Source: Mesostigma viride
Lineage: Eukaryota; Streptophyta; Mesostigmatophyceae; Mesostigmatales; Mesostigmataceae
Direction of reading: 5' to 3'
Assembly (NCBI GenBank): GCA_009746045.1
Contig: RPFO01000130.1
Coordinates: forward strand, 333,808-397,807
DNA: 64,000 nucleotides
In this document: one piece after another, positions 1-64,000 of the stretch
How positions within the stretch are numbered: position 1 is the stretch's first letter
How the letters are laid out: each line of letters begins with the position of its first letter
Notes under the pieces: model-generated
Databases searched by the model: none
Told to the model about the DNA's origin: nothing
The model's input: only the letters and a program-made list of their open reading frames with translations
Translations under genes and position numbers: made by a program

Positions 1-1053
1 GGCATATTATTGGCTTACGAGGTGGCGTTGATTTGCTTGCCTAGACTGCGGCGCGCCGACCTGTAGTAGGAACAAATAATCTGCGTGATGAGCTAGCTAG
101 TGTAGTAGTGCACTAAGCTAAAGCGCGTTCTCTGTGACTTGTGAAGCGGAAGGTGAAGGCGGGAAGGACTGAAGATCATCATCAAGAAGGTGAAAGCAAC
201 AGTATATTTGAATAACGACACCTATTTATTCTGATCAAGAATGATAAGGTGGGCCAGCAAACGTCAGTGGTCGTCTGGCACCTATATCGTAGCATATCGA
301 CATCCAGCATGGCTGACACGAATGAAGTCAATGGAACACGATTATGATGTGCGGCCCGATGAAGAATGAGGCCACAATCCGAACTGTCTGACATTACCAT
401 TAGCAAAGAGCGCATTCCTCAAGAAATGGGCAGCATGCAGACCAAATTAACTAACTACATGATGTGGAGTACTCCGTTTTTTACAGGGCTTGCCTGTCGA
501 GCAGGCGGGAGGGAAAGCAATACCATGCAGGAAGAGGAAGGCGACTGTGACGCAAGAAGCAGTGCTGATTGTGCGGGCGGCACTAAAGACAGGCTTGCAG
601 ACCGTTGTAGAGAAACCGACGCCTTTACTGGGTGCTCGCTCATGCCAAGCAACACCTCGGGGCGCTGCTGCTGGGGCGCTGGGCCAAGCGGATCTTCAAA
701 GGGGCCAATCACGACGGAATTTGCCCGCACCTTATGGGGCTCAGCAAGGAGCAGCTGGCGAGGAGCTGTGCGAGGCATTCATTGCGGCCTTTCCAATGCC
801 ATCGACGCCCTTCCATGTCATCGACACCTCGGGCGCAATGGTTATAGTGCGATGCTTGCACTTTTCTGGAAACCATACCATGAACGAAAATGGCTGACGG
901 GCGGGTAGGCTGACGCGGAGTTCAATGCTTTTGCGTCTGAGCCCCTAAATTCGGTCAGACCACTTGCATCGATGCGCCTTCTAAGACGCACTTGCCAGTT
1001 ATAAACTTACGGGCTGCCACGCAGTATAGATCAAAAGTAACGCCGTACCAGCT
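1..1053. other. Unassigned, possibly decayed coding DNA
   Basis: No gene is recognised. Plus-strand frames are open at 366-908 (ATG start) and 490-897, and they overlap in different phases. A stretch near 690-760 reads RIFKGANHDGICPHLMG, which looks protein-like, but it lies in a third frame and I cannot place it in a family. Switching between frames suggests old coding DNA with indels, or simply open GC-rich sequence. Confidence 0.3.
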
Positions 1054-2450
1054 ATGACGGACTCAAACAAAGCAAAACGAGGGCTGGAAAAGGAGCTGCA
1101 CAGCTTCCCAGCGCGCCAGCCAAACCCTCTCGCCTCGCCATTGTTCAGCCGACAGGCTTACCCGCCAACCCTCGCAAGCGCCTCGCCTGAGCCCAAGACC
1201 CGGCCAATCGATCGGAAAATGAGCGAGTTCCTCCCCGGCGACCGACGATCTCCTCTCACCGAGTGGCAAGAGTTGTCGCCGCAGGAATGCATTGAGGTTC
1301 TCCAGTTCCTTCGAACAGCGAGCGGAAGCTCTTCGTGCCCAGGAAGGGGCGGCTATCGACTACAATGGGACATGCTGGCTTCTATGCTTTTGAACGAAGT
1401 ACAACAACGGCCTTGATATTCCTGACCACAATTCCAGATCCGCCTCGCGACATCACCAGAACGCTCCGCACCCCGCCCCCGCACAGCCGGCAGCGCCATC
1501 GGTTCCTCCCTCGGCAGATACAATCGCGCAGTGCTGCGAGGAGCACGGTACCCTGGCCGCTGGTTGACCGAGCACTGACATCGCTGAACACCACGCTCAA
1601 CACGGTCGAGGCCGGGTCTCCAACGTGGAAACCAAGGCGTCCACAAGCTACAAACCCCAGTTCACGGCGCTACACCACCACGCGCCAGGCTTCGGAAACG
1701 CATGCTGCACTTGTCTCTCGCCTTAACCAGGTGGAGGGCAAGGGTGGCGGTGTCCGAAGAAGCTTGAGGCCATCCCGCCACCACCGAGCCCTGGCCACAC
1801 AGGTTCCCCAAGATAGCGGAGCAGACGGCCACCATTGCATCCCAGCCACCCCGGCAGGATGCTGGCGATCCTTTCCCGCGCTCGATCTCCTACGCGGACC
1901 TGCTGCGGTTCAGCGACCGGCCTCCACCACGACGGCCATCGCCACAAAAGCTCCAGGAGCGGAGGACCACCGCCAGGCCCAGCAACGGAGGTCACGATCG
2001 CCGCTCGCCGCGAGTGCCGAGTGGTGCTACGTCGCTTCCCCCAGAAGCCAGTGAGACGTCAACCTCTCTTGCTGACGAGCTCAAGAACCAGCTTCTTACC
2101 CCCATGGCCTGGTAAGCGTGAGGTAGAACTGCGTGGGGTGCCCACGCCTTCCCACTCACGGGACAAGGCGGGCCCCCCCACCAGTTCCTACTCAACCTTC
2201 CCCTTCCCCTGTAGGATAAGCCAGCGGTTCCTCTCTCGTCGCCAAGCGGTTGCACGACCTCACCTGGACGCTGGATGACGACCTCACCCCCGCTCAGCAA
2301 CAGCAGCGACGCGACCTGTGGCCGGAATTACCTCCGTGCCATAAGCAGACCTCCCCAGAAGCCCAAGGTACTGGAGGGGCGGGGGACCTGCATGACAACC
2401 ACAAGAGTGGACGCCCCAGCGGGCTTAGAATAGCAATAGCCTAGCCTTGT
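1054..2450 (+). pseudogene. Decayed gag-like / ORF1-like coding region
   Basis: Protein-like segments follow one another in changing frames. The first (1054-1416, ATG) ends in a helical stretch, ELSPQECIEVLQFL, whose continuation EQRAEALRAQEGAAI lies in another frame. A second segment (about 1810-2115) is Pro/Arg-rich, contains SYADLL and ends ADELKNQLLTPMAW before a TAA. A third, near 2245-2340, reads KRLHDLTWTLDDDLTPAQQQ. Basic, proline-rich, coiled-coil-like sequence without a catalytic motif suits a retroelement structural protein (gag or LINE ORF1), but I recognise no specific family. At least three frameshifts make it non-functional as read. An alternative is a multi-exon host gene, since consensus-like splice borders occur at 2112 and 2214. 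Confidence 0.3.
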
Positions 2451-3899
2451 AACCATTGGCGTCACTGCCGCTAAGGCAGCCATGCCTAGCTGTGCCAACA
2501 CAACCTAGTCACGTGCCGCAACGCCGGTACACTAACCAGCCATGCCTAGCCTAGTCCTAGTAACAGCCATCTACGCCCTGCTATGTTCAGATACTTGCCC
2601 ACGCCTCCTTGCTATGATATGCTCACATGGGTTCTTATTGCACCCACAGTTGCCGGCATCGTTAGCCTGTCCTTTTCGCTAGCCGCGCCCGATTGCAGCT
2701 GTGCATTGCCTGGCATGAAGGAGACTGGGTCTATCCCGTTCTCCTGTAGTGCACAACAGGATTAAAGCACTTCGGTGCTCCGTGACTCCCCAACGGGAGC
2801 ACGAGTTAATTAATTAATTAATAGTGCATGCATATCTTGAGTTCTACAAATTTATTATCCTTTCCAGTGAGTGTGCATTGATTACTGGTGGTATTGATAT
2901 TAGTTGCTGTTGTCTCGATTTTGAAGAGAAACTATCAAGTTTAAGACCGTTTAGAAACTAGCTTGTAATTTACGTAGTGATGTAATGGACAAGATTCCTT
3001 TCTCCGACGCCGCCAAGCGGCTCGATGAAGACTTCTCTTCACCCTTGACGACGGACTTTGACCCGTGGCGCAAGCAACAACGGCGACGGAGCTGATGCCC
3101 ACCTACCTCCAGCTCCGGAAGACCAAAGCGAGGCAGCCGGTGTACTGGAAGGGGCGCCATCTACGTCGGCACAACCCTGGCAGGCGGACCCCCGCAGGCC
3201 CCACGACTCCAGAGCCCCAGCTGTAGGGGATACAGCAGTAGTAGGTAGAATAGATAGGACCGTGCCATGTTACATGTACGCCTCCTAGAGTACATCTAGC
3301 TAACCACACGCTTTATTTCATCATGTACATGTGTGCCTATGATGTTGCACACTCAGCATTGATGCCTAAGCTCTTATTTAGCTATGTTGTGCCCATGCAG
3401 GGAGTAACGTCTCTTGCGAGACGCCATGCCCTAGGCCTTTTTGTATAGGCTCTTGTGATCTGCCCCCCCATGACAGGCTCCCCCTTCGCTGTGGCATAGC
3501 TTGAAGATCATGGGATGCAAGTGCCCTGACGTGCACTAGAGCAAGGGTCCTTTACATCCCCACCCTTGCAGGAAGTTAGCTTAGGATGTATTGATAGGCC
3601 AAATATGCCCCCTCTCAAGGTATGGTGCTACATAATTACTTCCCAACGGAGTTATGTACAATTCAATTCAATTCAATGGCAATGCCAAGGTCATGCTATA
3701 TATGTCATATGTATAGGCAAAAAGGTATGGAAAAACACCAGCAGACATGCTTGGTTGCTCAGAATGTTGAAAACCCTCAAAAAACCATGCCAAAAAAGGG
3801 GTTTCAACAGTTAGCGTACGCATTAGCGTATAATAATTATACACCGCGTATTATACATAAACCTGGGCGCGTTACGACGCGTATCGCGTATGGCCAATC
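2451..3899. other. Unassigned intergenic DNA
   Basis: The phrase CAGCCATGCCTAGC occurs twice (near 2478 and 2539), and a short TTAA run lies at about 2806-2822. An ATG at 2983 opens 36 codons (DKIPFSDAAKRLDEDF...) ending in a TGA that overlaps another ATG at 3092, which opens 43 more codons. Both are short and unrecognised. The segment looks like 3' flank of the decayed coding region to its left; nothing firm is seen. Confidence 0.3.
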
Positions 3900-4245
3900 T
3901 CTGATAAAGCTGACAATACCGCCGCCAGCGTGCATTCTTATTTATTCTCGCGACGCAAAAATTTCGGATGGACCCGCGCGCGATGGTCATCAATAAATTA
4001 TCGACATTTGCCAAAGCGCACAAACTTAGCGATGAAATATATCATAAACTCATTCGCCTTCAATATTCTTCGCAATTTCTCTGCATTCCGCTTGTTTATA
4101 TTGTCTGAGTTTTTGCCTGAAGCCGTCGCCATGGCCAGTCTCCGCTAGTGGTGGTGCGCGCACTGTTGCACCACTTTTTCAGGTACGGAACGGGTACCGC
4201 GGATTTTTTCGGCGCCAAAAATCGCGCCCGGACCCCTCATTTCAT
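3900..4245 (-). repeat. Dispersed repeat Z, copy 1
   Basis: The reverse complement aligns along about 340 bp with 52890-53220. Shared landmarks, in order, are a GGCGCC-centred A/T palindrome (near 4196-4230), GTGGTGCACG-like sequence, GGCCATGGCGACG, GCGGAATGCAGAGAAA, TTATTGATGACCATCGC and GAATGCACGC. A third copy lies at 57906-58190. Copies occur in both orientations, so this is a mobile or formerly mobile family. No open reading frame spans it, so it is presumably non-autonomous. Exact ends are not resolved. Confidence 0.7.
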
Positions 4246-4536
4246 ATATAGGCCCCAATACCTAGTAGTTAATTATGATTTAATTAAAAACAGCCCGGTG
4301 TCTCACTGTCGCTGCGACGGCACCATCAAACACAGCATGACCATAGATACAAGCGGACAAAAAGGTGCCAGCACCAGTTCCATCTACCTGTATTAGTTTT
4401 AACTGGTCTTTGGACCACACGAATGTTTCCCCACAACACGGTAAGCATGCATGGCACTATGGTCTGCTCCCCAAGGGACCTCCTCACACACACCGCACGG
4501 CCGGGGCCCGCTTCCGCAGCAGCTGCAGCAGCAGTA

Positions 4537-4537
4537 A

Positions 4538-4575
<38 letters not shown>

Positions 4576-4614
4576 TAGTAAGAATTAAGTAAGTAAGTAA
4601 GTAACGTTAAGAAA

Positions 4615-4679
<65 letters not shown>

Positions 4680-4708
4680 GAGTAAGTAAGTAGTAAGTAA
4701 GTAAGTTA

Positions 4709-4745
<37 letters not shown>

Positions 4746-4746
4746 C
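4537..4746. repeat. TAAG tetranucleotide microsatellite
   Basis: A near-pure run of AAGT/TAAG units over about 210 bp, interrupted by short variants (TAGTAAG, GTTAAG). A minus-strand frame through it encodes only a Leu/Thr/Tyr repeat and is not a gene. Confidence 0.95.
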
Positions 4747-4829
4747 TTGGTGTCGATGATGCGCGCAAAGGCATGCCACGAGTACTATGCTATAATCGTC
4801 GATCATTTAGAAAAAATAATTACACAAAA

Positions 4830-6550
4830 GTTTAACCCCTAAATGGGTCTGAGATCCTGCCGATAAATCGTCTGGATCTTTCACAATTTTGCAAACCAGA
4901 TCCATCCACCTACCCATATTCCAATGGCTTGTCCTTGGGGGCCAAGCATGTCCATGAGTTGCCCTTCAGGCGTTGTATTCACAACCTCACATATATGCAG
5001 GGTAGGCCATATATAACTGCCGTCAAAGTTCCAGGGGGTCAAGACGCGCGTTTTCATTTTTGTTAGAATTGTGCATTTTGAATTATGTTATAAGACTAGG
5101 CACCTACCACTTCAGGGATGAATAAACAATTAGTTGCTGAACAGTTTGAGCCATTGGGGTCATTCATTTGGGGGTATACAGCAGTTACACCCAGTACAGC
5201 CCATAGGGGTTACCGTTTGGTAAAAAGCAACCAAGGGTGTAAGGGTGGGCATTACTACTACTAATATGGCACCAACCATGCAAACAATTACATTCCTTTC
5301 CACATGATGGGAAAAACATAATCATCATCACACTGCCCACATGGGCCCTATGTGCAGGTGCAAATACCTTGTCCATGCACGTAGGTAACGGTGTACGGAT
5401 TAACCCTACGCCAAAGGGCCATGCATTCTAGGAGGCAGCCACCAACAAAACTAGATGTTGATCCTATTTCAGCCTGCCCTAGCAAACGGATAAAACTAGG
5501 CCTAAGCTGCTAGAGCTTGCCAGGTGATGGCCAGGCACACCTGGTGGCAACATGCTGTTCAATGGGGAAGCTTTTACTTCACCAGTTACGTGCTTATGAT
5601 GCCCAGAGACCAGCCAATGCCTCACACTCATGCAATATGTGTATGGGGAAAATGTAAACAAACATATATGGAGGTATTCAACCTACAGCCTCTTAAAACT
5701 TATCACCATCAAACCCTGTGGCAGGTCAACTGACTCGAGGAAGCATCTAAGAAGGGGTTCTGTTTTAGAAAGGGGCCAAGGCCAGGGTCAAGAAAAGAGC
5801 ATGATAATGCAAAAAGAATGTGCTACACAAGCTAGAACGCTATATTTAAACGTCAAACATCGTAGAAAACGAGCTTAAGCTTACCAGGCTATGGATGGCG
5901 TTACCTTGGCCCAGGCGGTGGCCGCAAAATGCGCATTTCGGCCACACCAAAGTTGTGCAGCATGTCGCTGGATTCGGCGAGTTCTGCGCCACCCTTGCAC
6001 GGTTAACGACTAATAATGTATCATAAAAAGTACAAAGAAACCGATATATCTTAAAATGACGCCCGCGAAAGTATTGCTGTCAACTTTTCTATCGTCGGCC
6101 TGATCGCAGTTTCCAGCAAGAAACGCTGGCGACACCTATAAATCGCATTCCGCGAGCCAGAAATGCCGTATGATCTTTAGGACGTATAAATCAATTATCC
6201 TAGTTTGGTCAGAAAATTCGAACGAAAACGTAAATGCCATGCGTGGGCGCAGCCGCCCATGGCCAGGTCGTCGTTTTTTCCGGAATGCACGTTTGTACGT
6301 TTGAAAAGTTACCCTACCCCTTGTACTTTGACCGGGCCAGAACACCTCTATAACTTTGTCAGAAGTAATACGAAAACCCATTTATACCAGCTTTTAGAGT
6401 ATTTTATAAACTTTCGATCTTTCTCAGCTAAACGTTCCTAATTCTCAATAGTTTTCGCGGCATGTGCGCCGCCCGAGAAGGGCCGATGCATCGCTGGAAC
6501 TCGATTTTTTGGCGGGAAAATCGGCCGCAAGACCATTTGAGGGGTTAAAC
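4830..6550. mobile_element. Candidate TIR element, non-coding, about 1.7 kb
   Basis: The left end begins GTTTAACCCCTAAATGG and the right end, reverse-complemented, begins GTTTAACCCCTCAAATGG, giving a TIR of about 17 bp with one gap. Flanks share only AAA, so a target-site duplication is weak. The interior has no long reading frame. It contains CCATGGCCAGGTCGTCG (near 6258) and CGATTTTTTGGCGGG near the right end, faintly recalling the Z repeat. A non-autonomous DNA transposon is the simplest reading; superfamily unknown. Confidence 0.45.
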
Positions 6551-7689
6551 AAATATTGTCATGCATCCATCCTCCAAACCAATTTAAAAGCACTAATGCG
6601 CTAGTTATAAAAATTCACTTTAGTTAAATTATAACATGCATGACTGATGACTCGGTTGCCGGGACTGGTTCACGACGTTATAGCATGCATTTCATGGACT
6701 GATGGGGTGGGTGGGAGCGCTGGAGCTGAGCCAAACTTTAGCTAATCTATAACCTTAATCTCATCTACAAATCCTAACCTACTCTACTCATTCAAGTGCC
6801 CAAAGGCGCATGTGTACAATGAGTGGTAATATCTTATTACCTCGGGCTGGCTGCCACGGCAAAACACACCAAAAGCGCCATGCAACGTGCAAGCCGCGCC
6901 TTACGTTGCGTGTCGACAGACTACAGTAACCAACTATACTAGCTAGAAGCCAACAAACAGTCTCAACGTTTAACCAACTTTAATTTTAATTAATTTAAAA
7001 TTAAAAGGACAAACCGTGGACTTGGCGGGGTTTTCCCACTTGGGAAGGGCATAAAAAGGTTTTTTCCCCTCCGGGAAAATTTTTTCAGTGGGAGGGGAAC
7101 ATGGGAATGGAATGGATGGTATAACTGTCTAGGTTCCTAGTTACAGGGGTGTGGCACCGCGGCCCGAATCGCTATGAATGCATGCCATAATACTTGGCAC
7201 ACGCGGAGCCCCCACAGGCTTGGGTGGTCTCCTCCATTACTACTTAGCCATCTACCTTGGCCCACCATCCGCCTCCATATTACAGACACCAGGAGCTGCC
7301 CGGGGGTGAGCCCGTCACGTCTAGTGTAAGCACATGTCCATGCCCGAGTCTGATCACGAAAAATGTCCAACGGTGGCGGCCCTGCCGCGGCGCGGCCGGG
7401 GCACGCCAGGTAGGACATATCGCCCAGGCTGGGCGGGCTTGGTGCCAAGCTAGTCTATCTGAGGTATACTACCTATCTGTGCGGGCCAGGTAGCCCGCTA
7501 GGGGCCCCAGGCGCCTGTGCCTAATAATGTGGGAAAACATAGGGGCAAATCAGCGTTACAAATCCTCCATTACTAATGTGCAAACCAAAGGGATATGTAA
7601 AAAGGGCCTGGCGCAGCATGCTTGGTGACGGCCGCCGTCGAGTCGTTGCTCCAGCTCCTGCGGTCAGTGCCACCGTCTCGGCGCCGTTT
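6551..7689. other. Unassigned intergenic DNA
   Basis: No recognisable gene. An AT-rich part with AATTTTAATTAATTTAAAATT (near 6979-7002) precedes a stretch near 7030-7100 with poly-T/poly-C blocks. The GC-rich part from 7140 has small overlapping frames on both strands and may include the decayed tail of the minus-strand LINE to its right. Confidence 0.3.
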
Positions 7690-8660
7690 AGGTCAGGATC
7701 GGTCAGAAATGACGACCTTGAAGAGGTCACGCTTGACGATCCGGGATGGCGGGGTTGCTCCACCAGCGGCGGTGTCATGGAGCGTGAGCCCACGCCCATG
7801 CCGATCCGTGTCGTCATGGCGTCCCTCGCAGTCGGGAAGCCAACTGGCCGGCAGCTTGAAGCGGCCTGAAGGAGGGTTAGTTGACCCTCGCATCGTCTAA
7901 GAGGCGGACAAGTTGTGGTGGCCTGCCATGCCAGGGCCAGGGCCTCCGTTTGGGGCTGATTCTAGACCAAAACCGCCCGAGCTCTGAGCGCCAGGCAGTC
8001 CAGCCAAAGTTGGGCAGACTCCGGCTTCTCGATGAGGTGATGTCGTCCGGCATAAATGAGGTCAGTTTTAGTACAATTCTGCCCGCTCGGCCCCCCTCCC
8101 CAAAGCCGTTCGTGCCTCGCTAGGCCAGGGGCACGCCGCCCTGCCCACCATGTAGCAAAGCCGAGCACCTTGCCCCCCTGAGCGCATAACATAATACCAA
8201 ACTACGATAATTAAACAGGTACGGCGAAGACGCAACCCTGCCAGACGCCGGTCTGCAGTGCGCATCATTGGCGGCTCCGTAGATTATTTGCCGTTTTGAC
8301 GTGCGCACCGAAAGTGGTTATCGACCCCTCACTTTTACAGCGTGCGGATGACGGTAATCAGGGCCGTGGCCCGACCACCCGCCCAATCGCAGGAGCAGCG
8401 AGCAAGTACAAGCCAGTAGAAGCGTCCCAGAGACAGAATCAAAAGCCTTGATGTAAGTTCGCGAAGATCAGGACTTGGCGGGGAAACTCACCAGGTTGCT
8501 GAGAGAGAGCGATGTCCTCGAAGAGGCGACGCGCCACGAAGCAATGGCCTGACGGTGTTGCCGCCCAGGCGGAAGCCCATCTTGACTTTACCCAGGTGAC
8601 AGTCGAGAGCAGAACGGAGGCGGTGAGGATCATCTACTACTTATTATTATTAAGTTACTA
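7690..8660 (-). pseudogene. Decayed non-LTR (LINE) reverse transcriptase
   Basis: Read on the minus strand, three RT landmarks occur in the right order. Near 8447 is IKAFDSV, matching the LINE motif A pattern KAFDSV. Near 8260 is TGVWQGCVFAVPV, matching the GVRQGCVLSP pattern of motif B. Near 8037 is a sequence giving IYA then DDIT, the F/YADD catalytic motif, with one extra G between Ala and Asp that breaks the frame. Other stops and shifts lie between them. A LINE RT copies its RNA at the target site; this copy is dead. No endonuclease or 3' tail was identified, so the clade is undetermined. Confidence 0.6.
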
Positions 8661-8824
8661 CTAATTACTTAGGCTAATTTGTACCGCATCCGTCTACTAG
8701 ATCAATTGTATCAAGGAGACAACCAGCAACATGATGCCCAGAACTCGAGGAGGAGACTCCGTCCATGGTAGCTCGAAGCATGCCGTATCTTCCTTCGCAC
8801 GCGATTCCGCAAACCCTGCTCCTC

Positions 8825-10795
8825 AGTCCCTCCCCCCCCCGCCCCGGCCCCCCGCCCATCTCCGCCCACACCTCCCCGCCCCTCGCCCTTCCTCTTCCTC
8901 GACTACCTCGTCTCTTCCCACTTCGCCCCGCCCCTCTGCGCCCCCTCGCCCCTCGCCCCCCTCGCCCCCTCGCCCCCCTCGCCCCCTCGCCCCCTCGCCC
9001 CTCGCCCCCTCGGCCCCTCGCCCCCGCCCCTCGCCCCCTCTCGCCCCCTCCCCATCGCTCCCCTCGCCCCTCGCCCTCCCCCTCGCCCCCTCGCCCCTCC
9101 CCCCTCGCCCCCTCGCCCCCTCGCCCCTCGCCCCCTCGCCCCCTCGCCCCTCGCCCCCTCCCCCCTCGCCCCCTCGCCCCCGCCCCCTCGCCCCCTCCCC
9201 CCTCGCCCCCTCGCCCCTCGCCCCCTCGCCCCCTCGCCCCCTCGCCCCCTCCCCCCTCGCCCCCTCGCCCCTCGCCCCCTCGCCCCGCCCCTCGCCCCCT
9301 CGCCCCTCCCCCTCGCCCCTCGCCCCCTCCCCCTCGCCCCTCGCCCCTCGCCCCCTCGCCCCTCGCCCCCTCGCCCCCTCGCCCCTCGCCCCCTCGCCCC
9401 TCGCCCCTCGCCCCCTCGCCCCCTCGCCCCCTCGCCCCCTCGCCCCTCGCCCCCTCGCCCCCTCGCCCCCCTCGCCCCCTCGCCCCTCGCCCCCTCGCCC
9501 CTCCCCCCCCCCTCGCCCCTCGCCCCTCGCCCCCTCGCCCCTCGCCCCCTCGCCCCTCGCCCTCGCCCCTCGCCCCCTCGCCCCCTCGCCCCCTCGCCCC
9601 CTCGCCCCTCGCCCCCTCGCCCCCCCCCCCCTCGCCCCCCCGCCCCCCCGCCCCCCCGCCCCCCCCGCCCCCCCGCCCCCCCGCCCCCTCGCCCCCTCGC
9701 CCCGCCTCGCCCCTCCCCCCCCCCCCGCCCCCGCCCCCCCGCCCCGCCCCCGCCCCCGCGCCCCTCCGCCCCCCGCCCCCTCGCCCCCTCGCCCTCGCCC
9801 CTCGGCCCTCGCCCCTCGCCCCCTCGCCCCTCGCCCCTCCGCCCCCTCGCCCCCGCCCCCCGCCCCCCGCCCCCCGCCCCCCCCCCCCCGCCCCCCCGCC
9901 CCCGCCGCCCCGCCCCCCGCCCCCCCGCCCCCCGCCCCCCGCCCCCCGCCCCCCCCGCCCCCCGCCCCCGCCCGCCCCCCGCCCCCTCGCCCCCGCCCCC
10001 TCGCCCCCTCGCCCCCGCGCGCCCCCTCGCCCCTCGCCCCCTCGCCCCTCGCCCCTCGCCCCCTCGCCCCCTCGCCCCCTCGCCCCCTCGCCCCTCGCCC
10101 CTCGCCCTCGCCCCTCGCCTCCCCCTCGCCCCCTCGCCCCCTCGCCCCGCCCTCGCCCCCTCGCCCCCTCGCCCCCCTCGCCCTCGCCCCCTCGCCCCCT
10201 CGCCCCCTCGCCCCCTCGCCCCCTCGCCCCTCGCCCCCTCGCCCCTCGCCCCTCGCCCCCTCGCCCCTCGCCCCTCGCCCCCTCGCCCCCTCGCCCCCTC
10301 GCCCCCTCGCCCCCTCCCCCTCGCCCCTCGCCCCTCGCCCCTCGCCCCCTCGCCCCTCGCCCCCTCGCCCCTCCCCCTCGCCCCTCGCCCCTCGCCCCTC
10401 GCCCCCTCGCCTCGCCCCTCGCGCCCCTCGCCCCTCGCCCCCTCGCCCCTCGCCTCCCCTCCCCCTCTCCCCTCTCCTCTCCCCTCTCCCCTCTCCCCTC
10501 TCCCCCTCTCCCCTCTCCCCCTCCCCCTCTCCCCTCTCCTCCCCCTCTCCCCCTCTCCCCTCTCCCCCTCTCCCCTCTCCCCCTCTCCCCCTCTCCCCTC
10601 TCCCCCTCGCCCCCTGACTCCCCCTCTCCCCCTCTCCCCCTGACTCCCCCTCTCCTCCTCTCCCCTCTCCCCTCTCCCCTCTCCCCCTCTCCCCTGAGTC
10701 TCCCCCTCTCCCCCTCTCCCCCTCTCCGGCGGCCCCTCTCCCCTCTCTCCCCCCCCTCCCCCCCCTCTCTCTCTCTGTCTCACACTCTCTCTTTC
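8825..10795. repeat. C-rich satellite, CCCCTCG/CCCTCTC units
   Basis: About 2 kb with C and T on the plus strand and G almost only in TCG or CCGCC. From 8940 to about 10450 the unit is CCCCTCGCC-like; a sub-block (about 9620-9990) is CCCCCCG-rich; after about 10450 G nearly vanishes and the unit becomes CCCCTCTCC; the right edge is (CT)n. Long open frames on both strands are artefacts of the repeat (Pro/Ser/Arg/Leu or Gly/Arg/Glu only). The complementary strand is rich in G-runs with quadruplex potential. Confidence 0.95.
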
Positions 10796-12015
10796 TCTCT
10801 CTCTTGTTGATGAACGTAAACCTAGTACTGTATTGCATGAAATGCCAAGCAATCAATACCTGCTTTCACGTTCATGTCTCACATTATTACCTACTCTCGA
10901 TCAACCATTATTGACAGTCTTCAGTGCTGCTAAGTATGTAACACTAGCACTTTATTATCACATCATCATATCCAAGTCTGGCTGGCCAAACAAGAGAAAA
11001 TACATAAGAGACTGTAGATCACTTGTACCTAAGTTGCCGGTCTGCAGAAGTTGTCGACGCGGGCCGCTGGGCCGCGCTTCTGTTACATGTATCACGTTCT
11101 GCATGAGCATGCACCAAAACAGGACAGCAGCGGCCATTGAAGTTATTTGCATAGTTAACCAAATATTAATGGATTTTATTTTATTAGTTACATACATATT
11201 TGGAACAATGATAGTTATTTACTTACTTAGCCAGTCAATCAATGGCTGCGTACAGTCGTGCTACATAATGCTGCCATGCGGTTGCGTGCACAATGCTGGC
11301 AGCACACTGTATAAATGGCAATTCAACTGATAATATGTGTCGAGGGTAGCGTGAAAACTGTCATGATTTGTATTTTTCCAGGCCACGTGCAGGCAAAACG
11401 ACCGTGATGCTGCATTAGATACGTACGTGGTCCAAGATACTTGAGGGGCCACAATTTTATGTGTTCGACAGAATTATTTCCTACAAATTTGTACTTGGCG
11501 CTGGGCCGGCCGAGAGATACTTAGTATTTCAGTACATACTGTACCACATGCGTATTTCGTTCGCCATGATTTGTTGTGGATCCGCGTTTCACGCAAACCA
11601 CATCGTACAGACCTGCCTAGGAGGCGTGACGCCTTTGTGCTCACCTGCTGTACTTTGCGCACGCTGTTTCAAGGACTTTTTGTTAATGTCATGCGAATTG
11701 TTAATGTCATGCGAAGCATAAATGACTGATGGAGTTAATTGTTAACGTCATGCGAAGCATAAATGACTGATGGAGTACTCATGTTGCGCCGCGCCACTTT
11801 TTGCGCTGCATGGCGCCGTCGAACATGCATGTTGTTTGCGTGTTCAACATATTTGTACATACGTAGGTACACCTCCTAGACTTGGCTCGTCCTGAGCCGT
11901 AGATGTCCAATCAACGGCTACAGAATGTAATCTAGTGTTTTTGCCTTGTGGAAGGCGGCCTAGTAGTAAGGCAACGACCACGCTTACCTAGCTTGTTTTT
12001 CTTTGCATCTTGTTT
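10796..12015. other. Unassigned DNA with a short direct duplication
   Basis: A plus-strand frame at 10833-11330 is open but unlike any family I know and has no protein-like bias. A 37-38-bp unit (TTGTTAAYGTCATGCGAAGC and the next 18 bases) is directly repeated at about 11699-11735 and 11739-11776, preceded by a shorter partial copy. Nothing else is seen. Confidence 0.4.
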
Positions 12016-12784
12016 CGTTTAAGTGGCCAGCCGGAGCGGCTGCTTAGGTTTAGCGGGCAAGTGTTCCAAGAGCGTCATTGGTGGATTACTTGGGGAACTT
12101 GGGTTTGAATCCCCGCAAAACTCCAACCTCACGTTCAGATTTCCAAATCTCAAGTAAAGTTTGGCGGAAATTTCTGAACGGGGCCAGTTGATGAGCAGCA
12201 TTCCTCCGGACGAATGAATTGCGTTCCATACTTGCGCAAAATTTTGAAAGGTAGCTTGCGTGCAGCCCTACTAAAATTTGCACGGACGTTCAGATTTCCA
12301 AATCTCAAGTAAAGTTCGACGGAAATTTCTGAACGGGGGTAGTTGGCGGACAGCGTTCCGCCGGACGAATGAAATGCGTTCCATACTTGCGCAAAATTTT
12401 GAAAGATAGCTTGCGTGCAGCCCTACTAAAATTTGCGCGAAGTGTGGGACTGAAAATTCGTAACGGACACCTTTTGGTAGTTGCCGTCACTTCCTTTTGT
12501 GCCAGTGTGTGGGACTGAAAATTCCTAACGGAATCGTTTTGGTAGTTGCCGTCACTTCATTTTGCGCGAGTGTTGGACTGAAAATTCGTAACGGAAAATT
12601 TTTGGTAGTTGGCGTCACTTCCTTTCGTTCGACTGAAAATTCGCTGAAATTCGCTGAATTCGTTTCGTAGCCTAATTTTTAGTATCTCGAAGTGACGGAG
12701 CACCAAAAAATTTGCCCACAAGTACACTTGGCAGCGCGCTCACTGGGAAAAATTGTACAGCCGCTCCGGCGGGCCACTTGAACG
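12016..12784. mobile_element. TIR-bounded element carrying tandem arrays
   Basis: The left end (12016-12042) and the reverse complement of the right end (12758-12784) match over about 27 bp with two differences: CGTTYAAGTGGCC, then one variable base, then GCCGGAGCGGCTG. Inside are a 155-bp unit repeated twice (from 12131 and 12286), then a 64-65-bp unit starting GTGTGGGACTGAAAATTCG repeated three times with a partial fourth (12442 to about 12650). A B-box-like GGGTTTGAATCC lies near 12099. No clear target-site duplication and no coding capacity. Confidence 0.55.
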
Positions 12785-13093
12785 CATTGTAATGTCTTGT
12801 CACCAGACTATACAGTACATAGCTATGGGGGGCTCGACCTGGGCTAGGTGGGAGATTGCTGATGAATGTCTTTACACAAGTTCATATGTAATTGGGAAAG
12901 ATCTTCCTCCAATACCTTGGCAATTTCAACATGGTCTCGGGCAGCTCAAATTTGGGAGAAGACCTTCGGCACCATCTCTTAAGTGGTCTCACCTTTTGGT
13001 CAGGAAGCTTGTGTGGGGACACCCAAATCACTTCGTGCAGGCTTCAGCACCAGCAATGTTCAGTTGGGGCTAATTGTTCTCACCATTCTTGGT

Positions 13094-13811
13094 GAGGGAG
13101 GGAGGGAGGGAGGGAGGGAGGAGGGAGGGAGGGAGGGAGGGAGGGAGGGAGGGAGGGAGGGAGGGAGGAGGGAGGGAGGGAGGGAGGGAGGGAGGGAGGG
13201 AGGAGGAGGGAGGGAGGGAGGGAGGGAGGGAGGGAGGGAGGGAGGGAGGAGGGAGGGAGGGAGGGAGGGAGGGAGGGAGGGAGGGAGGGAGGGAGGGAGG
13301 GGAGGGAGGGAGGAGGGAGGGAGGGAGGGAGGGAGGGAGGGAGGAGGGAGGAGGAGGGAGGGAGGGAGGAGGGAGGGAGGGAGGGAGGGAGGGAGGGAGG
13401 GAGGGAGGGAGGGAGGGAGGAGAGGAGGGAGGGAGGGAGGGAGGGAGGGAGGGAGGGAGGGAGGGAGGAGGAGGGAGGAGGGAGGGAGGAGGGAGGGAGG
13501 GAGGGAGGGAGGGAGGGAGGAGGAGGGAGGAGGGAGGGAGGGAGGGAGGAGGGAGGAGGGAGGGAGGGAGGGAGGGAGGAGGGAGGGAGGGAGGAGGGAG
13601 GGAGGGGAGGGAGGGAGGAGGGAGGGAGGGAGGGAGGGAGGGAGGGAGGGAGGGAGGGAGGGAGGAGGGAGGGGGAGGGAGGGAGGGAGGGAGGGAGGGA
13701 GGGAGGAGGGAGGGAGGGAGGGAGGGAGGGAGGGAGGGAGGGAGGGAGGGAGGGAGGGAGGGAGGGAGGGAGCTGGGAGGGAGGGAGGGAGGGAGGGAGG
13801 GAGGGAGGGAG
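13094..13811. repeat. GGGA satellite
   Basis: About 720 bp of GGGA units with occasional GGA or GGGGA slips, and one CTGGGA near 13772. Frames are open on both strands only because the repeat lacks stop codons. The G-runs make quadruplex formation on the plus strand likely. Confidence 0.97.
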
Positions 13812-14129
13812 TTGAAAGATTGAGTGCCACCCAAGTCTGCGCATGGGAAGGTGAAATTTTCTAGAAGGGTCACTACTTTTGTGGATTTAGTTTTTGATGG
13901 AGTAAGACCTCTGAAGGCGGATGGCATCCAAGTCTGTGACACCTTCAATTGTGTGATGAACTGAGTTGCCTTCTCGGTTATAGCCGGGCGGAGTTTTTTG
14001 AGCTCTGCCGAATTTGTTGTTAAGGATTTTGTACATAGTGCAAGTGATCTAACAAGGGTCATACTGGTATCCCTTCCAAGAACTCCTGGTGATCCTTTGG
14101 AAATTCCTGGGGTTGATTACAGAAGTGGT

Positions 14130-17125
14130 TGACAAATACGGGTACGGGGTACAGTATAAACGCGGGGCCTAAAAATACGGTATAATACGAGGGGGGTGTA
14201 AGATACGCAACTGTTTTTTTAGGGTTTTAGGGTGTGCATCTACGTGGAAAACACTGGCCTTGATAGTAATTAACAAAGCTTGTCATTTCACCATGTGTTC
14301 CACTTGTCAGTCACCCAATTAGCACGCTCATTCATGACGTTCATGCAGCTTTGCAACTGAAATTTAGTGTATATATGCTTATTTATCCATTTGTGCCCTG
14401 CATTCCTATCTGATTATGATTTGTTAAATGCAGGGGGGGGCAGGCTGCAACGGCAAGTAAGGAAAGCCATCCACTATAATGCACGAGAGGATAAGACACA
14501 AGGACCTTGATCTCAAGGATCCCACAACAAGCATGCCATTCTCGATAAAAAATTCGGCAATGAGCAGCTGGGCACCTTTCTCGTCGGTGGGAACCTGCAG
14601 CCATTTGGTGATGGTCTGCTGGCCTTTGTTGGGAGCCGACGACGAGGCAGCCGGCGCAGCCCCTCCCATCTCCGCCATTGCCCTGTCCAAATGGTGATGC
14701 TTCTTGGCGTCTGACTTCTGCAACTTGTTGTTAGCAATCCTGAAAAACCTGTTCCCAGTTTTTCGCCACGTTTCAAGAACTTTATTTTTTACATGTTTAT
14801 GACTTTCTGTACATGCATATGGGATTTATTAGTTTTTTTTATTACACGTGTATGCATCAAAAAATGCAAAATCGCAAGTAAGGGTCAACACCCTGAAAGT
14901 AAAATTGAATCTACATGATTCGTTCCATGTGTGATGTATTAGACACATATTCCACACACAGAGCAAGATATTCAGGCTGCTATTTATATGTAGGCACCTC
15001 ACACATATATGGGGTACCCGGGCCCTGCCCTTTCTACTACATGATCTCAAAGTTGGTCAACTCTGGAGAGAGGACTGAGTTGGTACAAACGACGAGTTAA
15101 TAAATGCAATTACCAGTTACGTCTCAAACATGTTCCATCATCCTCCACACATATATTTTATATTTTTTTCTTTCAACAACCCCGAAGGGCAAGTAATGGA
15201 CATGCTAATGACCCCGGCCCCAAGGACAGCCCTGGGATTTTGGCCGTGTTATTATGTACGCCGTACGGTTCGAATAAAATACTTCTGTACACGTACTTTA
15301 CGCCGCGGATAACATACGCGGATTATATGAAAAATACGCTACTTGGACTTGGAATTTTTGAGGGGTACCAGTGTCAAGAAACTCATACGTGTATTACAAT
15401 GCAGTTGCACGGTATCGATGGTGATGAGAGATGTTTCTTTTGTTATAAAATATTAATATGAAAGGAGCTTGGCCACGACTTAGGTTGCCATGGCTACGCC
15501 CAGGCTACCCCACGAACTTGATGCTCATGACTGTGCCGCCATCAAGCATTAACCACAACAAGATTGCGGAGTCTTTTTATCATGAAGGTAAGGACTACGT
15601 TTCACCAATGAAAACATTTCTATGGCGTCACAGTTGTTGCCTTACGTTATCCTTGGGGATAAGAATCCTTGTCCATCTATCAAGGTACTCTGGAGTCTAA
15701 CGAGTTCCTTCTTTCCCATTCGACAGGGACGTAGCAATATATTACGGAGCTTATTGCTCAATACGTAATGATGTCAGTGCTACCACAGAGCCGAGCTCAA
15801 CGTGCAGGGTGCACAGTGTCGTAAGGCTGGCATAGCTCACATAGATCCGGCACAAGTGAATACGACTGCCAGGACAATAAGCCTCGGGACTACAAGGTCC
15901 AAGGTACAAGAACATATTGATACGTATTATACTGCATGATACGACTGCATTATACTGCATGATACGACTGCAGTGACGGAACTGATATAGCATATTCCTG
16001 ACAACCAGGCTAGTAACCAGCGGGCAACGCGACGCCTAGGTTCTTTGGCGCGGCGTTGACTTCCCCGTCCACGGGAAAAATGTTTGCTTTGGGCCTAGCG
16101 GCTAGGAATTAAAAGTTGGGTGCAAGGTGTGCAGGCCACTGTACTTGCGAGAGTGGCCATAGCGAAATTAGCAACATAGGACGAGAGAAATGCAAACCAA
16201 ATGCTCGAATGTTGAAGACGATGAGTTCATGATTGTGGCGGAGAGTAGCTGGTTCATAATATCTCTGCTTTCTTTTTATGACATCGGCACGGGGGATACT
16301 ATGCATTGCTTGGTCACGCGGAATCAAATAATAGAATTCGTGATAGCGGCAGTAAATGCAGGGCTCTGGGGGGGGTTCTGACCGTGAAGGAGGCATTAGT
16401 ATTGATAGCATCGGATTCTAAACAGAACGGGTGCTTTGTTCCAAAATTACGGCCACTTTCGGTAAGTAATTATTGAGGCGTGCACAATTCGTGCCTGCCA
16501 TTTTCATAGTAGAAGAACGGCCGTTGTTGCTCGCCTGGGCAAGGGATTTACGATGTCAAGGTATAGATTTGTGGCGAACGTGATCTACTTTCAGTGCTTT
16601 CCTCTACGAGCTTGTCGTTCAAGTCTTTTCCATTCTTTTTGGTCATTCTTGTTGTGTGAGAGTGCCGCACCCTTTCTTCGCAGGGGCATCACAGCGCTCA
16701 GAAGCTGAGTGGCCGCCAATGGTTTCTTTACATTATTATCGTGCACTGAGGGAAAGAAGTGTTTTGCTGATGATCATATTGGAGATATTGCATTCATGTG
16801 ACTGCGTCTAGACAGTGAGCTGCCACCATTAGTTTATTTGAGCATGCCCTTAGTTGTTATGATGATGTGACAACACTGAAATGTGCTTCGCCAACCACAT
16901 GGTTGACATCATTGGTTGACTGCATGCAAGCCATGTATACCATGAAACTACTCACAACTTACTAGCATCAATGCAAGTGTTTTCCACGTGGATGCGCGCC
17001 CTATAAACCCCTTCAGTTAGAAACGCGGTCGCGTATTTTAAGCCCGCTTATTTTAAACCCCCCACGTATATACTCGTATTTTGAACCCCGTTTTAAAATA
17101 CCTCTACCCGTACATAACAACACGG
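14130..17125. mobile_element. Candidate 3-kb inverted-repeat element
   Basis: Sequence at 14135-14290 and the reverse complement of about 16950-17120 share an order of features: TACGGGTA, several AAAATACG-type repeats, a G-run, then GGGYGYGCATCYACGTGGAAAACACT. The arms are diverged and imperfect. Repeated subterminal motifs and a minus-strand coding fragment at 14528-14723 recall hAT-type DNA transposons. Flanks TTGACAAA and CATAACAA give no convincing 8-bp duplication. The interior otherwise shows no long coding frame. Confidence 0.4.
14528..14723 (-). pseudogene. Possible hAT-like transposase N-terminal fragment
   Basis: The minus-strand frame reads MGGAAPAASSSAPNKGQQ, then ITKWLQVPTDEKGAQ, then LLIAEFFIENGM. 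The last piece resembles the helix that follows the BED finger in hAT transposases (pattern LI-FI--G-PF), but it stops resembling the family right after ENGM. No zinc finger, catalytic Asp/Glu or dimerisation region is found nearby. It is a weak resemblance and could be chance. Confidence 0.2.
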
Positions 17126-19079
17126 GATATTGGTAGGTTGGTTGTGGGGTGGTTTACTGTACAAAATAAAGCAGTTATAGCCGTCGATTTATCGGAAGAA
17201 TCTCGGCCTGTGTAGGGTTTAAGAGGAGGAAAGCTACGAAGATTGCAGGAAGGAAAGCAGCTTCTAAAAATCCAAATGCTTACCGTGATATCCTCCTGAC
17301 CCTCCTGACCATTGTACTGCGAGATTCCACTTAATGTAGAAGTCGAAGCACCCATCTCGCGGCCACCATTGGCTGTCGACGTTCCTGCTGCGAGCCGAGG
17401 GCAAGTATGTTCACCGAATCACATATTATTCCGGATGAAATATAAGGAAATTATAGATTATAAGTAGACCGGATAAATTATTATTAGCCAAAAAAGAAAT
17501 TACAGAAGCTAGACGTCGTGCCGACCCGCACGCGCGGAGAGAATGTTAGAATCTGCGTACCGTTAATTACAATAACTAATCCAGGATTAATTATAATAAT
17601 ATGATCATTAATCCAGGAATTAGTATAATCCACTAATCATCGTGAGCAATTCAGACTCCTGGTCTTATGCGTGGTTATAGTTGCCTATAGCAGTTGTCCA
17701 TGAGGTACTCCGTTATGTCTGACATCACGTCAACTCAATAAAAGTACCGGCGGACAAGTATTTAGTTCCATTCACAGCTACGAATCGACTCACAGCTATG
17801 AATCGACTCATTATTACATCTTAGCTAGTTGGTATGCACCCAGCCGACTACTGATAATTTAGATTCTAGGCCTGAGCGTGCAGCCGCATGTTTCCAAATT
17901 ATGTTGGCAGTACAGGCGCCCAATGTCCATCGTCACATAAAATTAAAAGAAATTAAAATATGTGTACACCTTAACTAGTACGCCCGGCCTAGGCCTAGGC
18001 CGGCGCCGCATCTATAAGCTCTTACGTCGCTAGTCACAACCTGCCTGATAAGTTAGCAAGCTATATAATTTTTAGGAGGACATAGCTGCATGAGCTAGGC
18101 ATGAGTTCATGTAAATTAGTAAGTAAGTGCGTGAACATGCACTTAAGGCATGCCACGGAGTACCCGATGAGGTACTTTTCTACGCACGCGGATACTGCAC
18201 CCGCAAAGGCAAGTGGCGAGACTCGCTCGCCCAGCTAGGTCTGGAGTCGCAGATAGCAACTCCGCGTCATCCGGACTATCCAAGACGACTGTACGCTCGG
18301 CCATGATGACGGGTGTGGGGGTAGGTTGCATGCTAACCCCCGATAGCCCAGGCGAATATAAAAGGCTTCTCCCGGAGCCTGAATGAATCATGTTATATAT
18401 ACTACTATCAGCATTTGACGTCGTTAATGATATTGATCATAATACTATATATTCAAAGAGAATGATCAATCACGGAGCTGGTGAGAGTGGCAATACGCAA
18501 CATAAGGAAAATTTACCGGAAAAGAAGAACCCTATGGACAATAGTAAGAATCCGTCGACACGGGCATGCAAGGATCAAGCCTGGCAGCACAAGGTACAAC
18601 TAACTACAACACAAAATTCTACGACACGGCCGGAGCCACACCTCTGCCGGCCCACCAGGCCGGGGAAGTGATCTACACCGCCTGGATCGCGACAAAGTAG
18701 GTCCAAACGCGGAGGAATAACATCAGCCACTGTGCGAGTGAGGGCGATGGACAGAATGAGATGTATATATATATATATATATTGATCACCCACCTGTACT
18801 AGTACTCGAAAGGTCGAATGTTGCATCGATATCATATTCAGCGCCGATTTCGCAGCTGCAGAAGCTGGAAAGCTGGGAGACTGCGATTATAGTCGCTAGC
18901 GCTGTAAGAATGTGCAGAAGGCTGCTCATGATTCCAATTAAACCTGGCTTGAGTGCTTGGCCGGGACCTTGCAACGCCGCCATGTCAACTAACATGGCGC
19001 CGGGGTCATGCTGTTTAATATATGCTTGCTTCTTGTTGTTGCCCACGCCCGCGTACGTATGCACTGTAATTACGTTTTG
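17126..19079. other. Unassigned intergenic DNA
   Basis: Mostly AT-rich. TAATCCAGGA is repeated near 17578 and 17611 amid TTAATTA runs. A GCCTAGGC-rich stretch lies near 17985-18003. Small frames at 18143-18391 (minus) and 18390-18671 (plus) are unrecognised. A dinucleotide AT run occurs at about 18763-18782. No supported gene. Confidence 0.35.
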
Positions 19080-19870
19080 CTCAAGGGTGGCGTGGGATCT
19101 GGGATCCAACCTCAACTCAACTCAACTCATCTCTGCTGCCCATGTGCGGCGTGGGTAACAACTAAAAACATTAACAACAACAACAACTCAACTCAACCGT
19201 CAACGACGCCTTTATTATTGCTGTCTGACGACGTTGTTGTTGATGATGATGATTATTACTGTCTGTGCCACTACAGACTCTCTGCTGCCCAGGTGTGGCG
19301 TGGGATCCAACTGCCAACTACGCCCGACAACGATGCCGCTGCGCGCGTGGTTACAGCTGGATTGCCCTCCCACACACACGTTTTTTTGGGTTTTTTTTTC
19401 CGCCCCCACACACACGTTTCAGATTCTCAGGTTTAAGATCATGAGACTCTGGATTTGACCCCTACTAGGAGTATAATAGAATGTAGTAGAACTAAGTATA
19501 GCCGAATCACAAGAGTAATACTCTTTAAGATCGTGAGCCCTGGATTCGTCGGACACCAATGTTAAACGGGGGGTGGGGGGGTGTACAGGCTGGATGTCAC
19601 TCCTGTCAGTCCTGTGGTAACGCGCACAGAGAATCTAGCCGCAGCAGAGAATCTAGCCGAGGGCCGGATATTTAGTTTCGGTCTTACTATCGGGCACTGT
19701 AACGTGGACAACTGTAGCTGGCCGTTTCCAAATCTCTGCTGCCCTGCCTGGGGCAACGACGACGACGACGACAGACATGACGGCGTGGGAAACAACTGAA
19801 CTGAACTGAACAGTAGTGGATGTACCCCACACACACACGTTCCCAGGTTTCAGATCTTGTGACCCTGGAT
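19080..19870. repeat. Degenerate repeat cluster
   Basis: A module with CTCTGCTGCCC, then G-rich sequence, then GCGTGGGA and CAAC, occurs near 19131, 19278 and 19733. A linked phrase, CCCACACACACGTT, occurs near 19370, 19405 and 19828, followed at the last two by AGGTTT-AGATC-TG and CTGGATT. Short ACTCA, CGA and ACTGA simple repeats are interspersed. It looks like decayed tandem copies of a unit of a few hundred bases. No gene. Confidence 0.5.
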
Positions 19871-19929
19871 TTAGTAATTTTAGAATCGCAGGGCTGGTTT
19901 GGGGCAAAAGATCTTAAACTACAGTCATT

Positions 19930-19983
19930 ACCGCGTTAAGTTGCGATCGACGCCAAAAATTCGGCGTCGCAACTTAACGCGGT
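19930..19983. repeat. Strong hairpin-forming inverted repeat
   Basis: Outer arms ACCGCGTTAAGTTGCG and CGCAACTTAACGCGGT are perfect 16-bp complements. Inner arms CGACGCC/GGCGTCG extend the stem across a four-base offset, with a loop AAAAATTC. The right arm is echoed just downstream by GTAACGCAACTTAAC. It could be a foldback relic or a protein-binding palindrome. No adjacent gene gives it a function. Confidence 0.75.
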
Positions 19984-21264
19984 AACGCAACTTAACCCAT
20001 GGGTTAACGTTAGAATTAGGCTAGCATCCCACCCCCTCCTCTCACGGACTTCTATACGGCATTCGACAGCTCTTGTCAAGCCCCGCCGATTGATCCAGCT
20101 GCAGCAGCATGATCAAAGCCACCCATGACCCAAAGTCCATTTTCCTGTTTTTCCATACTCCAGGAATCTTTTCATGATTTTTGTGAGAAAGGCGGGCCGG
20201 CCGCTCATGAGTGCCGCAATACAAGTGCCCGAGCCCCGCCCGGCCGGGTGCAGCCAGCCAGCCGGCCGCCACACTGTGTGTGAGTGCCTGTCAGAATTAC
20301 TGATACCACAAAAGTGCCGTCATGTGCCGCGCCCTGCATGCTACTCTACTGATGTACCGCAGTCCATCTCAGTCTGTCCGTGCAAATCAGTAATTGGAAT
20401 CGCAAGGTTGCATTCGCGCAGATTCGCGCTTTTCAGGCGGGGACGTCCTTCTTCGCGCTAGGGGTGTGCGTATTTTGCCGCCTAAAGCGAGATAGCGGGC
20501 AAAAAGTGGCCTCCTGCTGTTAGGGTCCAGATATCACAGATAGGTCAGATGTGAAATATCAAGTAGCGGCCAATCATTTGTTGACACGTGGCACAATGTC
20601 GCTGTGCCACGTGGCTCGTAGTTGTGGCGCCATGTGGTGCTATGCCGTCGTGCAATGTGGCCGCAGTATGCAGTTCTGTGCTAACCCGTGTTGGTCTGTG
20701 CGGCAGTACGGGGTACTCGGTAAAACCCTTGCGTACTGTAAAAATTCGTGGTTCTCTGAACATAGTTTCTTTATAGTGAGATGGAAGGGTAGCCGCTATA
20801 GCTAGGTTATTGGGTTCACGTGACATACCTTTTGAGGCCGGTGCGGCCTGATCCGGATCAGTCGTGGCCAAAGCTTTGGCCAGTTTTTCTTGGCCAGGTG
20901 GCAGGAGCTACGTTGAGATATAAACCTGCCACTGTCTAGGTTTCTTGGCTCATGGCGTAGTGATTAACTAGATCTAGATTCTTTCTCTCACGCAATATGT
21001 GACCTAATAGCCCCGGCAGCCTTACGTAAGCTGCCGGCAATTAGAACGCCACATTGCGTCATTTGTTCAGACGCAACATTTGCGTGGCGAAAAAATGCCG
21101 TCCGGGCCAAGGCCGCATGACACGCAAAAAAGGACAAAAACAAACCCACCTAGCTAAGGTCGGCCTCTTTTCTTTTCACGAGGGCGGCGACAGCAAGCCA
21201 GGGGAAACGAACCTCTGGTTTGACGAACCTGTACTGTCGGAGCCATTTTTGGCCCTGAGCAGCA
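19984..21264. other. Unassigned DNA upstream of the DIRS-like element
   Basis: No protein family recognised. CACGTGGCAC/GTGCCACGTGG forms an inverted pair near 20586-20613. From about 20820 the sequence (TTGGCCA repeated near 20865-20895, then GATATAAACCTGCC) may be the terminal repeat and leader of the element whose gag starts at 21265, but no matching 3' copy is visible before 24545. Confidence 0.3.
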
Positions 21265-22320
21265 ATGCCGAAGGGGCGCAAAGCTACAGGAGGGCAGGCA
21301 GCGCGCGGGGAGGACGGGACGCCCACACCGCGGGCTGCTGCCGCCAGTCACGCGCCAGTCGCCTTCAGCGCCAAAAAGAAGCAGCTCGCCACTCTGCTCG
21401 CCAAGTGCATCAGCCCCGCAGAGGCGGTGGGGGCAGTCGAGCAGGTCTTCGGTGCCGAGGACTGGGTGACGGACGCCAGCTCGTGGAGCTCGAGCCAGCT
21501 GAAGTCTGTCGTGCAGTTGCTGGCCGATCACGTTGATGTTGGCGACGTGTTGGACGCACGTGACCCAAACGGAACGTTGGTGGCAAAACTGCTGGCCGTG
21601 GCAGATCTCGCGGCGGACGAGGAGGAGGATCAGGCGCTGCCACCAACGACACCTGCGCAGCGAAAAATGGCCAAGCCGAAAGGCGCGGCCAAGGTTTCGG
21701 CAGGTGGGGGGGCTGTCGGAAAGGAAATGAGGGCGAGGTTGGCGACATTCGTTGGGGCACCTCCGGAAACCGAAAATCAGGACGACGAGGAGGACGAGGA
21801 GGGGGAGGTCGCAGCCGAGAAATTCATGCAAGGTTTGAAGGCAGCGCTGGGAGGAATGGAGGGGGCGGGAAGCCACTTCAAGGCCTCGAAAGGGGTGGCG
21901 CTGCCAAGCCGAGCCAAGAGCGTGAAATATCGGGTTTCGGAGCGGGTGCTGCCGGGGGTGTTGGAGGACGCCAGCGACAATGGGATGGGAATCCGGTCGT
22001 GGGTCATGACGGTAAAGCCTGGAAATTGGCGGAACATGGAGAACAGGAAAATTGTCATGAACATTGCATTGGCCATGGACACCCTTCTCAAGGAGCTGGG
22101 CTCAGCAGCCGGGGAGCTTGTGGGCATGGAGTACCTAATGAGGGTGGTGGCGGCCTTGCTGCAGGTGGAGGGGCAAGGAGGGGGGGGTGGAAGGTGGCCA
22201 GCCACCTCCTGCCATTGGGGGAGGAGGCTGCACTGTCAGCCACCCCGGCTGTCAAGGCAGCTCTCCAAACTGCCATCCTCTTGGACAAGCTCAGCAAGGC
22301 TCAACAAGTAGGGAAATAGA
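21265..22320 (+). pseudogene. gag-like ORF of DIRS-like retroelement
   Basis: ATG at 21265 opens a long frame: a basic start MPKGRKATGG, a helical domain of about 100 residues, an acidic stretch (QDDEEDEEGEVAAE), then a domain ending near LVGMEYLMRVVAALLQVEG. In a G-run at about 22178-22190 the frame slips. The natural C-terminus, ASHLLPLGEEAALSATP through LLDKLSKAQQVGK, continues in another phase to a stop at about 22319. Position directly before an RT and the acidic/basic composition suggest the structural protein of the element. No zinc knuckle is visible. The single-base slip makes this copy defective or a sequencing error. Confidence 0.5.
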
Positions 22321-22639
22321 ATCCCAGCGGGACCGCTCCCTTTTCCCGCTGCCATACCCACTTAGGCCAGCGTACACCGCGTGGGGCAGGGTGAGATCGG
22401 CACGCCGGCGACAGCGTGCCACGCGCCGCCACCGCGAGTACACACTGCAATGCAAGGTAGTGCGTTGGCTTAATTGGCTGTGGGGAGGGGGGCAAGACCC
22501 TCCTCCTAACCCTAGAGGGGCGTGCTCTAAGGGGAGGGAGGAGGCCCTTGCGAGGGTCAAGAGGCACTGCACCTGGCACAGTCGCCGCGTAGGGGGCGTT
22601 GCGACAGGCCAGGAGCAAGAAGGTGCTGATGCAATATAT

Positions 22640-24513
22640 GGGAAGCAGAATAAGTATGAACAACTGCGCGCGGACGCGGTGAGTCTACCAAAGGCGGAGG
22701 TGGCGGGGAAGGCACGGCTGCTCGACCTGTTGGCTATGCGGCCGAGCTGGCGGGAGATATATGCCAGCGAAGAGAACTGCATCAAGCCAGCGGTCGTGGC
22801 GAGCGCAAAGTATTGGAATGTGCCCAAGCCCAGCCGGGGATGCTCCATGGCTGAATGGGGCAAGCTCATGAGCCGGGCAGCGGGCGTGGGCATGGTGGCG
22901 TTCCGGGAGAGGCGGCCCAAGTGGGTGGATGGCTGCTTTGGAGTGGCCAAGGGGGTGGGTGAGCTTCGGTTCATCGTCAACAGGAAGCTGGGCAACCTGC
23001 TGTGGGTGGACCCCCCCAAGATCCTGCTACCCCACCTGGGCATCCTCGTGGAGGTCTACATCATCAAAGGCTGGTGCTACTGCGCCAAGAGCGACCTCGT
23101 GTCATACTACTATTCCATCGAGGTGCCCGAGTGGTGGTGGGACTACCAAGGGCTTCCTAGTGTGTGGTCGACTAGCGTAGGTCTGGCAGGGCCCAGGCGG
23201 AAGGTGTGGCCCGTGCTCAAGGTGCTGGCCATGGGACATTCCCATGCGGTGGCGCTGGGGGAGGCCATCCATGAGATGGTGCTCTACATGACCGGTGCCC
23301 TGGATCCGAGGCGCCAGGTCAACTACCTCTCAAGCGCAGGTGAGCTCACCTTGCATGGTGCGCGACGAGTGTGGCCAGCCACTGCGCTTGGCCATCGAGT
23401 ACAAGGAGGAGCGCGCCGGGGAGCTTCAGATTGACCTGGAAAACCCCCCTGCCCCCATGCTGTCCATCACCATTGATGACTTGGTGGCCAGCAACGGGCG
23501 GACCTGCGAGGCGGTGAACCAGCTCATCACGCGCGCTATTGAGGAAGGCTACCTCCCTAACAACCTTGTGCCGTCTAAGGAGAAGACTAAGATGGCGAGC
23601 CTGGAAGGGGACGAGCTAGAAGCCCTACCAGTGCACCGACGGAACGGCGTGCTGGAACCATGCAACGGTCAAGCAGCTCAACCTTGTGATCGCCCACACG
23701 CAGGCTATACTCACTCGAGGCCGAGCTACGGCCGAGGGGCTGGCTGCCGTCTTGGGGCGGTGGTTGTGGCTGCAGATGTTAAGCCGCAGCTGCTTGTCCA
23801 TTTGGCAGCAATGTTTCAAATTCATCAGCCTGCAAGGGTGGGGGCAGCGATCCTGGGTGCTGTGGGCCGGGGTGCGGGAGGAGTTAGAGTGTGCCCTGGC
23901 CTTGGCTCCCATGCTAAGGGTTGACCGAAGCGCACCTTTGGCCCGTGAGGTGGTTGCATCTGACGCGTCCACCTACGGGCAAGGTGTCGTGTACGCAACC
24001 ATGGAGCCGGGCGATGTGACGGAGCTGGCGAGGGCACGAGAGGTGCGGGGGTACCCGACTTTGCTCATACCAAGTGAGGTGGCCTACGCTGGCCCTAGGC
24101 CACTGAGCGCGCGGGCGCAACAAGCAATCACTAGCCAGCAATGGCGGGTTGGGGTCCGGAGTCGTTGGCGGGATCCGGGGATGCACATCAACGAGAAGGA
24201 GGTGCGGGCTGCAGTGAAGGGCGTGGAGAGGAGTGCGCGCAGCTTGGCAAACTGAGGCAAGCGGGTGGTGAGGTTGGTGGACTCCACCGCGGCGTTGGGC
24301 TGCTTGGCTAAGGGGCGGTCCTCATCCCACAAGCTCAACAAGCAGTGCCGCCGCTTGTGCGCGCTGACCCTCGCCAAGGGGAGTCGTTCCCAGTGGGTGT
24401 GGACGCCGAGTGCACTTCAACCAGCCGATGGCGTTTCTCGCGGCCAATCCATGGCGACTTTCTTGGCAGGCTGGGTGCGCGACCTGACCGCGGAAGGCAT
24501 CCATCCTAGTTAA
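22640..24513 (+). pseudogene. DIRS-like reverse transcriptase - RNase H
   Basis: RT landmarks occur in order. ELRFIVNRKLGN is like the R-IVD-R-LN motif. KSDLVSYYYSIEVPE is motif A, with its catalytic Asp. VLAMGHSHAVALGEAI is motif B. ITIDDLVA is motif C (Asp codons at 23475-23480). RNase H follows: VVASDASTYGQGVVY, then HINEKEVRAAV (catalytic Glu), then VDSTAALGCLAKGRSSS and QPADGVSR. The KGRSSS...LN and PADxxSR pattern is that of DIRS/Ngaro-type elements rather than Copia or Gypsy. The frame changes near 23380 and 23660, and a TGA interrupts at 24253. No tyrosine recombinase is found; the neighbouring LTR starts 32 bp after the final stop. Confidence 0.6.
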
Positions 24514-24545
24514 CCCGGGGCCCCCTGCACCTGTTAGCTACCTTC

Positions 24546-25161
24546 AGTTAACGTAAAGGATTTACGTTAGATGGATAGAGATTGTTACGCTCTTTCCAAC
24601 GGCACCTTGAACGCCTCATTTGGTTATGGGACGTAAAAGTTATGACGTTTCCTAGGCTGTGCCGACAGTACCCGGCGCGCCACTGTGGGCGCGTACGGAC
24701 ACAGGATGTACAAGTGTCACTTTGATAGTCCGCAGGACGTTGACAGGACTTGTACAGGACTTGATGGTCAATTGATAGGTAGGCGTGCTGTAGCGCGCCA
24801 GGACCTATGAGACAATTGATGCTGAGTAGTGTACGGATAGGTCCACAGGACTAGCCGTATGGACAATTGATAGATCTGCGCGCCAAAGGCGTGCCAGAGT
24901 CTGTGTAATCAATTGATTGACAGTTCAGCTGTGACAGTGCAGCTGAATACTTGGACGCGTCCCTAGCAAGCTATATGTGTGACTTGGTCGCACCGGGACG
25001 CTAGCTCTTGCGTGCACGCTCTCTTGGCACAGCGACCCTGTCGTCTGTGCTACGTGCAGTCTTGGACGAGACGTGACTTACGTCTGTGTTTGCTCATTAT
25101 AATAAAGGCAACTTTCCTGCAAGAGCCATGGATTCTCTCGGGAGTAAACTCTCATTCAACT
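24546..25161 (+). repeat. Copy A 5' LTR
   Basis: It begins AGTTAACG and ends TTCAACT, the same borders as the 3' LTR and (reverse-complemented) the LTR of A'. AATAAA at 25101-25106 is a likely polyadenylation signal. CAATTGAT and GCGCGCCA motifs recur within it. No TG...CA termini. The bases just inside, CGTATTAC, are shared with A' and may be the primer-binding region, but no TGG-type site is seen. Confidence 0.92.
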
Positions 25162-25188
25162 CGTATTACAATCTCCGTAACAAGCAAA

Positions 25189-25973
25189 ATGCCGGACTCG
25201 ATGGAGTTCCGCATACCGAGGGATTCTGAAATTTTGGGCAGTCCAGCGGACATCGCCGAATCTCCGGCTGGTCCTTCGACGACTCCTGTTCGTGAAGATC
25301 GTCCGGTTCTTAATCCGGCGTGGCAGCGTGTTGTTGACCAGGCGGTAGCGTCCAGCTCGGAGCTACGCGCTCAGCAGCAGGCACTGCTGCAAGGCTTACG
25401 ACTGCCACCCCCGCCTCCGCAACCTTCGATTGTTTCGGGGTTTCGCGATTATCTCGATTCCATTCGAGCTTTGCTTGCGGACTTCGAGTCCATACCCGGG
25501 CGGGGTTGCAAGCGCCCAGCGCGGTTGCCGAGGTCTCTGAGGAGATCGACAACGCGGTTTCATCGCTTACAGGTTATCAGCGCAATCTCGCTAACTGGCT
25601 GTCGGTTCGTTCGGGCGTCATTCCGACGATCACAACCAACCTGTTTCAAGACCTTGCGATTCTGCAGTTGCTGTCGCGAGGCTTCCGGACGCGAGAGCGG
25701 CAATTGCTGCTCAACCTTGTCGCGTTCTTGTCTGCATTGCGAGAGTGGGCGCCGGACGGGTGGGATTTTCTAACGATTCTTACCAACCCGCTCCGCATCG
25801 TCACCCGCCGCCGTCGTCGCCGCATTGATCCGGTGACGGGCCGTCGGTTGGACCCCATCGTCATCGAAACTCCGGTGACGATTGAGGTTGGGCAAGGCCA
25901 GGAGGGGCCTGCGCCTGTCGTCAACGATCCAATTTACGACTACGACTACTGCGATTTTCGTGGTCTCGACTGA
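25189..25973 (+). pseudogene. ORF1 of copy A, unknown function
   Basis: ATG at 25189 lies 28 bp after the LTR. The first half includes EFRIPRDSEILG and a proline run LRLPPPPPQPS. After a one-base slip at about 25497-25506 the second half continues EEIDNAVSSLTGYQRNL, TTNLFQDLAILQLLSRG and RERQLLLNLVAFLSALREW, ending YDYDYCDFRGLD. The same protein occurs in A' (50752-51510), and a diverged relative of the helical part occurs in B. It lies before gag, where Copia elements usually have no separate gene. Helical and disordered regions, no zinc finger, no membrane segment. Perhaps a capsid-like or RNA-binding accessory; function unknown. Confidence 0.6.
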
Positions 25974-26118
25974 ATTCGGCATGGTGGCGCGGTCGGCACC
26001 GGGGCAGGCGGCTTTTTGACAGATTGTACATATATACCTGTTTTTTTAACATATATACCTGTCTTTTGTTTTACAGCTGCTTAGCTCAGGGCCATACACA
26101 CAGCTAGTGTAGTTTACC

Positions 26119-27227
26119 ATGGCTGAGGGGCGCCGTAGCAAGGGCCTAGCCAGTGGGAATAATAATGGAGGTGCAGGTAGTGGAACCGCTCACGTAGATG
26201 ACGTGGGGGTTACCGGTGAGATTACCAACGTACCTATTAATAATAATACACATGCTGTCTCTGGGATTGATCTCACCACACAGGGTCTTTAATTGTTAAT
26301 CAGCTGCAACCTGTAACTCAGACTCCAAGCCTAAGCAGGCTGAAGAGTTTGTAGAAGGATTGGAAGGGTTTCCTAGCTTGTACGGTGGTACAAATTACTA
26401 TCAGATCTGGATAGGCAGCCAGCACTTTTGGCAAGTGCACTGATCAGATTAAGGACCTCCAGGGAGTGCAAGAAGGCCAACAAGGCCTGGGCAGTGTACG
26501 TAGCTGAGCTGAAGGAGCTGCTGGAAGACCAACGCAAGAAGGTCGGCATCCATTGGCAAGACAAGTATCAAGGGTGGGAGGTCAAAGGAGACCTTATCCA
26601 GAACTTCCTTAACTATTGTAAAATGGTTGAGGAGGGCAGGGCTCATGGCTTCAATGTGCTGACAACATAGCCCTGACAAACTGGCTCAAGGTTTCTGGGC
26701 TGGACAAGGCAACACGTGGCTCTTTAAAGGTCATGTGTGCCCCACACTCAACCCTCAAGGCCTACAAGGTCATAATCAAACAAGCACTCGAGGCAGAGGA
26801 GCTGTTTGAGGGTGGTGCCAGCAGTGAAGGCTACCCACGCAGGTGGGCGTGCCCAGGGGGGCTCCAAACGTCTGAGGCTGACAGAAGCCAAGGAGGGCGT
26901 AGGGGCAACCACAACAAGCGGAAGGCCAATCATTCACCCGACCCTGACGGGAGGTCACACTCCAAGTCGGTGTTCAGGCGGGTGGGTGGTAAGCCCAGCA
27001 GGGCAACGCCTGACAACGGGGGCGGTGGCCAGGGCAAGTCAAAGATCCAGTGCTACCTGTGCAAGGGGTGGGGGCACATCAAGAAGGAGTGTCCCAGCTT
27101 CAAGAAGACCCAGGGCCAGGGCAGCAACAAGAAAACAACAACAAAAACAACAACAAGAACAAGTCCCAGGCAGGCCAGCCTTCAAAGGGCAGTCAGCAAG
27201 AAGAAACAAGGAGCAGTGACTGTCTGA
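26119..27227 (+). pseudogene. gag of copy A (nucleocapsid zinc knuckle)
   Basis: It starts MAEGRRSKG at 26119, chosen because A' has MADGRRSKG at the equivalent place. Compared with the intact A' frame it has an indel near 26262-26295 giving an early TAA and another near 26430, so it is broken. Downstream pieces match A': AWAVYVAELKELLEDQRKK, then ALEAEELFEGG, then the zinc knuckle CYLCKGWGHIKKEC (CX2CX4HX4C, 27051-27092). The tail is Asn/Lys/Thr-rich. Gag would package the element RNA into cytoplasmic particles. Confidence 0.8.
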
Positions 27228-27359
27228 GGCAACCCCTACACACCTTAATTCACCCAAGGGGGAGGCCAGGTGCTCCAATGCAGATTTTATATCTGGGCAA
27301 CAAAGGGTGATCTCCAGGTTCATGGTGGCCCCAGGTCACCTGGAGAGGTACAGGTTCCT

Positions 27360-28733
27360 ATGAAGACGTCCTTGACAGCTGGTGCAGCTGTAAGAATGTC
27401 TGACCCCATGCATCCTCGTGCTGGGCACGAGGGTGGACCTCTCATTTTGAGAGAAACCAATGTACAACCACAGAGGGGTGTGAAGGCCTCTGGTGGTATG
27501 CATGTGGTCCCTGCTGGCGGTCCAGGTGTTGGGCATGAGCAGGGTGACTCAGGCTCTGAGTCAGAACAGGATGGAAGTCAGCATGGTGATGCTGGACAAC
27601 CTGACAGCACAGTCCTGACTGTGCCAGGGACTGCTTCCTCTGTGTACCAGGAGTTGGGTGCCCGAATCCACAACATGTTTGGGCATGCCACTTCTCTGTC
27701 AAACAACTTTGCCTTCCGTATGGGCAGGGCACCCCTTCTCAAGGCGTGTCAGCAAGCTGCCTCACGGTGTAAGTGCCAGTTGTCCTCCAACAAGCCCAGG
27801 AAATCACATGCCAAAGCTCTACCTCAGAGCATTGGTGATCTGCAGTGTGATATCCAACACATCAGGGGCATGCAACTGTTGGTGTGCGTGGACAGGTACA
27901 CAAAATACAAGGTGCTGGAGCATTTACCTTCTATGAAGAACAGGTACTTGCTGGCTGCCCTGCAGAATGTAAGAGCCAAGTTTCCTACCACAAGGATCCA
28001 GGTGGACATGCAGTTTCAGCATCTCAAGGGTGATCCCACCCTTCCTGAGTTGCTGGTTACACCTAGGGAGGCTCATGGGCAGCAGGGTGCTATAGAGAGG
28101 GCAATCCAGGAGGTCAAGAAATTGATCATCTCTGAAGACTGGGTACCCTTGTCTGCACCTGCACTTGTCAGGAGTGCATGGCTGAGGAACGTGGAGCAGC
28201 AGCTGAACAGCAGGGTTAATTTCTACTATGATGGAGTTGCTGTCAGCCCAATGGGTCTATATCATGGCCTGTGCCCACCACATGTGCTGGAGGGCTGGAA
28301 ACATGCTGCACATGTCACCTTTGCCAAGCTGAGGGAGAAGGACCGGGGTTGGAAGATGCTGGAGCCACAAGTGGGTCAGAAGGTCCTAGCTTGGAAGGAA
28401 CCTAGCCTTTATGGCAAACGTGGTAGCTGGAGTCCTGGGGTGGTTACCCAGGTTGATGAAGCTAGCCACGCATGCTTGGTCAGCATGGAGGACGAACCAA
28501 AGCATGTGCACCGGCTGAGTTGGTCATATGTCAAGCCTAACCTGATGAATGAGGGCAGTCAGGCACAAGGCTCACAGGACCTGCAGGATTTTCAGGTCCC
28601 AGTGACATCACTGACGCAACGACCACATCTGTTGCAGGGGAATCTGTCAGCCCTGGCCAGGTTGCAGAGGTACCTGTTGAACAGGCTGCAAGGTCAACAG
28701 CTGGGGAGTCAACTGTCAAGCCCAAGGCTCTAA
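27360..28733 (+). pseudogene. Integrase of copy A
   Basis: ATG at 27360 is conserved in A'. After about 95 low-complexity residues comes the pre-integrase HHCC finger (IHNMFGH ... CQQAASRCKC). The DDE core follows: LQCDIQHIRG with the first Asp, VDRYTKYKVLE, RIQVDMQF with the second Asp, and QQGAIERAIQ with the Glu. The C-terminal domain has GPGVVTQ-like SWSPGVVTQVDE and HVHRLSWSYVKPN. No protease motif lies between the zinc knuckle and this domain. A one-base deletion near 28598 puts the last 45 codons out of frame. In the ancestor this frame evidently continued into the protease. Confidence 0.85.
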
Positions 28734-28753
28734 CCAAGCCCAGGGGGACAAGT

Positions 28754-29422
28754 TTGGCTGGATTGATTGGGGCTCTGCAAAGAGCCAAGAAGCAGCCCAA
28801 GGTAGCCAAGCTCAGGTGGCATGGCAATCTGGGGCTGGACACTGCCTTAGAGGTAGACACTAATTCTCAGGTTTCCATCATTGGGACCAGAGCTGCAGCA
28901 GGGTACAGCATGACTGAACCCAGCTATCAGTTTGTGTCTGACTTCAGTGGCGGGGTACACGTGAAGGTACTGGGTGAGGTATCTATTCCTATCCTTGGAC
29001 AGGACACTGCATTTTGTGTCTTGGAGGGCTATCAGGGACCTGCTCTTCTGGGGCAGAATTTCCTATGCCAGGATGGGGTAGTGATCACGTCCTCTCTCCT
29101 GACTAAGGAAGGGGCTGGTCAGGTCCCACTGATTAATTTCAGGACCACTCACCTATCACGTGCAGTAACCAGGACGGTTAAGCGTGTGCAAGTGTGCCAG
29201 GGGCAGGAGCCCTTGGTTGATGACCTCATATTGCCAGCTGCTAGTCATCCAAGCAGTTTGGGCATTGGTCCTCACTCACTTGCTGGACACAGCCCTATCA
29301 ACTACCAAGGCCTGGTGAAGCTCATGTCCTCTCCCATTATGTGTCCCCAGGTCACACTGGGTCTGATTAAATCTGGGGAGCCTGGACTGGATCTCCAAGA
29401 AATGCGTGGAACCTGTCAATGA
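28754..29422 (+). pseudogene. Aspartic protease of copy A, downstream of integrase
   Basis: The frame runs from LAGLIGALQRAKKQPKVAK to a retropepsin-like core: LEVDTNSQVSIIG (catalytic Asp codon 28856-28858) and, about 70 residues on, ALLGQNFLCQDGVVI, which fits the LLG-xFL motif of retropepsins. The usual DTG or DSG reads DTN here. It would mature Gag and Pol. It lies between integrase and RT, unlike standard Copia (before integrase) and Gypsy (before RT, with integrase last). The frame ends at 29420-29422 while RT continues one frame over. A' has the same sequence at this junction. Confidence 0.75.
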
Positions 29423-29641
29423 CCTGCCTCCTGCACGACGTCTACTCAAACTCAAGTTTGTCATCAAGATGAAGGAGGTGGACGGGGTCAAGGTACCACA
29501 TGTCAGGCCCGTGCTGAATGAGTTCAAGGGTACTGGTGAGTGCACTGCTGAGGAATTGTATACCCCTGGCATGCTGCATGACACTTGGAGGCTGCTGCTG
29601 TGTGTATTTCTAGGCCTTCTCAACAAGGGCTTGGACTATGG
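29403..29641 (+). pseudogene. RT N-terminal part of copy A (interrupted)
   Basis: It reads CVEPVNDLPPARRLLKLKF, VIKMKEVDG and VRPVLNEFKGTG, the Copia RT start (W-LV-LP--RK--G-KWVFK-K ... A-LVAKGF). It stops at GLDYG where element D has inserted. The terminal TATGG at 29637-29641 is the left target-site duplicate. Coding resumes at 32244. Confidence 0.85.
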
Positions 29642-30240
29642 TGTCAGGGTTTTAGTATAAACCCTGGATGTGCCCGTTTGCCAGCCTATGTTATGTTGTG
29701 GCCAATCTTCTGTATTTTCTGGCCAAGGATATTATTAGGGCTGAGTAGGGCTTGCCGTGTTCTTTCCGGCGGTACTTTTCTTATGACGGACAGTTGAGTA
29801 TGCACAAAGATATTAGGTGCCGAAGTTAGGATTAATTCGGCTCTACCTTGTGGTTGCATGGTACGGCTTGTAGGGCGTGAGTATCTCGTACCATTTGGCG
29901 GTGGCTAACTCCTAGCGCCGCGCAATAGTGGGGTCGAATATTGGTGCCGAATATTCGCATCATTGCCTAGTGGATTTTGTGTGCCAGTTGTGCAAGTGGA
30001 GACACTTTATGTGTTAAGTTAACGTAGGGATAATGTGTGCAGCCGACATTGGACATTGTTTAAGAGGTCGGCGTGCACCTTTTCACGTCACCTGATGGTG
30101 GGCCAGTTGCCTTGTGGCTTGGCAATGGACACCGGTCACGGTCCTTAAATTCTATATATGCGTCTTTTATTGTATTAATGAAATGAGTTGTGCCGCAACA
30201 TTTGAGCTCATTCATTGACGCATTATTAGGATTTTTGACA
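29642..30240 (+). repeat. Element D 5' LTR
   Basis: TGTCAGGG at the start, ATTTTTGACA at the end. TATATATG near 30155 is a possible TATA box. GCCGAA...TTCGGC inverted motifs occur inside. It has nine bases (AGGATTTTT) near the 3' end that the 3' LTR lacks. Confidence 0.93.
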
Positions 30241-30252
30241 TGGTATCGGGAG
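30241..30252 (+). promoter_or_regulatory. Primer-binding site of element D
   Basis: TGGTATCGGGAG begins immediately after the LTR and resembles the TGGTATCAGAGC site used with initiator Met tRNA by many Copia elements. Position and TGG start support it; the exact tRNA is inferred. Confidence 0.7.
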
Positions 30253-31653
30253 GGAAAGTTCCCCACCTTTGAGACGACTTTGAACGACATTCTTGTGACC
30301 ATGATGAAGCCATTTTACCCTGCCGGCGCATATAATTGATGGCGGCAGCGTTGTTACGTAATTTCGTGAGCAATGTCGTGAGGATTCATACGTCGCAGCA
30401 TTTTGAATTTGAAGTTCGGCGGAACGGGCAGAAATTTCATGGGTCGACAGGCCTGGGCCAGCGCAGCCACGCAGGCGAGTTGTTATATGTGTCAAAGCCA
30501 GCGGAACTTTCATGTTTCGGGTTTGCTGTGGGCTGGCGCCGCCTGGCGTTGAGCCCCGCATGGCGAGGTCAAGGCTCTGGTTCCAGCTGGGTGCAGACTT
30601 TTTTCTCTTTTTCTGTACCAGTGACCTGCGCATCAACATGTGGCTCGGAGCGGACGTCGGCTGGAATTTTGCGAGCAACCAGCGCAACGGATTATCGCCA
30701 TTTTTGGTGGCGCAGCCTGCGGAATTTCCAGCATTTTTTGTCGACGAGGACTGCCTGCCTACCGGCTTTTTGTTGGCGATGAAGATGTTGGCCAGGAGTG
30801 CCAGCATGGTCTCTCTTTTGAAGCTGGCTATGCCAGTGGGTTTTTGATTTTGAAGCTGGTCAGGAGTACCAGTGAGCTGCATGTTATTTTAGAAGCTCTA
30901 AGCCAAGGGAGCTTGTGACATTTTAAAGCTGACAAAAATATTTGCCCCCACTTATTTCTTGAGGGGGGGTGTGTTGACATGAGACTGGCTCGCGACGACA
31001 TTTGTGGGGCCTAACGTGGCCTGTGGTCTGTATTGACCTACTTTGGGATGTACGCGCCTGCTTTGCATGCAAACTTGGTGGTCAGCTGTGTTTTTGAATG
31101 GACGAGGCAAACTAGCATGTGCAGCCTAGTGTTTTGGCCAGTCTGGAGGTTGGGATCAGTCCAACCTGTTATGGGAGCGCTCTGGGGGAAGTTCTTGGTT
31201 GACTTTCCATGCTCGGGACCTGATCACTCCCGGGAGTTTGTTGGCACGACGGCGTGCCAGCGTGGGGCCGTGGAGGCCTTGGGACCGTGGTGGTCCATTT
31301 TAGGGCTATTGGTAGCCTGATGGGGCAGTGTTTGCCCATGTGTGCTATTCCTGGCAAGTGTAGTTGTTGTGACTTATTGCTGTGTTTCTGCATCAGACCT
31401 GGGACGCTGGGGCTGTCAGTTTATACCTCTAGGGACGCCTGGATGTATTTTGGAAGAGACGCAGGCATGTAGCACCTTTGTTGTTATGACCAGGATGGCA
31501 TTTTTTCACTGAATGTGTTGCTGGATGGTTCCTTGGGAGGGGCTTCCCGGGTAAGGGAGGGTTGCTGGGGTATGTTGTACCCGGCAAGCCCTACCCTAGT
31601 TGAGGGGGGACTTGACGTTCATTGGACCCTGCACTGGCAACGTGCAAGGGGGG

Positions 31654-32243
31654 TGTCAGGGTTTTAGTATAAACCCTGGATGTGCCCGTTTGCCAGCCTA
31701 TGTTATGTTGTGGCCAATCTTCTGTATTTTCTGGCCAAGGATATTATTAGGGCTGAGTAGGGCTTGCCGTGTTCTTTCCGGCGGTACTTTTCTTATGACG
31801 GACAGTTGAGTATGCACAAAGATATTAGGTGCCGAAGTTAGGATTAATTCGGCTCTACCTTGTGGTTGCATGGTACGGCTTGTAGGGCGTGAGTATCTCG
31901 TACCATTTGGCGGTGGCTAACTCCTAGCGCCGCGCAATAGTGGGGTCGAATATTGGTGCCGAATATTCGCATCATTGCCTAGTGGATTTTGTGTGCCAGT
32001 TGTGCAAGTGGAGACACTTTATGTGTTAAGTTAACGTAGGGATAATGTGTGCAGCCGACATTGGACATTGTTTAAGAGGTCGGCGTGCACCTTTTCACGT
32101 CACCTGATGGTGGGCCAGTTGCCTTGTGGCTTGGCAATGGACACCGGTCACGGTCCTTAAATTCTATATATGCGTCTTTTATTGTATTAATGAAATGAGT
32201 TGTGCCGCAACATTTGAGCTCATTCATTGACGCATTATTGACA
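31654..32243 (+). repeat. Element D 3' LTR
   Basis: Preceded by the polypurine tract CAAGGGGGG (to 31653). It matches the 5' LTR base for base as far as I can read, apart from the 9-base difference close to the end. Confidence 0.93.
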
Positions 32244-33446
32244 TATGGCTCAGTGGTGGTAGACTTCAAGAGGGCATTTCTGGAGGGGGATGCAGATGTG
32301 GCACAGGAAAAGTGGGAGGGCAAAACGCCTTTCTATGTCAGGGTGCCTGCTGTATGGAAAAGGGACATTCACACTGAGTTCCTCAAGGGCCTGGAGGGCC
32401 TGAGGTCAAGTCCAATAATCTGGAGGGAGACTCTCAACCGTTTCCTGAAGGAGCATTGCAACTTGAAGGTCTCTCCTGTAGACCCCTGTCTGTTTCTGGG
32501 GCAATGGGAAGGCCTACCAGTGTATGCTTCGCTGCACGGGGATGACCTACATCTGATAGCTCCCACGTCATGGCTCAAGGAGCTGATCTCCATCATTAAG
32601 TCCAAGTTTCCTCTGGGTAGGGAGCAATGGCAGGTGGAGAATGAGCCTCTACTGTTTGTGGGCATGGAGGCCACACTGGTGAAGAAAAGGGGGGAGTGGC
32701 GTATGCTGCTGGTGGGGGGCAATGATTATCAAGAGACCCTCGTTAGCAAGCTTCCTCCAGTCATCACACAGGCACTGTGTCCCATGGTGAGGGGCATGGT
32801 TGCTTGGGTGGCAGGCATTTCCAGGCCAGACCTTATGGTCATAGCCAGGTTTCCTGATGACATGCTGATGGAGCTAGGGTCTGCCAAGGTGGCTGATCAG
32901 GTCAGGGCTTCATCTGGCATTCTGTTGTCCGCAGTGGATTTATCACAACCCATTTGCATGGAGCTGTATGTGGATAGCTCAATGGACAGCAGGCAGGTCT
33001 CCAAGGTCAGGGGCAGGGCTGCAGGGCTCTTTGTGCTCAGACAGGAAGGCCTGGGGAGTTTGGTGAGCTGGTTTAGTCGCCTGCACAAACGGGTGGCTGT
33101 CAGCAGTGATGTGGCAGAATGCAGGGCTATTTGTGAAGGCATTCACACAAGCCTTTATCTGAAGGAGTTGCTTCATCAGATGACTTCTAACACTCCTTGG
33201 CCACTTCAGGTTACCACTCTTCTCAAAACAGACTCCATGGGGATGGTGCAGTTTGTGCACAGGCAGATGGCCAGAAGTAGGGACTTGGATTATCTCCTTC
33301 TTAAGGAATCGTCCTCCTTGGCCAATATTGAGCATATCCCTGGGGTTGACAATCCTGCTGATGCTTTGACCAAGCTAGTGCAGAAGGCAGCAGTGCAATA
33401 CAAGGTTCTTCAGTCTCTGATGGACCCATCTCAGCAAGCTGTCTAA
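32244..33446 (+). pseudogene. RT catalytic domain and RNase H of copy A
   Basis: It continues the split RT: VVVDFKRAFLEG (motif A, DxKxAFLxG type), GLEGLRSSPIIWRETL (the LYGLKQSPRxW motif) and LHGDDLHLIAP (motif C, codons 32535-32546), which is HGDD instead of YVDD. RNase H follows with ELYVDSSMDSRQ, SWFSRLHKRVAVSSD, VAECRAI, LLKTDSMGMV and NPADALTKL, supplying the Asp-Glu-Asp-Asp set in Copia order. The stop follows QQAV at 33446. Downstream is a 965-bp 3' UTR. This half is uninterrupted; the gene is broken by element D. Confidence 0.9.
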
Positions 33447-34411
33447 GCTGGTGCCTGGTTATAGGGCATTGGAGAGCAGGTTGTGTGGTAGTGTCAGCAT
33501 TGTGACTGGCATAATACCTGTATTTTACTCTGTACTAAGGCTCATGGACCATGGTACACTCACTCTGATTTTAATCAGGATACAGCCAGGTTTTGGCTGG
33601 GGTTCATGCTGTTGACTACACAAGGTTGACAGGTCCATTACAGACCATGTATTCTATTTTAAAAGAAATGTATATTTGTACATACCTCTCACAAATTGTG
33701 GTCATTATGGTCTGGGAACCTTTATTCTGGGGTTTATAGGGCGGGGTTCGATTCCCTGGTATTATGTTTCTACAAGCTGGCCTGCTCAGGTGTTTTACCT
33801 GTTCAGACTTCCCTAGTTCCCCAGGGCAGGATTTAATTGTTGCCTATGTGTTTCATTTTGTCATTTGTTTGCTGTGGCAATTTATCATCTGACAAGTAGA
33901 CGGGCGCCGTAAGACGGGCGCCAATACTAACCTGTTGAGAGTATGACGGGGAAACTATTGTAATACGTCTTACTTTGTCAAGTGGTAATTTAATTGTCAT
34001 GGATTTCTTGTGCTTATATTGAATATGTACTGGGTTTTATGGGATTAGTATCTGGGATTAATGTAACTCACCGCCAGAAGGTCATTGTACTGGAGGCTCT
34101 ACCGAGGTGATGGGATTAATTCCTGGAAAAGACCTCATAGAATTAACCTGTATGTATTTAATTTTGTGTGTTTCTAATATCTGGTGGTACTATGTAATGC
34201 CACTTCCATAGGTTTTTATCCATTTCTCATGGAATGGTTTTCCCTGTGGCAGATCAGTTTCTTTTCCAGTTCCTTAAAAGAAAGGGCTGGGGGAATGGCA
34301 TTGGCCATTAAAGACATCTGTTCAAGCTTTCAAGCTGGAGTGAAGGACATTTCAAGATACTCCAAGGGTCCCTGACAGGGGATGTGATCCCTAAAGAAAA
34401 GAAGGGATTGG
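33447..34411 (+). other. 3' UTR and polypurine tract of copy A
   Basis: Non-coding. A B-box-like GGGGTTCGATTCCC lies near 33746. CTAAAGAAAAGAAGGGATTGG (34391-34411) is the polypurine tract just before the 3' LTR. Part of this UTR (33640-33718) is found inverted at 35028-35085 and 37047 onward, in A'. Confidence 0.75.
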
Positions 34412-35027
34412 AGTTAACGTAAAGGATTTACGTTAGATGGATAGAGATTGTTACGCTCTTTCCAACGGCACCTTGAACGCCTCATTTGGTTATGGGACGT
34501 AAAAGTTATGACGTTTCCTAGGCTGTGCCGACAGTACCCGGCGCGCCACTGTGGGCGCGTACGGACACAGGATGTACAAGTGTCACTTTGATAGTCCGCA
34601 GGACGTTGACAGGACTTGTACAGGACTTGATGGTCAATTGATAGGTAGGCGTGCTGTAGCGCGCCAGGACCTATGAGACAATTGATGCTGAGTAGTGTAC
34701 GGATAGGTCCACAGGACTAGCCGTATGGACAATTGATAGATCTGCGCGCCAAAGGCGTGCCAGAGTCTGTGTAATCAATTGATTGACAGTTCAGCTGTGA
34801 CAGTGCAGCTGAATACTTGGACGCGTCCCTAGCAAGCTATATGTGTGACTTGGTCGCACCGGGACGCTAGCTCTTGCGTGCACGCTCTCTTGGCACAACG
34901 ACCCTGTCGTCTGTGCTACGTGCAGTCTCGGACTTGACGTGACTTACGTATGTGTTTGCTTATTATAATAAAGGCAACTTTCCTGCAAGAGCCATGGATT
35001 CTCTCGGGAGTAAACTCTCATTCAACT
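34412..35027 (+). repeat. Copy A 3' LTR
   Basis: 616 bp, AGTTAACG...TTCAACT, about 99% like the 5' LTR by eye. The next base onward is inverted 3' UTR of A', so the LTR sits at a tail-to-tail junction. Confidence 0.92.
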
Positions 35028-35085
35028 CCCAGACCATTGTGAGAAGTATGTACAAATATACATTTCTTTTAAAATAGAATACATG

Positions 35086-35665
35086 TTCATGTCCCACGTA
35101 GCTCCCACAAAAACCAGCATCTTCATTAAAACAATAAGTGGAAGCATACATGTGACACTAATTGACATGCCCGGAGGCACGCCGTTCAAGGCCCTTCATG
35201 AAGTACGTTGCCCTAGAGGCAACCAAGACAAGGGTGGGTGGGTGGGGAGCAAAGAAAGAGGCCGACAAAACCAGCCAGAGCGGCTTTTAGTCGCAAAACC
35301 TCCCTTATCCCTAGCTAACTGACGTCATTAAACCCTTATGTTTAGTGGATGCTAGTAAGACGCTAACCGTACAGACCGGGGGTAGAATATCCCGAATCTG
35401 CACGGCTAGTATTAAATAATGCGTAGGTTGTTCTTTTCAGGGGCACTGCACCTCACGCCCCGTTCCGCCCGGGTATAATCAACCCAAGCGCGGAACGCAC
35501 ATTTTATTTAATTCATTTTTCAACCATGCACTATATTGCATCTACTAATCACAAAAGCTCTAGCCAAACAGCTACGAGTAAACACTACGACCTATAAGCC
35601 GCTCATCCAGCGGCCTCTTGTTCCCGCATTCACGCATAGAAGAAACTCCGTTCAAAGAACCCCGA
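35086..35665. mobile_element. Element C, first copy (internally deleted)
   Basis: 580 bp starting TTCATGTCCC and ending AACCCCGA. Its first 130 bp equals the start of the second copy, and its last 420 bp equals the end of the second copy. Between them about 30 bp (AGAGGCAACC...GTGGGTGGG) replace an 830-bp interior. It abuts the second copy head to tail without any spacer. Confidence 0.8.
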
Positions 35666-37046
35666 TTCATGTCCCACGTAGCTCCCACAAAAACCAGCAT
35701 CTTCATTAAAACAATATGTGGAAGCATACATGTGACACTAATTGACATGCCCGGAGGCACGCCGTTCAAGGCCCTTCATGAAGTACGTTGCCCAATCACC
35801 CCCGCCCTGGCTTTCCCTTGAAGCCGCACTCCACCTTGCTCGTTGTCACAAGTGACCGCCCTGACGCAAAACGGGAGCCCCCCACATCGGGAGGCGTGTG
35901 CCCGGCGGCTGTGGATGCATGGCCAGGCCCCAAAAGGCCCAGCGCATTTGCACTGCGATTGCGCACGGCCAGCCTATCATGACCCCTCTCGGGGCCCCGA
36001 GTCGGTACCGCTATGGCCGTCTCCCCATAGACCCGGGGTGCTTCGAGAAAAAACGTGGACCTAGCCCAGGCCCCGCCAGCCCGGATGCCCGAGGCCACAG
36101 CCCCAGGCACCTGGCTGAACGAGAGTCCGTTCAGCCAAGACCGCATTCCCCCCGAGGTTTCTATGCGTGGGGAAAAAATTTCTAGCTTAGGCGCTTTTCC
36201 CATCGCCGTCCCCAGCCCCAACCACCCCCCCTCGGCGGAAGGCAATTGCAAAGTTTGCTGGCCAGCAGCAATTTCCGAAGAAAAAGCCGCAGGCCGCGGA
36301 CCGAGACACGGGTCGCCAGTGCCAGCCATCCGGCTCCAACCCGGGGTGCAAGCATCCCCAGGTACGGAGCACCAGCTCGCGCACTGGGCCGACCAAGCGA
36401 CAGTTGAGCACCTGTCACGGCATCCGGCCCACCAAAGACCCCAAGCTGGGGAAAAGGTGCGGACCGGAGGTAATCATTTTCTTTTCTTTTAGTTAACCGG
36501 GCGAGGAACTACGCCTGGCCGGTTAACAACTGGAAGTCTCACCACTGGCCAAGTGGCCAGTGCAACCAGTGCTTTTGGGATTTTGCTCCGCAGCACCCAT
36601 AGCTGCGGCTGCCGCCGCAACGACAACGAGCAAAGAAAGAGGCCGACAAAACCAGCCAGAGCGGCTTTTAGTCGCAAAACCTCCCTTATCCCTAGCTAAC
36701 TGACGTCATTAAACCCTTATGTTTAGTGGATGCTAGTAAGACGCTAACCGTACAGACCGGGGGTAGAATATCCCGAATCTGCACGGCTAGTATTAAATAA
36801 TGCGTAGGTTGTTCTTTTCAGGGGCACTGCACCTCACGCCCCGTTCCGCCCGGGTATAATCAACCCAAGCGCGGAACGCACATTTTATTTAATTCATTTT
36901 TCAACCATGCACTATATTGCATCTACTAATCACAAAAGCTCTAGCCAAACAGCTACGAGTAAACACTACGACCTATAAGCCGCTCATCCAGCGGCCTCTT
37001 GTTCCCGCATTCACGTATAGAAGAAACTCCGTTCAAAGAACCCCGA
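35666..37046. mobile_element. Element C, second copy
   Basis: 1381 bp, same ends TTCATGTCCC and AACCCCGA. The GC-rich middle (35797-36625) has open frames on both strands (for example 35796-36329 minus), but they overlap in several phases and match nothing known, so it is probably non-coding. The A' sequence on either side (ACATG then GTCTG) joins perfectly when both copies are removed, so there is no target-site duplication and no loss. This excludes an ordinary LTR or DDE transposon insertion. Helitron-type ends (TC...CTRR) are also not evident; a circle-integrating tyrosine-recombinase element is one possibility. Confidence 0.75.
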
Positions 37047-38273
37047 GTCTGTAATGGACCTGTCAACCTTGTGTAGTCAACAGCATGAACCCCAGCCAAA
37101 ACCTGGCTGTATCCTGAATAAAATCAGAGTGAGTGTACCATGGTCCATGAGCCTTAGTACAGACTAAAATACAGGTATTATGCCAGTCACAATGCTGACA
37201 CTACCACACAATCTGCTCTCCAATGCCCTATAACCAGGCACCAGCTTAGACAGCTTGCTGAGATGGGTCCATCAGAGACTGAAGAACCTTGTATTGCACT
37301 GCTGCCTTCTGCACTAGCTTGGTCAAAGCATCAGCAGGATTGTCAACCCCAGGGATATGCTCAATATTGGCCAAGGAGGACAATTCCTTAAGAAGGAGAT
37401 AATCCAAGTCCCTACTTCTGGCCATCTGCCTGTGCACAAACTGCACCATCCCCATGGAGTCTGTTTTGAGAAGAGTGGTAACCTGAAGTGGCCAAGGAGT
37501 GTTAGAAGTCATCTGATGAAGCAACTCCTTCAGATAAAGGCTTGTGTGAATGCCTTCACAAATAGCCCTGCATTCTGCCACATCACTGCTGACAGCCACC
37601 CGTTTGTGCAGGCGACTAAACCAGCTCACCAAACTCCCCAGGCCTTCCTGTCTGAGCACAAAGAGCCCTGCAGCCCTGCCCCTGACCTTGGAGACCTGCC
37701 TGCTGTCCATTGAGCTATCCACATACAGCTCCATGCAAATGGGTTGTGATAAATCCACTGCAGACAACAGAATGCCAGATGAAGCCCTGACCTCAGTGAT
37801 CAGCCACCTTGGCAGACCCTAGCTCCATCAGCATGTCATCAGGCAACCTGGCTATGACCATAAGGTCTGGCCTGGAAATGCCTGCCACCCAAGCAACCAT
37901 GCCCCTCACCATGGGACACAGTGCCTGTGTGATGACTGGAGGAAGCTTGCTAATGAGGGTCTCTTGATAATCATTGCCCCCCACCAGCAGCATACGCCAC
38001 TCTCCCCCCTTCTTCACCAGTGTGGCCTCCATGCCCACAAACAGCAGAGGCTCATTCTCCACCTGCCATTGCTCCCTACCCAGAGGAAACTTGGACTTAA
38101 TGATGGAGATCAGCTCCTTAAGCCACGACGTGGGAGCCAGCAGGTGCAGGTCGTCCCCGTGCAGCGAAGCATACACTGGTAGGCCTTCCCATTGCCCCAG
38201 AAATAGACAGGGGTCTACAGGAGAGACCTTCAAGTTGCAATGCTCCTTCAGGAAACGGTTGAGAGTCTCCCTC
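37047..38273 (-). pseudogene. RT catalytic domain and RNase H of copy A', with 3' UTR
   Basis: The RT half reads LKVSPVDPCLFLGQWEG and LHGDDLHLLAP (HGDD at 38150-38161), then on to AKVADH*, where four extra bases near 37795 shift the frame. RNase H resumes at 37767 with SAVDLSQPICMELYVDSS and keeps all catalytic positions (VAECRAI, LLKTDSMGM, NPADALTKL), with a stop at 37246. The leading pentamer CCCTC (38269-38273) is the target duplicate of element B. Positions 37047-37245 are 3' UTR. Confidence 0.88.
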
Positions 38274-38728
38274 AGTTAGATGAGATGCTTAGGCTGACAC
38301 ACGGATTTCCGGCCTGCGCGCCGCGTATTGCCTACCGCGGCTGAGCGGGACACCTCAGCACTGTACGGCAGGTCGTACGGTACTGAGGTGTCATGTGGAC
38401 CGGTGTGCGGTTAGCGCCAGACTGTGCATAGGCTCTAGCTCGACCCGCCAGATCCGGGTTATCCGGGTCTGACGGGCCGAGTGTAGTTGATGCTAGTGAC
38501 GTGGTCGCATGGCATTGCAGTGTACAGTTGTCCACTGGTAGGTGCTGCAGGTAGCACCGCCATAGGCATATAGGCGTAGCACTGGGGAGTGCCGCAGCAC
38601 CCGAGTTTGCCCAGACGTTCCATTCTGAGCCCTCAAGCTTACACTACTCTCATTGTATTATTGCTAATACAACCATCCTTCGTTTCAGCTTTCGGCAGTT
38701 GTCCATCGTCGTTAGACTCCATCCAACT
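38274..38728 (+). repeat. Element B 5' LTR
   Basis: Begins AGTTAGATG and ends CATCCAACT, which are imperfect inverted complements of each other. The border is fixed by the CCCTC duplication and by TGG of the primer-binding site directly after. It contains a large palindrome-like GTACGGCAGGTCGTACGG region. Confidence 0.92.
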
Positions 38729-38740
38729 TGGACTGAAAAG
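38729..38740 (+). promoter_or_regulatory. Primer-binding site of element B
   Basis: TGGACTGAAAAG starts at the first base after the LTR. The TGG start matches the CCA end of a tRNA. The tRNA is not identified. Confidence 0.55.
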
Positions 38741-38769
38741 CTTTTTTATTTTTTCCGAAAAAACAAAAA

Positions 38770-40425
38770 ATGGCTTCCAACAACGGCAACGACAACAACA
38801 AGGGGAAGGCGCCTGCCAGGCGCACATCACCCCGACTCTCGCCGGAGGGCACGCCCTCCGCCAACGATGCAGCGAGGGTGACGCCTAGCGTCACCTTCCG
38901 CACGGTGGTCGCCGACCACCCCAGGCGTCGGACCCCGCAGGTGGGGACCGGCGCCCGGGGGATGGCGAGCGGACGTCCGTTTGCCACTGGCGGTTCGTCC
39001 GCCATGGCACCCGGGGGGCAGGTCCCCCGGGCACGTAATTCCCCCGTCGCAGGTGATGGGGGTCGTGAACGGAGTGACTCCTCGGAAGAGGACGGGGAGG
39101 TGCGCCTGCGAGGCCACGGCCTTCGCTCGAGATTTCTTCACAGACGCCAGCGACGTCTGGTAATCTCTCGGTGGGCCGACAGATGGCCACCATGGACATC
39201 GACCGGTATGGTGCGCATGTTCCGCCTGTGGAGTTCGGGCGCTTACCGCATCTTCTCCCCATCGGGGAAGACGACATCCCAGCGTTCATTTCGGTGAACG
39301 GCTGGATCATTCATCAGCGTTTTCAGTTGACGAGATGAGCCGATACATGCGATGAGGTTCATCGGGCGCAAACGATGATCGAGGGTCGTCTGAGGATGCA
39401 GTTCCACCTGATCCAGGTGGCAGTTTGGCTGTGGTGTTTCGCCAATCGGCCGAGGCGCAATCCCGGCACTGTTGATCAGTGGGCGTCCAGGCAGCGTCAG
39501 AGAGAGGCGCTGCGCGTGGTCGCCAGACAGGAGATCCGCTGACTCCGTTGGGCCGTGGCCCCAAGTCACGCCAGTTGGCTGGGGCCCGGAGAGGCGTGAG
39601 GCGGCTGCGATGCCGCCTGCGACGGAGCGCGGGGCGGCAGTCGCCCCAACACGCCCATGGGTGGTGAAACCACCCAGGACCCTCTGGCAGGTCAGAGGGT
39701 CCAACCTCAGCAGCGGGCTCCCCCGCCCAGCGTGGGGGGCCAGGTGGCTGAGGAGGCCACCGGGGTCGCAGGGACCCCGGCGGCGACGCAAGCGCCCGGG
39801 GTCGCAGGGACCCCGGCAGCGACGCCGGCGCCTCCGGCGCTGGCGGGGGATGCAGCCCCCATGGAGGGTGTCACGGGCACCTCCAGCGGCTCTGGGGGGC
39901 AGGCCCCCTCTAGTCGCAACAAGGACAAGGCCCTGGCAGGGCCGGAGGGGCCTCAGGGTCCCACCTGGCAGGGCAGCAGCCGGCACGGCTGGACGGCGAC
40001 CTGGAAGGTCGGACTTCATCACCCTGGGTGATGAGGCCGTGTGGCGTGCCATACAGGCTGCCACAGCCTCCTTCCGTGGGCTGGCCGACAGGAGCCAGCA
40101 GATGCACGTCGCGGAGGCGGGCAGCCTGGTGTGTGCGATTATCACGCACATCCTGGGCTTGCCCAACCTCCAAGCGGACACACGCAGGGTGTGTGACGAC
40201 CTGCTGCCTGCCCTGCAGGCCCTCCTCTCAGGGAGGAGGGTGCAGGGCAACAGGGTTCGCCTGGTGCGACTCCTGGAGCTCCTGCACAATGCCATCCTGA
40301 AAGGGGCGGGTAGGTGGTTGCCTACCTGGCTGCATCATGATTTACTAACCCTACTGACGATGAAGTGTCCCTCTCTCCCACCTTCCATGATTGGGAGGAG
40401 GCCCGCAGCAGGAGGCGGGAAGTGA
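38770..40425 (+). pseudogene. ORF1 of element B, upstream of gag
   Basis: It starts MASNNGNDNNKGKAPARR at 38770. The frame breaks near 39140 and again before 40010. A Pro/Ala/Gly-rich middle has the repeat GVAGTPAAT. The conserved-looking C-terminal part is in another phase: DEAVWRAIQAATASFRGLA, RRVCDDLLPALQALLSGRR and RVRLVRLLELLHNAILKG. That last part resembles LFQDLAILQLLSRG...LLLNLVAFLSALREW of the family A ORF1 in pattern and position. Function unknown; perhaps a helical structural protein. Confidence 0.5.
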
Positions 40426-40457
40426 CACACACTCACACCCCCACCCAGCCCACCCCT

Positions 40458-41400
40458 ATGTTGTCTAACCCTCCTACACAGCCCATGTTTGCCCATCCTG
40501 CTCAGCTCACTCAAGTAGCACTTCCCTCTCAGCATGTCTCTCCTGTGAATGCTGCAGCAGCAACACCATCTTCTCCCTCTCCCCCTGCATCCCCCTCTAG
40601 GTTGCCCACTTACAATGAAAACCGTCCTGTGGATAGGATTAATGTCAGGGGGCTGCCTGAGGGGTATACTAGGGAGCAGGGGAATCATGCACTTCTCTCT
40701 CTTCAGCTGGCTAGGGAGGAACTGAATGTCAAGAATTGGTTTGGATCTCTCATGCAGGGGGATTTTTACCATCAGTCCTCCTCTCAGATTCAGAATCTCA
40801 TTCTTGTCTTCCAGCGTAGGTATCCCAAGTGGCAGGACACGCAGGCTAGGGCAGTTTGGGAGGCTTTCATGAAGGAGCTAACTGACCTCCTCTCCACCCC
40901 CTCATCTGTGGACATATATGGGGCATTCAGGTGGGTAGAGGAATACAGGGTCACATCAGTGGACTATGTGGCTGAGACAAAGAAATATGAGCTAGCCATC
41001 AAAGCACGTCCTGATGTCCAGCAGCTAGATCACAAGTTCTTGCTGCGTTCTTCCTTGAGAAACTCAAACTTGACAAAAACACCTACGCTATGCTTGCAAC
41101 AGGAATGGCAAAGTACTGGGAGGACATGAAGGAGGCATTGGATTATATCAAGCTGGCCTTGGCTCCCCTTAGCCAGGGGGCCATGGGCACCTCTGTAAAG
41201 AGGGTCAGGGGGGAGAGAGGGAGGAGGAGGATAGGGAGAGGGAAGACAGGAGCAAGAGACCTGTCACCATGGCAGAAGTCAAGTCCCTGCTGGGACAAAT
41301 GTTTAAGGGCAAGGGCAAGGGCAAGGGCAAGGGCAAGGGCAGGGGCTGGGGCAAGGGCAAGGGTAAGGGGCAGTCTCCCTCCAAGGGGGGCAGCTCCAGC

Positions 41401-41477
<77 letters not shown>

Positions 41478-41538
41478 AACAACAACAAGCAGGACAAGGA
41501 GGACAAGTCTTCTCAGCGGTGCACCCGCTGTGGCATGA
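40458..41538 (+). pseudogene. gag of element B
   Basis: The first in-frame ATG is 40458, though the frame is open further upstream. After a Pro/Ser-rich start come helical segments: LLSLQLAREELNVKNWFG, IQNLILVFQRRYPKWQDTQ and AVWEAFMKELTDLL. Near 41065 and 41240 the frame shifts, continuing as AMLATGMAKYWEDMKEALDY and then MAEVKSLLGQMFKGKGKG. A Lys-Gly repeat and an (AAC)n poly-Asn tract (41401-41478) lead into the zinc knuckles of the next frame. Likely capsid plus RNA-binding tail. Confidence 0.65.
41398..41480 (+). repeat. AAC trinucleotide repeat (poly-Asn) in gag of B
   Basis: About 26 AAC units. It lies between the basic Lys-Gly tract and the zinc knuckles; length slips here would change the reading frame. 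Family A has a shorter Asn-rich tract at the equivalent place. Confidence 0.95.
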
Positions 41539-42761
41539 AGTACCACCTGCGGCCCACCTGCCGCAAGAACGTGGACGAGCTGGGGCATTTGGACGTCCTG
41601 TGCCACAAGTGCCACGGGCCGCCCCACGGTGACCCCAAGGACTGCAAGCGGCCTCCTTACGGCAAGAAGTGTGAGTCTCCCTCTCATGCTGGCTTGAGTG
41701 TGCCTGCTTCACCTCTTTCATCTGCATGCCCCACTGTCAGAGCAGTGAGCAGTTCTGGAAAGGTGCTACAGCTGGTTTCAGAAGATTATGTCTCTAAACC
41801 AACCTTCACATCTATGGTTCCCAAGGTGTGCAGAGTGTCCCCAGCAGAGGATGCTCATATCAGTTTTCAGGAGCTTGCTTTGCAGTTGCATTTCCTTTAT
41901 GGGCATGAAGTGAGTGCAGAGGTGGTGGCAGCAGCAATAGGGGGGGCAGCACTCAGACGTGCATGCCAGGTGGTCAGATCCCACTGCCAGCATTGTCAGT
42001 TCAATGCACCCAAACCCCCTAAGTGGCATGTAGCTACCCCACCTAAGTGCAAGGGCAGGGTGGTAGGAGATGTCTTTCATATCAAAGGACAATCTTACTT
42101 GGCACTTAAAGATGCATGGTCAAGGTACACAACCATTGAACCATTACCTGGAATGGACAAGACACAGTTGCTCAGGGCTCTCTTGATTGCTCAGGCCAGG
42201 TACTACCCTGTGGAGGCATTGTTACTGGATCAGCAGTTCACGTGTCTTGCCAATGAACCAGGGTGTGAGGCTATTGATCTGGCTGGGCTAGAAGATCATG
42301 AGAGGCAAGGCATTATTGAAAGGGCCATCAGGTCCATTAAAACCCTTGTAGCCAAAGAAGATGGCAATCTGCTGGCTGACAGTGGGTCATATGCTGACAG
42401 AGCTCTGTGGTCCACCAGGTTGTGCCAAGTCCTCAACAGGAGGCCACTCATGAAAACCCCACAAGGGGTGGTCATTACACCAGATGGATTGCATGCAGGC
42501 ATTTATCCACCTGAGGTACTAGCCCTATACAACGCACAGCGAGCACAGACAGCTAGCAGGTTAGCTGTCAAGGATGCAAAGCATCCACGTCCCACCTTCA
42601 GAGAAGGGGATCAGGTCCTATTCTACAAGGAGTCGGGACTAGGCAAGGTGGGTACCTGGCATGGGCCAGCCACCATCCTAAAGTTTAACACCACTGGCAG
42701 GACAGTGTTAGTTAAACACAATGACACGGGAAAATTCACAGGTGTTCACCTCACAGGATGA
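41500..42761 (+). CDS. Zinc knuckles fused to integrase, element B
   Basis: One uninterrupted frame carries CTRCGMKYHLRPTC (CX2CX4HX4C) and CHKCHGPPHGDPKDC, then LQLHFLYGHE...CQVVRSHCQHC (HHCC finger), then the DDE core: VVGDVFHIKG (Asp), DAWSRYTTIEPL, EALLLDQQFT (Asp) and QGIIERAIRS (Glu). The C-terminal domain reads GTWHGPATILKFNTTGRTV. There is no protease between the knuckles and the integrase, which proves the unusual order in a single reading frame. The stop TGA (42759-42761) overlaps the ATG of the protease frame as ATGA. The frame is open upstream through the Asn tract. It looks intact, although the element is defective elsewhere. Confidence 0.85.
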
Positions 42762-43440
42762 AATTGTATTTTCCAACTGTGTCAGACGTGGCAGAGGAGG
42801 AAGAGCTGTTGGCCGACAGCCCTGTACAGTTGCCTGGCATCCCAGCGTTGCCCAGTGAGTGGTTGTTTGGAACACCCACTGGTGAGTGTGAGAGCCACAC
42901 CCACTGTGACACCCAGGTCACCCTTGATGATTGCAGGCAGTCACTGCAGGCTTGGCCCCCTGCAGCAGAGGGTCACATTGGCAAAACAGGTGATCAGCAA
43001 CCTATCACCTCTTCAAGTGTGAACATAGCTCAGCCACTAGCTGCACCTTCCAAACGCAGCCTAGCAGACGCTGTTCGCATTTTACAAGCAGCTCATAGAG
43101 CCAAAGCTCAAACTGCTGCAGGATCAGCTAAGGTGGGGAAGGTTGGGCAGAATGACAATAGCCCATTTATGGTTGCAGTGGACACACAAGCCCAGGTCAG
43201 CATTATCAGTGCCCTGGCTGTGCCCCATTGCCTTTGGAACCTTCACCCTGGCACCATGTGGCTGATTTCTCAGGGCAGTCATCCCTCAAGGTATTAGGTC
43301 AGGTCATGTTGACTATACTCGGTATCCCCACTCCTTTTCAGGTATTGGAAGGTTATAAAGGGAATGCTTTGTTGGGGGATCCTTTTCTCTGTTACCCTGG
43401 TGTCCTATCTCCAGTGATAGACTATCCATCCAGGACATGG
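42758..43440 (+). pseudogene. Aspartic protease of element B
   Basis: ATG at 42758 overlaps the integrase stop. The N-terminal region (about 110 residues) is variable; then LADAVRILQAAHRAKAQ aligns with LAGLIGALQRAKKQPK of family A and leads to MVAVDTQAQVSIISAL (catalytic Asp codon 43181-43183; DTQ where DTG is usual). After a frame change near 43235-43290 it continues VLGQVMLTILGIPTPFQVLE and NALLGDPFLCYPGV, the LLG-xFL motif. Same placement as in A: after integrase, before RT. Confidence 0.72.
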
Positions 43441-45224
43441 GTGGTGTTGATCTGAATCATTTCAAAATTTCTCTTGAAAAACTTCTTAACACCAACATTG
43501 CTTCTGTAAAATTTGCTACACCCAAGTATGCCCCAGGGCAAGAACCCTGTGTGGCAGACTTGGTTCACAACCAAAAACTTCATCCCAACTCATTTGGATT
43601 GGGCAAGCATGATGTGGCTAAAATGTCTCCTCTTTCTTATGAACAGATAGAGCAAGACTGTCGCACACACATAGGATTCCTAAAATGGGTGGAGGCCTTT
43701 AACAAGGCCAGGGAAGAATGGGTAGTGCCAGATCCTCTTAGTCCTTCTCATACTCCACCTGTCACACCTATTGACAAAAAGCCTGCAGGGTGCAAGCACT
43801 TGCGCCTGAAGTTTGTGTGTAAACATAAGCCAGCAGCAGATGGGTCAGTCATTTTCATGCTAGACCTTGTGTGACAGAGTTCAAGGGCACCACTGATCTG
43901 ACAGAGGCAGAGTTGTACACGCCAGGCATTCAGCAAACATCCTAAAAATCTTGCTGTCTGTCTTTGTGGGTCATCTCAATGATGGGGATGACTATGTATG
44001 TAAGGCTACAGACATTAAAAGGGCTTTCCTGAAAGGCTCACCTGAGATAGCACAACAAGTGTGGCATGGTCAGGTGTATGTAGTCTCCACTCCCAGAGTT
44101 TGGGCAAAACACATCCCTCAGCAGTACCTGAAAGCTAACATAGGTGTTGAAGGGCTGCAATCAGCTCCTCGCATTTTCAGGATGTCAGCTCAGGCTGTGT
44201 TTGAAAAGCTAGGGGCTAGATATGATGACATAGACCCTTGCTTCTTTGTGGTCCCACACCCTCATGGCATTCTCACCTTTGTGTGGCATGGGGATGATCA
44301 GCTGATTGCTGGGCCAAGGCGTGCTGTGGATGATTTTATTCAACAAGTGTCACAGCATTTTGAGATTGGCAAGCAAGTAGAGCTGGGCACCACTGCCATA
44401 AAATTTTGTGGCACAATGTTACAACTCCAGCAGCATCAAAACCAGTGGGTGTGTGCACTTACTCTCCCAATGATTACATGCACAGCTGCTTGGAGGTTTT
44501 GCAAACAAAAATCAAACCTGGAGCCTGTCCTACCATTAGAGGCAAGCTGGGGTGGTTGTGCTCAACGTGTGCACCTCACCTGGCTGTGGTTAGCAGAGTT
44601 GATGATGATGTCTTGATGCAAGTAGGTCACAAAGCCATCACCAAAACTCTCCAGGAAGGCCCTCCCCTTATCTTGCACTCCTTGGATCTCCACAAAACCA
44701 TTCACATCCAAGCTATGATGGATAGTTCCATGGAGTCCAGGCAGATTACCAAGTTGCAGGCAAGGGAGTCAGGCTTGTATTTTGTGCAGAATGATGATGC
44801 ACCCTTGTCTCTCATTTCATGGTACAGCCGGTTGCATAGACGCAAGGCTGTCAGCAGCAATGCTGCTGAGTGCAGGGCAGTGGTGTCAGCAGTGCTTCAT
44901 GCCAGGTACTTGAATCATGTGCTGGTTTGGTTGCAGATGCAAGCAGGCAGCAATGCTGGGGTGGTGGCACACTTGCTCACTGACAGTCAGTCAGTCCTCA
45001 GTTTCCTTGCTAACCCCTATGCTGTGCACACTGATCTTGACTGGGTGGTCCTTAAACAGGAGTCCACCTACTGGGAGTCCACCCGTCACGTGGAGGACAA
45101 ACACAACGCTGCTGATGCACTCACTAAAGTGCCTCAGCAGGCAGCTGAACAATATCAGCTGTTGTACCACTTGATGAACCCCTATGGCAAGCAGGCAACC
45201 CTGCCCCATAGGGGGGACGCCTAG
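43437..45224 (+). pseudogene. RT and RNase H of element B
   Basis: The linker and RT start (FGLGKHDVAKMSPLSYEQI, KHLRLKFVCKHK) break near 43865. RT resumes at 43951 with ATDIKRAFLKGSPEIAQQVW (motif A), GVEGLQSAPRIFRM and WHGDDQLIAGP (HGDD at 44287-44298). Another shift near 44420-44450 leads to RNase H: HIQAMMDSSMESRQ, SWYSRLHRRKAVSSN, AAECRAV, LLTDSQSVL and NAADALTKV. The order and spacing follow Copia RNase H. Stop after GDA at 45224. Confidence 0.88.
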
Positions 45225-46393
45225 CAGGGTCCTGTTCACCAGGGCCGCCTAGGTCACCCAGTACCCCTTGGGCAGGTCCAAGGGGTAGGTTGTGGCTTCC
45301 AGCAAGGGGGTTGGTTGGAGTCTGTTTTCATACATCTGCGTGCCCTATGCCCAATAAAATCTGTTTTGATTTTTTCAACACCATGGAATTTCGTTATGCA
45401 CACCTTCATAGGTGGGCATGGGATGTATCTCACACTTTTTCCACTAGGGCGTATGCCTTGGTGGATTGGCCTTGAGCTCAGTGGCTCAGGTGCCCCCATT
45501 CAAGTGGAGGGTCAAAGCTCCCTTGACAGGTGGTTACCCAGGACCCCAGCTCACTGTGGATCTCCTGGGCCATCTGGCCTCACTGTTCAGTGGCAGTAAA
45601 GGCATGGGTGCTGTCATGTTGTCTAGTACAACGTGCTCAGTCCAGGTGCAGGATGAAATATTCCTGTCACCTGTCACCAGGACTTCAGCCACCATGTGCA
45701 GGGCAGGGGTGGCTGGTCTCACACGTTGTGCAGGTGCAACGTGGACAGGTCCAGGATGTCATAGTCCTGTCACCTGTCACCAGGAATTCAGCCACCACTG
45801 TGCAGGGCAGGGGTGGCTGGTCCTCACACGTTGTGCAGGTGCAACGTGGACAGGTCCAGGATGTCATAGTCCTGTCACCTGTCACTATAGGACTTCAGCT
45901 CCCTCTGTGCAGGGCAGGGGTGGCTGGTCCTCACATGTTGTGCAGGTGCAACATGGACAGTGCAGGGTGCAATAAACCTGTCTACTGTCACTCCTCAGGT
46001 TGCAGGTAACCTGAGCTCAGTTGACCCAGCCTGGCTGGGTATTTTTTTCTCTGAGTGGGCGATGATGATGGAACAACATGGAACCTCTTAAACGGTTACC
46101 TTGGCATTTTTACAATGGCTCTCTTGGCTGGTGATGCACTCCCTGGATAGGCAGACAGGCATAGCTATCTCCCTTGTGAGCTCGCGAGGAGGAGGAACTC
46201 CCCGGGCATGTTGAGCTAAACGTGATACCATCACAAGTATTGCACGAGTTCTGGGGCCCATCTTTTTCAGTCCAGATGTTGCAGTATGGGTGTCAGTTGC
46301 TCAGCACCTCAGTCAGCTTGGAGTCAGTCTCCTAGCTGGGCAGGATCAGGCTTGAAGTCGCTAGCCTTCAACCTGAAAGGAAAACATAATGGG
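45225..46393 (+). other. 3' UTR of element B
   Basis: Non-coding, 1.17 kb. AATAAA at about 45353 is a possible polyadenylation signal. A tandem array lies at 45641-45990. The sequence just before the LTR, CTGAAAGGAAAACATAATGGG, is a mediocre polypurine tract. Confidence 0.7.
45641..45990 (+). repeat. 105-bp tandem repeat in element B 3' UTR
   Basis: Units start TCCAGG at 45641, 45750 and 45855, with a partial fourth. Each contains CCTGTCACCTGTCACY, TGTGCAGGGCAGGGGTGGCT and GTTGTGCAGGTGCAACRTGG. The last includes a GTTG...CAAC inverted pair. Confidence 0.9.
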
Positions 46394-46854
46394 AGTTAGA
46401 TGAGATGCTTAGGCTGACACACGGATTTCCGGCCTGCGCGCCGCGTATTGCCTACCGCGGCTGAGCGGGACACCTCAGCACTGTACGGCAGGTCGTACGG
46501 TACTGAGGTGTCATGTGGACCGGTGTGCGGTTAGCGCCAGACTGTGCATAGGCTCTAGCTCGACCCGCCAGATCCGGGTTATCCGGGTCTGACGGGCCGT
46601 CGGAGTGTAGTTGATGCTAGTGACGTGGTCGCATGGCATTGCAGTGTACAGTTGTCCACTGGTAGGTGCTGCAGGTAGCACCGCCATAGGCATATAGGCG
46701 TAGCACTGGGGAGTGCCGCAGCACCCGAGTTTGCCCAGACGTTCCATTCTGAGCCCTCAAAGCTTACACTACTCTCATTGTATTATTGCTAATACAACCA
46801 TCCTTCCGTTTCAGCTTTCGGCAGTTGTCCATCGTCGTTAGACTCCATCCAACT
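46394..46854 (+). repeat. Element B 3' LTR
   Basis: Same borders AGTTAGATG...CATCCAACT as the 5' LTR. Nearly identical, with three small insertions (for example GTCG near 46598) explaining the 6-bp length difference. Confidence 0.92.
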
Positions 46855-47285
46855 CCCTCCAGATTATTGGACTTGACCTCAGGCCCTCCAGGCCTTTGAG
46901 GATTTTAAGGAACTCAGTGTGAATGTCCCTTTTCCATACAGCAGGCACCCTGACATAGAAAGGCGTCTTGCCCTCCCACTTTTCCTGTGCCACATCTGCA
47001 TCCCCCTCCAGAAATGCCCTCTTGAAGTCTACCACCACTGAGCCATAGTCCAAGCCCTTGTTGAGAAGGCCTAGAAATACACACAGCAGCAGCCTCCAAG
47101 TGTCATGCAGCATGCCAGGGGTATACAACTCCTCAGCAGTGCACTCACCAGTACCCTTGAACTCATTCAGCACTGGCCTGACATGTGGTACCTTGACCCC
47201 GTCCACCTCCTTCATCTTGATGACAAACTTGAGTTTGAGTAGACGTCGTGCAGGAGGCAGGTCATTGACAGGTTCCACGCATTTC
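46855..47285 (-). pseudogene. RT N-terminal part of copy A' (interrupted)
   Basis: It reads EPVNDLPPARRLLKLKF through VVVDFKRAFLEGDADVAQ to GLRSSPIIWRE, where B has inserted. It shows the uninterrupted sequence across the D insertion point of copy A. Two extra codons (IL, in FLKILKGLEG) distinguish it from A. Confidence 0.87.
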
Positions 47286-47867
47286 TTGGAGATCCAGTCC
47301 AGGCTCCCCAGATTTAATCAGACCCAGTGTGACCTGGGGACACATAATGGGAGAGGACATGAGCTTCACCAGGCCTTGGTAGTTGATAGGGCTGTGTCCA
47401 GCAAGTGAGTGAGGACCAATGCCCAAACTGCTTGGATGACTAGCAGCTGGCAATATGAGGTCATCAACCAAGGGCTCCTGCCCCTGGCACACTTGCACAC
47501 GCTTAACCGTCCTGGTTACTGCACGTGATAGGTGAGTGGTCCTGAAATTAATCAGTGGGACCTGACCAGCCCCTTCCTTAGTCAGGAGAGAGGACGTGAT
47601 CACTACCCCATCCTGGCATAGGAAATTCTGCCCCAGAAGAGCAGGTCCCTGATAGCCCTCCAAGACACAAAATGCAGTGTCCTGTCCAAGGATAGGAATA
47701 GATACCTCACCCAGTACCTTCACGTGTACCCCGCCACTGAAGTCAGACACAAACTGATAGCTGGGCTCAGTCATGCTGTACCCTGCTGCAGCTCTGGTCC
47801 CAATGATGGAGACCTGAGAATTAGTGTCTACCTCTAAGGCAGTGTCCAGCCCCAGCCAGATTGCCAT
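47262..47867 (-). pseudogene. Aspartic protease of copy A'
   Basis: LEVDTNSQVSIIG and ALLGQNFLCQDGVVI are identical to copy A, including DTN in place of DTG. The upstream join to integrase is broken by a four-base duplication (CTGG) near 47855-47862; without it integrase and protease would be one frame. The downstream frame ends at GTCQ while RT reads one frame over, exactly as in A. Confidence 0.78.
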
Positions 47868-49329
47868 GCCACCTGAGCTTGGCTACCTTGGGCTGCTTCT
47901 TGGCTCTTTGCAGAGCCCCAATCAATCCAGCCAAACTAGTCCCCCTGGGCTTGGTTAGAGCCTTGGGCTTGACAGTTGACTCCCCAGCTGTTGACCTTGC
48001 AACCTGTTCAACAGGTACCTCTGCAACCTGGCCAGGGCTGACAGATTCCCCTGCAACAGATGTGGTCGTTGCGTCAGTGATGTCACCTGGGACCTGAAAA
48101 TCCTGCAGGTCCTGTGAGCCTTGTGCCTGACTGCCCTCATTCATCAGGTTAGGCTTGACATATGACCAACTCAGCCGGTGCACATGCTTTGGTTCGTCCT
48201 CCATGCTGACCAAGCATGCGTGGCTAGCTTCATCAACCTGGGTAACCACCCCAGGACTCCAGCTACCACGTTTGCCATAAAGGCTAGGTTCCTTCCAAGC
48301 TAGGACCTTCTGACCCACTTGTGGCTCCAGCATCTTCCAACCCCGGTCCTTCTCCCTCAGCTTGGCAAAGGTGACATGTGCAGCTTGCTTCCAGCCCTCC
48401 AGCACATGTGGGGGGCACAGGCCATGATATAGACCCATTGGGCTGACAGCAACTCCATCATAGTAGAAATTGACCCTGCTGTTCAGCTGCTGCTCCACGT
48501 TCCTCAGCCATGCACTCCTGACAAGTGCAGGTGCAGACAAGGGTACCCAGTCTTCAGAGATGATCAATTTCTTGACCTCCTGGATTGCCCTCTCTATAGC
48601 ACCCTGCTGCCCATGAGCCTCCCTAGGTGTAACCAGCAACTCAGGAAGGGTGGGATCACCCTTGAGATGCTGAAACTGCATGTCCACCTGGATCCTTGTG
48701 GTAGGAAACTTGGCTCGTACATTCTGCAGGGCAGCCAGCAAGTACCTGTTCTTCATAGAAGGTAAATGCTCTAGCACCTTGTACTTTGTGTACCTGTCCA
48801 CGCACACCAACAGTTGCATGCCCCTGATGTGTTGGATATCACACTGCAGATCACCAATACTCTGAGGTAGAGCTTTGGCATGTGATTTCCTGGGCTTGTT
48901 GGAGGACAACTGGCACTTACACCGTGAGGCAGCTTGCTGACACGCCTTGAGAAGGGGTGCCCTGCCCATACGGAAGGCAAAGTTGTTTGACAGAGAAGTG
49001 GCATGCCCAAACATGTTGTGGATTCGGGCACCCAACTCCTGGTACACAGAGGAAGCAGTCCCTGGCACAGTCAGGACTGTGCTGTCAGGTTGTCCAGCAT
49101 CACCATGCTGACTTCCATCCTGTTCTGACTCAGAGCCTGAGTCACCCTGCTCATGCCCAACACCTGGACCGCCAGCAGGGACCACATGCATACCACCAGA
49201 GGCCTTCACACCCCTCTGTGGTTGTACATTGGTTTCTCTCAAAATGAGAGGTCCACCCTCGTGCCCAGCACGAGGATGCATGGGGTCAGACATTCTTACA
49301 GCTGCACCAGCTGTCAAGGACGTCTTCAT
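47821..49329 (-). pseudogene. Integrase of copy A'
   Basis: A 502-codon frame starting MKTSLTAGAAVRMSD. It has the HHCC finger (IHNMFGH...CQQAASRCKC), Asp/Asp/Glu core (CDIQHIRG, RIQVDMQF, GAIERAIQ) and the C-terminal domain. Unlike A it continues in frame through VAGESVSPGQVAEVPVEQV to LAGLIGALQRAKKQPKVAK, the protease N-terminal segment, before the CTGG duplication derails it. This is the best evidence that integrase and protease formed a single polypeptide in that order. Confidence 0.88.
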
Positions 49330-49470
49330 AGGAACCTGTACCTCTCCAGGTGACCTGGGGCCATCCTGAACCTGGAGATCACCCTCTTGTTGCCCAGATA
49401 TAAAATCTGCATTGGAGCACCTGGCCCCCCCCTTGGGTGAATTAAGGTGTGTAGGGGTTGCCTCAGACAG

Positions 49471-50586
49471 TCACTGCTCCTTGTTTTCTTCTTGTTGACT
49501 GCCCTTTGAAGGCTGGCCTGCCTGGGACTTGTTCTTGTTGTTGTTGTTGTTGTTGTTACTCTTGGTGCTGCCCTGGCCCTGGGTCTTCTTGAAGCTGGGA
49601 CACTCCTTCTTGATGTGCCCCCACCCCTTGCACAGGTAGCACTGGATCTTTGACTTGCCCTGGCCTCCTCCCCCGTTGTCAGGCGCGTTACCCTGCCTGG
49701 GCTTGCCACCCACCCTCCTGAACACCGACTTGGCATGTGATTGCCCGTCAGGGTCGGGTGAATGGTTCGCCTTCCGCTTGTTGTGGTTGCCCCCACGTCC
49801 TCCTTGGCTTCTGTCAGCCTCAGCAGACGCCTTGGAGCCCCCCTGGGCACGCCCACCTGCGTGGGTAGCCTTCACAGCTGGCACTCCACCCTCAAACAGC
49901 TCCTCTGCCTCGAGTGCTTGTTTGATTATGACCTTGTAGGCCTTGAGGGTAGAGTGTGGGGCACACATGACCTTTAAAGAGCCACGTGTTGCCTTGTCCA
50001 GCCCAGAAACCTTGAGCCATTTTGTCGGGGCTATGTTGTCAGCAACATTAAAGCCATGAGCCCTGCCCTCCTCAACCATTTTACAATAGTTAAGGAAGTT
50101 TTGGATAAGGTCTCCTTTCACCTCCCACCCTTGGTATTTATCCTGCCAATGGATCCCCACCTTCTTCCGTTGATCCTCTAGCAGCTCTCTTAGTTCTGCC
50201 ACGTAGAGTGCCCAGGCCTTGTTGGCCTTCTTGCACTCTCTAGTGAGGTCCTTTATCTGATCTGTACACTTGCCAAAAGTCTGGCTGCCAATCCAGATCT
50301 GATAATAGTTTGTACCACCGTACAAGCTTGGAAACCCCTCTAGCCCCTCCACAAACTCCTCAGCCTGCTTTGGCTTTGAGTCTGACGTGACAGGTTGCAG
50401 TTGATTAACAATAAGTAGACCCTGGGTGGTGAGATCATATCCAGAGACAGCATGTGTATTATTATTAATAGGTACATTGGTAATCTCGCCGGTAACCCCC
50501 ACGTCATCTACGTGGGCGGTCCCACTACCTGCACCTCCATTATTACCACTGGCTGGAGCACCCTTGCTACGGCGCCCGTCCGCCAT
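49471..50586 (-). CDS. gag of copy A' (intact frame)
   Basis: 371 codons. I chose MADGRRSKG at 50586 over the ATG four codons upstream because copy A starts at the equivalent residue. It contains EEFVEGLEGFPSLYGG, YYQIWIGSQTFGKC and ALYVAELRELLEDQRKK, then a basic region, the zinc knuckle CYLCKGWGHIKKEC, and a C-terminal Asn/Lys tract. Retrotransposon Gag of UBN2/Copia type is the closest concept: it would form the particle and bind genomic RNA. The stop separates it from the integrase start by about 140 bp in a different frame; how Pol is expressed is unclear. Confidence 0.85.
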   Translation of the reverse strand: MADGRRSKGAPASGNNGGAGSGTAHVDDVGVTGEITNVPINNNTHAVSGYDLTTQGLLIVNQLQPVTSDSKPKQAEEFVEGLEGFPSLYGGTNYYQIWIGSQTFGKCTDQIKDLTRECKKANKAWALYVAELRELLEDQRKKVGIHWQDKYQGWEVKGDLIQNFLNYCKMVEEGRAHGFNVADNIAPTKWLKVSGLDKATRGSLKVMCAPHSTLKAYKVIIKQALEAEELFEGGVPAVKATHAGGRAQGGSKASAEADRSQGGRGGNHNKRKANHSPDPDGQSHAKSVFRRVGGKPRQGNAPDNGGGGQGKSKIQCYLCKGWGHIKKECPSFKKTQGQGSTKSNNNNNNNKNKSQAGQPSKGSQQEENKEQ

Positions 50587-50751
50587 GATGTACAACAAGC
50601 TGTCTTAGCAAACACCAGAGTAAAGCAGCAAAAGAAAGTATGTACAACTGTCGACGAATGCCGCCTGCACCGGTGTCGCCGCCGCCCCCGCGAAACGCCG
50701 CTGAAAAGTCGACTAAGCGCCGACGAGCACTGGAAAAAATGGCCGACTTAT

Positions 50752-51510
50752 TCAGTAGTCGAGGCCCCGGAAATCGCAGTACTCATATGTAAACTCAGGA
50801 TCCTCCATTTCCGGCGTGTGAGCCGGACCTGCACCGGTATGAATCAAAACCGGTGTGTTCGCCGGGTTTTGCGTCGGATCGAAAATTGCGATGCGCCGAC
50901 GCGCGACGAGACGAAGAGGATGAGTAAAAATGGACAGAAGCTCCCAGCCCGCGGGAATCCACTCTCGCAAGGCCGAAAGAAATGCGACCAGGTTGATGAG
51001 GACCTGTCGCTCGCGAGTGCGAACGCCGCGTGTAAGCAGCGAAAGCAATGCGATGTCCTGAAACAAATTTGTAGTGACCACCGGCGCGCCCCCCGTGCGC
51101 GTCGAGGCCCAGTTTTGCAAATTGCGCTGGTACCCGGTGAGCGAGGAAATTGCGTTGTCCACCTCCTCGATGGCGGTGGTGACTTCGTTCACCGAACGCA
51201 GGCCGCCTCGGACCTGAACCGTAAAAGCCGAAAGAATATTTCGGATTTGGTCTAATGGCCCGCGAATCGCCGGCACCAGCTGCGGCAGACGGGGGTTCTC
51301 GGGAAAATCTCCCAGCAAAGGGAGAGCTGCTCGCTGTCGACGATGTAACTCGTCGAGGGAAACCGTGACTTCGTCAAGAAGTGCTTGCCACGATGGCGCA
51401 GCCGGCCGTGGCTCGCGCGGACGCGTAACCGGTAATGGATCAGCCGGCGGAGCAGCTACCTCCTCGTCGGTGGGAATGCGGAATTCTTCGGAATTTGGCC
51501 TGATCGTGAA
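50752..51510 (-). pseudogene. ORF1 of copy A'
   Basis: The frame is open from inside the LTR-proximal leader. The residues matching the A start (MPDSMEFRIPRDSE) read PNSEEFRIPTDEE and lack the ATG; the first ATG in frame is 51318. It then contains VNEVTTAIEEVDNAISSLTG, TTNLFQDIALLSLLTRG and RERQVLINLVAFLSALREW, ending YEYCDFRGLDY. Roughly as diverged from A ORF1 as anything in the pair, yet the frame is intact, which suggests past selection on the protein. Function unknown. Confidence 0.65.
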
Positions 51511-51525
51511 AAGGCGAGTAATACG

Positions 51526-52139
51526 AGTTGAGAGAGAGTTGCCCTGAATTCCGCCATGGTTCTTGCAGGAATGTTGCCTTTATTAAGAATAAGGAACACA
51601 GACGTAAGTCACGTCACTTCCAAGACTGCACGCAGCACAGACGACAGGGTCGCAGTGCCAAGAGAACGTGCACGCAAGAACTAGCGTCCCGGTGCGACCA
51701 AGTCACACATATAGGTTGCTAGGGACGCGTCCAAGTATTCAGCTGCACTGTCACAGCTGAACTATCAATCAATTGATTACACAGACTCTGGCACGCCTTT
51801 GGCGCGCAGATCTATCAATTGTCCATACGGCTAGTCCTGTGGACCTATCCGTACACTGCTCAGCATCAATTGTCTCATAGGTCCTGGCGCGCTACAGCGC
51901 GCCTACCTATCAATTGACCATCATGTCCTGTACAAGTCCTGTCAACGTCCTGCGGACTATCAAAGTGACACTTGTACATCCTGTGTACGTACGCGCCCAC
52001 AGTGGCGCGCCGGGTACTGTCGGCACAGCCTAGGAAACGTCATAACTTTTACGTTCCTTAACCAAATGAGGCGTTCAAGGTGCCGTTGGAAAGAGCGTAA
52101 CAATCTCTATCCATCTAACGTAAATTCTTTACGTTAACT
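51526..52139 (-). repeat. Copy A' 5' LTR
   Basis: 614 bp, reading AGTTAACG...CTCAACT on the minus strand. The outer part is close to the A LTRs; the last 120 bp are more diverged. It contains AATAAAGG near the 3' end. Outer flank TCAATAATG is Gypsy integrase. Confidence 0.92.
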
Positions 52140-52711
52140 TCAATAATGTTTATAGATACCATGGTTTGAGTAGGCAGTTTATTTCTGACAAAGATAAGTT
52201 ATTTACTTCAGATTTTTGGCAGCAGTTCTTTGCTGCTATCGGTACTAAGGTCACCTTCGGTACTGCCTACCACTCCTCCTCTTCTCATTTAGTAGAACGT
52301 TTGAATAGAGTAGTGGAAGAAGCTCTGCGGCACTATGTGAATGGTTCTGGGAGTGATTGGGAGGATTATCTATGTCTTGTAGAGTTTTCCCTCAGGCCGC
52401 CCATGGTTATACGCCCTAGTTCTTCCTAGACACAGGTAGACAACCTCTTACCCCTACCTCTCTCCTAGCCAGTCCTTTAAGGGACAAGGATGATGTGTCC
52501 CGCGATACTGTAGAAGGTGTGCAGGCATTATTAGATAAGATGAAGAATGCTCACGACAATGCTATTGCAGGGTACCATAGGGCGCAAGCCAAGTACCTTG
52601 CTAGGTTGCGTGCCTCATTAGATAGGAGAGCACCAGAGATAGAAATAGGAGATTTAGTATGAGTAGAAGGCCCCCGTGTTGGCCGATTCGCCCATAAGTT
52701 CGAGGCTGAAC
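52140..52711 (+). pseudogene. Ty3/Gypsy integrase fragment
   Basis: Begins at NNVYRYHG-like codons and reads SRQFISDKDKLFTSDFWQQF, then TAYHSSSSHLVERLNRVVEE (catalytic Glu), then VEFSL and on to VGRFAHKFEAE. It is nearly identical to the integrase of the chromovirus at 61500-64000 but on the opposite strand. Frame losses and a TGA (LV* for LVLVEGP) show decay. It is cut on the left by the LTR of A' and on the right by repeat Z. Confidence 0.9.
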
Positions 52712-53220
52712 AGGGACGGTCCCGGCGCGAATATTTTGGCGCCGAAAAATTCGCGGTACCCGTCCGTACCGTGAAAAAGTGGTGCACGGGGCGCGCACCT
52801 CTACCGGAGCTGGCCATGGCGACGTGCTTTCAGGCAGAGTAGAAAAAGATAGCTCGCGGAATGCAGAGAAACTGAGCGAATCTTAAGGGGACGGTCCCGG
52901 CGCGAATATTTTGGCGCCGAAAAATTCGCGGTACCCGTCCGTACCGTGAAAAAGTGGTGCACGGGGCGCGCACCCCTACCGGAGCTGGCCATGGCGACGT
53001 GCTTTCAGGCAGAGTAGAAAAAGATAGCTCGCGGAATGCAGAGAAACTGAGCGAATCTTAAAGACGATGAGTAAATGATACTACTTTGTAGCGGAGTTCG
53101 CGTTTTTTGCAATGTCGATGATTTTATTGATGACCATCGCCACGGGGGTCCAATCTGATGTTTTCGTCGAGAGGAATAAATTAGAATGCACGCTTGCGGC
53201 GGTGATTGTCAGGTTTTATG
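52712..53220 (+). repeat. Dispersed repeat Z, copy 2, with tandem duplication
   Basis: The first 174 bp (52712-52885) is duplicated at 52886-53060. Each unit starts AGGG(G)ACGGTCCCGGCGC, has a palindrome centred on GGCGCC (arms CGCGAAT/ATTCGCG), then GTGGTGCACGGGGCGCGCAC, GGCCATGGCGACGTGC and ATGCAGAGAAACTGAGCGAA. After the second unit the homology with copy 1 continues to about 53220. It interrupts the Gypsy fragment. Confidence 0.85.
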
Positions 53221-56200
53221 GGCTTTACCTAGCGTCAAGGATGCGTTTAAATTGTTATTGGTAAAGCTTTAAAAAATTTGCTGGGTTTCGGCAAGATTTC
53301 CGTCATGATCGGTAAAACACTCTCCAGGCTCGCGGGATGCGCGTCTTATTATTCCATGGAAGGTTGTTCTTTCTTGCGCCGCTGGGCGAAGGACAATTCC
53401 GGTAATGGTACGATCGTGTGATCAACGTGACCCTATGAATGTTTCGCTTCCTGTATGGGTTATCAACGCAAGTTTTCGGCTTCTTTCCGTGCAGTTAGCG
53501 CCAGGTACAATGCCATTCCGTGCTGCGCATCGCCAGATTCCTGGCACCTTTCAGTGGTTTTTATGTACGTTGCATGGCTGGGACGTGTCAAAGCGTGACC
53601 GTGGCATATCGTCAAGTTGTCAGGGATTTGCTGAGTGGTTTCTTGGAAGGAGATTGCTAACAGCACTCAGTTTTGTGTGAATATTGACGCGGCCTTTCTT
53701 AGCAGAGGCTTCATTGTGGTTAGAGGCTCACAAGCTTGAGTTTGTTTCTTGGCAAACAACTGCGCTGGAAAGAAAGGTGGCAGTGGTTTTTCTGAGGGGC
53801 ATACTGCATGGGTGGAACTGCACGTAGGTAGGGGTTATCGTCGTCTTGTTGGCCTTTCTCCCACTAAAATGGGAGAGCCCTAATTCATATGCTAGCAAGG
53901 CAAGGTAACCATGGTAAGAAGCCTTGGCAGCAAGCAGCATGTATGATAATTCTGCTTTCTCTGTGGACTGTCTGTTGTTACCCTTGTTGGGCGATTAGTG
54001 GATATGGCTTTCTCAGTAGGGTGTGTTTGAGCTTGGTTTTGGGATGATGCCCACACCATAAACCTGGAATATGCTTTAGAAGTGTTGGCTAGGCATGTAG
54101 AGCTACCTGCCTCATTGTTGTGCACACACGCAACAGGTTACCCGTGTCGAGGTAAGGCAAGGGCACATGACGTGCCCAGCCACCTCCTCGTACATTGTGG
54201 TCGAATTGGGCATGGTCAGGAGCCTTTTGGATGGCATAGGTAGTGTTAGTGTGCTTAATACTCACTAATGCCTTCCTTAGCGTCTGCACAGGTGGCCAAC
54301 TGCCAAAATTATTAATTGATACAGCTGAGCTCAGAATGCCACCAAACTTTGACAGTGCCTTTTATGGTCATGACAGAATTTGACTTGTGCTTTTCAGGCC
54401 TAATTGATGTGTTATGAGTGTGTATGGGGACGCCCCGCCTAAAAAAGCGTATTTTTGGCCCAAAAATTAATAACTCATAGGGATGCACATGCTGATTTTG
54501 TTGATCCAATTAGGTAGAAACCATGTCCCATGACATTTTTATATGGGTTGTGCTTTTTTCATGCAACTGGTTCTCCCACTGTTCTGGGCAAGATGTGCCC
54601 CAGGCAGCGTTTTTTTCTATTTTTAGCACATAGCCGGTGTATGGCTGGGGGTAGTACCCCCAACAAGTGGTGGTATGCATGCCCAAACATCATGTTTATG
54701 GTCCCCAAACACCATTCAGTGGTTGTCAGTTGCATTTCTGTAGTTATTAGGGGGCTTCAGTTTTGATACATTTCCATGGGACCCTCCCCTTAACCCATGG
54801 TCCGCCGATGTTGTCCATTTGGACAACAACCCACGTAACGTAAGTGTGCCGCGTAATTCCGTGACCTCCGACGTAAGTGACGTAACGTAAATTGGTCCGA
54901 CGGTCCAGGGCAGACCCAAAGTGAATGAAAATGCCAAGGTCGGGCAGGTAATTGCGCCATAGCCCAGTAAATACCTCGTGCAATGATAGAGTTGTCACGT
55001 GACTTTTGCTAACATTTTTTACCGTTGAGCGCGCGCATACGAGATATGGCTGTCAACGTGCCATTTTGGTGAAAATTTTGGGTTCGCAGCTTGAAATGGG
55101 TCAGATGATGACCCGTGAACGATGATGCATTATGTTGGTACGTCAAGAATGATCAGATTTACGGAACTGGGAAAATGCGCGGTGGTTATTACCTCTGTCT
55201 TGGTCGTCACCATCAGACGAGACGTCCCAGTTGGTATCGCCTGTTTCTTTTTGGTTTCTTGGTAGCTTCTGTCTGCCTGGGCCTTCCATTGTTTTACGGA
55301 AGTCAGCTGCAGCATCTGCTGGGAACGTCGACGAGTTAGACGTCATGTTTGCATAGATAATCAACATGGTAATGATGACGGATGCATGCATACAGCGGCT
55401 ATGGCCGCCTCTGCCACTATCATTAGTATCCGTGACGTATGAACATGTCGGCCAGCGGAACCCGGCCAGGTCATGATCGAGGCAGGTACGGCAATTCGTT
55501 TTCGTGTTGTTTGCATGGACACTCGTACATTTATACATGTCTTATGGCGGATACATTAGTGGTAATTGCAACAGCCTTCCATGCCTGCTCAAGGAGGGGT
55601 TTTAGCCAGAATGTTGCCCAGTTTGTGGCATTTCTTGGGGGGATACCGTTCAGTGAGTGCAAGGTGGCTTCATATTTGTATTTCAGCATATCTGGCAGTT
55701 TGTTGTGGTCAACTATATTGCTTCATTGTATGGCATGGGATAGTTGGCTGTTTGAGCGCGCGTAAGCCACACACGTAAACGCGGGCATTGTATGGGCCAA
55801 ATGGGCTATCCGGGTGGTTTGACCCAAGGAAAGCACCATTGGACTATCCAACTAAATCGTCCAATGTTGGGTTTGAGGTTTCTGACCCTCCCCTGAAAAA
55901 AGTGGGGGGGTATACTTTTTCTTTGGCACCAAATGATCGTCTTTTGGCTCACTTTGACTAAATGCATCATCCAAAACACTTACTAGACTCATGATATTAT
56001 TGCATATTCTGAAAGCCCTTGAAGTGTAGATACTCCTAGCATCTTGGTTGTGGGTATTTGGAGTTGTGGGCTATGAGTTATGATTTTTTTTATTTTCAGG
56101 GGTGTGAAAGTGCCTAAAAGGGCTTGGCGGACCATGGGTTAAAGATCGAATGTATATTGCATTACTGATTTAATATTTATTGACTTTGTATTGTATTAAG

Positions 56201-57060
56201 ATATAAGCGTTCATGCTGCCACCATGATTGCTTAGATGCCTGAGACATAAACACTTGCATTGTGCCGCCGCCATATAACCTGTTGGTCGGCAAGCACTTG
56301 ACACACGTTGACACAATGCACATGGAGTCGATTGACCCACGGTTGACACAAGACTTGACGCATTAATGACGACCACAAACACACATGGATAACATGGAGC
56401 GCCAAGGCGCCGACACACGGTACAAATATCAAATACACGGAAATTAATGCTGTCGACTATCAGTAATTGTCCCGCCGGCTGAACTGCCGACCGGAACACT
56501 ATATCCGTTGCATCCCTTGGCCAAATACGGCGGGACCAAGTTCTATAGGTTACAACTAGGCTGATATGATAGTAAGGTTGCATAAAGTTCCGGCATACCC
56601 GAAACTAGCCACACTCAATAAAAAGACTGTCAGGCATATTGGGGCATATCCTGACAGGATGCTCATAACCGGGGTCGTCCAGGGGCAGCCGACTGAAGTT
56701 GGCGTTGGCGGGCGCGCTCCTTGCTGGGAGGGAGGTGGGTACATTAGGAAAGGGACCCGGGCCGGAGATCGTAGTCCTCCTCCTCGGGATCGTTCTGCAC
56801 GTGGGCCGACCCTGACGCCCGTCAGTGGCGGGGATCTAGACCTGGCAGCTCTCATTTGCTCCAAAGGAGACCCGACGGGGATCCCTTCCATGACCCAGCC
56901 CCGGCCTGCCGCGGCCAAGCCCTGCCCAAGGGTGGATCAGGCGCGGGCGGCCACGCGCGTATGCCTCCATGCAGCTGAGAGGGCTGCACGAACTCGATCA
57001 GGCGGAGGAGCGAACGGCGAGATAGCGACCGGGCTATATATGTGGCCTCTATCTCCTCAT
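53221..57060. other. Unassigned intergenic DNA
   Basis: No recognisable protein. Frames such as 53405-53680, 55439-55765 and 56566-57102 are short and without family signals. CGTAACGTAAG-type motifs cluster near 54833-54895. A 57-kb-proximal GC-rich part (56680-57060) has open frames on both strands. Mostly likely old repeat debris. Confidence 0.35.
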
Positions 57061-57127
57061 CCTCCTCCTGCACAACTGCCACAGATGGTGGTCACTGCGT
57101 AGGAGGTACCCTGTCCCAATAATGCCC

Positions 57128-57335
57128 ATATGCTGGGTCGATAGCGGTCGCGGCTGCTGCTGCGGCTGCTGCTGCTGCTGCTGCGTCTGTCGCGACGGCT
57201 GAGACTGCTGAGACTGAGGCTGTCGCTGCGGCGACTGCTGAGACAAATGCTGTCGCCGCGGCGACTGCATGCTGAGACAAATGCTGTCGCTGCGGCGACT
57301 GCTGAGGCACATGCTGTCGCTGCGGCAACTGCTGA
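57128..57335. repeat. CTG-rich and 30-bp imperfect repeats
   Basis: GCTGCTGCGGCTGCTGCTGC-type triplets followed by units with GAGACAAATGCTGTCGC and TGCGGCGACTGCT repeated three to four times. Frames encode Ala/Thr/Val or Gln/Arg/Ser repeats only. Confidence 0.85.
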
Positions 57336-57339
57336 TGAA

Positions 57340-57528
57340 GTTAGGTTAAATAATGCCGGAACCTTTTGCCACCTGCGGCAAATCGGGCCGGAACACTATT
57401 TAGCCCGGAATAACCACTTCCGAGCACCCAACTTAATCGATCGCAAATGTAAATGCGCCGGAGCTGTCCGGATTCGACCCCCTGACCTCCAAGGTGCACA
57501 GTTTAACCCCGGCACTATTTAACCTAAC
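57340..57528. mobile_element. Small foldback element, left member
   Basis: Begins GTTAGGTTAAATAATGCCGG and ends with its near complement CCGGCACTATTTAACCTAAC. The interior has ATTCGACCCCCTGACCTCCAAG, whose complement carries a tRNA-like T-arm (GGTCAGGGGGTCGAAT). It belongs to the same family as the adjacent larger foldback. Confidence 0.65.
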
Positions 57529-57905
57529 TGGCCGAATTAACTTGGGTGCTCGGAAGTGGTTATTCCGGGCAAAATAGTGTGACGGACCGATTTGCCTCAG
57601 TGGGCAAAAAGGTTCCGGCACTATTTAACCTAACTAAAACCTGGCCTCGTGGAGGGGGGACGAAGAGCCCGAGACATCTTGGAGGTCAGGGGTTCGAATC
57701 CTCACTGAGGCAGTTCCGGCGCAATATTATTTGCGTGCTCAGCGGCCCAGGCGGATGTCCCGGGCTCTTCGTCCCCCCTCCACGAGGCCAGGTTTTAGTT
57801 AGGTTAAATAATGCCGGAACCTTTTGCCCCCTGAGCCAAATCGGTCCGGAACACTATTTTGCCCGGAATAACCACTTCCGAGCACTCAAGTTAATTCGGC
57901 CGAAT
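57529..57905. mobile_element. Large foldback element with about 150-bp arms
   Basis: Arms 57529-57682 and 57755-57905 are reverse complements at roughly 93% by eye. A 45-bp part (AACCTAACTAAAACCTGGCC through to GAAGAGCCCG) is perfect. The loop of about 72 bp contains GGGGTTCGAATCCTC, a tRNA B-box/T-arm pattern, and TGGCCTCGTGG in the left arm resembles an A box about 50 bp before it. A transcript would form a very long hairpin. Confidence 0.75.
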
Positions 57906-58190
57906 TAAGGGGACATGACACATCGGAATTTTTTGGCGCCAAAAAATTCGCGCCGGTACCGTCGGTACCCCCGGACCGTGAAATTGTGGTGCACAATGCG
58001 CACACCTCGTGCGGAGGTGGCCATGGCGACGTGCGTTCCGTAAAAATTTGCCTTATCGGCCAGGCGACAAGCGAAAAATGTACGCCGGTGGTTTTAAACG
58101 ATGTTCTAGTATAATGTTTCATAGCCAGATATGCACAATTTGAAAAGTCGGTGCCTTTCTTAATCCAGATTTGCACGGGGGTCTATGTTA
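57906..58190 (+). repeat. Dispersed repeat Z, copy 3
   Basis: Starts AAGGGGACATGACACATCGG, then a palindrome around GGCGCC (TTTTTT/AAAAAA arms), GGTGCACAATGCGCACACC, GTGGCCATGGCGACGTGCG and, near 58165, GCACGGGGGTC. It shares the order of motifs with copies 1 and 2 but is the most diverged. Confidence 0.7.
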
Positions 58191-58320
58191 CGCCGCGGAT
58201 ATCTACCTCCACCTCTACCTCTAATGGGCCTGATACTACCTAAACTGGTCAGACCTCCTCTACTTAACCCTCTGGCGAAAGACGAACGTGACGGAGCTGA
58301 TCTCAATGCATTAACGTAAG

Positions 58321-58758
58321 TGTTACTATAATACGCCATACAACCATTTATCAAAACCCGTTTACTCCAGGAATAGAGGAAGGAAACACAACTACACTGC
58401 CGTGACCCAAGCCTAAATGTGTCAATTCACTTAACACACGCCGAGTGCACACACAAGGGGTAGAACGCGCATAAATGGTCACCAACGGTCCAACACGCTC
58501 GGGCCGACATGGCCCTCGCCTACAGGTGCACGCTGGTCCACTAAATCTACTGATGCACGCTGGTCCACTACATTCTACCACAGGATCAGGACCACTAGTA
58601 AAGTACGCGGCGCGGCGCCCAACGGCACCCAATGTACCACAGTACTGTTACGAGGACAATAATGTCCCGGTAGGAGCCTAAACGTAAACCTAGGGACAAC
58701 CGAGGCAAAGGACCTAATTTACGTCCGTAACTACAACGAATTGTTACGCGACGTAACA
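58321..58758 (-). repeat. Chromovirus 3' LTR
   Basis: On the minus strand it starts TGTTACGTCGCG immediately after a G-rich polypurine tract and can be closed at AGTAACA (58321), giving 438 bp with TG...CA ends. The 5' partner lies beyond the window, so the inner border is solid and the outer border (and the duplication, expected CTTAC on this strand) is inferred. A 17-bp phrase (GTGGACCAGCGTGCA with flanks) is duplicated near 58530-58570. Confidence 0.6.
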
Positions 58759-58771
58759 CCTCCCCCCCCAC
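58759..58771 (-). promoter_or_regulatory. Polypurine tract of the chromovirus
   Basis: Minus-strand TGGGGGGGGAGG directly before TGTTACG, the expected primer for plus-strand DNA synthesis. Confidence 0.7.
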
Positions 58772-59220
58772 AAAGGTAGGGAGCCCTCTCCCTACGTACA
58801 GGGAGGAAAACAAGGGGTAGGAAACCTAATGCACCCAGCACACACTAACACAGTCAGCAAGCCATCCAAGATACAAGGCACCAATAGTTCACACGGTCTC
58901 CACCACCACGCCGGGAGGTGTAGGGTTAGCCAGCACCAAGCCTGGTGGTAGGTTCCCCTAACTGCCTGGAACGGAGTCCTTGCCGGGGGGAACGGCACTG
59001 GGCAGGACACACAGAGTAAACCATCAGCACCAAGGACCAAGAACGACCAGCCAACTGGCCAGAACATGAGGGCGACTCTACATACCGGAGGGACAACACC
59101 CTCAGGTCGGGCCTAAGGCCCTCTATCTAATGGCCATCCGTCTGGTAGGTACCACGGGAGGCCAGCAGGACTCCAGGTAGGCCTGGTAATGGGCCACATC
59201 CTCAACATTGTCATGCCTAT
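58772..59220 (-). other. Chromovirus 3' untranslated region
   Basis: About 450 bp between the stop of the downstream ORF and the polypurine tract. GC-rich, with short frames only. GGGAGAGGGCTCCCT near 58789-58799 is a small inverted motif. No gene seen. Confidence 0.5.
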
Positions 59221-61423
59221 CTACGGTGAGGAAAACATCGGCCCACACGCCGTCAGGAAAAAGGCCCAGAAAGGCCCAGTAATACCTATGCTGAGTAAGA
59301 ACGACCTGGCCCGGGCCCAGTCCAGGAAACCGCAGGCAAAGAGGCGTAGGAAAGGCTCTACCGCGATCAGGCAGAGAGCCCGAAGGAGCAGGCGATGATA
59401 CCGGATCCGAGGGCGCATACCCGTCGGGAAAAACAGATCTACCAGGGGCTCCACGTTGGACGGCCACAACCGGATGTGCCGAATCTCACGGGAACGCCAC
59501 CGACGCGCACACTGGCGCGACCCGAATGTCTCTAGGTAGTCGCTGGCCCGAGGAGGAGGGTGACCGCGGGAGTCTAGACCCTGGCCCGGGAGGGGCGCCG
59601 GACGCCGGGCATCCCACTCGAGGATGGGCTGGAGGACCGTGGTGTACGTAACACCCGGCACCGCAGGAAACTCTACCGTAAGGGCATCCGAAGCCATAAT
59701 GCCCAGAGGCGGAGGGTAAGCCCACTGGAACCCACCGTAGGTGTCCAAGTCGTTGTGGCGCCTAGCCCAGCGATACAGAACGCGCCGAACCAGGATCTCA
59801 CCCTGGAACACAGGATCAGCTAAAATAACCATGTCGAAAGGAGGCCGATCAGTCTCAATGGGTAGGCCACGATCCCGAGGCGCCCGACACACCTGGGAAA
59901 ACCCGTAGGACATGGGCGAGATGGCAAGCTCGGCGGAGGCGCGCGGCAGGTCACACTGGCGGCAGGCGAGTGCGGACATACCACATCCAGGCACGGGCGT
60001 GTCGCGCGACTCCGGCGTCGCATGCACCACAGAAGGAGCCCTGTCCCGATCACCCTGGGACAACTCCCGGAGGGAGTCGGAAGCGCGGGTAGCGCGAGGA
60101 TCCTGGCCGGTGGACCGAACAACCGCGGCCAAGGACAGAGAGGCCGAAGGGGCAGGGGCCGAAGCAGGGGCAGGAGCCGACACCGACGCAGGTGACACTG
60201 GTACAGCAGAGGTCGCGCCGGACCCGAAGCCAGAGGGGGCCGTGACGGACCCGCCCCGAAGCTGGCGCGCCGGTCTCGGTGGCCGGTGCACCCTCAGGCC
60301 ACATGTTAAAAATGGGGCCCGTAGGGACAGGCAGTCCTGCATAAGATTGACTACCATCCAGGCTCCAGTCAGGAACCGGGATCCTCTGCGGGGGACCACC
60401 CTCCCAAAGCCTGGGCAGTCCGCTAGTGTCGCCAAAGAAGCCCCGCGACGGCTGCGACTGAGCTGGTGGAGGCTCGGAAGCAGCGACAGCGGGCGCGGTC
60501 ACAGGGGCAGGGGACTCGCGCGTAGGCGCAGGTACAGCGGTCACAGGCGCAGAGGCAGCAGGAGTCGCAGCAGCCGCCGGAACCACAGCGACCGCGGGCG
60601 CCAGCGGGGGCGCGGGCGAAGCCGTAGTCGCCGGGGCAACAGAAGGGGTAGGAGGCGCGGATCCAGCTGGCGTAGCCGGGACCTGCGCCTGGGCCGCCAG
60701 GAAGGCCCCAAACGCCGTGGTCAGGGACTGGATCTGAGCCTGCATAGCCGAGACCGTCGCCGAAAGAGGATCAGGCAAACCCGAAGGGGTAGGCTCCACT
60801 GCAACACCCCGGGTCGACCGAGGGGACGACGGGACCGGAGAGGGAGGAACAGACGCCGAGGAGGCGGACGCAGCGCTCGAGGCAGAATAATCTGGAGTAT
60901 AATGTACCTCGGCTGGGGCGCCCGAAGGGGCAGGACCATCAACCGCTAGTCCCGCCGCCTGATCAGCTATCTCCATGAATTCTACGGCCCGTAAAAGGTC
61001 GCAGGGGTTCTCATCTACCTCAGCATCACCCTCAGCCGGAAGCCAAGGAAACACCTCCCGTAGGCAGGTACGGCCCACAGGGGTAGAGAGGTAGGAGAAC
61101 ACACGGCAACACCGGAGAACCGCATCTATCTGTTCCAAGGCGGGACAGCGAGAACCACACCCCAACAAACAGTGTCCGGCATCGTCGAACCCGTGCAGGA
61201 CAAGCTGGTGCGGCTCATTAGGGGAAGGACCATACCACGTGACCCCGAAGAGGGCCGCCCTGACTAAGCTCGCATGTTGGGCCTGAAGGGCCGGCTGCAC
61301 AACGCCACCCCGGTAACATGATCGCGACACCCAACGGCCCGGAAGGGCCTCGAAATACAGCTCAGGGTCCGGTAGGGGCAGGGACGGCAGCGGGCTCTCA
61401 GCCGGAGGGGTAGGCTCTGTCAT
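59221..61423 (-). pseudogene. Extra ORF downstream of chromovirus pol, unknown function
   Basis: ATG at 61423 (MTEPTPPAESPLPSLPLP), 77 bp after the pol stop on the same strand. The N-terminal region contains CLLGCGSRCPALEQIDAVLR and LREVFPWLPAEGDAEVD; the middle is a long Pro/Ala/Ser-rich disordered stretch with AMQAQIQSLTTAFGAFLAAQ. In a G-run near 60246-60262 the frame slips once. The C-terminal part contains FDMVILADPVFQGEILVRRV, YGGFQWAYPPPLGIMASDAL and a hydrophobic end SFLLSIGITGPFWAFFLTAC. About 734 codons in all. It occupies the position of env-like or additional ORFs in some LTR elements, but I recognise no envelope, protease or nuclease signature. It could alternatively be a relocated structural protein. 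Confidence 0.6.
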
Positions 61424-61499
61424 GACGGCTGCGGAGGGGAGGGGACAACCAACCACCCGTCGACAGCAGACATAACATAAGAGAGGAGAAGGCCTACGA

Positions 61500-64000
61500 C
61501 TAGAGCTTGTGCAGGGTTTTATATTCCTGCAGCAGGCGACTACACCCATCTAGCTCACTCTCCGTATACCAAACCTTATCTACTTCACTACGAGCATACA
61601 TCCACTTCACTTTATACTGACGCTGGGTACCGCGGCCCTTTTTGATATCTCGATGGGCCACGATGCTTTCTACTTCGTCTTCTACTTCCCCAGTGTCAGG
61701 ATTATGCTCTAAAGGGGCAGGCGCTAACTCCCTGCCAGCGAACGTACTAGGGTGGTACAGTTTAAGCTGGCTCCTATGGAAGGTGTTTGAATGCGTTTGC
61801 CAAGAGGTAGGGATATCGACTTTATACAAGAAATTTCCTACCCTAGACAACACATGGAAGGGTCCTAAGAAGGCAGGCCTAAGTTTGACCTTCAGTTCTG
61901 CTTCAAACTTATGAGCAAAACGGCCAACACGGGGGCCTTCTACTAATACTAGATCTCCTACTTCTATCTCAGGTGCTCGTCTATCTAAGGAGGCACGCAA
62001 CCTAGCAAGGTACTTAGCCTGAGCTTTTTGATACCCTGAGATCGCGTGGTCATGAGCAGTTTTCATTCTATCTAGTAAGGACTGTACACCTTCTACAGTA
62101 TCTCGGGACACATCATCCTTGTCCCGTAGAGGACTAGCTAAGAGAGAGGTAGGGGTAAGGGGCTGTCTCCCAGTATCTAAGAAGAAGGGCGTATATCCAT
62201 GCGCAGCTTGGGGACAATTGTTGAGGGAGAACTCTACCAAACATAAATAATCCTCCCAATCACTACCCGAGCCATTAACATAGTGCCTAAGCGCTTCTTC
62301 TACTACTCTATTAAGACGCTCTACTAAATGAGAGGAGGAGGAGTGGTAGGCAGTACCGTAGGTAACCTTGGTACCGATGGCAGCGAAAAACTGCTGCCAA
62401 AAATCTGAGGTAAATAATTTATCCTTATCACTAATAAACTGCCTACTCAATCCATGATATCTATATACATTATTGAGGTATAGGCGTGCGCAATCACGTG
62501 CGGTGAGTTCTAAAGGACACGGCACAAGATGGCACATACGAGTAAAACGATCTATGAACACAAGGATTTGGGCATTGCCCCTATCATTCTTTCTAAAAGG
62601 TCCTACAAAATCCATCATGATAGAATCCCAAGGCATGATAGGGTCAGGCAAGGTCCTAGGTTCTGCTATCTGTCCTACATTATTGGGTTTCATTTCCTGG
62701 CAAGATTGACAAGTTCTAACATACTCATCCACATCCTTATAAAGGGAAGGCCAGTAATAAGAGCGGGCTACTAGGTCCCGTACCCGTTTACCACCCTGGT
62801 GAGCAGCTAAGTCATGCAACTCAAAGAGCAAGGAGGAGCGACAGATAGGAGGGACATACAGGCGCCATTGAGGGGGAGAATCTGCTATCTGCACATATAA
62901 AAACCCACCTACAAATTTACAAGGGTGCTTGCCTAATTGTTGGGGATGTGCAGCAATGGCAGCTAATGCTTCCGGCTCAGTGGCCGTAAATCTACTAATA
63001 AGGCGTTCAAGATCAGAGGTAGGCATCGCTACAGAAGTATCCAGAACAGGTTTAAAGAGATCTCCTACCGCCTTGCCGAAGAGAAGGGGAGGTCCTAGGG
63101 GGACTACGTTTTCATAAGACTTTCCTGACCTAGTCGCTATATGGCTAAGCGGTATAGAAATTTTATTTTTCCCCTCCCCCCCCACCGAGGCCACAGGAAG
63201 GGCCTCACACGGGAGAGAGAGTCCTACGTGAGAAAGGAGATCAGGCATGCGAACAGCTGTATGAAAGAGGTAGGCATAGGAATCATCATCAGGTAGTTCA
63301 CCATAAGGGGTTACACCCATAGTAGTAGGAACTAGAGTAATATTGAGAACATCAAGGTCCTCGAAGAAGGAATAGTCTGCACGACGAGAGAGTGCATCTG
63401 GTACTATGTTATCTACACCCTTGACATACTGAAGTTTAAAAGGGGAAAACTGTGCTAAAAATTCCATCCAGCGCGCTTGCCGAGGGGTAAGGTTGGGTTG
63501 GGAGAGAAGATGGGTAAGGGGACGATGATCCGTTTGGATAACTAACCTATAAGGATCTAGCTCACAGGGTTCATTCAGGCAGACATCAAATTGAGCACCT
63601 TTAAGGAAGTGCTGCCACGCGTGGCAACAATACACCACAGCTAAGAGTTCCTGCTGGTGGACGGGATAGTTACGCTCCGCAGGGAGCATTGTCCTAGAGA
63701 TATATTCAATTGGCTGTAAGCCCTGACCCTGATCCTGGAGAAGGACACCACCTATAGCTACTTTACTAGCATCTGTAGCCACAACAAAGGGTTTAGTAGT
63801 ATCCGGTAGGATGAGTACAGGAGGGGAAAGGAGTAGGGATTTTAGGCACTGAAAAGCAGACTGACACTCACTACTCCAAACAAAGGGGATATCCTTCTTT
63901 AATAAATGATTAATAGGGGCTGCTATAGTGGCGAAACGCGGGATAAAACGCCTATAGTAAGAAGCAATTCCTAGGAAACTACGTACACCTTTAACGTCGG
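61500..64000 (-). CDS. Ty3/Gypsy chromovirus pol, 5' part outside window
   Basis: Open from the right edge to the stop at 61500, about 833 codons visible. First is the end of RT (GVRSFLGIASYYRRFIPRF), then RNase H (VATDASKVAIGGV, HQQELLAVVY, IQTDHRPLTHLL, DALSRR). A linker leads to the HHCC finger (LHDLAAHQGG...CQSCQ) and the DDE core: MMDFVGPF with the first Asp, FISDKDKLF with the second, SHLVERLNRVVEE with the Glu. The GPY/F module includes LRPAFLGPFHVLSRVGN. The C-terminal 60 residues (VESIVAHRDI, YKVKWMY, VWYTESELDGC) form a chromodomain, which in chromoviruses targets integration to modified histones. No stop or frameshift is visible, so this copy may be recently active. Confidence 0.93.
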   Translation of the reverse strand, partial: DVKGVRSFLGIASYYRRFIPRFATIAAPINHLLKKDIPFVWSSECQSAFQCLKSLLLSPPVLILPDTTKPFVVATDASKVAIGGVLLQDQGQGLQPIEYISRTMLPAERNYPVHQQELLAVVYCCHAWQHFLKGAQFDVCLNEPCELDPYRLVIQTDHRPLTHLLSQPNLTPRQARWMEFLAQFSPFKLQYVKGVDNIVPDALSRRADYSFFEDLDVLNITLVPTTMGVTPYGELPDDDSYAYLFHTAVRMPDLLSHVGLSLPCEALPVASVGGEGKNKISIPLSHIATRSGKSYENVVPLGPPLLFGKAVGDLFKPVLDTSVAMPTSDLERLISRFTATEPEALAAIAAHPQQLGKHPCKFVGGFLYVQIADSPPQWRLYVPPICRSSLLFELHDLAAHQGGKRVRDLVARSYYWPSLYKDVDEYVRTCQSCQEMKPNNVGQIAEPRTLPDPIMPWDSIMMDFVGPFRKNDRGNAQILVFIDRFTRMCHLVPCPLELTARDCARLYLNNVYRYHGLSRQFISDKDKLFTSDFWQQFFAAIGTKVTYGTAYHSSSSHLVERLNRVVEEALRHYVNGSGSDWEDYLCLVEFSLNNCPQAAHGYTPFFLDTGRQPLTPTSLLASPLRDKDDVSRDTVEGVQSLLDRMKTAHDHAISGYQKAQAKYLARLRASLDRRAPEIEVGDLVLVEGPRVGRFAHKFEAELKVKLRPAFLGPFHVLSRVGNFLYKVDIPTSWQTHSNTFHRSQLKLYHPSTFAGRELAPAPLEHNPDTGEVEDEVESIVAHRDIKKGRGTQRQYKVKWMYARSEVDKVWYTESELDGCSRLLQEYKTLHKL

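Follow-up and report, generated by a model that had tools for sequence, protein, structure and literature searches.

The window analysed here, a stretch of 64,000 nucleotides, holds three LTR retrotransposons in which the integrase (INT) is seemingly encoded ahead of the protease (PR), and this raises the question of whether such an order is real and how it may have come about. In the usual pol orders, PR leads: Ty1/Copia elements have PR-INT-RT-RH and Ty3/Gypsy elements PR-RT-RH-INT. An earlier note on this DNA had proposed a Copia-like lineage departing from both. We find that the order Gag-INT-PR-RT-RH is real in two families, here called A and B, and the sections below give the evidence for this together with our reading of where the domains may derive from.

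Domain order in the three elements of the window

Element B (plus strand) occupies positions 38274-46854 within another element, A', and has the ends AGTT...AACT. Since it is nested in A' with LTR ends (5' LTR 38274-38728, 3' LTR 46394-46854) and a 5-bp target duplication of its own (CCCTC at 38269-38273 and 46855-46859), it is a separate insertion. One unbroken frame (41367-42761), as the earlier note had stated, carries both zinc knuckles (41520-41645), which were called by motif only (CX2CX4HX4C at 41520-41561 and a near-knuckle, CX2CX4HX5C, at 41601-41645), as well as the integrase (41748-42755), with HH at 41889-41918, the catalytic D, D and E at 42069, 42228 and 42318, and a tail. A PR-like domain follows, split over two frames in the window copy into an N-terminal piece at 43163-43222 (VDTQAQVSIIS at 43178-43210) and a C-terminal piece at 43243-43404 (DFSG...ALLGDPFL, of which DFSG...ALLG lies at 43261-43389). 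Downstream of it come the frames of RT (43897-44616, HGDD at 44287) and RNase H (44364-45224, with the motifs D at 44721, AECRA and ADALTK).

Element A (plus strand) has its 5' LTR, starting with AGTT and ending with AACT, at 24546-25161 and its 3' LTR at 34412-35027, with 6 differences between them over 617 aligned columns, a purine-rich tract just ahead of the latter and no matching target duplication at its ends. A Gag zinc knuckle (CCHC, by motif) at 27051-27098 is followed by a TGA in the Pol-start frame (CAG TGA CTG, the TGA at 27217-27219), the integrase from 27624 to approximately 28520 (HH/CC 27669-27779, D 27849, D 28005, E 28095, then tail), the PR-like domain (VDTNSQVSII...ALLGQNFL, 28826-29107) and the first part of RT (29367-29639, the start being approximate, from alignment to the A' frame). 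There, a separate LTR element that is no part of A (29640-32239, plus strand; LTRs of 588 bp, 100% identical) is nested within RT, and the remainder of RT (HGDD at 32535) with RNase H lies at 32240-33443. In A' (minus strand), the 5' LTR (51518-52139) precedes a Gag frame with a zinc knuckle (49471-50604) that stops at TGA 49471-49473, an integrase frame (47821-49470), the PR-like domain (47577-47858) and RT, which is divided by the B insertion into a first part at 46855-47317 and a remainder, with RNase H, at 37047-38273. The A' integrase frame extends into the segment immediately preceding the PR motif; a change of frame occurs there. Between A and A', PR with its linker differs by 2 synonymous and 0 non-synonymous changes, INT by 8 and 3, and RT-RH by 10 and 6, respectively. 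As they stand in the window, the copies of A and B are broken.

All three elements thus show the same order, as the earlier note had claimed, with INT, PR and the zinc knuckle called from weak profile matches together with motifs, and RH from motifs. With two LTRs, a polypurine tract and, in B only, a target duplication, and with Gag, PR, RT (over the Pfam cut-off in an intact B copy), RH and a DDE integrase among their predicted products, A and B classify as LTR retrotransposons.

Unbroken copies elsewhere in the genome

When the window's own genome (440 Mb) was searched for further copies, at least 79 of family A and at least 120 of family B were scored. Fourteen loci chosen for long frames were fetched, six of A and eight of B. 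In family A, INT, PR and RT lay within a single open frame at all six loci, and this frame reached the end of RH at four of them (L009, L010, L013 and L014), which carry the whole order unbroken. In family B, the knuckle, INT and the PR aspartate motif shared a single frame at 8/8 loci and the ALLG motif was found in that same frame at seven, with the frame extending through the end of RH at three (L028, L033 and L034). The families are clearly diverged (INT core 34%, INT tail 31%, RT 34% and RH 37% identical), and because unbroken copies of both exist elsewhere in the genome, a chance rearrangement is excluded, in agreement with what the earlier note had argued from the window. The arrangement is inherited. 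Outside this genome, no copies were confirmed among viral contigs and prokaryote genome contigs.

A and B probably represent two families of one, apparently undescribed, LTR retrotransposon lineage with a Pol of INT-PR-RT-RH behind Gag, whose common ancestor would already have had this order, both families then having spread with it.

Search for a protease between Gag and integrase

A protease hidden between Gag and INT, which the earlier note had named among the findings that would overturn its reading, was rejected, as both motif and Pfam scans were negative. D[ST][GA] was absent from every plus-strand frame between the B 5' LTR and the HH motif, and in the knuckle-INT interval of one intact copy per family no Pfam family was matched, protease profiles included. 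The distance from knuckle to HH is 206 residues in A, 123 in B and 197-262 in the Copia families of the same genome; hence the A interval is roomy enough for a protease and only that of B is clearly too tight. Under the explanation preferred below, Gag would lead straight into INT. Two further motifs, D-S-G-S in the B integrase after the catalytic E and D-T-G-A at 50677, upstream of the A' Gag in another frame, were considered and found in context not to be protease motifs.

Resemblance of the downstream domain to retropepsins

Retropepsins (clan AA) have a single-lobe fold with a D-[ST]-G motif and a late [ILV]-[ILV]-G motif, and both A and B retain the D-T and the LLG region (ALLG). A profile of the domain gave 20 PDB matches at E up to 10, all of them HIV-type proteases or ASPRV1, the best (E 0.013) being a tethered dimer with a score summed from two weak stretches and the best single-domain chain reaching E 0.87; a two-sequence profile had 4 antibody chains among its 15 matches. 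No Pfam match reached the cut-off; the A domain gave no match at all, and the sole match of an intact B domain was gag-asp_proteas at E 0.1 (residues 3-80 on 7-90 of 92). Two AlphaFold models of the region were of low confidence (mean pLDDT 42 and 49), for which reason we take their fold matches as no more than supporting evidence. Foldseek found retropepsins in 44 of the 50 matches listed of 423, and in 43 of the 50 listed of 409; the best E was 0.57 for one model and 0.56 for the other, query TM-scores were about 0.14-0.35, and the PDB contains very many retropepsins. The domain thus appears to resemble retropepsins weakly but consistently, with no test significant alone. The earlier proposal of an aspartic protease here is supported as far as this weak resemblance goes.

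Relation to the Copia families within this genome

In the intact B copy L028, RVT_2 scored 39.3 bits against a cut-off of 31.6, with the window copies staying below cut-off (A, E 0.0058; B, E 4.9e-5), and BLASTP found the RTs of A and B similar to those of the genome's Copia families in seven of eight pairs (E 2e-10 to 2e-5). RNase H of B was assigned by motif and had no match in Pfam. Judged from these comparisons, RT is of Copia type, and RH so by motif.

For the other domains, the Pfam matches stayed below cut-off or were absent: rve on INT gave E 0.0051 in A and 0.009 in B, zf-CCHC gave E 0.0052 on the A' Gag and was not found for B, and gag_pre-integrase matched neither A nor B, two Copia controls matching it below cut-off (E 0.042 and 7e-5). 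A profile of INT from A, A' and B matched integrases in the PDB with a best E of 0.0018, and retroviral integrases weakly. The catalytic D-E spacing is 29 residues, not about 35.

Four Copia families of ordinary build in this genome (L056-L063) carry PR ahead of INT, with VDTGATYHM or LDSAASSHM between knuckle and INT, and the three Copia PRs scanned clearly matched Pol_BBD, the profile of Copia-type proteases (E 5e-11 to 7e-16), to which no match was found in A or B. Compared with these four families, INT of A and B gave a best BLASTP E of 5.6 and an hhalign probability of 0.1%, the latter without a positive control. For PR, the best BLASTP E was 0.39 (one family) and the hhalign probability 0.1% (four families, again without a positive control). 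The designation of the lineage as Copia-like is therefore borne out for RT, and not for INT and PR, where similarity was undetectable.

Possible origins of the arrangement

Since neither INT nor PR of A and B could be related to its counterpart in the Copia families compared, the change need not have been a move of a Copia protease. It may instead be that a Copia-type RT-RH was joined by recombination to INT and PR of another, Gypsy- or retrovirus-like class, a mosaic origin that we consider evenly balanced between true and false and, from the sequence comparisons, at least as likely as a move of the Copia protease. Such an origin is favoured by INT and PR not being alignable with their Copia counterparts while RT is, by the Copia INT profile having as its top PDB match 7z0h (a 635-residue integrase chain that we take to be Ty1 integrase, E 3.9e-15), which is not among the best 60 of the 96 matches of the A/B INT profile, and by the A/B PR profile matching PDB retropepsins, whereas the Copia PR profile had one match, which was unrelated. 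The B integrase tail also holds a W-x-G-P motif that resembles the GPY/F module found in Gypsy elements and retroviruses, although Pfam found nothing in the tail. Rapid divergence of genuine Copia INT and PR could, however, look alike, the profiles are shallow (2-4 sequences) and the comparison set consisted of Copia families of the genome. A mosaic origin would refine the explanation by a single lineage, and leaves the order itself standing.

It is less likely, by comparison, that an ancestral Copia PR shifted from before to after INT, whereupon both domains diverged unrecognisably. That would suit the Copia-type RT, and since INT already precedes RT in Copia, PR alone need have moved; but neither PR nor INT retained any similarity to Copia that could be detected, and PR ends in ALLG-x-x-FL versus ARLLS-x-x-QL in the Copia PRs of the same genome.

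A third alternative concerns the function of the PR-like domain, which might be an inactive relic or non-proteolytic, serving for example in dimerisation, with cleavage carried out by the host or absent. The catalytic DTG/DSG position reads DTN in the six fetched A loci and both window A copies, and DTQ in the eight fetched B loci and the window B copy. This missing glycine was absent from the earlier note. The strict pattern D[ST]G[AS]Q with V, I or M as its next residue was matched once in the genome, at what we take to be a DDI1-like host gene, which together with the lost glycine speaks for this alternative. Against it, no other domain is as well conserved between A and B as PR (44% identity over 97 residues, ungapped), with the D-T and LLG regions kept, and three Copia families of the same genome use DSA at the active site, so the third active-site residue does vary; we regard this alternative as less likely than not. 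It is highly improbable that nesting, frameshifts or a misassembled window produced the order artificially: the copies in the window are indeed nested and have broken frames, but both families show the order again at several unlinked loci, each time within one open frame.

Proposed expression of the Pol proteins

Under the explanation that we prefer, of one lineage with INT and PR in this order, the Gag knuckle region in B shares one frame with Pol. In A, where the UGA codon and its context (CAG UGA CUG) were identical in 14/14 distinct places examined, a single in-frame UGA lies between Gag and Pol; readthrough of the Gag stop would therefore be the simplest route, with Pol made by its occasional use. 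The RNA after the UGA showed no unusual structure (z +0.95), which counts against this explanation. PR, presumably of retropepsin type and placed after INT and before RT, would act as a dimer within the particle, cleaving at either end of INT and releasing itself from the Gag-INT-PR-RT-RH polyprotein. INT and PR may, with about equal probability either way, derive from another element class. That A and B constitute an undescribed major lineage, combining Copia-type RT-RH with a non-Copia INT and a retropepsin, predicted to work with DTN or DTQ, is a tentative suggestion that we hold slightly less probable than its opposite.

Pol order serves as a mark for telling apart and annotating LTR retrotransposon superfamilies, and a lineage whose INT precedes PR departs from the rule of a leading protease and shows that integrase can come directly after Gag. 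Such a lineage could be misfiled or missed where tools expect PR to separate Gag from INT. With the glycine gone in two diverged families, the limits of change in the retropepsin active site could also be tested directly.

Comparison with known systems

No report of this pol order was found in open-licence papers, and the only exception to the standard orders among LTR elements met in the literature searched was Gmr1. Gmr1-like Gypsy elements are reported to have INT upstream of RT (PMC3587641, PMC2774666), and like A and B thus depart from the standard pol order within their superfamily; unlike A and B, in which INT precedes PR, they belong to a Gypsy lineage, and what is reported of their INT is its place relative to RT. 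With Ty1/Copia, A and B share an RVT_2-type RT, RH after RT, INT before RT, a CCHC Gag and LTRs, and B also a 5-bp target duplication, whereas PR after INT, the lack of detectable similarity in INT and PR, the 29-residue D-E spacing and HGDD in place of the HVDD of the Copia families of the same genome set them apart. With Ty3/Gypsy and retroviruses they share a retropepsin-like PR ending, weak INT profile matches and possibly a GPY/F-like tail, and differ from them in having INT upstream of RT and PR and an RT of Copia type.

Results

Element order in the window and in copies elsewhere

The 64-kb window (C1513:333808–397807 of the genome searched, G000, 439.9 Mb in 2243 contigs) contains three related LTR retrotransposon copies, which fall into two families, A (with A and A') and B. 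Element A lies at 24546–35027 on the forward strand, with six differences in 617 columns between its LTRs and no matching pair of target duplications at its ends, and its reverse transcriptase (RT) is interrupted by a separate 2.6-kb LTR element (29640–32239) that has 100% identical 588-bp LTRs and looks non-autonomous and young. A' runs on the reverse strand from about 52139 to 37047 and is interrupted by B (38274–46854, forward strand), which has a 5-bp target duplication, CCCTC, and LTRs that start with AGTT and end with AACT, as do those of A. Where the 3' end of A' is truncated there is a 1.8-kb element (35247–37052; 426-bp LTRs, 99.3%). Long GA/CT-rich simple repeats (8674–10810 and 12983–13864) lack stop codons in several frames of each strand.

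Zinc knuckles and integrase (INT) motifs of B were found within a single frame (41367–42761), followed by a protease-like (PR) region, broken across two frames in this copy, and then by RT and RNase H (RH). The order was the same in A and A', with frame breaks, and 29 residues separate the catalytic D from E of the integrase in both families. That nested insertions or decayed frames had produced this order was ruled out by open-frame copies. Genome searches with the A' and B integrases scored at least 79 matches (of 5721 candidates) and at least 120 matches (of 5375), respectively, and we fetched six A and eight B loci selected for long open frames. INT, PR and RT shared one frame in all six A loci, reaching the end of RH in four (1207–1208 aa); in all eight B loci the frame that holds the knuckle also holds INT and the aspartate motif of PR, in seven it includes the PR ALLG motif, and in three it extends to the end of RH (1507–1609 aa). 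The earlier note's order, Gag-INT-PR-RT-RH in all three elements, and its view that this was no chance rearrangement were thus both upheld.

The stretch between Gag and integrase

From the 5' LTR to the integrase HH motif, in three frames of each element's strand, B had no D[ST][GA], whereas A and A' had two each: CDSAVA and QGDSGSES in A, and QGDSGSES and GDTGAGG in A', the last in another frame upstream of Gag. All four were rejected as protease motifs, having no retropepsin-like context. Measured start to start, knuckle and HH motifs are 123 residues apart in B (81 from the second knuckle), compared with 197, 219 and 262 in the ordinary Copia loci L058, L057 and L059, so that a protease would not fit there in B; the corresponding 206 residues of A are long enough, yet gave no match. 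A search for protease profiles between Gag and INT, of the kind proposed in the earlier note, found none in the one intact A copy scanned (L009), the Gag frame of another A locus (L002) or, from knuckle to INT, the one intact B copy scanned (L028).

An RVT_2 search of the genome gave at least 150 matches among 1981 candidates, all above cut-off; A and B, with lower RVT_2 scores, were not among the 150 listed. Eight control loci, spread across the score classes, represented four Copia families (L056; L057 and L061; L058; L059, L060, L062 and L063). INT was ahead of RT in all eight and PR preceded INT in seven, reading VDTGATYHM in all four L059-group loci and LDSAASSHM in L056, L057 and L058; L061, left out of the PR reading, has knuckle and INT motifs in common with L057. 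DSA thus replaces DSG in three otherwise ordinary Copia families. RH motifs followed RT in five of the eight; the remaining frames stopped earlier, where the fetched sequence ended or close to it. Pol_BBD matched the three Copia PRs scanned (E 6.6e-16, 8.4e-15 and 5e-11), indicating that the scan detects ordinary Copia proteases where present, and both Copia INTs scanned matched rve above cut-off.

Identity of the downstream domain

Between A and B, PR was 44% identical over 97 gap-free residues, compared with 34% for the INT core, 31% for the INT tail, 34% for RT and 37% for RH. Its motif pair, V-D-T-x-x-Q-V-S-I-I and A-L-L-G-x-x-F-L, resembles what we take to be the retropepsin consensus. 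Against PDB, the PR profile matched 20 sequences at E ≤10, all named HIV-type protease or Retroviral-like aspartic protease 1, some names reading merely Protease or Pol protein; the top match (E 0.013) was a tethered dimer whose score adds two weak stretches, the best single-domain chain having E 0.87. A longer profile matched six HIV-type tethered proteases only (best E 0.25), and a two-sequence profile matched 11 retropepsins (DDI1 included) and four antibody chains. The intact B domain had gag-asp_proteas as its sole Pfam match (E 0.1, colinear), and the A domain by itself had none. Foldseek returned retropepsins as 44 of the 50 best of 423 matches and 43 of the 50 best of 409, with best E of 0.57 and 0.56 and low TM-scores, from low-confidence models and with retropepsin entries abundant in PDB. 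For the aspartic protease that the earlier note placed downstream of INT, these results give a weak, consistent retropepsin resemblance, with no test reaching significance singly. Taken together, they make PR likely to be a retropepsin-type protease domain, with the tethered-dimer scores taking a little from that likelihood.

At the third catalytic position, N stood in each of the six A loci fetched and in A and A' of the window, and Q in each of the eight B loci fetched and in B of the window; with these residues the domain may or may not be proteolytically active. Genome-wide, the pattern D[ST]G[AS]Q with V, I or M as the next residue matched once, at VDSGAQMTIMS in a short frame (L035) that is probably a DDI1 exon of the host.

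Synonymous and non-synonymous differences between A and A' numbered 2/0 in PR plus linker, 8/3 in INT, 10/6 in RT-RH and 9/13 in the C-terminal part of Gag; small as these counts are, together with the A–B conservation they argue for function. An extra frame of 211–275 aa between 5' LTR and Gag (A, 25338–25973, forward; A', 50752–51579, reverse), without Pfam match, differed at 240 of 611 aligned bases, with many gaps. As this is far more diverged than the adjoining LTR (95%) and Gag-Pol (97%), it suggests recombination between elements.

Gag-Pol junction

In the A family, the Pol frame is headed by a single TGA, flanked as CAG TGA CTG, at all 14 distinct places examined, both window copies included; L001 is the same place as A', L011 overlaps with L002, and each of these pairs counts as one. 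Gag stops at this TGA in A' and L002, with Pol continuing in the same frame, and readthrough would be the simplest reading. The RNA that follows has no structure beyond the usual. In B, the knuckle region of Gag is continuous with Pol in one frame.

Discussion

The RT of A and B is Copia-like as judged by sequence comparison, with 39.3 bits to RVT_2 for the B locus L028 and BLASTP E of 2e-10 to 2e-5 to Copia RTs of the same genome in seven of eight pairs, the pair of A with L057 being absent from the listing. The active site reads HGDD in A (32535) and B (44287), and HVDD in the Copia families of the genome. No similarity to Copia INT (four families) was detectable for the INT of A and B, with a best BLASTP E of 5.6 and an hhalign probability of 0.1%, nor to Copia PR for their PR (BLASTP to L059 only, E 0.39; hhalign, four families, 0.1%), the hhalign comparisons being run without positive control. 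Against PDB, the Copia INT profile found first the 7z0h integrase chain (E 3.9e-15), which we take to be that of Ty1, and the A/B profile found retroviral integrases (best E 0.0018; best 60 of 96 matches); the Copia PR profile gave one unrelated match and no retropepsin. The earlier assignment to a Copia-like lineage hence stands for RT but is not supported for INT and PR. Within the limits of shallow profiles, what appears to fit best is a mosaic that combines Copia-type RT and RH with an INT and a PR from another class.

Overall, A and B quite probably form one lineage with the order INT-PR-RT-RH in place of the usual Copia order, PR-INT-RT-RH. We found no report of INT before PR in the open-licence literature on unusual pol order. 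The published accounts of Gmr1, which is a Gypsy lineage, place its INT upstream of RT (PMC3587641, PMC2774666), and that of the Symbiodinium DIRS elements, which belong to another class than A and B, describes shuffled domain orders (PMC5890265).
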